IMG/VR virus record: IMGVR_UViG_3300042301_006228
Location: 1 to 33,560 of that record
From: a virus
DNA length: 33,560 bases
Strand: one strand, 5' to 3'
This document shows positions 1 through 33,560 of the stretch, in pieces. The notes beneath the pieces were generated by a model. It saw only the letters and a program-made list of their open reading frames with translations, was not told the DNA's origin and ran no database searches. Position numbers and translations under genes: made by a program. The stretch's first letter is position 1. Every line of letters begins with the position of its first letter.

Positions 1-364
1 CCTGCAGCAACATGCCGCAGCGGCGGCAGGCATCGGGGTGGTGCTCCACCACCTCATCCACCCGCTCGATTGGCAACGGCTCAGGCCCGGTCCAAGGGTG
101 GTCCGGCTGGCCGCCGCGTTTGCGGCCACTGCCTTTGGGACGCTCGGGTGGCTTAAACCCCGGACCAGCGCTGGAGGGCGGTATGGAGGAATTGCGGGAG
201 CTGCGGCCGATCCGCTCCCGCAGGTTGGCCAGTTCGGTAGCCAAAGCGGTCAACTGGGCACGCAGCTGCTCGATCTCCTCCTGCTGAGCCAAGATGATCG
301 TCCTGGCACCGGCTGGCCACGTCAACCAGTCCGCTTCTGAAATCCCAGCCGGTGGGGCGCCCAT
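1..364 (-). mobile_element. IS66-family transposase, N-terminal part (cut by window edge)
   Basis: The minus-strand reading frame opens at an ATG at 364 and runs off the window. It shows the usual start of an IS66 TnpC transposase: a leucine-zipper-like stretch (QQEEIEQLRAQLTALATEL), then RIGRSSRNSSIPPSS, FKPPERPKGSGRKRGGQP, and finally VVEHHPDACRRCG, the first half of a zinc-finger-like motif. In the family this region binds DNA and precedes the DDE catalytic domain, which would lie outside the window. A TTG nine bases upstream is an alternative start. I saw no tnpA or tnpB upstream and could not define a terminal inverted repeat. Family assignment is firm; whether the element is intact cannot be judged. 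Confidence 0.85.
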
Positions 365-1276
365 CGCATCCAATCTCTGCCTGAGATGCAAACGGGAATC
401 AGGCTGCCGTCAAGGGTTCAGCAGGGTTGAAGTTTGCGGGGAGCTGTCCCGACCCCTGAATGGGTACGGTTTACAGAATGGCCATTACCCCTTAGTCGTT
501 TCATGGGATCACTTGCAAGCGGTCTTGTCAAACCCAAACACTGAGAGCAGGTCTTTCAGTCTTTCGCCTGGCAAACCCAGCCAGATCGCATCCAGTACTT
601 GGTCAATAGGGGGGCTAAGCCGTGCCAGCGGACACTTGAAGCTCTTGTCCCAGAGGAGGAAGATGGGCTCCCACAGGGCGCCCCACTAGGGGGTGGTTAG
701 AAACTCACAAAGAGCACTCAGGAAAGGCTCCAACACCTCCCAGAGGCGCCTGATGCACGTTGAGCGCGACAGATTCCTGTTACTATAGGCACGATCTTTA
801 GGCAATTTCTGTTAGTGCCTCGTGCTGCCCAGTAAAGGTAGTTTCACTCCCTTCGCAGGCTGGCCCGGTTACTTTGGGTGGTGAATGTACGTCAGTGATG
901 GCACCGAGTAACGGCAGTGACAGAACCCGTCTGCCCCCCTTCCCGAAGTCCTACCCGATCTGACTCTGGCCAAAGCGTCCGACCGCTGAATTTTCAGCAG
1001 TCGTAACAGTGTCAAGGCCAGAATTACCACTTTGGGACCGTAGAGAGCCGAGAATCGAGCAGTCCAGGGCCAATCCGCCTTCCTGGCCGATCCTCTGACA
1101 CACCTGCGTCAGCGTTTCCGGCTATTGACCGGGGGGATTGGCGCAAAATTCCGAAATCTTGCCAGAACTGACGTTTCGTTCATTGGAAGCCTGATCAAGA
1201 CCTCCAGAGTGTCAGATATGAAGAACCCCGGCTTCCCTGGCGGCGGGAGTGTCGCCGCCCTCTCAGGAAAGAGTGC
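365..1276. other. Gene-poor stretch left of the phage operon
   Basis: This stretch separates the IS66 transposase from the end of the last tail gene. Its only protein-like signal is the degenerate minus-strand frame at 509-811, listed separately. From 815 to 1276 I see no convincing gene, RNA or repeat. Short plus-strand frames here have no ribosome site and no recognisable motif. The end of the phage element or of an inserted IS probably lies here, but no attachment site or target duplication could be made out. Confidence 0.4.
509..811 (-). pseudogene. Degenerate ORF of unknown family with an internal TAG
   Basis: A minus-strand frame is open from 811 to a TGA at 509-511, interrupted once by TAG at 686-688. 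The translation looks protein-like on both sides of that stop (NLSRSTCIRRLWEVLEPFL before, PIFLLWDKSFKCPLARLSPP and LPGERLKDLLSVFGFDK after). There is no ATG in the downstream half, and a stop at 812-814 bounds the frame. It is most likely the remains of a gene, perhaps from another mobile element, since it sits beside an IS66 transposase. I do not recognise the family. Confidence 0.3.
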
Positions 1277-2476
1277 TCAAGGCGTCCCTCTTGGCCACAG
1301 CACTCCCGTGCTCGGCCTAGAGCTGGCGCCTCCACTACCACCCCCCTGGAGCTGCTTGGCGTAGAGGGGGTGCTGGCGGACGCCTGGAGCACCGAGCGCC
1401 GCGGTTGACCAATCGGTCAGAAAGTCCGGGCCGGTGGCTGGTCCCATCGCGACCGGGCCTGGCGTGAGCAGGGGGCAGAAGCTGAGGCGGTCCGAGATCG
1501 TGGTCCAGGGCAGGGAAGCGACCGTGTCCCAGCCCGGACGGGGCTGAGTATCGGGTGGGTGCAGGTACCAGATGTCGGTGGCGCCGCTGTAGGCCGCCGC
1601 CAGTTGGTAGAAGGTGCCGGGTCCGCCGGGGTTGGTTACCCGGCCCAGGCGGCGGGGGTCGGTGTGCTGGTTGCTGCCCAGCCAGAAGCAGTCCGGCAGC
1701 GCGATGCGGGGCTGCATCGTGCCGTGGCTAAAGGCACCCGTTCCTGAGGCGCCCACGTAGAGCCCACAGCCTCGAATCAGCTGCTGTTCGTTGCCCGTCG
1801 GCGGCAGCGGGATGATCGAGGCCGCCACCATTGCGTTGTTGCTCCAGGTGTAGCTGTTCAGTGAATAGAACATGCCGGCGTAGGAGTTGGAGCGGTTGAA
1901 AATCACACTCCAGCCACTTGCCGCCGGGGAGCGGTATAGCAATAGGGTGTGATTCTGGGTGTTGATATCAGTGCCGGTCGGTGCAATGGTGTAGCAGAAG
2001 AATTCACGGCCTGGTGTCGTATCAGCCTGAATCAGCAAAAAGCCGGCCAGATCCCAGGCCGGTGTGCCATCCGGGGCGTAGTGCGACATGCCGGCATTGA
2101 CGCTGAACAAGGACGAGGAGAAGCTGCCGTAGCCGCCATTGCTGCTGTCATTGCTGTAGGTGCTCTCAAGGCCCAGTTGCAGGCGGGCAGAGCCACTGCT
2201 GGAGTTGTAGCCCTGCACCTTGGAGCTATTGGAGAAGCTCAAAAGCACCGGCGTCTGCGGATGGCCCAGCCGCCAGACATAGCCGTAGGTGATGGCACCC
2301 GTCGCAGCGCTGTGATCCTTGATCACTGACAGCGGCACCAGGGCATTGGCCGGGGTGGCGTTCACCTCCGCCGAGAAGGCATTGAAGGCCTCCGCCAGCT
2401 TCATGCCAGGTGCAGTCGCCTGCTTGCTGGTCCAGTTCCAGAGCGGCCATTGCAGGGCGGAGCAGGTCAGTGGCAT
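1277..2476 (-). CDS. Putative phage tail/receptor-binding-like protein (last gene of structural operon)
   Basis: A 399-residue protein rich in Ser, Gly, Asn and aromatic residues, without a signal peptide or membrane segment, as expected of a beta-rich virion surface protein. The middle contains GREFFCYTIAP followed by a short strand-rich stretch (LLLYRSPAASGWSVIF). The next gene upstream has the same pattern (GQEFFCFAF, then VALLIAKDVLSGQWHLSL), so the two appear to be distant paralogues. It starts at ATG 2476, seven bases after the end of the upstream gene, and is the terminal gene of the tail-side operon. Its position after collagen-like fibre genes suggests an adhesin or baseplate-distal protein. 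I do not recognise a named family, and the function is inferred from context only. Confidence 0.5.
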   Translation of the reverse strand: MPLTCSALQWPLWNWTSKQATAPGMKLAEAFNAFSAEVNATPANALVPLSVIKDHSAATGAITYGYVWRLGHPQTPVLLSFSNSSKVQGYNSSSGSARLQLGLESTYSNDSSNGGYGSFSSSLFSVNAGMSHYAPDGTPAWDLAGFLLIQADTTPGREFFCYTIAPTGTDINTQNHTLLLYRSPAASGWSVIFNRSNSYAGMFYSLNSYTWSNNAMVAASIIPLPPTGNEQQLIRGCGLYVGASGTGAFSHGTMQPRIALPDCFWLGSNQHTDPRRLGRVTNPGGPGTFYQLAAAYSGATDIWYLHPPDTQPRPGWDTVASLPWTTISDRLSFCPLLTPGPVAMGPATGPDFLTDWSTAALGAPGVRQHPLYAKQLQGGGSGGASSRPSTGVLWPRGTP

Positions 2477-2482
2477 AGGGGT

Positions 2483-3352
2483 TCAGTTGGTCGGGTCCTT
2501 GAGACGCACCACCAGCCGAGAGGGGCCGAGCTGCAGCCACTCGCTGCCATCGGCCGCTTTGAAGTAGCCAAAGCTGGAGAAGGTGCGGTTGTAGATCGCC
2601 AGGTCAGCAGGCAGCACCACCGGATCCCACCACTGCACCGGCGGGAGCGGCGTGGTGTACATGGTCGTTGGAGTGATCGGCAGCCACTGGGCCGGGCGCA
2701 CCAGCATCAGTGGCAGCGCTGATGAGTAGAAGTCAACGCGAAAGGCGGTGGAAAGCAGCAACTGGGGCCGCGCCAGGTTCCAGGCCACGGTGGCAATCAC
2801 GCCGGCCATATCGGTTAGCGACAGGTGCCACTGGCCTGAAAGCACATCCTTGGCGATCAGCAAGGCCACCGCCTGGCGGTTGGAGAAGGTGTGCTGGGAA
2901 AAGGCAAAGCAGAAGAACTCCTGGCCTGCCGCCAGGCTGGAGGCCACCACCGCCCCCAGCGGCAGCGGTTGAGGCGGCAGGGTGATCAAAGAGCTGGTGC
3001 TGCCCACCCCGCCGGTAAGGCTGCCGTGGCCGCCCAGGGCAGGGCCCGGCGTGAATCCCGCCGCCAGGGCGGCATGGGTGGTCACAGCGCCAGTGGTCAG
3101 ATTTGCCACCCACTGGTTGATCAGCTCCACCGGTTGGCCGCCGCTGAGCGCCGCCAGCCTCGCGCGGATCGTCCAGCCGCAGAAGCCCGGCGCCCCGGCC
3201 GGGCCAGTGAGCATGCTCAGCAGTTGGCTTGGGTTCTGGCCATTGGCCGCCGTGATCCAGCCCGTCAGCAGGGCATGGACCTCAGCAAACAGGTCAGGCA
3301 GCGCAAAGCCCTGATCGCCCCGGCGGCTGAGATCGGTAATTGTTGCTGTCAT
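2483..3352 (-). CDS. Putative phage tail/receptor-binding-like protein, paralogue of its downstream neighbour
   Basis: A 289-residue protein starting MTATITDLSRRGDQ. The ATG shares one base with the TGA of the upstream gene (TGATG arrangement at 3352), which implies translational coupling. The central segment GQEFFCFAF and the following strand-rich block match the layout of the 399-residue neighbour. The C-terminal part is rich in Trp, Tyr and Pro (PVQWWDPVVLP, GYFKAADGSEWLQLGPS), as in appendage proteins that contact a surface. There is no membrane segment. It belongs to the same co-transcribed set as the collagen-like fibre. The family is not recognised; phage structural assignment rests on operon membership. 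Confidence 0.45.
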   Translation of the reverse strand: MTATITDLSRRGDQGFALPDLFAEVHALLTGWITAANGQNPSQLLSMLTGPAGAPGFCGWTIRARLAALSGGQPVELINQWVANLTTGAVTTHAALAAGFTPGPALGGHGSLTGGVGSTSSLITLPPQPLPLGAVVASSLAAGQEFFCFAFSQHTFSNRQAVALLIAKDVLSGQWHLSLTDMAGVIATVAWNLARPQLLLSTAFRVDFYSSALPLMLVRPAQWLPITPTTMYTTPLPPVQWWDPVVLPADLAIYNRTFSSFGYFKAADGSEWLQLGPSRLVVRLKDPTN

Positions 3353-3786
3353 CAGCCGGCCACCGAATCGTTGAGCACCAGGGCCAGCACCGCCAAGTTG
3401 GCGGTGTGGGCGCCAGCCACCTCGGTGCGCAACCGTGCCCAGAGCCGCTGCTGCAGGGGGCTCTCTCCGTTGCTGTAGCTGCTGCCCGGCGCCAGCTTGA
3501 GGGTCGGCGTTGCAGCTGAGAAGCGCAGATCGACCAGCACACCGGCAGAGGGCGGTGGATCCTCCCCGATCGGCCTGGCTGCATCGGCCGTACGCGCCGC
3601 CATGGAGTCGTAGAAGGTCACCCAGGCCGCCGCCGTGCAGCTCACCTCCAGAAAAAGGCCATCGACACCAAGGGCCGCAAAGCTCAGGTCCACCGCCGAG
3701 GGGCCATTCAGGGGCCCACTGCTCTGCTGCTCCAGGGCCCGACGGGGCGTGTCGATGCGGGGCACCCAGCGGGGAGTGGCGGTCAT
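3352..3786 (-). CDS. Small phage structural protein of unknown function
   Basis: A 144-residue protein. It begins [21 protein letters not shown] and ends in a helical segment (QQRLWARLRTEVAGAHTANL). Its start codon overlaps the stop of the collagen-like gene by one base, and its own stop overlaps the start of the next gene the same way, so three genes in a row are translationally coupled. The middle section (VDGLFLEVSCTAAAWVTFYDS, LVDLRFSAATPTLKLAPGSSY) reads as a small beta domain typical of fibre-associated virion proteins. No catalytic motif is seen. A role in fibre assembly or attachment is inferred from the neighbours only. Confidence 0.45.
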   Translation of the reverse strand: MTATPRWVPRIDTPRRALEQQSSGPLNGPSAVDLSFAALGVDGLFLEVSCTAAAWVTFYDSMAARTADAARPIGEDPPPSAGVLVDLRFSAATPTLKLAPGSSYSNGESPLQQRLWARLRTEVAGAHTANLAVLALVLNDSVAG

Positions 3787-5048
3787 CAGGGGATCACCTG
3801 GATCTTGCGGATCGCCCGCACCGTCTGGGCGATCGTCTTACCCAGCGGATCCCAGTTGCCATAGAACCAGTCCTGCACCTGGTGGGTGGTGGCCGAGTCC
3901 TGGGTGGAGGTGCCCATGCCGCCGGCAAAAAAGGCCTGGGCCGCCCCATCAACAAACAAGGGGAAGGCGGTTTGGGCAGGCACCGAAAGGGTGTAGTTGG
4001 CAGTGGCTGGCACCGCATAGGGGTTGGCGCCATGACTGGTGCCGTTGCCCTCGCTGCCATCCGGCTTGAAGCGCCGGTAGAGGATCTCCAGCTCGAACAG
4101 CGCCGGGATGTACCAATCCGAGAAGGTGGCGATGGTGAGTCCCCTTGCCCACTGGGTGGCCGGGTGTGCTGCGTCGTTGGCGGCGTTGCTGTTCGCCCAG
4201 CCGTCAAAAGTGCTCGATGCCCCGGTGGTCGCGGTGTTGCTTGTTTTGCAGGCCCGGCTGCTCTGGCCCGTGGCCTTGGGCGCAATGATCAGGGCGTGGG
4301 TGGCCACCCCATTCATGCTCTGGGAGATCAGCCCGCCGTAGTAGCCGCCTTCATAGGCCGCCCCAATCGCCGGCAGGCTGGCGACTGGCGTGCCGCTGGC
4401 CGCGACATTCAGTTTGTAGACGTCGCCGTTGCTTTGATCGAGGTACAGATCCCCCGTGAGCTGGCCGGGGATCGAGACCGGCGGCGGGCCGCTGCCCACG
4501 AACCAGCTCGTGCCCCGCACACCCTGGACTCCGGCACCGCCGGTGGCGCCGACTGGCCCCTGGATGCCCTGCGGTCCAGCAACACCAGTGCTGCCTGCAG
4601 GTCCAGCGGGTCCGGTGGGGCCAGCGGGTCCCACTCCGCCGGTCGGCCCTGCCGGGCCAGCGGGGCCTGAGATCGGACCCGCATTGATCCAGGTACTGGT
4701 CGATGCGTTCCAGCTGTAGAGGCTGTTGTTCTCGTTTTGAACCAGGTAGGCATCGCCTTGCTGCCGGTTCGCAGTCGGCAGGGCGGCGAAGTTGGCCACA
4801 CTGCCCTTGAGGTTGATACCGGTGCCGGCGGTGCCCTGAGGGCCAGCAGGACCCTGGGGGCCCGCTGCTCCCGCACTGCCGGCTGGGCCGGTGGCACCTG
4901 CCGGCCCCTGGCTACCGGCCGGACCAGGCGAACCCTGGGGACCCGCATTTCCCTGACTGCCAGTCGGGCCTGCAGGGCCGCTGGGGCCAGTCGGTCCAGG
5001 CACACCTTGCGGACCGCGGATCGAGCCGGTGTTCGCCCAGGAGGTCAT
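3786..5048 (-). CDS. Collagen-like tail fibre protein
   Basis: A 420-residue protein with two blocks of Gly-X-Y triplets, near residues 12-75 and 128-180 (for example [17 protein letters not shown]). They are separated by a non-collagen linker with a [17 protein letters not shown] motif. After the second block comes [15 protein letters not shown], a short module also found at the C-terminus of the protein at 7475-8266. The last ~230 residues form a globular head with [17 protein letters not shown], resembling a DUF1566-like (Lcl) fold. Collagen triplets in phage proteins form trimeric fibre shafts, so this is likely a tail or head fibre with a C-terminal binding head. The N-terminus MTSW plus GPQG matches the small protein at 7152-7370. 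A 12-codon leader ORF overlaps the start (ATGA at 5045-5048). Confidence 0.8.
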
Positions 5049-5083
5049 CTACGCAGCAGGTCGTTGTCACGAGCTATTGCCAT
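5045..5083 (-). CDS. 12-codon leader ORF in front of the collagen-like fibre gene
   Basis: ATG at 5083 opens a frame reading [12 protein letters not shown]. Its TGA overlaps the ATG of the fibre gene by three bases (ATGA). The same length, the same first three residues (MAI) and the same overlap occur in front of the other MTSW gene at 7370. It may be a translated leader used for coupling or attenuation. It could also be a by-product of the conserved motif TGGCAATAG, which contains the start of the frame. Confidence 0.35.
5074..5082 (-). promoter_or_regulatory. Phage motif TGGCAATAG upstream of the collagen-like fibre gene
   Basis: Minus-strand TGGCAATAG, extended to ATCAATGGCAATAG in common with the copy at 7396-7404. 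Its downstream edge lies 26 bases from the fibre start, the same distance as at the other collagen-like gene. It is one of five such sites in front of phage structural genes. It does not resemble a sigma70 -10 box, so a phage-specific transcription or translation signal is inferred. Confidence 0.5.
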
Positions 5084-5222
5084 TGATGATTCCGGGCCGC
5101 CAGCAATGCGGCCGCGACGGGGCCACCAGCTACTGAACAGGCTCCGCTCCGGCCCTTTTCATGGTCGGGGGGCGCCTCAAGGGTGATACGAGCCCGCCGC
5201 TGGGGTGTTCGGCTGCGCTGCG

Positions 5223-5240
5223 CTCCACACTTCTGTGGAG
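5223..5240. repeat. Perfect 7-bp stem-loop
   Basis: CTCCACA and TGTGGAG enclose a 4-base loop in the gap upstream of the small plus-strand gene at 5296. No T-run follows on either strand, so a terminator is unlikely. It could be a binding site or an RNA hairpin in the leader of the plus-strand gene. Confidence 0.3.
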
Positions 5241-5295
5241 GACGGGCCCTTGACCCGCCCCCCGCCGGCAGAGAGGTCCTACGCAAAGCCTTCCC

Positions 5296-5481
5296 ATGGC
5301 TTCTCTGTCCCGCAAAGCCCGCCTGCAGCGTTATTCCTGGCCGTTGCTGGAGGGGCTGGCGTTCTGCAACGAGCGCTATCCCCGGCTTTCTGAGCTGGCG
5401 GCCCAGGTGCTGTTTGAGCAGCAGGCAGCCCGGCCGCAGGCACCGGTTGTCCCGGCGTTGGAGGCACTCATCCCCTTCTGA
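5296..5481 (+). CDS. Small plus-strand gene (moron-like), function unknown
   Basis: A 61-residue protein, MASLSRKARLQRYSWPLLEG at the start, with a basic N-terminal half and an Ala/Pro-rich tail. It runs opposite to the surrounding phage late genes, in a 1-kb gap between two of them. A strong intrinsic terminator begins five bases after its stop codon, which is the best evidence that it is a transcribed gene. A good Shine-Dalgarno sequence is not visible, and the start is chosen as the first ATG giving a compact protein. Independent transcription units of this kind in late operons are often morons. The function is not recognised. Confidence 0.5.
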   Translation: MASLSRKARLQRYSWPLLEGLAFCNERYPRLSELAAQVLFEQQAARPQAPVVPALEALIPF

Positions 5482-5486
5482 GTTCA

Positions 5487-5533
5487 GCCCCCAGGCGGGG
5501 CCCCAGAGGGGGGCCTGGGGGCCTTCTTTTTTT
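5487..5533 (+). terminator. Rho-independent terminator after the 61-residue gene
   Basis: A perfect 10-bp GC stem (GCCCCCAGGC at 5487-5496 with GCCTGGGGGC at 5513-5522) is followed by a T-rich tract with a seven-T run to 5533. It is oriented to end plus-strand transcription. Confidence 0.85.
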
Positions 5534-5704
5534 GGTCGCGGGACGCCAGACGCTTTGCTGGGCAGCGGGACATGCTGCGCTACAGGCTGGGGCCGGAGCC
5601 ATCACAGTCGGCGAGGGGGAGAGCTGCACCGCTGCCCCGGCTGTCTCGCCCCGGTGGGTCGCTACAGCCGAGACCTGACGCGGGTGTTCCTCGCCTCTTT
5701 TGTG

Positions 5705-5917
5705 ATGGCCTCCTCTTTCCCATGCTGCGAAATCCGCCAACTGGTGGTGCATGTCTATCCCACTGGCAGCAAGGCGGGCGCTGCAGAGCGCATCACCGTC
5801 TTCTATGGCCGCCGTGGCAGGCCGGTTAAAAAGCCCCGTTTCATCCCTGCTGAGCTGGCCCATCAGTGGGCGCGCAAGCTGCAGGCCCGGCGCCTCGGCA
5901 CCGTCTCGGTGCTCTGA
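5705..5917 (+). CDS. Small basic plus-strand gene, function unknown
   Basis: A 70-residue basic protein starting MASSFPCCEIRQLVVHVYP, followed by TVFYGRRGRPVKKPRF and a helix (AELAHQWARKLQARRLG). The alternation of strands and a basic helix would suit nucleic-acid binding, but no known fold is recognised. The frame is open far upstream (to 5183), so an earlier start is possible. ATG 5705 is chosen because the sequence before it, which overlaps the preceding terminator, reads as noise. A hairpin resembling a terminator lies 18 bases after the stop. Like the gene at 5296 it opposes the phage late genes and may be an independently expressed accessory gene. Confidence 0.45.
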   Translation: MASSFPCCEIRQLVVHVYPTGSKAGAAERITVFYGRRGRPVKKPRFIPAELAHQWARKLQARRLGTVSVL

Positions 5918-5935
5918 GGCTCGGGGGCTCTGGCT

Positions 5936-5970
5936 AAGCCCCGGCGGGTGTGCGGCTCGCCGGGGCTTTC
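5936..5970 (+). terminator. Terminator-like hairpin after the 70-residue gene
   Basis: AAGCCCCGGCG (5936-5946) pairs perfectly with CGCCGGGGCTT (5958-5968) around an 11-base loop. Only three T residues follow on the plus strand. It is probably an intrinsic terminator, weaker than the one at 5487. Confidence 0.6.
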
Positions 5971-6084
5971 CCGACTGACGCTGTGAGCAACGCGCTCCAA
6001 GCAGTGCAAGTACTACGTAGTTGTCGTCAGCCCCGTCCTAACTGTGCTGTTCTGCTATTGGTCTTGGCCCTCGGACCCTGCCCA

Positions 6085-6330
6085 TCAAGCCAGCACCCAG
6101 GCACTACCGCTCCAGAAGCGAAGCGGTTTGGGGATCCAGCTACTGCCGGTCCAGACCTTGACGCTGATCGGCTGAAAGCCGCGATCGATGCCGAGGTAGG
6201 TCATCACGGCGCCGGGGCTGGACGCCCTCAAGCCGTAGAACTCGTCGCTGATGATCAGCCCAGCGAGGCCCTGGTCCCAGTTGTCCATACCGCCGTCGAA
6301 CGGCTGGATTGGGGCCTGGCGTCTGCGCAT
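6085..6330 (-). CDS. Small phage tail-associated protein with C-terminal Trp/Gly/Ser repeats
   Basis: An 81-residue protein ending in two copies of a WxGSxW-type unit (VKVWTGSSWIPKP, LRFWSGSAWVLA). Repeats of this kind are common at the C-termini of small phage tail and minor structural proteins. The start ATG at 6330 lies three bases after the stop of the upstream gene, so the two are co-translated. It is the last gene of the upstream block before the 1-kb gap holding the plus-strand genes. Confidence 0.55.
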   Translation of the reverse strand: MRRRQAPIQPFDGGMDNWDQGLAGLIISDEFYGLRASSPGAVMTYLGIDRGFQPISVKVWTGSSWIPKPLRFWSGSAWVLA

Positions 6331-6333
6331 GGC

Positions 6334-7152
6334 TCAACCGACTGCCAGCTTGAGCAGGCCCCGCACCGCGCCGGTGCTGGTGGTTGAGCAGAACATCAGC
6401 AGGGAGAGGCAGGCGTCATTGGGCACCACTGGCAAACCCAAACCGGCCCAGTCGCGGATTTCGCTCTTGTTGGCCACCATCGTGGTGGTGCCAGTCAAAA
6501 AGCGGGTGCAGGTCACTCCAAAGGACCCGGCGGTGCCGGTGCTGGCGCTCAGCGTGAGGCTGTTTACAGCTTTGATGCCTGTTTTGCCGGTGGCAGGCAG
6601 GATCGGATAGAGGCCAGAAGCGCGGCTGGTGGCCGCCAGGGCTATCACCACATCACCGGTGGTGTTATCGGCATAGGTCAGGTTCAGCGTGGCGTTGACG
6701 CCCGTGGCGCCGGTGTCGGTGTACCACTCCAGCCACCAGGTGAGCTCGGAGAGATCCGTTGGGCCGATCCGATCGATGGAAACGCCGGTGAGATTGAGCG
6801 GCAGGTTGGTGGTTTGTGCCGTGGGAGAAGCAACAGTGCCGGAAAGGCCGCCCTGGTGGCAAAGCCGGTCATGGACGCTGAGGTTGGTGGCGCTGTTGGC
6901 CGTCGCCAGCTCCAGCCAGGCCAGATAGGTGGCTACTGGCGCGGTTTGGTTGGTGAGCGGCAATGCTCCGGTGGTGGCCCTGGTGCAGACCGCCGCTGTG
7001 GTGGGGATGGCGCCCTGGCCGGGCACACCGGTTGCGCACCAGAGCGAATGGAAGCGGCCGGCCACGGTGTTGCTGAGGCTGGCCTTGTCGATCAGGGCGT
7101 TGCGCGAGAGCGTCAGCGCTGCAATCAGCTGGTCGCGGCTTGTGATCGCCAT
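6334..7152 (-). CDS. Phage virion protein, function unknown
   Basis: A 272-residue protein. An N-terminal helical segment (ITSRDQLIAALTLSRNALID, residues 2-21) is followed by a beta-rich body with a WWLEWYTDTGATG motif near residue 140 and many Thr/Ala/Gly strands. No signal peptide or enzyme motif is visible. Its ATG overlaps the TGA of the 72-residue gene upstream by one base. The make-up fits a virion decoration, tail or neck protein. The family is not recognised, and the role is inferred from its place between capsid and fibre genes. Confidence 0.5.
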   Translation of the reverse strand: MAITSRDQLIAALTLSRNALIDKASLSNTVAGRFHSLWCATGVPGQGAIPTTAAVCTRATTGALPLTNQTAPVATYLAWLELATANSATNLSVHDRLCHQGGLSGTVASPTAQTTNLPLNLTGVSIDRIGPTDLSELTWWLEWYTDTGATGVNATLNLTYADNTTGDVVIALAATSRASGLYPILPATGKTGIKAVNSLTLSASTGTAGSFGVTCTRFLTGTTTMVANKSEIRDWAGLGLPVVPNDACLSLLMFCSTTSTGAVRGLLKLAVG

Positions 7153-7370
7153 CAGTTGGTGTCCACCCAGAGGTCATGGAGCTGGGGATTGGTCGGCGCC
7201 GTTGGGCCAACGGTCAACCTGGTGGCGTTGAGCTTGAGGTTGAGCTCCTGCTGCAGGTCGGCTTGGGCGCTCAAGGTGCCGGTGATGCCACCCCAAACAC
7301 TGGGCCCAGTGGGTCCAGGCAGACCCTGGGGTCCCTTCAGTGACAGCCCGAGGGCGCCCCAAGACGTCAT
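7152..7370 (-). CDS. Short collagen-like N-terminus protein, paralogue of the fibre shaft start
   Basis: A 72-residue protein, MTSWGALGLSLKGPQGLPG followed by PTGP. The first ~25 residues match the N-terminus of the collagen-like fibre at 3786-5048 (MTSW, then GPQG and GPTGPS). It then has a helical stretch (ADLQQELNLKLNATRL) and ends in VGPTAPTNPQLHDLWVDTN, a common end of fibre attachment modules. ATG 7370 is preferred over the ATG nine bases upstream, because GGAG is well placed and the paralogue starts the same way. A 12-codon leader overlaps the start. It may be an adaptor sharing the attachment segment of the fibre, or a fibre gene that has lost its distal part. Confidence 0.6.
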   Translation of the reverse strand: MTSWGALGLSLKGPQGLPGPTGPSVWGGITGTLSAQADLQQELNLKLNATRLTVGPTAPTNPQLHDLWVDTN

Positions 7371-7405
7371 CCACTCCACCAGTAGTTCACGCCTTCTATT
7401 GCCAT
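7367..7405 (-). CDS. 12-codon leader ORF in front of the short collagen-like gene
   Basis: ATG at 7405 reads MAIEGVNYWWSG, and its TGA overlaps the ATG at 7370 (ATGA). Length, MAI start and overlap are identical to the leader at 5045-5083 although the rest of the peptide differs. That points to conserved geometry rather than conserved peptide sequence. Confidence 0.35.
   Translation of the reverse strand: MAIEGVNYWWSG
7396..7404 (-). promoter_or_regulatory. Phage motif TGGCAATAG upstream of the short collagen-like gene
   Basis: Second copy of the extended motif ATCAATGGCAATAG. Its downstream edge lies 26 bases from the start at 7370, and GTGA follows six bases further on. Spacing to the start codon is identical to the site at 5074. 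Confidence 0.5.
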
Positions 7406-7430
7406 TGATTGCTGCAGTCCACCAACGCGG

Positions 7431-7474
7431 GCCTGGCTCTGGCCCTGGCCCTGGTTCTGGCCTTGGCCCTGGCC
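7431..7474. repeat. Degenerate hexanucleotide tandem repeat (CTGGCC)n
   Basis: About seven degenerate CTGGCC-type units directly follow the stop codon of the PKD-like gene. In the frame of that gene they read Gly-Gln repeats (GQGQGQNQGQGQSQ) on the minus strand, continuing open through the leader ORF until the TGA at 7367. Slippage in this tract or read-through of the TGA would lengthen the upstream protein. Confidence 0.55.
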
Positions 7475-8266
7475 TCAGACGATCAGTTCGAACACCTGGC
7501 CGTTGGTCCGGTTCAAGTACAGATCGCCCGGCGCCGGTGGTGGGTTGAGCCCCTCGCTCGGTGGTGGCCCATCGCCCGCATACCAGCGGGTGCCGCGGCT
7601 GGCAGCGCCTGAGCCGTTCATCACCACCAGCGCCGGCTTGCCATCAACCGGCGAGGGCAGCAGCGCCAGGCCGCCCTGGGGGTGGAGGCGCAGCCGCCAG
7701 AGCTCGGCGCGACTGCCGTTGTAGGCCAGGCCATCGAGGCCGTCGCTGGGCACCAGCGGCTCCACACCTGCCAGGCTGCCGCCACCTGCGCCACTGGCGC
7801 CGCCAGACGGGGAACTCGGGATCATGTTGGGCGGCAGGGGGCAACCCAGCAGCGCCACCGGCAACGTGGCGATGTTCACCCCCATCGTCACCGACACGAT
7901 CAGGTCCAGCCGCTGCCCATAGACGTGCCGCACCTTGGGCACATCGGGCCGGTAGGGCGTCCAGGGCACGGTTTCGCTGGTGCCATCGCCCCAATCCACC
8001 TGGAAGCCCTGGGCCGGCAGCCCCAGCGGGTTCACCGCCAGCTCGATCGGCGCTGAACCCAGTGGATCATTCCAGCGGCTTGGTGCCGGCATCCAGAACA
8101 ACTCCAGCGGCAGGGCCGGCACTGGCCCCAGCCGATAGCTCAACTCCAGCCAGCGCGGTGCTTCATGGGCGAGCACCCACTCCTCGCTGCCGGGGCAGCC
8201 CAGCGGCGGGATGATCCGCAGCCGCCCGTTGGTGTTATCGACGCCAGTGGGCAGCGGGTACGGCAT
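7475..8266 (-). CDS. Phage structural protein with PKD-like domain and fibre-attachment C-terminus
   Basis: A 263-residue protein. Residues ~75-125 contain DWGDGTSE followed by VRHVYG, the signature of a PKD/Ig-like fold used in surface adhesion. A Gly/Ser linker (SGGASGAGGGS) near residue 155 precedes a module that ends GDLYLNRTNGQVFELIV. Its last part is the same unit as [15 protein letters not shown] in the collagen-like fibre. It is probably a tail or head appendage protein. The gene sits between the head genes and the fibre genes, 15 bases after its upstream neighbour. Tandem repeats directly after the stop keep the frame open. Confidence 0.6.
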   Translation of the reverse strand: MPYPLPTGVDNTNGRLRIIPPLGCPGSEEWVLAHEAPRWLELSYRLGPVPALPLELFWMPAPSRWNDPLGSAPIELAVNPLGLPAQGFQVDWGDGTSETVPWTPYRPDVPKVRHVYGQRLDLIVSVTMGVNIATLPVALLGCPLPPNMIPSSPSGGASGAGGGSLAGVEPLVPSDGLDGLAYNGSRAELWRLRLHPQGGLALLPSPVDGKPALVVMNGSGAASRGTRWYAGDGPPPSEGLNPPPAPGDLYLNRTNGQVFELIV

Positions 8267-8281
8267 GGCGGTGCTGGTGGA

Positions 8282-8896
8282 TCAGCCCAGCAGATCCAAA
8301 GGCAGGGCCGGGTGATCTTCCTGGGAGTCAGGTTCCGCCTCGGCAGGCAAGCCACCGGCGGTTAGCCGCTCTGCGGTCAGCCGCTCTACGGCCAGCCGGT
8401 CGGCCTCGGCCACCAGCTCCGCTTTGGTCATGCCCCCATCCAGCGCCAGGCCGTAGCGGCGCTCCACCTCGGCGATGATCTGGGCCTTGGTCATGGCGCC
8501 GTAATCAGGCAGTTGCTCACCAGGCTGCGGCTCATCAGGCCCCGGCTGGCCGGTTTCCACCAGGGGCTGGTCGTTGTGGTTCTGCTCAATCACCGCCGTG
8601 CCAGGGGCAGACGGATGCAGCAGGGGGCCAACATCGGTGGGCACAAGGCTGGGGAGATAGGCCTGCCAGCCCAGGGCCACCCAGCCATCGATATGGCAGG
8701 GGAAGCAGAACTCGGTCTGATCACCCTTGCTGAGGCGGACCATCCCCTCGGGGGCCGCCAGGTTCAGCAGGGAATCGGCAGCGGTGTTTGGCATCGGCAG
8801 CGTCGAAGCAGGGACGTGGGTCAGGGGGTGGGGTGGCGCCCCGGGAGAGCCGGGTTCGGTGGGCCGTTCCAGTTGGCCATCAGTGGAGTTGCTCAT
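8282..8896 (-). CDS. Phage structural protein with Rho-N/SAP-like repeats near the C-terminus
   Basis: A 204-residue acidic protein. A Pro-rich N-terminus is followed by a small domain (EFCFPCHIDGWVALGWQAYL). Two short related helical repeats follow near residues 134-168 (MTKAQIIAEVERRYG, MTKAELVAEADRL), resembling the small helix pairs of Rho-N or SAP-type domains. After them a 15-base DNA repeat encodes AVERL/TAERL/TAGGL. Small proteins of this type just downstream of the capsid gene often serve as head-completion or head-tail joining proteins. That role is inferred from position. Start ATG 8896 is five bases from the end of the upstream gene. Confidence 0.5.
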   Translation of the reverse strand: MSNSTDGQLERPTEPGSPGAPPHPLTHVPASTLPMPNTAADSLLNLAAPEGMVRLSKGDQTEFCFPCHIDGWVALGWQAYLPSLVPTDVGPLLHPSAPGTAVIEQNHNDQPLVETGQPGPDEPQPGEQLPDYGAMTKAQIIAEVERRYGLALDGGMTKAELVAEADRLAVERLTAERLTAGGLPAEAEPDSQEDHPALPLDLLG

Positions 8897-8900
8897 CGGC

Positions 8901-9326
8901 TCAGGCGCGGCTGAGGCTGACGTGGGCGCCAGTTGGCGTCGATGGCGTCAGGGTTGCCCGGGCAAAGAAGAAGCAGGGATCGACCACATTGGCCAGATCA
9001 CCGGCGGCGGGCACCAGGGAATCACCGCTGATCGTTGCTTCCACCTGGCCGCCAGCGGCGGGGATCGCCACGGTGGCGGCCGTCACCCAGGTGCCGGTGG
9101 TGCCGTCCTTGAGCAAGGGCGCCACTTGCAGCACCGCTGTCACCGCAGCAGCGGCTCCGGGGTGGGAGAAGAGCAGGGTGAAGTGCTCAGTGCTATCGAG
9201 CGGCACGCTCAAGCGCACAATCTCAGCACTGGCGCGGGTGCGCTCGAACGGATCGGAGGCGCTGTTGTTGATCCAGCCCACCAGCGTGGTGGCGGCATCA
9301 ATCAGCTTGTTGCCGGTAGCGGTCAT
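8901..9326 (-). CDS. Probable capsid decoration or head-completion protein
   Basis: A 141-residue protein, the first gene after the major capsid protein. It begins MTATGNKLIDAATTLVGWIN and is otherwise a beta-rich domain, with ASAEIVRLSVPLDSTEHF and TVAIPAAGGQVEATISGDS. No membrane segment or enzyme motif is seen. In many tailed phages the gene after the capsid gene encodes a decoration or stabilising protein, so this is the leading guess. The family is not recognised. The gap of 48 bases to the capsid gene is the longest within this part of the operon. Confidence 0.5.
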   Translation of the reverse strand: MTATGNKLIDAATTLVGWINNSASDPFERTRASAEIVRLSVPLDSTEHFTLLFSHPGAAAAVTAVLQVAPLLKDGTTGTWVTAATVAIPAAGGQVEATISGDSLVPAAGDLANVVDPCFFFARATLTPSTPTGAHVSLSRA

Positions 9327-9374
9327 GGTCGTGTCCTCAGGGGAAACAGATCAGTGGGTATGGCCTTGTTGGCC

Positions 9375-10277
9375 TCAGGTCACGGAGCGGCCGATGTTGT
9401 AAAGCCGACCGATCGCCTTTTGATCGCAGACGGCAAAGCCCACGTACCAATCGACGCGGGTGCGGAACACCGGGGCGTCCTGCACTTCACCGAAGTCCCG
9501 CACCGAGATGCCGTAGCGGCCCTCAAATGGTCCCTGCAGGCCGGTCATCTGCTCATCGCCAAAGGCACAGCAGTAGATCGAGGTGGTGCCACCCGCTTCC
9601 CCAAAGCCCAGCACCTCGTTGCCGTTGGCGTCTTCTTCCAGACAGAGGATTTCGGTGTCCTCAAACCAGTGGCGGCCGTCCATCACCTGATAGAGGTCAC
9701 TGCCGACAACGGCGCGGCAGGCGGCACTGATCTGGCGCCGGCCCGCTTTGCTGGTCAGCAGCACCTTCTCGCTGCCGTAGGCATTGACGGAGTCCACCAG
9801 GGCCTCCAGCCGGGAGAGCTTGACGCTGCCTGAAATGTTGTCAACGGTCTGGGGGCCACCGGGGGTGAGCCGCTTGCTGAGGCCGTTGAAGGCGCGGGGA
9901 TCAAAGGCGGCATCGCCGTTGATCACCGCCGCCTCCAGGGTGAGGCGCATGGAGCGCACCTTCTGCTCGGTCTGGCTGGCCCTGGCCTCGGGGCCGTTGA
10001 GGTCCACAATCGAGCGGTCTACATCGAGATCACCACCAAAGAGGTGGACGAACTCGGTGTCGTTTTCGACGGCGCCGTAATCACGCCGGTAGCCCTCGTT
10101 GACGGCGCGGAAGCCGACGCGGGGCATTTTCTTCTCAACGGCGAACTTAAGAGCACCACCAAGCAGGTTGCGGAAGGGCAGGCGGCTGATCAGTTGACCT
10201 TCGCTGAAGGTCTTGATCACCGCCAGGCGCTCCACCCGCGTCTCGTGTTTGGCAGCCTCGATCAGGGAGAGGCCCAT
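9375..10277 (-). CDS. Phage major capsid protein (HK97-fold type)
   Basis: A 300-residue protein starting MGLSLIEAAKHETRVERLAV. Features expected of this capsid family are visible in order: an N-terminal helix, KTFSEGQLISRLPF, a loop with MPRVGFRAVNEGYRRDYG (the E-loop region), GGDLDVDRSI near residue 83, and a C-terminal half with ALVDSVNAYGSEKVLLTS and VRDFGEVQDAPVFRTRVDWYVGF. It would form the icosahedral shell. ATG 10277 is preferred over the TTG at 10301 because GGAG precedes it at good spacing. The motif TGGTAATAG lies 34 bases upstream. The scaffold-like gene that should adjoin it is 18 kb away, beyond the BREX locus. Confidence 0.85.
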   Translation of the reverse strand: MGLSLIEAAKHETRVERLAVIKTFSEGQLISRLPFRNLLGGALKFAVEKKMPRVGFRAVNEGYRRDYGAVENDTEFVHLFGGDLDVDRSIVDLNGPEARASQTEQKVRSMRLTLEAAVINGDAAFDPRAFNGLSKRLTPGGPQTVDNISGSVKLSRLEALVDSVNAYGSEKVLLTSKAGRRQISAACRAVVGSDLYQVMDGRHWFEDTEILCLEEDANGNEVLGFGEAGGTTSIYCCAFGDEQMTGLQGPFEGRYGISVRDFGEVQDAPVFRTRVDWYVGFAVCDQKAIGRLYNIGRSVT

Positions 10278-10310
10278 GCTTGCTCCGGGAGTACCCAGCA
10301 ACGTCTCCAG

Positions 10311-10319
10311 CTATTACCA
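10311..10319 (-). promoter_or_regulatory. Phage motif TGGTAATAG upstream of the capsid gene
   Basis: It differs by one base from the four TGGCAATAG sites in front of portal, scaffold and both collagen-like genes. Its presence here means the capsid gene kept its own control element despite the large insertion upstream. Confidence 0.45.
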
Positions 10320-10476
10320 GCCGTCAGCGATCGCATCAGCGCCATCTCAGCCTCAAAGGGGCTGGCGGTGGGGTCGCGCATCATCCGCCGGGGCAAGGGC
10401 TGCGCAAGTCGGCCTAGCGGCCGACCCTTGCCTGATCCGGCGGTGCTGCTCGCGTCCCACCACTGCGCCAGGTCCC

Positions 10477-10773
10477 ATGTCTCTTTGGCTCGATTCACAC
10501 TCCCAGGGGGATCCCATCGCCCTCGTCCATTCCAGCCACCAGGCGCTCAGCCGGCTGCTGAGCACGCACCGGGGCAAGCCAATCCGCCGCCTCTGGATTG
10601 ATCATCCCTATGGAGAAGAGGAAATCACCCTGCTGGAGGAAGAGTTGATCCCGGCCATGGGGGAGTTCCTGGCCCGCATCCAAGAAATTGATGCGGTGCT
10701 GGAGGCCGCCCAGGCAACAGAGATTGAGCGGGTCCAGGCCGCCAGGGCAATAGAGCCACTGCCGGCAGTTTGA
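10477..10773 (+). CDS. Small plus-strand gene upstream of the capsid gene, function unknown
   Basis: A 98-residue protein, MSLWLDSHSQGDPIALVHSS at the start, then KPIRRLWIDHPYGEEEITLLEE and a long amphipathic helix (FLARIQEIDAVLEAAQATEIE). The start ATG 10477 is preceded by CCAGG at suitable spacing. A perfect 10-bp GC hairpin follows eight bases after the stop. The gene is divergent from the capsid gene and lies in the scar between capsid and brxL, so it is either a moron of the phage or part of what came with BREX. No family is recognised. Confidence 0.5.
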   Translation: MSLWLDSHSQGDPIALVHSSHQALSRLLSTHRGKPIRRLWIDHPYGEEEITLLEEELIPAMGEFLARIQEIDAVLEAAQATEIERVQAARAIEPLPAV

Positions 10774-10780
10774 GGCCATC

Positions 10781-10808
10781 AGGGGCCGGTCGCACGGCAC
10801 CGGCCCCT
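10781..10808 (+). terminator. Hairpin after the 98-residue gene
   Basis: AGGGGCCGGT (10781-10790) pairs perfectly with ACCGGCCCCT (10799-10808) around eight bases. There is no T-run, so termination efficiency is doubtful, but the position right after a stop codon suggests a 3' end. Confidence 0.45.
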
Positions 10809-11181
10809 GCACCGCTTGCCAGCGGCGGCTGTGGCCTGGCAATGGAAGGTGGACAAACGCAGCAGATCCATACCCGCCACCATGATTCGCGCCAGGTCGA
10901 TGAAGGCCCCGGCCCAGGTCGCCCGGGTTCACGCCAAACCCCGCACCGGCGTCTGGCCCCAGTAAGTGGTCGGCGCGCCGGGTGTTGCCTTCTCCGTCGC
11001 CATGGCCCCCTCGCGGGGCAGCTTCGATCGGAAGGTGAGCAAAGCAACCCCGTCGCGACGGTCAGAGGTGCGGCGCAGCGGTGGGTGGAGCAGCGGTGAA
11101 CTGGCCAGCGAGGTCTGAGCAGCTTGGGAGGGAGGCGCGTTTGGGCTGTCTGATGGACGCCCCAGAGCTACAGAGTAGATC
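10809..11181. other. Non-coding scar between the capsid side and the ArdC remnant
   Basis: I see no intact gene here. One minus-strand frame reads weakly protein-like around 10830-10930 (WAGAFIDLARIMVAGMDLL), ends in a Gly/Arg-rich tail and is preceded in frame by a TGA. It may be a relic, but no family is recognised. This may be where the right or left end of an incoming segment was degraded. Confidence 0.3.
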
Positions 11182-11573
11182 GTGTATTTCTTTATCATAT
11201 TTGTAGAGGCTGCAGCAGCCGTGCTGGGTGCCTGGCTGGTGCGTGTCAACTTTGGCGGGTATCGGGCTTACTACATGCCCGGTATCGATCAGATCCAACT
11301 GCCGGATCGCGACAGCTTCCACTCACTCGCTGCGTTCTGCGCCAACTGGGCCCATGGGCAGATCCACTCAACTGCCATGAATCGCGGCTCATGCGGAATC
11401 CTTGTGGTGCCTTCGGGTACTCGTCGCATAAGGCGCTGGTCGGGGAATTAGAATGTGATTCTGCTAGGTTATTGGCTGGTATTCGTTAGACTAAATAAGA
11501 GCAATGTGGCCTATCTAAGCGACTGGATCGAGCAGCTCAAGGAATCGCTCTGGCTGCTGGCCTGTGCCGGTTA
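11182..11573 (+). pseudogene. Remnant of an ArdC-type antirestriction/zincin-like metallopeptidase gene
   Basis: Three pieces in successive frames match the C-terminal metallopeptidase domain of ArdC-type proteins. First, from about 11206, EAAAAVLGAWLV and AYYMPGIDQIQLPDRDSF. Then HGQIH with HSTAMNR, where the zincin HExxH has lost its catalytic Glu. After a frameshift near 11385-11395 comes RLMRNPCGAFGYSSHKALVG, matching the R-L-x-R, FG and E-L-V-A-E region. Finally, from 11503, NVAYLSDWIEQLKES matches the family's NHAAYxxxWxxxLKxS segment. ArdC proteins bind DNA and protect incoming elements from restriction. No N-terminal DNA-binding domain was seen upstream. Stops and frameshifts make this clearly non-functional. 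Confidence 0.7.
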
Positions 11574-11736
11574 ATCACATCAACGGCCCAGGGCAGGGTT
11601 GCTGGCGCTTGCGATTCAGTCAATAACCGCTGAAGCTGATCAAAGTTGCGGAGATAATTGCCGTATTGTGGCGGAGCAGATCGTCAGAGATTCTGGTTTT
11701 CCATAACCAAGGGCAAATCGATGATGGCTGGAAAAC

Positions 11737-13761
11737 TCAATTCATATCCAGCGCCTTGAAGGTAGCCGTCTTTACATCGTTGTAAAAGATCGGGTCAATC
11801 TTGTCGATCACATCAGTGCTCACTTCCAGGAAACTCCGCTTGTTCTCAGCAGGGATCAGTGCACAACGGGCGCCGTTGTCCATCGCGACTTGAAGCGGCT
11901 CCACCAAGGAGCGGGCGGCCTTGATGTTGCCCTGGATGCTCATGTCGCCGATCACCAGCATGCCGGCGCGGGCCGGGGCTCGACGAATGGCGGAGAATGC
12001 CGCGATGAAGAAAGCAACCCCCACCTCGGCACCAACCTTATTACCGAGCAGGTCGATGGCCTCCACGTTGTAGTCGTAGCTCTCGGCTTCATGGCCGATA
12101 GAGAAGGCGTGCTTGTTGGCCTGAAGGTAAGCAAAGGCCCTTGTAATCGACTCCTTCATCGCCCCATTGATGCCACCAGCAGGCTTGAGCTTGCCGTTCC
12201 CTGAGGCGATCGACACCTCCAGTCGGTAGAGCCCCACAGTGCCATCGCCGGTGACGGAGGTGGCATAAACCGAGCCGGGGGCCATGGGCTCTGCCGCAAT
12301 CAGATCCTGGCCTCCCTGCTCAGGCACGCCCACGAAGTGCTCCTCACCCGTCTCATTATCGGAATAGCTGAAGGAGGTCTGACTGTACTCGAAAGATCCC
12401 ATCTTCTTGAGTTGTTCCTTGACGCGACGCCTGCCCTCGATCGCCAGCTTGAGGATCTCCTCCAGGTCTTCCTTGGAAGGTGCTCCGTGAGGATGGATGA
12501 TCTTGACCAGGCCCGACACCGTGCGCCGAACAGCCTTTCGATCGCGAGCATTGAGATGGGTACCCATGGCGAAGTAGGTGTCGCACAGCTCGGTGTAGTT
12601 GAGTTTGCGCAGATCCCGCAGCGCCTCAGCGAGATAGTCGATCACGAAGCCATAGTGGTCGGTGAAGAACTCATTACGCATCTTGGGGATTTCCCAGCCC
12701 GGCAAGTAGCAATGCAGGCGATCGATGAAGGCCATGTCATCACGGATCACATCGGGCATTGGTGTAAACAGATGGCCTGTCTGCACCATCACGTCGATGG
12801 GCTGTTGGGTGTTGCCAAACATGGCGATGCTGGCATCACCGGCGAAGCTCTCGGCACCACGCTGAAATTGCCCGGATTCGCAGTAAGTCTTCATGGTGGT
12901 GATGACCTCCTTGGGCATTTTCTGTAGGTCAGCCACCTCGTCGAAGCCGACCACATCCCAGATCGACACCATTCCCTTCACCTTGCCGTTCATGTGCCCA
13001 AAGAGGTTGGCCACGGTGGTGGGCCCAGTGAGCAAAGCTGCATAGGGGGAGAGCTCCTGCACGGCAAAGCTCTTGCCGGTGCCGCGAGGGCCCAGCTCCA
13101 CCAAGTTGTAGTTGCGTTCGCAGAGCGGAATCAGACGCAGCAGAAACAACAGCTTGAGCCGCTGGCTCATCTCTGAGGGCTCATAGCCGATCGAGCGGAT
13201 CAGCAGATCGATCCACTCGTCGGTGCTGAACTGAGTGCGCAGCTTCCGGTACTCCTCCAGGTTGAAGGTGGCCAGCTGGATCGGTTTGAGCTGGCTGATC
13301 GAGAAAGGTGCCTTGCTGTCGGTTTCGTCCCACTCCACTTCCACCTGGGCCCATACCCCGCCGGTAAGCAGCCGCTCGAAAGCATGGACGTCCTCATCGG
13401 AGATGCGAAGGTTGCTGCTGCCGAAGTTGACGCACTCGGCCACGTAAGTGGAGCCGGTGAGGCGTACCTTCACCTTGTCGATGAAGGTGTAGCGCCCTTT
13501 CTGCTTCACCTTGCTCTGGGCCTTGGTGGCCTCGTCAGGGCGGATGTAGTTGTTGGCGAGGGTGTCACGCACCACCGCCAGACCCAGCTCAATGGCGGTG
13601 GAGTCGGAGGAGGCGCAGTACTTGCCGAGTAGGTACTCAAGAACAAAAACCGGAACGTTGGCGCCCACCTTCACCGAGCGCACCAGGTCCTTGCGGACGC
13701 ACTTGCCCGCAAAAATCTGGTTGACCTTGTCGTCGAGACTGTCGCGGGGGGGGGTGGTCAT
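11737..13761 (-). CDS. brxL: BREX protein BrxL, Lon-like AAA+ ATPase
   Basis: A 674-residue protein with the BrxL layout: an N-terminal domain (residues 1-200), an AAA+ domain with Walker A GPRGTGKS (224-231) and Walker B VVGFDEVA (270-277), and a C-terminal Lon-protease-like domain (~490-660, AIDLLGNKVGAEVGVAFFIA and MLVIGDMSIQGNI). The typical Lon Ser motif PKDGPSAG is not visible; the matching place reads GNKVGAEVG. BrxL is required for phage restriction in type 1 BREX and forms DNA-binding rings. It starts 13 bases after pglZ and ends the operon. Codons 3-6 contain a run of nine C residues (13746-13754), a possible slippage switch. It is the type 1 hallmark gene. Confidence 0.93.
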   Translation of the reverse strand: MTTPPRDSLDDKVNQIFAGKCVRKDLVRSVKVGANVPVFVLEYLLGKYCASSDSTAIELGLAVVRDTLANNYIRPDEATKAQSKVKQKGRYTFIDKVKVRLTGSTYVAECVNFGSSNLRISDEDVHAFERLLTGGVWAQVEVEWDETDSKAPFSISQLKPIQLATFNLEEYRKLRTQFSTDEWIDLLIRSIGYEPSEMSQRLKLLFLLRLIPLCERNYNLVELGPRGTGKSFAVQELSPYAALLTGPTTVANLFGHMNGKVKGMVSIWDVVGFDEVADLQKMPKEVITTMKTYCESGQFQRGAESFAGDASIAMFGNTQQPIDVMVQTGHLFTPMPDVIRDDMAFIDRLHCYLPGWEIPKMRNEFFTDHYGFVIDYLAEALRDLRKLNYTELCDTYFAMGTHLNARDRKAVRRTVSGLVKIIHPHGAPSKEDLEEILKLAIEGRRRVKEQLKKMGSFEYSQTSFSYSDNETGEEHFVGVPEQGGQDLIAAEPMAPGSVYATSVTGDGTVGLYRLEVSIASGNGKLKPAGGINGAMKESITRAFAYLQANKHAFSIGHEAESYDYNVEAIDLLGNKVGAEVGVAFFIAAFSAIRRAPARAGMLVIGDMSIQGNIKAARSLVEPLQVAMDNGARCALIPAENKRSFLEVSTDVIDKIDPIFYNDVKTATFKALDMN

Positions 13762-13774
13762 AGGGGTGGGATGT

Positions 13775-16411
13775 TCAGGCGATCAGATCGACGGCGATGG
13801 CCTTGGTCTCTAGCAGCACCACATCGGTGTTGGCATCGCGCAGCTCCAAGCGGAGCTTCCTGGCACTGACCTCGGCGGGCAGCATCAGCCCAACGGAGGC
13901 CCGGACGCCAGCCGTCAAGGTGATGCGGTTGGTGTCCCGGTCGAACTCGGCCTGCAGGGCCTGGATCGGGGTGGCGACGAGGCCACCGGTGTTGACGTCA
14001 TAGGCACCCAGCAAAACGTCCTTGGTCGCACCCTGATTGAGAAGGCCTGAGGCAAGCTCCACCTTCACCATCAGAATGCGATTGGTGATCTTTTCAGGAA
14101 CCTGCCAGACCAGGTCGTCCAGCCCCTTGGGGTTGGAAGCGACGGGAGCGCAGCGGAAGCTCAGCACGGGAATCAACAGCTCCTGCAGGCTGGCGCCCCC
14201 ATGGTGGAAGCAGAGGCTGCCGCCCGCTTTGAGCACGCCTGTGGAGCGGGGTACCACGGTGGTGAGCCCATCGGCGCCGTATCCCAACGCTTCCGGCGGG
14301 ATCGCCACACAGGGATCGGGCGTTGTTGCGGGATGGCCGACCCAACAACGGCGGTGGAGATCGAACTCCTTGCCTGCCGGGCTTGTGATCCTCATCTCCA
14401 TGGGCTTGGGCTCACCATGGAGATAGCCATGGTCGGCGGTGATCACGATGCGCTCGATCGAATGAGTCAAGGAAAGGCCGGCCAGCTTACGCACCACCGC
14501 CTGAATCGTGTCGATCTCCCGCTGCATGTCACCACGGACATTGGCCAGGTTCTCTCCGTCTTTCTCACCAGCAAAATCAATCCCCTGGCTGGTGATCACT
14601 ACGGGAGCGGAATGAGCGAGCTTTTCAGCCAGGGTGGCGGGCTTGGCCTTCATCGCCTCGAACAGGGAAAGCACCGTGACCTTGGGCACCCGCTGTTGCA
14701 GGTGGGCCAGCCGCTTGGCCTTGTCGGACCAGCCCACGGGGACCTCATCTACGATCGATACAGGTTTGCCACCCTTGGCCACTACGGCAAACGAGCGTTC
14801 GGCCCCTGGCAGCAGGGCTGCCATTCCGACCTCTGTGATGGTGGGAAGGGCTGCCTGGGCTGGCTCAAGGCGCAGGTCGCTGATGCCTTCGTTTTGCAGG
14901 GCCAGAAACCTGCGTTCGAGGGTCACTCCCATCTCAAAACGAAGCGCATCGACCCAGAACACCGCTACACGGCCACGACCCTTCTGCACCCGTTCCGCCC
15001 AGATCTGTTGTTGGGGCAAGAGCTCCGGCACCGACCAGCCAGCCGCCGCCAGCGCGGCAGTGAAGCGAGTGGTTTGCGCCTCCAACTGCTTGTCGTAGCG
15101 CTGGCGCAGCTGCGCAAGTCCTTGGGGAATCTCGCAGTCGTCTGGGGCCAGCTCGCCCACCTGCTGCTCAAGCTTGCGCTGCAAGCGATCAACCTCTTGG
15201 CCCCTGTCCACGTAATCCTGCGCCAACTCCTGAGCCCCGGTTTGCGCGGAGAGCGGATGGGCTGCGGCGTTCTCCAAGGCAATCCCGAGGCGAGCGGCCC
15301 ATTCCGCCACGGCCCACTGGGCGCGGCGCTTGATCTGGCGCTCATCGGCCTGGGCGCCCCTCAGCCAGAAACTCTGCTGGCGTTCGAGGATCAGCTGTTG
15401 AGCCTTGGCGTACTGCCGATCAGCCAGAAACTGATCGACGCTGCGCAACAGGAAGCGTTCCTCACAGGGGAATGTGTCGATGGCGCCGAGCACCCCGGGC
15501 CTTTCCCTGGCGATGCGATCTTGCACCTGCAGCTCAGCCTCGATGGCGGCGGCGATGGCGGCGTAGGGGCCAGGATGGTCACGGCGCAGGCCGCGGACGT
15601 CCTCCAGGGACTGGGCGATCGGTTCTTTCCCCAGCGGCAAGGGCTGGGCCTTGAATGCCAACAACTCGTCGCCGCGCCAATCGGTGAGGAACTCATGCAA
15701 GAGCAGGCTGCGCTGGCAGCGATGGCGCCATTGAGCCAGGGAACCAGCGGGAGGCAGGGCGAGGCCCCAGCGGCTCTTGAGTAGTTCGGCCAGCTCCGCC
15801 TCCAGCCCCTTGGTGGCGATGGCGGCATCGCATTGATCGGAGACCAGCCAGAGCCGCACGACATCGCTGTTCTCCGGGAGCGCCCCACGGGGTTGTTGAA
15901 ACAGCCCCTTGAGCTGGCTGAAGCCTCCACCGGCGGACTGCTCCAGGGCTTGGGCGATCTCGCGGTAGGTGAGGCCAGGGCGAGCGAGGAACTCCCGCAC
16001 CTTGGCCGGCTCCATCACGGCCTGCAGAGCGCGGCGTGAACGGTTGGCCAGCTGGGGCTTGAAGACGGCACCGGCTCGGATCAACTCCATCAGCACCGCT
16101 TCGGCTCCGGGCTGCTCATGCTGGGGCAGGTAGATCAGCAACGGCTCTGGGCGCTCGGCGGCCACGAACGGCTCCAAGGCCAACCGCAGCTGGAACAGGC
16201 TCGGCCCCGCCAGGGCCCAGTGCACCGCCATGTCGCCCAGCTCGATGGTGCCGAAGCCACCCGGCTCAGGTGCCTCCGTGGCCACCTCATCGAGGAAAGG
16301 CCGAAGTTCGGCGGCAGGATCAAAAATGAGCACCACGCGCCGGTCGCGCAGCTCTTTGGCCAGGCCAGTTGCCAGCAGTTGAAACAGCTTGTTGGGAGCA
16401 GGCACCGGCAT
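13775..16411 (-). CDS. pglZ: BREX phosphatase-fold protein PglZ
   Basis: An 878-residue protein typical of type 1 PglZ. It has an N-terminal domain, a coiled-coil-like middle (residues ~390-450), and an alkaline-phosphatase-like core. The core shows VFWVDALRFEM (484-494, metal-binding Asp/Glu), PTITEVGM (523-530, position of the nucleophile Thr), VVITSQGID (604-612) and ITADHGYLHG (657-666, metal-binding Asp and His). PglZ proteins associate with the PglX methylation complex and are needed for BREX methylation and defence. No Shine-Dalgarno sequence precedes ATG 16411. The 113-base gap upstream holds three inverted repeats, so pglZ-brxL may have its own control. Confidence 0.93.
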   Translation of the reverse strand: MPVPAPNKLFQLLATGLAKELRDRRVVLIFDPAAELRPFLDEVATEAPEPGGFGTIELGDMAVHWALAGPSLFQLRLALEPFVAAERPEPLLIYLPQHEQPGAEAVLMELIRAGAVFKPQLANRSRRALQAVMEPAKVREFLARPGLTYREIAQALEQSAGGGFSQLKGLFQQPRGALPENSDVVRLWLVSDQCDAAIATKGLEAELAELLKSRWGLALPPAGSLAQWRHRCQRSLLLHEFLTDWRGDELLAFKAQPLPLGKEPIAQSLEDVRGLRRDHPGPYAAIAAAIEAELQVQDRIARERPGVLGAIDTFPCEERFLLRSVDQFLADRQYAKAQQLILERQQSFWLRGAQADERQIKRRAQWAVAEWAARLGIALENAAAHPLSAQTGAQELAQDYVDRGQEVDRLQRKLEQQVGELAPDDCEIPQGLAQLRQRYDKQLEAQTTRFTAALAAAGWSVPELLPQQQIWAERVQKGRGRVAVFWVDALRFEMGVTLERRFLALQNEGISDLRLEPAQAALPTITEVGMAALLPGAERSFAVVAKGGKPVSIVDEVPVGWSDKAKRLAHLQQRVPKVTVLSLFEAMKAKPATLAEKLAHSAPVVITSQGIDFAGEKDGENLANVRGDMQREIDTIQAVVRKLAGLSLTHSIERIVITADHGYLHGEPKPMEMRITSPAGKEFDLHRRCWVGHPATTPDPCVAIPPEALGYGADGLTTVVPRSTGVLKAGGSLCFHHGGASLQELLIPVLSFRCAPVASNPKGLDDLVWQVPEKITNRILMVKVELASGLLNQGATKDVLLGAYDVNTGGLVATPIQALQAEFDRDTNRITLTAGVRASVGLMLPAEVSARKLRLELRDANTDVVLLETKAIAVDLIA

Positions 16412-16428
16412 GGATCAGGAGGGGAGCC

Positions 16429-16526
16429 TGCGGATCAGCATCCGCACGGCTGGGGACCAGGAAGCGGCCGTTACGCGCAGATTACGAGGATGCGCGTAAA
16501 GATACGAGCACGCTTGAAAAGTGCTC
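16429..16526. promoter_or_regulatory. Cluster of three inverted repeats upstream of pglZ
   Basis: Three repeats fill the gap before pglZ. TGCGGAT-CAGC-ATCCGCA spans 16429-16446 (7-bp arms). TTACGCGCA at 16471-16479 pairs with TGCGCGTAA at 16491-16499 (9-bp arms, 11 apart). GAGCAC at 16506-16511 pairs with GTGCTC at 16521-16526, touching the stop codon of the upstream gene. No T-runs follow, so they look more like operators or RNA hairpins than terminators. The double winged-helix protein encoded just upstream is a natural candidate to bind them. Confidence 0.55.
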
Positions 16527-18198
16527 ATATGCTCGGCCCCGGGCGATAGACCCGGCCCTTCCCCTGCCCTTCTGGGATCAAGTCCCCCCGCCTGCTGAGC
16601 CTCTGGAGGGCATGGGTGGCCTGGTTTTTCTCCAGCCCGATCGCCTGCAGCACATCTCGCCGACGCAGCTGCCGGGTTACGCGGGCTAGGGCAAGAATCC
16701 GCTGGTCGATCTCCTCTGAACTGAGCACGGCCTGACGGGCATAGCCGGCCTCCTGATCGAAGGCCCGGTAAACCGGCTGGGAGAGGGTGTAACTGCGGCC
16801 CCGGCCCTGGCTTTGTGCCGCCACCAGATCGGCCTCCACCAGCTGCTCCAGATGGCGACGGACGACGGCTTCATCACGGTGGAGCTGGGCGGCCAATTGG
16901 GCGGTGGTGAGCCGGCGCTGCTCGTGCAGGGTGTGGAGCAGCAACAAGCTGAGCAGGCCCAGCGGCTCTCCAGCCCGGCGCTGATGCTGATACCAGAGAG
17001 CTACCAGCGGCAGATTGGCCGGTTGGGTGCTGAGCTCCACCACTACGTCATCGAGGCTGGAGCGCCCGTAGTTAGGTGCAGCGCGGCCACTTTCGAGCAT
17101 GCCTTCGTAAATCCGGTCGATGCCCCGGCCGGTGCGCTCGGCCAGCCCGATTCGCTTGAGGGCATCTGCGAGCACGGGATTGCGGGAGCGGGGCGGGCTG
17201 GAGAGCAGGGTGTCGATGGTGACGCCCCGCACGAATCCACCGGGATTGCTGATCACCAGCTGCTCGACCAGCTGCCAGGTCACATGGACCGCAGCTAGGC
17301 GGGTGTAGTCGCGGTGGGCGAGGGCATTGATGAAGGCTTCGCGGAAGGCCCGCTTCTTGAGATTCGGCACCGGCACACGAAACAGACCCACCTCCAGCTC
17401 CTGTTCGGAGATGAAGGGATCAATGCGCTGCTCCACCTCTTCCACCAGGGCGAGGAGCGGGGAGCGCAGAAAGCGGTTGATGCGCACCTCAGTGCCTTGA
17501 AGCACCTGAAAAGCGCATTCATGGCCGGGGATGCAGCGGCGAATGGCGGCGGCATAGCCGATCAGCAGCAGCCCGGCGAAGGTGGGTTGGAGGGTTCCCT
17601 GGGAATCAGGCACCACCAGCGCAAGCGCCCCATCGAGCTCGTCGTCGCTCAGCTCCAGGAGGGTTTCATCACCGCGGTAGGTGCGAACCATGGCCCGCAA
17701 TCGCTGCCGCTCGGCTGGATCCAGATCGGCATGGTTGGCGGCAGGCACGGGTTGGGCCGACCAGTCGACTTCGAGCTGCTGGTTGGCACGCCGCAACACA
17801 TCCACCGCGGTGGCGGGCCGACAGAAGGGTTTGCCTTTCTGATCGAGGCCGCGGATCTGGCACCGGCCATCGCGGGTGAACACCGTGCCTTGGATGGCCG
17901 GCACCTGGATCTGCAGCACAGGCTGGCCCTGCAGCGTGAGCGGCTCGACGGTGACCCCCAAGGGAGGTGTGGTGAACTCACCGATCACAGCAGCGAGGTT
18001 CCGGGTGCGATCGCGGCTGGGATGGAGGCCAGTAACAGCACCGTTGTCTTCCACGCCCAGATAGAGATCACCCCCGTGCGCATTGGCTAAGCAGACGGCC
18101 GCCAGCGCCAGGTCGCGATCGGAGAGCTGCACCTTGCGGTCGCCCTTGAACTCCACCGTAAAGGTTTCGGCCGGAGGGATCTGGGGCTCCTCCGCCAT
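16525..18198 (-). CDS. Schlafen-type AlbA_2 / HATPase_c_4 protein with C-terminal winged helices, inside BREX
   Basis: A 557-residue protein. Residues 10-140 form an AlbA_2 (Schlafen-like) domain: VEFKGD, AVCLANAHGGDLYLGVEDNG, ITGL-like VTGLHPSRD. Residues ~285-375 match the C-terminal HATPase_c_4 domain (REAFINALAHRDY, ISNPGGF, SRNPVLADAL, ERTGRGIDRI). Two winged-helix segments follow (~415-475 and ~495-557). Such COG2865-type proteins are predicted DNA/RNA-binding regulators, and AlbA_2 domains also occur in defence proteins. ATG 18198 overlaps the pglX stop (TGATG), so the gene is translationally coupled to the methyltransferase. The open frame extends to 18702 but that part overlaps pglX and reads as noise. 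Regulator of BREX or an added effector: undecided. Confidence 0.85.
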   Translation of the reverse strand: MAEEPQIPPAETFTVEFKGDRKVQLSDRDLALAAVCLANAHGGDLYLGVEDNGAVTGLHPSRDRTRNLAAVIGEFTTPPLGVTVEPLTLQGQPVLQIQVPAIQGTVFTRDGRCQIRGLDQKGKPFCRPATAVDVLRRANQQLEVDWSAQPVPAANHADLDPAERQRLRAMVRTYRGDETLLELSDDELDGALALVVPDSQGTLQPTFAGLLLIGYAAAIRRCIPGHECAFQVLQGTEVRINRFLRSPLLALVEEVEQRIDPFISEQELEVGLFRVPVPNLKKRAFREAFINALAHRDYTRLAAVHVTWQLVEQLVISNPGGFVRGVTIDTLLSSPPRSRNPVLADALKRIGLAERTGRGIDRIYEGMLESGRAAPNYGRSSLDDVVVELSTQPANLPLVALWYQHQRRAGEPLGLLSLLLLHTLHEQRRLTTAQLAAQLHRDEAVVRRHLEQLVEADLVAAQSQGRGRSYTLSQPVYRAFDQEAGYARQAVLSSEEIDQRILALARVTRQLRRRDVLQAIGLEKNQATHALQRLSRRGDLIPEGQGKGRVYRPGPSI

Positions 18199-21100
18199 CA
18201 GTCCATGTCCCCCTCGGCTTCCGCGGCGGCCAGGCCAGCGGGGGAGAGCCGGTAACGAGCGCCGCGCTTCTGGCCCAGCTGCTCGATCTGGCCGCTCTCC
18301 TTGAGCTGCTTGATCGCCGCGGTGAGCTCGGCCTCCTCGGTGGCATGAAGCACAGCGATAGTCGCCTTGGCCATGCCTTCGGGGGGGGCAGCGGTGAGCA
18401 CGAGCCGCACCTGACGGATCAGCGCCGGATCCAGGGTTTGCGGAGTGCGGCGAGCCAGGCTGGTGCCGGAAGAAGCGGACTGTGCGGACCGTGGAGCGCG
18501 GGCGCGGGTTGCGGCCAGCGGGGGTGGTGCTGCGAGAAAGCGCTTCAGAGCATCGCTTCTGGCATGGTTCGTGTGAGCCGCGACCACCTGGGCCAGGTGC
18601 TCCTCGCTGAGGGGGACGGGTTCCCATTTGCCCTGCCGGTTTTCGCGCCAGAAGGTGGCATCGAGGCCATGGGCGATGGCCAGGCTGAGGTCGGTGGCAC
18701 ATTTGGGGATCACCCGCTCGGGCCAGAGGTGAAACGCCAGGTGGGCCCAGTCGTATTCCTCAGCAACGAGCTTGTCCCAGCACTCCTTCACCTTCTTCTG
18801 CCAGGGGGCATAGGGGGTGAGCCGCCAGAGGATGGCGTGGTTGATGATCACGCCATCGTTGAGATCCGGGTTCCAGAGGGGAGCTACCAGGCTGAGTTCG
18901 GCCTTGAGCTGGTTGAGATCATCCAGCAGCGCCTGGGTGCATTGAAGCTGCTGGGCCGCATCGGTGGTTCCACCCGATGCCAGTTGCTGCTTCCACTCGA
19001 AATAATCTCGATCAGCCTGGGAGATGCGTGGTTCCACGTACTCCTGCAGCACTCGATAGAGCGTGTCTGCGGTGAAGCGGTGATAGTAGAGCCACACTGT
19101 ATATCTGCCACTGCCGGTAGAGAGCGGCCAGTAGACCGGGGCCTGGCGGCGGCTCTTGGAGTAGCGCTTAAGGTGATCGGCGAAGAAGCTGGTTGGGTTG
19201 CGAAAATAGTCACGGAGTGACAGCACGCCGAGCAATTTGCACGTCTCTAGCGCCAGCTCCTCAGCATGGTCATCCAACAGCAAAGTAAGGGCAGCATGTA
19301 CGCGGCGTTCAAAATCCAGTGGGTGATCTTGGTCGTCCACGAGGATTCCATCCCAGGAAACATCAATTGGATAGAGCCCCTCTCTAAACAAACTGCGTAC
19401 TTCTTGTGGCCCGAGAGGTAGACCATCGCAATCTTGAAGCATACCGGGTGGACTTATCGGCAACGGCGCAAAGGGGTCCGGCAAAGATGGCGCCTGCAAC
19501 TTGCCAGTTCCATAACGGATATCCCAGCGGCCAAATGCACATCCAGCAGCGTAGGAAAGAGCAGCCAGTATTCGCGATTCAGGTGTGTCTACAATGACTA
19601 AATCTTCGTCGTTGTCTTCTTCATCGGAAAAATCCAATGGGATAGAAGAACTTTGAAACTCGATCGCCTCTCGAAGGTCTCGAAAAAAGGGATCATCCTC
19701 GTGATGGGTTACACCGTATTCCCTCGCTATAGCTGCATCAAGCTCAGAGCCTAAAAGCGTCTCTACTGCGTAAGTCAGCGCCGAAGAGTTGATATTTTGT
19801 CGAAATGCAGCTGGTGCGATAAATTCTTGGAATGGCTCTTGTGCTGTATATGCAATTCTTCGATTAGTGATTTCTTGTGTCGATTGTCTTCTGAGCCGGC
19901 ATGAGACCTCGTCAGAAAGTGTTATCCATGGTAGAGACTTGAGGTGCTCCACGAGAAAGTTAGGACGGCAAAACCACTCTCCATAAAATCTCAGTATCGC
20001 AGAGACAGCATTAGATGCTGTCAAACCCATTGCATCCAATACTGCTCCCCGCGACGGATACGCCATATATCTGCTGCCGCTAGGAATACAGCCCTGGGGA
20101 ATTATGTAGGGGACGAAGCGAACGGCACGGCGAGTCCAGCTAAATCCTGGACGAAAATAGTAGTCCATCGCACGTGGTCGTGATCGTGGCTTGCCCTTGT
20201 TGTCAAAGAAATTACGTAATTCCATCCCATTATTAGCCCAGTTTACGACAATCGTTAAAGGTGAAAACCAAGGCTGGGACGAACCACGCATGACATACGG
20301 GAACCCGCGCGCTGATATTCGATCAACATTTCCAGAGGTCTCTATAGCCGAGGTAGGCACTTCCCAAAAAAGCCGGACGTAACGATCTGCGTCTCCGGTG
20401 ACCAAGCCCTGCCTTGCTTCAGCTTCATGCGGGACAAATTTCTGGAGATGCTCGAGTTTTCTAATTAAAGAATCTGGAACCCAGTAAGCCAGTGGATTAT
20501 TTCGTAGTCGCGCGAAACTATTGATGCTAACTGAAAAAAGACGATTAGAGAATCTGCCTATATTGTGCTCCGAAACGGCTTTGTGGAGGGAAGCTTTGCG
20601 GTCGGCAAGCCCTAGAAAGCGAAAGAATGGAGCCCAGCTGTTGTTAGGAAGCCGTGTCAAGATGTAAGCCGCAGACTCAACCGTCGCTGCGTCCATAACC
20701 TGATCACCTAGATCAGCAAGTAGGGCGGGATTGCTATTTGCAACAAGAAACTCCTGTCTCCACGGATGGAGAGATGGCAGAAAGAAGCCTGTACGACTTG
20801 TGATCGCTCCAAGCAATCTATTATAGGCAAGACAGGAATGCAGGCGCACAGTAAAAGCCGCCAAAATATCCTGCCAGGAATTAGGATACCAAATACGTTT
20901 CTCGACTTTCAGGCGCTTAGAAAACTCGCCAAACGGCGGATTCATCACTACGGCGTCGTAGCGTTTGCGGCACAGGTCAATGAACGCGAAGCCCTGTGCA
21001 GCATCACCTGCAAAGAGGCGTCTCTTAAACCCTCCGCCGTTTTCAGCCTGCTCTGCGTAAGTTTGAAGCGCCTCGTAAATCCGCTGCTCGGCCCTCTCCC

Positions 21101-22709
21101 AGAACTGCTTATCGGTAATTCCCGAGAGGTCCAGCCCCAATTCAGCCTGATCCGCCGCTCCGCCAGGCGAAGAAAAGAGTGAGGCTTGCTCGTAGCTGGG
21201 CCCCTGTTTCCAGAGTCGCTTGGCGTCGGCGATGGCGGTGCGAATGTCCTCCTCGATCCGTAGCAGAGAGCCGGCCTCGCCAGCAAGGGTCATCTGGTCG
21301 AAAATGGTTTCCAACAGATGGGAAAAGGCGGGTTGCTCACCAGCAGAAAACTCCTGCGCTACAAACTCCCGCAGCAGTTCCTTCTCGCCTGGCATCGGCT
21401 CGGCGCACACCACATTCGTCCGGCTGATGCTGGGCCGATCGGCAATCGCCACACCGATCTGCTTCCAGGCCCGCTGGGCCCGCAGCCACAGGCTCAACCG
21501 CGCGATTTGGGTGGCACGAGGATCGATATCAATGCCGTGGATGTTGTGCTCCACGATCAGGCGCGGCACCTCGCGGAGAAATGCCGCCATGTCGGCAAAA
21601 CTGGCCGCGAAGGCAATGAACGGCGCAAACGTGGCTGTGGACTTCGCCGCATCGTCAGAGCCATGGGCGATATTCCAGGCTTCCTCGTAGATCACTGTAA
21701 ACAGATCGAAAGCGTATAGCCCGAAGTGCATTGAGCCGCAGGCCGGGTCGAGCAGCAGGATCTCGCGCGGATCTTTGAGCGGCCGATAGGGAATGTGCAC
21801 GGGCTCGCGCAGCAGCTCTTCTTGCGAAAGGTTTTCTCCAGCACTCTCTACATGGCCGGTGGCATTCTCTGGTGCAGCCTCGCCAGGCTGCAAAAATATC
21901 TCCGTGGGTCGGCGGACCAGGTAACGGCAACGTTCCCGTAAGGTCGTTTCACCTCGCCGCATCTCGTACCAGATGCGACCGAGGGTGTTGTCGGTGAGGA
22001 ACTCCACCACGTAGCGCGGAGTGAAGAATTGGTTGCGTACGGCCAGCTCGCGGCTGTTGCGTGGCGCCGAAGATTCATCGCGCATCTTCTTGCGCTCAGC
22101 CTCGTCGTTGAAGTACTGGTACACCCAGCCGATCGTTTCGTCTTCGCTCCAGAGCTCGGCCAACTCCGGCCGGTTGAGAATCTCCAGCAGCTCCAGCAAT
22201 GCCGCCCGCCGCGGCCACAGCAGGCTGGCAGGATCGCGGGGATCGAAGAGCACCTTCACCTCCCGGCTCACGTCCTCGAACAGGCACTGCAGAAACAACT
22301 GGTAGCTGCCTTCTGGATCCGCCAGCAGTGCTGGCGCCAGGCCGGTGAACTCCTCGAAGCCACTCGATTGGAGCCCCTGGCTCACGCACTCATGCACCAG
22401 GGCGCGCGCTTCCATCAGCTTCAGGCCCACAAAGCGGTTCAGGGCCGTGAAGGCCATCTCCCGCCGGAACAGCAGCAGTGCTTCCTTCAGGTCATTGCCG
22501 GCGGCCTGCATATGGGCAATCGCGGCGGTGAGCTTGCTGCGCAGGAACCTCTGCTCCCCATCGAGATGGCTGCCGGGGCCATCAGCCACCCGGGCTTTGG
22601 CCACGTCGATGTCGAACACCTCCAGCAGCTGGGAGCCGAAATCCCCCTCCAGCAGGTTTCGTGCCTCCTTCACGGCCCGCTGAATCGCGTTGCGTTGTTC
22701 CTTCTCCAT
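18198..22709 (-). CDS. pglX: BREX adenine-specific DNA methyltransferase PglX
   Basis: A 1503-residue protein, about 280 longer than the usual type 1 PglX. The N-terminal helical region leads to NQFFTPRYVVEFLTDNTLG (~227-245). The methyltransferase motifs follow: DPACGSMHFG (321-330, SAM binding), HGIDIDP (391-397) and NPPF (590-593, catalytic motif for N6-adenine). The region after NPPF, expected to hold target recognition, is AT-richer than the rest of the gene. The last ~100 residues form an extra winged-helix-like domain (IKQLKESGQIEQLGQKRGAR), resembling the C-terminus of the next gene's product. A C8 tract at 18381-18388 lies in this tail. PglX marks host DNA and takes part in phage exclusion. 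It starts 11 bases after brxC. Confidence 0.95.
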   Translation of the reverse strand: MEKEQRNAIQRAVKEARNLLEGDFGSQLLEVFDIDVAKARVADGPGSHLDGEQRFLRSKLTAAIAHMQAAGNDLKEALLLFRREMAFTALNRFVGLKLMEARALVHECVSQGLQSSGFEEFTGLAPALLADPEGSYQLFLQCLFEDVSREVKVLFDPRDPASLLWPRRAALLELLEILNRPELAELWSEDETIGWVYQYFNDEAERKKMRDESSAPRNSRELAVRNQFFTPRYVVEFLTDNTLGRIWYEMRRGETTLRERCRYLVRRPTEIFLQPGEAAPENATGHVESAGENLSQEELLREPVHIPYRPLKDPREILLLDPACGSMHFGLYAFDLFTVIYEEAWNIAHGSDDAAKSTATFAPFIAFAASFADMAAFLREVPRLIVEHNIHGIDIDPRATQIARLSLWLRAQRAWKQIGVAIADRPSISRTNVVCAEPMPGEKELLREFVAQEFSAGEQPAFSHLLETIFDQMTLAGEAGSLLRIEEDIRTAIADAKRLWKQGPSYEQASLFSSPGGAADQAELGLDLSGITDKQFWERAEQRIYEALQTYAEQAENGGGFKRRLFAGDAAQGFAFIDLCRKRYDAVVMNPPFGEFSKRLKVEKRIWYPNSWQDILAAFTVRLHSCLAYNRLLGAITSRTGFFLPSLHPWRQEFLVANSNPALLADLGDQVMDAATVESAAYILTRLPNNSWAPFFRFLGLADRKASLHKAVSEHNIGRFSNRLFSVSINSFARLRNNPLAYWVPDSLIRKLEHLQKFVPHEAEARQGLVTGDADRYVRLFWEVPTSAIETSGNVDRISARGFPYVMRGSSQPWFSPLTIVVNWANNGMELRNFFDNKGKPRSRPRAMDYYFRPGFSWTRRAVRFVPYIIPQGCIPSGSRYMAYPSRGAVLDAMGLTASNAVSAILRFYGEWFCRPNFLVEHLKSLPWITLSDEVSCRLRRQSTQEITNRRIAYTAQEPFQEFIAPAAFRQNINSSALTYAVETLLGSELDAAIAREYGVTHHEDDPFFRDLREAIEFQSSSIPLDFSDEEDNDEDLVIVDTPESRILAALSYAAGCAFGRWDIRYGTGKLQAPSLPDPFAPLPISPPGMLQDCDGLPLGPQEVRSLFREGLYPIDVSWDGILVDDQDHPLDFERRVHAALTLLLDDHAEELALETCKLLGVLSLRDYFRNPTSFFADHLKRYSKSRRQAPVYWPLSTGSGRYTVWLYYHRFTADTLYRVLQEYVEPRISQADRDYFEWKQQLASGGTTDAAQQLQCTQALLDDLNQLKAELSLVAPLWNPDLNDGVIINHAILWRLTPYAPWQKKVKECWDKLVAEEYDWAHLAFHLWPERVIPKCATDLSLAIAHGLDATFWRENRQGKWEPVPLSEEHLAQVVAAHTNHARSDALKRFLAAPPPLAATRARAPRSAQSASSGTSLARRTPQTLDPALIRQVRLVLTAAPPEGMAKATIAVLHATEEAELTAAIKQLKESGQIEQLGQKRGARYRLSPAGLAAAEAEGDMD
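18381..18388 (-). repeat. C8 homopolymer in the 3' part of pglX
   Basis: Eight C residues on the coding strand span codons ~1441-1443 (AAPPEG). A slip would remove only the C-terminal winged-helix-like domain and disturb the overlap with the AlbA_2 gene. Confidence 0.5.
19200..20950 (-). other. AT-rich segment inside pglX covering the presumed target-recognition region
   Basis: Base composition drops sharply within pglX. The stretch 20461-20520 has 25 G+C of 60 and 20221-20280 has 27 of 60, whereas 22201-22260 has 44 of 60. The low-GC part begins just after the NPPF codons (about 20940) and ends near 19200, corresponding to residues ~590-1170. The frame stays open throughout. The boundaries were judged by eye. 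This looks like a replaced specificity segment within a GC-rich gene. Confidence 0.6.
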
Positions 22710-22720
22710 CGCCTAGGGCC

Positions 22721-25700
22721 TCACTGCAACAGCACCTTGCGGCCGTTTCCCAGCTCCTCCTGGCACCGCCGCTCGATGCGCTCCAACAGTTGCGGCAGCT
22801 GGTCTTCGGTGATCGGTTCCTTGCAGATCTCCCGCACCAACACCGTGGCCACCGTGGCTTCCGGAAATGCCCAGCTGCGGGCGAGGGCCTCCTGTTGCCG
22901 GGCCAGGCCCTCCACCACCGCGGGCTGCTCCTTCAGCCGCACCAGATCCAGCGCCTGGGCCTCCTCTTGCCGCAGCAGCAGCGGCGCCTTGAGTTGCTCC
23001 TGCTGCTGCTCCTCCAGATCGGCATACCCCGGGGCCTGGCTCAACGCTTCCAGTTGCTTCTCCACCACCTCCACCAACGTGGCCTTGGCTTGTGTGCATC
23101 GCTCTACGTAGGCCAGTTCCAACTGGCTAGTGAGCTGGTCGATTTGGGGAACATGCTCATAGAAAGAAAGGGACTGCAGTCGATCCACCAGGGTGTCCTT
23201 CGCCTGTTGGAGCGCTTCCGGTAGCTCTGGCTCCTTCTCGAGCACTCCCCACAGCAATGGACCCAGGGCCTTCTGGGCCCGTTCTAGATCCACCAGGCGG
23301 CTCTCAAGCACCGCCTTGATGCCCTTGGCGCGTTGCCGTTCTGCTTTCATCGCATCGGCGTTGCCGCGAAACGATTTCACCACCTCTTCATCGTCGCTGT
23401 CCTGCCAAGTGGAGAGCTGATCCACCGCCGCGGTTAATTCATCCGTGCCGGGTAGCTGCAGCGGCGTCATCGACACCACCACGGCATTGAGCTCGGCGAT
23501 CAGCTGGCGGGCTTGATCGCGAATCTCCCGCGCCAGGGGCCCCACCTGCACGCCCTGAACCACCTTGCCCGAAAAGCCGCTGAACAGCTTGCTGGCCTCC
23601 ACGATGTCTTTGGTGGTGAGGCTCGCCTCATGCAGCTGAAACGCTGTGCTGTTGAAGGCCGTGTTGTTGCCGAACCATGACTTCACTTTCGGGTCGGAGC
23701 TGCCCACAAAGCTCTGGGCCTGGTGGGTGGCCTTCAGCAGATTGGCCCGTTGCAGCGCCCCCACCAGGAACTTCACCCCATCCACCGTCCAGCCGAAAGG
23801 GGGCGCACCGAAGTGGTCGCGCAGGTCTTTTCCTGTGAGCGGTCCCTTGCTCTTGATGCGGTTCAGCACTTCCTGCAGGGCCGGCCGGCTCGGATCGATC
23901 ACCCATTGCCCCTCCTGCTCCTTGCACAGCTCCAGTGTCTCGATTGCGCCGGTGAGTCCCTTGAGGTTGTCGGCGATCAACAGCTTGCTGAGCTCATCAG
24001 CTGAGGGGCTGATCGGGGCATCGGCGAAGCGGTCGTAGATCGAGGCCAGGCCATCGCGCAGCACCTCGTTGAGAGCATCCGGTGCGGAAGCCGCCGTGGG
24101 TGTGTGGTGCTGGATGCCGCCGTTGAGCAGGATCGTGCCGCTCATCAAGGCCCGCTCCAGTGCCTGCACCGTGTCCTTGCGGAATCCATCGAGCTTGCGG
24201 TTCTCCTCGTTCACCAACTGCACCTGCCCTTTGCTGTTGGCGTCGCGGCTCTTGAGGGCGATCACTTTGTCGGAGCGGAACCACTCCCCAAGAGCCCTCT
24301 GCAGCTCCTCGCTGGGCTGCACCGCCCAGAAGAAGGTGTCGCGCTCCTGCTGGCTGTTCTGCCGCAACTCATCGGTGCGGCTCTCGGCGTTCTCGCTTGG
24401 ATCCACCAGCACCACCGCCACCGGCACGTCGCCCTTCACCAGTTCAGCGCCGCGAAAGCGCAACCCCGCCTTGAAGCTGCGCAGACCCTGGCCCAGCGAA
24501 GCCTGGGGCTGGGGGTTCCAGATCAGGGCGAGGGCCTTCTGCAGCAAGGCATTGCGGTCTTGCTGGCTGGGGGCCTGCTGGCTGCGCACCTGCTCCCAGT
24601 CTTCCTCTTCGGGTTTAGGGATTCGGTACTGACCATCCGCCTTGCGGATCAGGTTCCGCTCCACCAGATCCCGGCAGATTTCGCTCACCTCAGCCTTGAG
24701 GGAGTCGGCCGCCACATCGGGGTGAAGCACCACCGCCAGTGATTCCTCGGTGGTGGGCACATGGTCCACAAACTGGAGCAGACAGATCGCCTTAGCCACC
24801 GCTACGGGCGACAGCTGGTGCTCGGGCTTCCTGGGGAGCTGGCTGATCTGACTGATCTTGCTGCGGTATTGGGAGTCGATGAAGTTGCTCTGTAGGTCGT
24901 AGACCCGATCGAGGGTCACCAGGGCGCCCGGCTCCGCTTCTGCCAGGCCGCACTGGGGGTTGGTGAGCAGCTCCTGGGCGAGTTTGATGATCGTGCGGTT
25001 GGCACCGCCGTATTGCTTGCTGGCTCCGCCTGAAAGCCGTAGGCCCGACACGATGCTGATGATCAACTCGATCTGATACGGCAACAGCGGGTAGAGATCG
25101 ATAAACCCCTTGGCCGTGAGGGCCGGCTGTGGCAGCTTTGATTCCAGCTTGGTGTTGCTCGACAGTCGCCCCTGCACCTGGTTGAACAGGGCGCTCAGTT
25201 GCTGCTCACCCTCGGCGTTCTTTCCCAGAACGCGTTTGCTTGTGACTTCGGCAATATCCGACGGCTCCAGGGTGGGTTTGTAGGGGAAACGGTCCTGCAA
25301 ACGGGCCAACTCGGGGCGGTTGTCGTCCAGAGCGCCCACAACGTCCTGAAGGCGTTCCTGGGAGGTGACCATCACCCACACCCGGCCGCGGCCCTTCACC
25401 CCCAGCTGCTGCACGATGGCTTGTAGGTCGAGCATCTTCTGGACATCGCGGGCCACGTACTGGCCCACCTCATCCACCACAAACAGCAGTTGCGTGCCGG
25501 GGCGATGGCGCGTCATCAGCTGGATCGCGCGATCGGCAAACACAGCCGTGGTGATCGGAACCTGCTGTCCACGGCTGATTTCCGCCCAGCTCTTCTCATT
25601 GGGATAGGTCTGGGGCTCCAGCTTGTGCATCACAGCGCTGGCACGAGGCAGGGCCTGGGTCTGGCGGGTCTTGGCTTCTTCCCAGGATTCCTTGAAATTG

Positions 25701-26257
25701 AGCTGCTCATACTCACTGAGGAAGGCATCGAAGCGGCCCTGCTCCTCCAGTTCGATCTGCAGTTCAGCCACCTGCAGGTTGTTCGAATAGTGCAGATGCT
25801 CCAGCAGCTGGCGATAGAAGATCTCCGTGATCGACTGGTCGGCACCGATCGAGCGCTCTGCCGACACATCAAAGATGATCGCCTCGGTGGGGATCTGAAC
25901 CTTGATCGTCTCCAGCAGCGCTTTGATCCTTGCGCTGTTGGTCTGCTGGGCCAACCGATCCGCAGAGCCAACTCCTTGAATCGGGCGATTGCTGATCGCC
26001 AGGCCTAGATATTTTGCAAAACTCGATTTCCCTGAGCCGAAGAAGCCCGAGACCCAGGCAGCAATGCCCTCATTGGGTTTGTTGGGTGCTTCGCGATAGG
26101 CTTCCAAGACGTCATGCAGGCTGCGCTCAATCGCTTCGGTGATGATGTATTCCTTGATCTCCTGCGCAACGATCTCCTCATCGGTCTGGTCGACCTTGAT
26201 GACCTCTTCGATCTTTCGATCGATGTCACCGGCAAACAGCTCACGAATCAGGCGCAT
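22721..26257 (-). CDS. brxC: BREX ATPase BrxC (P-loop, DUF499-related family)
   Basis: A 1178-residue protein, the normal length for BrxC. It opens MRLIRELFAGDIDRKIEEVI, a typical BrxC start. The P-loop GFFGSGKSS is at 71-79 and Walker B LLFVVDEVGQ at 257-266. The C-terminal third contains helical, coiled-coil-like segments rich in Gln, Glu and Leu. BrxC is a large AAA-type ATPase found in nearly all BREX types and is required for both methylation and exclusion. The ATG at 26257 lies three bases after the brxB stop. Confidence 0.94.
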   Translation of the reverse strand: MRLIRELFAGDIDRKIEEVIKVDQTDEEIVAQEIKEYIITEAIERSLHDVLEAYREAPNKPNEGIAAWVSGFFGSGKSSFAKYLGLAISNRPIQGVGSADRLAQQTNSARIKALLETIKVQIPTEAIIFDVSAERSIGADQSITEIFYRQLLEHLHYSNNLQVAELQIELEEQGRFDAFLSEYEQLNFKESWEEAKTRQTQALPRASAVMHKLEPQTYPNEKSWAEISRGQQVPITTAVFADRAIQLMTRHRPGTQLLFVVDEVGQYVARDVQKMLDLQAIVQQLGVKGRGRVWVMVTSQERLQDVVGALDDNRPELARLQDRFPYKPTLEPSDIAEVTSKRVLGKNAEGEQQLSALFNQVQGRLSSNTKLESKLPQPALTAKGFIDLYPLLPYQIELIISIVSGLRLSGGASKQYGGANRTIIKLAQELLTNPQCGLAEAEPGALVTLDRVYDLQSNFIDSQYRSKISQISQLPRKPEHQLSPVAVAKAICLLQFVDHVPTTEESLAVVLHPDVAADSLKAEVSEICRDLVERNLIRKADGQYRIPKPEEEDWEQVRSQQAPSQQDRNALLQKALALIWNPQPQASLGQGLRSFKAGLRFRGAELVKGDVPVAVVLVDPSENAESRTDELRQNSQQERDTFFWAVQPSEELQRALGEWFRSDKVIALKSRDANSKGQVQLVNEENRKLDGFRKDTVQALERALMSGTILLNGGIQHHTPTAASAPDALNEVLRDGLASIYDRFADAPISPSADELSKLLIADNLKGLTGAIETLELCKEQEGQWVIDPSRPALQEVLNRIKSKGPLTGKDLRDHFGAPPFGWTVDGVKFLVGALQRANLLKATHQAQSFVGSSDPKVKSWFGNNTAFNSTAFQLHEASLTTKDIVEASKLFSGFSGKVVQGVQVGPLAREIRDQARQLIAELNAVVVSMTPLQLPGTDELTAAVDQLSTWQDSDDEEVVKSFRGNADAMKAERQRAKGIKAVLESRLVDLERAQKALGPLLWGVLEKEPELPEALQQAKDTLVDRLQSLSFYEHVPQIDQLTSQLELAYVERCTQAKATLVEVVEKQLEALSQAPGYADLEEQQQEQLKAPLLLRQEEAQALDLVRLKEQPAVVEGLARQQEALARSWAFPEATVATVLVREICKEPITEDQLPQLLERIERRCQEELGNGRKVLLQ

Positions 26258-26260
26258 GGG

Positions 26261-26851
26261 TCAGGAAAACAGCTTGGGCCGATAGTTGTGATCCGCTTCC
26301 GCGGCATTCATGAACCGCAGGCCGGCGGGCCCATCGCGCTGGCCGGGATAGAACAGCACCAGAGGATGCAGCACCTTGCGGTGCAGGTTCTCCAGCAGCG
26401 CCGACGGTCGGTGCAAGCCGAACAGGGCCCCCACCCGTTCCACGAACACGATGTGGCGGGTGTGATCCCTGCTTTTGTCCACCTTCTCGGCGACGAGGTC
26501 ATCGAGGGGACGACTTCCCTTCACTTTTCCCCCGAGGATCCCCTGGATGTCGGCTTGCACCAACTCGATGCCCGAAAACTCTTCTGCTTCCGCCATCTCC
26601 TCCACCCCGAAGTTCGCCATAACCAAGGCTTCCTCCAACAGCTTGGCCATCGAAATCCGCTGCACACTCTTGCCCAGGTTCTCCAGGCGTACGGTCAGAT
26701 GGCTGATGGCCTCGCGGAGCTCCCACTCATGCTCAGGAGGATAAAGGAAGATCCCAAAAGGGAGATCGGTGGAGGTGCTCAAGCCCACCCGCGAGTCGGC
26801 CGCCGCCAGCACCGGCTCCAACTGCTGCTCCAAGCACAACTTCCACTCCAT
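26261..26851 (-). CDS. brxB: BREX protein BrxB (DUF1788)
   Basis: A 196-residue protein from ATG 26851. It carries the DUF1788 pattern: FLYPPEHEWELREAI near residue 35, corresponding to the family's conserved YDPRDE-like segment, then FVERVGALFGLHRPSALLEN and PLVLFYPGQRDGPAGLRF near residues 138-180. BrxB is a small BREX core protein that is needed for the system, with an unclear biochemical role. A GTG at 26863 could also start the frame, but the ATG at 26851 has GGGGA at good spacing and lies two bases after the brxA stop, so it is preferred. Confidence 0.9.
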   Translation of the reverse strand: MEWKLCLEQQLEPVLAAADSRVGLSTSTDLPFGIFLYPPEHEWELREAISHLTVRLENLGKSVQRISMAKLLEEALVMANFGVEEMAEAEEFSGIELVQADIQGILGGKVKGSRPLDDLVAEKVDKSRDHTRHIVFVERVGALFGLHRPSALLENLHRKVLHPLVLFYPGQRDGPAGLRFMNAAEADHNYRPKLFS

Positions 26852-26853
26852 CG

Positions 26854-27819
26854 CTATCCCCACGCCTCACGAACCAGTTGCTCTGGGCTAGGGGCTGGCA
26901 ACTTGAGTTCAACGACGGAGCCAGCTCTGAAGTAGCTGATCATCTTGCGTTGATGGAGCTCCAACAGCCGATGCTCCAGCTGCTCTTCCGAAAGACGGAA
27001 CCACTGCCAACGGCGATCGGCCAGTGCACCAGCTGTGGTGCGGTTGCTGGCCAGCAGATCACAGAGCACATAGAGGAGGGCCTCATCTGGCAGATAGTAG
27101 GCCGTGTAGCGGCGCCGCACCTTTCCCTGCAAGAGATCGAAGTCCACCGCAGCCTTGAGCAGGCCTCCTGCCACCCGCTTTCGAGTGCTCAGGCTCCAGT
27201 CCGCCACCTCGGCATGGTTGCGTTGCGGGGCCTGCTCCAGCCACTCCAGTGCCTGGGCGGTTTGTAGGGTTTCATGGGCGTTGGCGTGGCAGCTCCAGAT
27301 CCAGCTCAAGCCATCACCCAGCAGGCTTTCATTGTTGGCCATGTGCCAAAGCAATAGAGGGCGCCAGCAGCGCTGACCCGTCTTGCTTTGGGCAGCCAAC
27401 ACCAGGGACCGATCCCAACCGCTTGGATCGAACCGCCGGCTGATTGTGGCGCAGACCTGCTTCAACCAAGCCTGGGATGCCGCCCCGATGCTGTTGGAGG
27501 TACGGATCTGAGCCAGGTTGCTGCGTTTGCTCTTCGCCAGATCCCAGCCCTGGAAAGCCCTGAGGGTGTCGTCCACTAAAGTGCCCTTGATCAGACCGTA
27601 GCTGCAGTAAGGAATCAGCAGGGGCTGAGCCTTTCCCGTTGCCGTGGCCCTCTTGGGCTTGTCGCCCGCACTCTTCACTGGTTGGGGGGCGCCATGCACG
27701 AGCGCCTTTGGATGTGCGCCGGTCTTTGAAACAGGCTGCAGACCGTTCAAGCTCGATGCTTGCTTCCTTGGAGCCGCACCGGCGATGGTCCCTTTTCTGG
27801 TTGCGCTGGAAGCGACCAT
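26854..27819 (-). CDS. brxA: BREX protein BrxA (DUF1819-like) with an N-terminal extension
   Basis: A 321-residue protein. Residues ~67-260 follow the BrxA pattern: YGLIKGTLVDDTLRAFQGWD, then WSLSTRKRVAGGLLKAAVDF and a following beta/helix part (YYLPDEALLYVLCDLL). BrxA is usually ~200 residues and is a small DNA-binding BREX component. Here ~65 Lys/Ala/Pro/Ser-rich residues precede the core, and an extra C-terminal domain of about 60 residues follows (RWQWFRLSEEQLEHRLLEL). ATG 27819 overlaps the brxE stop (TGATG). Family assignment rests on motif layout and position between brxE and brxB. It is less certain than brxB or brxC. Confidence 0.75.
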   Translation of the reverse strand: MVASSATRKGTIAGAAPRKQASSLNGLQPVSKTGAHPKALVHGAPQPVKSAGDKPKRATATGKAQPLLIPYCSYGLIKGTLVDDTLRAFQGWDLAKSKRSNLAQIRTSNSIGAASQAWLKQVCATISRRFDPSGWDRSLVLAAQSKTGQRCWRPLLLWHMANNESLLGDGLSWIWSCHANAHETLQTAQALEWLEQAPQRNHAEVADWSLSTRKRVAGGLLKAAVDFDLLQGKVRRRYTAYYLPDEALLYVLCDLLASNRTTAGALADRRWQWFRLSEEQLEHRLLELHQRKMISYFRAGSVVELKLPAPSPEQLVREAWG

Positions 27820-28520
27820 CACGCCGACAGCTGCAGGTAAGGCACCACAAGGGTGCCAGCTCGGCTATGTGCAAAGCCAGCCGCCAGGCGCAGAAGCTCA
27901 TCTGAGCCCAGTACAAGGGCATCCTCAAGCCGCAGGGCCTTTGCGGTCTGGGGCCTCTGGCTCTCCCCCCAGGCGATCTGGTCCCCGCCCAATCCAGCGA
28001 GCTCGCTGAGGGCCTGCGGCCACCGATCAGATTCCAAGGCAAATGCCCCTTCAAAGGTGTCCTCCCAGGCCTGCGCCTGATCCAGCCATCGGTCGCGCTC
28101 GTTCTCGAAGGCATCTTCCACTTCCGGTAGCAGCCGGAAGAGATGGCAGACCTGGGGACCTGTGGCTGAACGCTCAATGCCCAGAGCTTCATCGCAGACC
28201 AGCTGCGCCACCCTGAAGGCGGCTCGCGCCTGGGCGAAGGGCGCCGAACGGGGGAAGTTCTGCTCGTACAGAAACCGACCCGCCTCGTTAAGCACCTCGC
28301 TGTTCCACCACCCCAGGCGATCCTTCTCACCGATGGCGGCCACCACCAGGCGGAGCTTGAAGAGCTGGGGGAAGTCGATCAAGACTTGGAGCCAGGCAGG
28401 GGGCGTAACGCTGTCCAGATAATGGCCGCAAGCGGCTTCAGTTGGGGCTTGAAGACCCACTTCCACACAAAGGCTCAGTTCTCGGAGGCAAGCGGGGTGG
28501 AAGTCATGCAGATCCAACAT
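27819..28520 (-). CDS. brxE: BREX protein BrxE (type 6-associated)
   Basis: A 233-residue protein from ATG 28520; a GTG three bases upstream is an alternative. Residues ~53-150 show the BrxE signature: LFKLRLVVAAIGEKDRLGWW, GRFLYEQNFPRSAPFAQARA, and LFRLLPEVEDAFENERDRWL. BrxE is the first gene of type 6 BREX operons, and its role is not known. A leading segment of about 50 residues and a C-terminal part of about 80 residues (EDALVLGSDELLRLAAGF) are less conserved in appearance. It is the first gene of this operon, stop-start coupled to brxA. The assignment comes from recalled family features and would need a profile search. Confidence 0.75.
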   Translation of the reverse strand: MLDLHDFHPACLRELSLCVEVGLQAPTEAACGHYLDSVTPPAWLQVLIDFPQLFKLRLVVAAIGEKDRLGWWNSEVLNEAGRFLYEQNFPRSAPFAQARAAFRVAQLVCDEALGIERSATGPQVCHLFRLLPEVEDAFENERDRWLDQAQAWEDTFEGAFALESDRWPQALSELAGLGGDQIAWGESQRPQTAKALRLEDALVLGSDELLRLAAGFAHSRAGTLVVPYLQLSA

Positions 28521-28850
28521 CACTAACCCTTCAAGTTTCGCTTCGGCCTTTTACCTTCAGCAGCCATAAAAACTCTGATTACTCCGCCCCGATCACATGG
28601 CTGCGCTGTTTCTGCGGGGAGAGGACAAGCCGACGCTGGGATGATCGGAGATTTAAAACTCCAGATTTTGCGACATTTCCGAACCAGTCCCCGCGAGTTT
28701 CTCGGTTTTATGGGTATATCCCCCCTTTTTTCAGGTCTGATTTGATTTGATTGTCTATGAATCAGCCATGGCCCTCTTTCGATCGAGTTGCCAACGGCGG
28801 TGAGGCGCTTGGATGGCCCGCCCCACCACCACTGACACAGCGCAGCTGGA
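28521..28850 (-). promoter_or_regulatory. AT-rich leader and probable promoter region of the BREX operon
   Basis: This 330-base gap lies between the end of the scaffold-like gene and brxE. Its middle (about 28640-28760) is AT-rich compared with the surrounding genes. It contains ATCGGAG-N8-CTCCAGAT at 28644-28666, an imperfect inverted repeat with an AT-rich centre. Further upstream on the minus strand is CCTGAA-N17-CATAAA (about 28717-28745), a poor sigma70-like match. No gene is convincing in either strand. A BREX-specific promoter with an operator is the likeliest reading; the exact boxes are uncertain. Confidence 0.45.
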
Positions 28851-29714
28851 TCAACGCCTGGCCCCAGCTGGCTTCTTGGCATAGCTGGCCAGGTAGAGCT
28901 CACTGGCGCTCATGCTTTGCAGGTTGGTCGGCTGGCCGTTGCCATCGAACTCAGCGATCACCGTGGCGGGGCCGAGGCCGCCGCGCTGGTTGAACAGGAA
29001 GCTGAGCACGGGATGGGTGCGCAGCGATTCGATGTGATCGGCGGCATCGAGATTGCCGTGATCGCCCAGCAGCACATTGCCCTTGGAATCGATCGGCTCC
29101 AGCAGGTCACGGCCAGCTCCGTCCTTGGTGAGGCGGAACTCACCGCCGACCTGGTGCTTGAAGATCTCAAAGAAGGAGCCGCGGTTGTCACCACCGGCGC
29201 GGCCATCGGCATCAACAAATAGCCGCTCCAGCAGCCGTTCCTTGCGCAGGTTCTGCACGTCCTGGAGCGCTTCGTCGCGTTCCTTGGCGGCGGCTTTCAC
29301 CTTGCGGGCAGCGGCGGCCTCCAGCTGCAGTTCACGGCTGGCGATCTCGCGTTCCAGCTGCTCCTTCTGCCGTTCGGCCTCCTGGAGGCGCTCGTACTCG
29401 TCTGGGTTGATCTTGGAGAACTGGGCGAGCTGGCGCTTGATCGTGCGCAGCTCCCGCTCCAGCTGGTTGGTCTTGCGCCGCTCCGCCTTGAGCGCATCGG
29501 ATGGTTCGGGGCGAGAGGCCAGAGCTTCCTCGCCAGGCTCATCCAGGTGCTCATCCGGGTCGAGGTCGTCATCCTCATCAAGATTGTCATCCTCCAGCTC
29601 ATCCGTCAGAGCGGGCGGCTCCTGGTTGGGCCATTGCTGGGGCTGGGCGTAGCTGACGAGCTGCTGGCGTTCAGCGATCTGTTGCTGCTGGTCCTGGAGA
29701 AGGCGTTTGGTCAT
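28851..29714 (-). CDS. Phage capsid scaffold-like protein
   Basis: A 287-residue protein from ATG 29714, with GGTGGA just upstream. A Gln-rich start is followed by a very acidic stretch (residues 38-62, Asp/Glu-rich), a long predicted coiled coil (73-173: ERRKTNQLERELRTIKRQLA and following), and a C-terminal domain (HPVLSFLFNQRGGLGPATVI). Acid-rich coiled-coil proteins located immediately before the capsid gene are usually scaffolding proteins that guide shell assembly and are lost on maturation. Here the capsid gene is instead 18 kb further on. The motif TGGCAATAG lies 62 bases before the start. Confidence 0.7.
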   Translation of the reverse strand: MTKRLLQDQQQQIAERQQLVSYAQPQQWPNQEPPALTDELEDDNLDEDDDLDPDEHLDEPGEEALASRPEPSDALKAERRKTNQLERELRTIKRQLAQFSKINPDEYERLQEAERQKEQLEREIASRELQLEAAAARKVKAAAKERDEALQDVQNLRKERLLERLFVDADGRAGGDNRGSFFEIFKHQVGGEFRLTKDGAGRDLLEPIDSKGNVLLGDHGNLDAADHIESLRTHPVLSFLFNQRGGLGPATVIAEFDGNGQPTNLQSMSASELYLASYAKKPAGARR

Positions 29715-29775
29715 CGGTCCACCCATCACGGCTGTGGTTGAAGCGAGCGCCCCATCCGGGCTGCGCTCACCCCAT

Positions 29776-29784
29776 CTATTGCCA
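29776..29784 (-). promoter_or_regulatory. Phage motif TGGCAATAG upstream of the scaffold-like gene
   Basis: Exact copy of the nine-base motif on the minus strand, followed by ATGGG and GTGA as at 7396. It lies in the gap between the LysM gene (ends 29827) and the scaffold start (29714), overlapping the first 17-bp direct repeat. Confidence 0.5.
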
Positions 29785-29816
29785 GCAACCATTTCCGATG
29801 CCAGCAACCATTTCCG
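29781..29816. repeat. 17-bp direct repeat, two copies
   Basis: GCCAGCAACCATTTCCG occurs at 29781-29797 and again at 29800-29816, separated by two bases. The pair sits immediately upstream of the TGGCAATAG motif, and its first copy overlaps that motif. A binding site for a regulator or a recent tandem duplication are both possible. Confidence 0.6.
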
Positions 29817-29826
29817 GCCTGGCCAG

Positions 29827-30921
29827 TCACGGCGCGACAGTTGGAGGCTCCAGCGGCAGGTCCAGATCCCAAAGATCATCCGCCGCTGTAATCCCCCGCA
29901 GGGGCGGCAGGTAGAGCCAGCCGCCGGCAGTCAGCAAGGTGGCCGGGCGAATCAGCGGTACCTGCAGCACCTGGCCCAGGTCCAGCGGATCGGAAGGCCG
30001 GATCGCCGGCACATCGAGGCGCACACCAACCGTGAGCGGCTCACTGCGGGGCCAGCGCTCAAAATCAGGGTTGTAGAGCCGCAACCAGTCCACCGTGGTG
30101 TCGTACTGAACGGCCAGGGCCTTGAGCGTGTCGCCGGCCGTGGTGGTGTGGCCATTGGATCGCAGCAGCGACGGGTTTTGCTTGCGCAAGAAATCCACGG
30201 TGCTGCCGTGGCGGGCGGCCAGCAGGTTGAGGGTGTCTCCGGCCGCCGTGGTGATCGGCCCCAGCTGGGCCAGATCCGGATTCACCGCCCGCAACGTCTG
30301 GACGGTGGTGCCATAGCGCTCGGCGAGCAATTTCAAGCTGTCGCCGGCCTCCAACACCAGCACCCGGTTGGGCTTGAGGGCAAAGCTGATCGCCTCGCCC
30401 AGCTCCGGCTGCACCTGCAGCCCGATGCCACCAGGGCCATAGGCCTGGCCGATCATCAGCAAGCTGGCACCCGCAAACACGGCGCGGGGACTGATCGGCA
30501 GCAGGCCCGGTGTTTGCAGCAGGGCCAAATCCCCCAGCCAGCACACACCCTCGGCGGGCACCTGCACCGTGGCTGGCCTTGGAGGCACCGTCGCTGGCGG
30601 CACCACTGGCGGCTGATAGGTGGCCCGCAGGCCAGGGGTCTGCCAGGCCTGATCGGCCGCCAGCCAATCCCACGGATTGGACTGGGCATTGGCTGGCGGC
30701 AGCAGGGCAGCGCGGGTGAGGTAGCCCTCGCAGAGGATGTCGCCGGTGTCGATGCCGGGGCCGTTATCGCGGCTGGAGATCAGCTTGGTTTGCTTGATCG
30801 AGCAGTCGATCACCTGCCGGCAGAGCGTCACCGGAACCTTGGCGCCCGGATGGGCCTGCTGCTGAAGCATCAGGCGCACATTGGCGATCTCCTGCAGCGG
30901 CGAAGCCGGTGAGGCCGTCAT
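29827..30921 (-). CDS. LysM-repeat phage structural protein
   Basis: A 364-residue protein. The N-terminal ~90 residues form an unrecognised domain (TLCRQVIDCSIKQTKLISSR). A Pro-rich linker follows (~102-122). From ~190 there are three LysM-type units: GDSLKLLAERYGTTVQTLRA, GDTLNLLAARHGSTVDFLRK and GDTLKALAVQYDTTVDWLRL, each followed by an Asn-Pro. LysM binds peptidoglycan or acts as a structural hub in phage baseplates. The gene sits in the head module between portal and scaffold, an unusual place for LysM. ATG 30921 overlaps the upstream stop (TGATG); the open frame extends to 30969. Confidence 0.7.
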   Translation of the reverse strand: MTASPASPLQEIANVRLMLQQQAHPGAKVPVTLCRQVIDCSIKQTKLISSRDNGPGIDTGDILCEGYLTRAALLPPANAQSNPWDWLAADQAWQTPGLRATYQPPVVPPATVPPRPATVQVPAEGVCWLGDLALLQTPGLLPISPRAVFAGASLLMIGQAYGPGGIGLQVQPELGEAISFALKPNRVLVLEAGDSLKLLAERYGTTVQTLRAVNPDLAQLGPITTAAGDTLNLLAARHGSTVDFLRKQNPSLLRSNGHTTTAGDTLKALAVQYDTTVDWLRLYNPDFERWPRSEPLTVGVRLDVPAIRPSDPLDLGQVLQVPLIRPATLLTAGGWLYLPPLRGITAADDLWDLDLPLEPPTVAP

Positions 30922-31424
30922 CAGGAGCGAATCATGGTGCCGGAGAACGGCGTCGGCGCCGGGGGACACCAGGCGGCCAGGCCAGGAAGAATCAGCAGCA
31001 GGTTGGCCACATGAGAGCGCCGTTGGGCGCCGGAGCTGAGCCCATAGCTGTTGGCGGTGGGTTCGGCGTATTCCGTTGACACCTCCTCCAGCAGCAACTC
31101 GGTGGCGTACTCGATTGCATCGATCTTCTTCTTGGGCAGCTCAGCCGGGATCGGCCCGGCGGCGGCCTTGCGGGTGGTCTTGATCACATAGGGCTCCGCC
31201 GGCATACCGCCAGCGGCCAGACCCGCATCGAGCACGGCGATCGCATCAAGCGAGGCCTTGGCTGCGGGGATGGCCTCGGGGTAGCAGCGCTCCAGCTGGG
31301 CCATGGCGTCATTGATGGCCCGCAGGGCAGGGGCGGTGACTGGGATCAGCAGGGCGCGGCGGATCGCTTCTAAATCCGTCGGGCGCCAGGCATTGGGATT
31401 GGGATTGACAGGTGGGACGCTCAT
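30921..31424 (-). CDS. Small phage head-module protein, function unknown
   Basis: A 167-residue, mostly helical protein placed directly after the portal gene, with its ATG sharing a base with the portal stop (31424). It has a helical N-terminal half (LEAIRRALLIPVTAPALRAI, INDAMAQLERCYPEAIPAAK) and a central segment YVIKTTRKAAAGPIPAELPK with KKIDAIEYATELLLEEV. Head-tail connector or neck proteins often occupy this position and have this helical make-up. That role is inferred from position only, and the family is not recognised. Confidence 0.5.
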   Translation of the reverse strand: MSVPPVNPNPNAWRPTDLEAIRRALLIPVTAPALRAINDAMAQLERCYPEAIPAAKASLDAIAVLDAGLAAGGMPAEPYVIKTTRKAAAGPIPAELPKKKIDAIEYATELLLEEVSTEYAEPTANSYGLSSGAQRRSHVANLLLILPGLAAWCPPAPTPFSGTMIRS

Positions 31425-32980
31425 CAGCTCTGCTCCGGTGTGGGCACGGCAAACGATTCAGACGCCGAGCCGCTGATCGGGTTCACCACACCCGGAGCCG
31501 CCGCGAGCGAAAGCTGGTGGCGCAGCTCAGCGGTGCTGATCACACCCCTTTCATGCAGCGTCAGCCACTCGCCCACGCTTGGTTGGGGCCGCAGCGGCGG
31601 GGTCAGCGGCGTCACGGTCAGCGCCAGGCCGGCACCTGGCACCAGGCTGTCACCGGTGAGCGAGCACCAGTGCTCCAGCACCGTCGCGAAGACCGACGTT
31701 TTCTGGGTGGCAAGCGACTGGAGCAGGGCGTAGGCCTGGCCGGCGGTGAGCGAAATCTCGGTTTCACTGCGGCCGGCGCCACGGTTCTGGGTCGGCACCA
31801 GCGCATCACGGCGCATGGTCTCATCCAGCAGAGTCAGGTAGGCGCGGTGCTCGGCCAGGGAGCGGGCGCGGATCTCCTTCCAGTTGAAGTCGGCCCCCTC
31901 GGGCAGGTCCATGAAGGTGGAGGTGGAGAGCACCAGCTGCTCGGGGGCGCGGGCCTCACCGTCCTCACTGCGCTGGAAGCCGTATTGATCAACCAGGCCG
32001 CTGCGCACCCCCACCGGCAGGGCGCAACGGGAAAGCAGGTCCTCGTATTCGCTCTTGAGCCGGTAGTGGGTGAGGTATTGGTTGGCCAGGCCCAGGTGGG
32101 GCAGATCGCCCTCACCAAAGGCGGCCCCATCGGCGGCGTACCAGACCACCGGCATGGTGTGCTGGCGGGGGAGCAGCAGGGGCGGGCCGAGGCGCTGGGC
32201 GGTGTAAGCGCTGGAGCCATAGACGCTGGCGGCATGGCCGCTGGCAGCCGGACTGTTGGGGAAGGCGGTGAAGGTTTCGACGGTCAGGCCGTCATCAGCA
32301 AGGGTCGCCTGGTGGTACAGCCAGTCTTCGAGCCGTGGTGCCTCGGCTCCATCAGGGCCGGGTCCAAGGTGGTGCACTGAGATGGCGCTGTCATAAAGCG
32401 GCGGCTGCGGCGCCCTGCGGTCCTGCCGCCAATTGATACGGTGCGGCGGGCTGTCGGGGCTGGGCAGGTGCCAATCCAGCAGATCACCACGCGGCACCAA
32501 CGACAGCCGTGGCAGCGAAAGGCGATCACCACGGCGAATCGCATCGAGCCGGTGGCCCTCTGATGGCCAGCCCCGCAAGGGCGGCAGCACCAGGATCAAG
32601 CAGCCGCCATCACGCAGCACCAGCAGATCGGCCAAAAAGAGGAACACGCCCAGATCGGTGCCGCGTCCATCCACATCGGAGATCACCCGTTGCAGCGAGG
32701 GCGGCAGGGCCAGGTACTCCAGGAAAGAGAGCATCCCGGCGTAGGTACGCAGCGCATCACGGAAGAAGCCGCTCGGGCGGGCGTTCTCCACCCGGTTGCG
32801 GTAGTTGGCTTCAGGCTCCTTGGCGCCGGGCGGCAGATAGACACAGCGCCGGCTGAGGCCGCCGGGTGCATCAAGCAGATTCCAGCAGTCGAAGCAGAGC
32901 TGGAGCTGCTCCCGCATGGACCGGAGCGTGGCGTGCTCCCGCCAGGTCTGCAGCAGTGGGGCGATGCCCTCCGCCGCCAT
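31424..32980 (-). CDS. Phage portal protein (DUF4055-type)
   Basis: A 518-residue protein from ATG 32980. Features fitting DUF4055 portals are an N-terminal segment WREHATLRSMREQLQLCFDC, then YLPPGAKEPEANYRNRVENA and GFFRDALRTYAGMLSFLEYL. The middle has many Pro/Trp-rich strands (LVLPPLRGWPSEG, HLGPGPDGAEAPRLEDWLY). The C-terminal helical part contains NQYLTHYRLKSEYEDLL and SLAEHRAYLTLLDETM. The portal forms the dodecameric ring through which DNA enters the head. The open frame extends to 33166 but the added part is Arg/Ser-rich and non-protein-like. A slightly earlier start (for example NKWLPLPPPG) cannot be excluded. The terminase gene expected upstream is not in the window. Confidence 0.8.
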   Translation of the reverse strand: MAAEGIAPLLQTWREHATLRSMREQLQLCFDCWNLLDAPGGLSRRCVYLPPGAKEPEANYRNRVENARPSGFFRDALRTYAGMLSFLEYLALPPSLQRVISDVDGRGTDLGVFLFLADLLVLRDGGCLILVLPPLRGWPSEGHRLDAIRRGDRLSLPRLSLVPRGDLLDWHLPSPDSPPHRINWRQDRRAPQPPLYDSAISVHHLGPGPDGAEAPRLEDWLYHQATLADDGLTVETFTAFPNSPAASGHAASVYGSSAYTAQRLGPPLLLPRQHTMPVVWYAADGAAFGEGDLPHLGLANQYLTHYRLKSEYEDLLSRCALPVGVRSGLVDQYGFQRSEDGEARAPEQLVLSTSTFMDLPEGADFNWKEIRARSLAEHRAYLTLLDETMRRDALVPTQNRGAGRSETEISLTAGQAYALLQSLATQKTSVFATVLEHWCSLTGDSLVPGAGLALTVTPLTPPLRPQPSVGEWLTLHERGVISTAELRHQLSLAAAPGVVNPISGSASESFAVPTPEQS

Positions 32981-33069
32981 GGCCTGCTGCCCGGGGGGAG
33001 GGAGGGGAAGCCACTTGTTGCGGGATCGGTTGCGACTCCTGGAGGCCAAACGGATGGTGCTGCTGTGGG

Positions 33070-33078
33070 CTATTGCCA
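33070..33078 (-). promoter_or_regulatory. Phage motif TGGCAATAG upstream of the portal gene
   Basis: Exact copy of the nine-base motif, 90 bases before the chosen portal start. Flanking bases differ from the other four sites, and the GTGA that follows three of them is missing, so this is the weakest context. Confidence 0.4.
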
Positions 33079-33269
33079 CAGGGGGGCAATGGCTGGCATC
33101 CGACGGGAGCCAATGGCTCCACCCGTTTTCCAGCCGCCTACAGCAGAGCGGCCAGGGGATCCGCACGATTCAGAATTGCCTGAGTCATTGGGAAATGAGC
33201 AACACCATGAGGTTGGGGGCTTGCTACTCAACTGAAGGGCCCCTCGGTGTCAGCCGGTCTGCAGGCTAA

Positions 33270-33473
33270 ATGGTTCATTTCGAATTGTGGTTTACAGACC
33301 CGCAGACACGCGGGCCGGTCAGAGCTGAAACGTCGGAGTCACTGCTGGAGCTAATCTTTAAGGCGTCCAGCTGGGATACAAACCGTGTTCAGCGGAAAGA
33401 AGAGGCTGATCGGAAGTTATTTACTGAACTGTCGAAGAACAAGTTGGGCAGACGAAAGACGAAAGGGGTGTGA
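33270..33473 (+). CDS. Possible small plus-strand gene, function unknown
   Basis: A 67-residue frame, MVHFELWFTDPQTRGPVRAE at the start, with a Lys/Arg-rich C-terminal helix (RKLFTELSKNKLGRRKTKGV). It runs away from the portal gene, and its composition (lysine-rich, lower GC) differs from the neighbours. Only GCAGG is seen upstream as a possible ribosome site. The rest of 33081-33560 shows no clear gene, tRNA or terminase sequence. It may be an accessory gene or chance. Confidence 0.3.
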   Translation: MVHFELWFTDPQTRGPVRAETSESLLELIFKASSWDTNRVQRKEEADRKLFTELSKNKLGRRKTKGV

Positions 33474-33560
33474 CGGTTCTGCCGTAACCCATCCTCGCCG
33501 GTCCTCCACAGGCAAAGTGATATGTGAATCACGCCCATGGGAACCTGTTACCCTTAACTG

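Follow-up and report, generated by a model that had tools for sequence, protein, structure and literature searches.

An ardC pseudogene beside a BREX operon in a probable temperate-phage-like element of the Synechococcus family

The DNA analysed here, an IMG/VR virus contig of 33,560 bases (the window), carries the remains of an ArdC-type antirestriction gene between a phage capsid gene and a BREX operon. In our judgment these remains are very probably the 3′ half of a now dead ardC gene, once part of a temperate-phage-like element of the Synechococcus family, an element with a slot for variable cargo that is occupied in this instance by BREX. A first-pass annotation, made from the letters of the window, had described a decayed ArdC-type gene adjoining brxL; the profile match, the DNA identity and the lesions confirm that description, and its interpretation is partly supported.

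Results

A six-frame reading of 10790-11750 resolves the remnant into three + strand fragments, in order and in shifted frames (Table 1), much as the first-pass annotation had them. The unaltered single-frame ORF at 11182-11451 (+) alone matches the MPTase-PolyVal family PF18818 (E 1.3e-8; 35.4 bits, above the curated cut-off of 27.5 bits), and the three fragments joined, with X placed at the frame breaks, match positions 2-115 of the 126 in that profile at E 8.7e-14; fragments 2 and 3 taken singly give no significant PF18818 match. The likeness to zincin-like metallopeptidases is thus significant. At the DNA level, 11206-11559 shares 74-81% identity with intact ardC genes of other Synechococcus-family genomes, and fragment 3 is 82% identical to a remnant in L004. 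Chance similarity to ardC was considered and is excluded by this DNA homology together with the common gene order. In a tree that includes the remnant, its branch is long and its placement unsure, the nearest rows being ardC genes of the slot described below. On the evidence of sequence, its derivation from ArdC is confirmed, and it reads as a pseudogene, no working member of the family.

Table 1. Positions of the features of the window, with strand and the evidence for each
Feature	Position	Strand	Evidence
Phage head/tail genes	3786..9326	-	family matches; syntenic in relatives
Collagen-like tail fibre	3786-5048	-	among head/tail genes
Major capsid protein, left phage flank	9375..10301	-	Pfam GP7 2.3e-15, PHROG 212 5.9e-55, NCBIfam 2.4e-47
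Small conserved gene of the element (LWIDHPYGEEEITLLEEE protein), regularly found 5′ of ardC	10495..10773	+	synteny/alignment in relatives
Conserved leader, just 5′ of ardC in relatives	10810..11164	+	79-85% identity to L149, L156, L180, L131, L120
Deletion scar, ~590 bp of L149 missing	11164..11206	+	alignment to L149, L156, L180
ardC remnant fragment 1, MPTase domain start to HGQIHST	11206..11372	+	PF18818 and DNA identity
Active-site motif changed to HGQIH (nearest intact genes, L097/L120: HEQIH)	11353..11367	+	translation
ardC remnant fragment 2, shifted frame	11373..11486	+	translation, joined profile match, alignments
ardC remnant fragment 3, NVAYLSDWIEQLKES..., C-terminal helices, stop at end	11500..11571	+	translation, joined profile match
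brxL	11737..13761	-	PADLOC 5.9e-279
pglZ	13775..16411	-	family matches
AlbA_2/HATPase/wHTH protein within BREX operon	16525..18198	-	family match
pglX	18198..22709	-	family match
brxC	22721..26257	-	family matches
brxB	26261..26863	-	family match
brxA	26854..27822	-	family matches
brxE-family gene, first of cargo operon	27819..28523	-	NCBIfam BrxE_fam 3.3e-32
Scaffold-like gene, right phage flank (name inferred from position)	28851..29879	-	homologues between portal and capsid genes
Portal-like protein (DUF4055)	31424..33166	-	family match; homologues in 46/201 genomes

Homology to the intact genes of L149, L156 and L180 starts again at 11206, after a leader that ends at 11164. What is missing between these points corresponds to ardC codons 1 to about 179, that is, to the entire ssDNA-binding ArdcN half of the protein, and alignment to intact relatives shows the ArdcN domain (PF08401) to be absent from the window copy. 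An intact relative, L131, has ArdcN at residues 33-117 (PF08401, E 2.4e-18) and MPTase at 181-301. This loss of about 590 bp is large, which corrects the first-pass annotation. At least two frameshifts break up what is left, so that no single reading frame spans it; one of them is a 1-base deletion relative to intact ardC just after HGQIH, which shifts fragment 2. The change from HExxH to HGQIH was correctly recognised at the outset, and within fragment 2 the metal-ligand glutamates (EE of YAREEL, equivalent to E228/E229 of R388 ArdC in the numbering of PMC7213743) are replaced as well; the copy therefore lacks the combination of HExxH and a second metal-ligand glutamate that characterises ArdC.

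The same wreck lies at the same place in a second species, in L067 (G001, Synechococcaceae RE-18aug17-136), in a segment ~95% identical to the window. Substitutions between the two at codon positions 1/2/3 number 6/6/2 in the remnant, 2/0/21 in the capsid gene and 3/3/23 in brxL, and the contrast of the remnant with the other two genes is strong (Fisher p 1.7e-6). Since a third-position excess is found in capsid and brxL and not in the remnant, the remnant drifts, whereas capsid and brxL are under selection, which for the window capsid gene is purifying. The ardC gene of this lineage is dead, and the copy shows that selection can keep acting on capsid and BREX genes even where the antirestriction gene has been lost. 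An independent contig from G001, and the same order in other species, rule out a chimeric contig.

The BREX cargo occupies about 11.7-28.5 kb, with its edges at 11574-11719 and 28376-28600. Phage homology resumes at about 28600, to the right of the cargo, and this flank has a LysM protein in addition to the scaffold-like and DUF4055 portal-like genes. A target-site repeat search found no direct repeats >15 bp at the slot edges. PglZ, the BrxC/PglY core and the PglX methylase are all present. Like BREX type 1 and type 6, the operon has BrxA, BrxB, BrxC, PglX and PglZ; it ends in BrxL as type 1 does, and it shares the BrxE family with type 6, the best NCBIfam match of its PglZ being BREX-6, below the cut-off of that model. 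It differs from both types in combining BrxE with BrxL and in having an AlbA/HATPase protein between pglX and pglZ, and no brxD or brxHI was seen in it. By gene content it would be classed as a mixed BREX type, with a BrxE-family gene first, brxL last and a PglZ nearest the BREX-6 model. The AlbA_2/HATPase/wHTH homologue is placed elsewhere in related BREX operons, for example between pglZ and brxL in L008.

We surveyed 201 Synechococcus-family genomes, many of them metagenome-assembled. One gene order is common to three loci (the window, G151 and G179). It runs capsid <, lysis >, small conserved gene >, (toxin-antitoxin), ardC >, cargo and then, on the right side, scaffold-like <, LysM <, small gene <, portal < (arrowheads give direction); the window has lost its lysis genes. 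As cargo, the window has BREX, G151 has DISARM (DrmA, B, C, D), G179 has type III R-M, and G093 has a DruE-like protein with a DrmD-like helicase. Four kinds of cargo thus lie between the same capsid and scaffold-like genes, as in a hotspot. Two loci, G204 and L007, have no cargo and only ~3-4 kb between these genes; judged by gene positions across the family, the distance is mostly 1-5 kb, and 13-68 kb when the slot is clearly filled. In G094, tens of kilobases of other genes come after BREX, and with a cargo of about 60 kb a packageable phage is doubtful in that genome. A slot with ArdC and defence cargo runs from end to end only in the window/G001, G151, G179, G094 and G093; the others end at contig ends. 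There is also a second position for ardC, at the tail end of this cluster. Three filled slots (G034, G073, G083) are without ArdC and carry efflux-like genes. The set in those loci (L227, L228, L229) is near-identical, includes a 1043-aa transporter and, read from sequence, has a metal-efflux look.

Among IMG/VR contigs with the same capsid family, found with an alignment query, intact ArdC is present in L277-L280 and BREX genes in L248 and L251; a scan of viral contigs with BrxL alone gave one distant match, and with the window capsid alone none. A recurrent set of 1047-aa, 207-aa and ~1000-aa genes, which resembles an ATPase-methylase-helicase defence set, occurs near the same phage genes in L220/L233 (G196), L243, L266 and L268.

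BrxL is found in 20 of the 201 genomes and an ArdC domain in 60. Pairs of the two within 20 kb number 6, against 0.85 expected (p 2.5e-4), in a test that is post hoc and treats genomes that are not independent. ArdC is present in 16/20 genomes with BrxL (vs 60/201), a genome-level co-occurrence that we set aside as evidence, since genome size is a possible confounder. The first-pass annotation had proposed looking for intact ardC next to BREX loci, and such genes exist: in G094 (L131) one lies just ahead of brxA, in G146 (L130) one is opposite the brxL end, and in G093 (L182) one precedes another BREX. Remnants of ardC adjoin brxL or brxA in G003, G002 and G109, and the DISARM genes drmC-drmB-drmA adjoin ardC in seven loci.

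The closest relatives of the window ardC are in a prophage-like element with the same capsid and tail genes as the window. The best relative in a phage record is 48% identical; plasmid homologues, among the matches listed, are only about 33-39% identical, and a plasmid DNA search with the window locus gave no match. No relaxase or type IV secretion protein is among the window proteins with family matches, the window being a partial contig.

Discussion

We propose that the element is temperate-phage-like, with a capsid related to that of P-SS2, and that ardC would be one of its resident genes: the last gene of its own before the cargo, at the edge of a variable slot between the capsid and the scaffold/portal genes, and pointing away from the capsid gene. 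The N-terminal domain of R388 ArdC binds ssDNA, plasmid DNA with ArdC escapes host HsdRMS, and the protease site is dispensable (PMC7213743). By analogy, intact ArdC might bind the DNA of the element on entry and hinder host restriction until the element is established, and the cargo, here BREX, might then defend the lysogen against other phages, provided that the element acts as a phage. In this lineage a deletion took the DNA-binding half of ArdC, frameshifts and the loss of active-site residues came before or after it in an order that we can only infer, and what is left drifts neutrally; selection still acts on the capsid and BREX genes. The change of HExxH as the key lesion is not supported; since R388 ArdC needs no protease site for antirestriction, the loss of ArdcN outweighs it, and would abolish DNA shielding whatever the state of HExxH.

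The intact relatives resemble R388 ArdC (PDB 6sna/6i89; PMC7213743) in having both ArdcN and MPTase, and align with it mostly full-length at E about 2e-39; the window copy differs from it in being without ArdcN and frameshifted, and in its setting, a phage-like element where R388 is a conjugative plasmid. The slot recalls the hotspots of P2 phages and P4 satellites, where two conserved phage genes likewise enclose defence genes that vary; those measure about 1-5 kb (PMC9122126). Here, in contrast, the slot measures 17 to ~60 kb, lies in the head-gene cluster with ardC at its edge and holds whole BREX or DISARM systems. Relic prophages of the P-SS2 kind have been described in Synechococcus, and that phage has a prophage and genomic-island link (PMC2784084); its capsid protein is related to that of the window, at only about 39% identity, and the part of PMC2784084 at hand describes no such defence slot. 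Nor is one described in the few open-access papers found on BREX, prophages and cyanobacteria, judged by titles and abstracts and, for one paper, by passages of its text. Prophage defence hotspots are already known; a slot of 17-60 kb inside a head-gene cluster, edged by ardC, looks like a new version of them.

The first-pass annotation had BREX arrive on, or joined to, a mobile element with ardC, a gene of the kind that travels with conjugative elements, and had ardC discarded later when the defence was kept. ArdC is indeed typical of conjugative plasmids (PMC5512222) and adjoins BREX in several genomes. Carriage on a mobile element stands, in a prophage-like form; the conjugative part has no support, given relatives with phage capsid and tail genes. 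None of the identified genes was recognised as a conjugation gene, and in the collections searched the nearest intact ardC is in a phage-like element, not a conjugative one. The same ardC place is found beside DISARM, type III R-M and DruE-like cargo, which argues against ardC having come with BREX, and intact ardC persists beside BREX genes in three other genomes (G094, G093, G146), so that disposal once defence was kept does not follow. We regard the conjugative origin as quite improbable. As intact ardC beside intact-looking BREX shows the two to be compatible, the loss in the window needs no special cause. Even less likely is an accidental meeting of unrelated ardC and BREX in a generally mobile region; ArdC is common enough (60/201 genomes) to invite the idea, but both the common order alongside the same phage genes and the BrxL-ArdC proximity test speak against it. 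Equally improbable is a remnant that still acts, for instance as a short protease-dead ArdC fragment or in antisense control of brxL. Fragment 1 is 97.6% identical between the window and L067, but the adjacent non-coding stretch is about as well conserved (95%), the third-position excess is absent, and frameshifts, stops and the loss of the DNA-binding domain stand against it.

A further possibility, which we consider unlikely though less so than the foregoing, is that ardC is a preferred break or insertion point for cargo exchange, its wreck being collateral damage. In G002 an S8 peptidase/AAA pair interrupts an ardC at GHESRLN (L120), and the 3′ part of an ardC lies between a recombinase-like ORF and brxL (L121); over window 11719-16099, brxL is ~92% and pglZ only 66% identical in DNA to L003/L121, a contrast that suggests a recombination breakpoint between them. 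However, the cargo of G151, G179 and G094 lies beyond the end of ardC, outside the gene, and the slot edges of the window are without long direct repeats. This idea is compatible with a resident ardC of a phage-like element and would add a cause for its loss.

A broader suggestion, which we put forward tentatively and hold rather short of probable, is that one family of temperate cyanophages carries large, exchangeable BREX, DISARM or R-M systems in the head-gene cluster beside its own ArdC, which would mark, and perhaps enable, the slot. A single element would then combine antirestriction at entry with a set of defences that serves the lysogen. ArdcN is reported as typical for conjugative elements and seldom met in phages (PMC5512222); here it recurs, in a single cyanobacterial prophage-like family, next to complete defence systems. 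The family thus offers a system for asking whether mobile elements pair antirestriction with defence cargo, by what route 17-60 kb of cargo can be swapped within a block of structural genes, and how BREX and DISARM have come to spread among picocyanobacteria.

Two details of the G002 loci may be added. The recombinase-like ORF next to the ardC 3′ part and brxL (L121 1-777) was named by eye, from inspection, as it has no Pfam or NCBIfam match. The convergent S8 peptidase and AAA ATPase pair that cuts ardC (L120 2113-6471) is likely to be a defence module itself.
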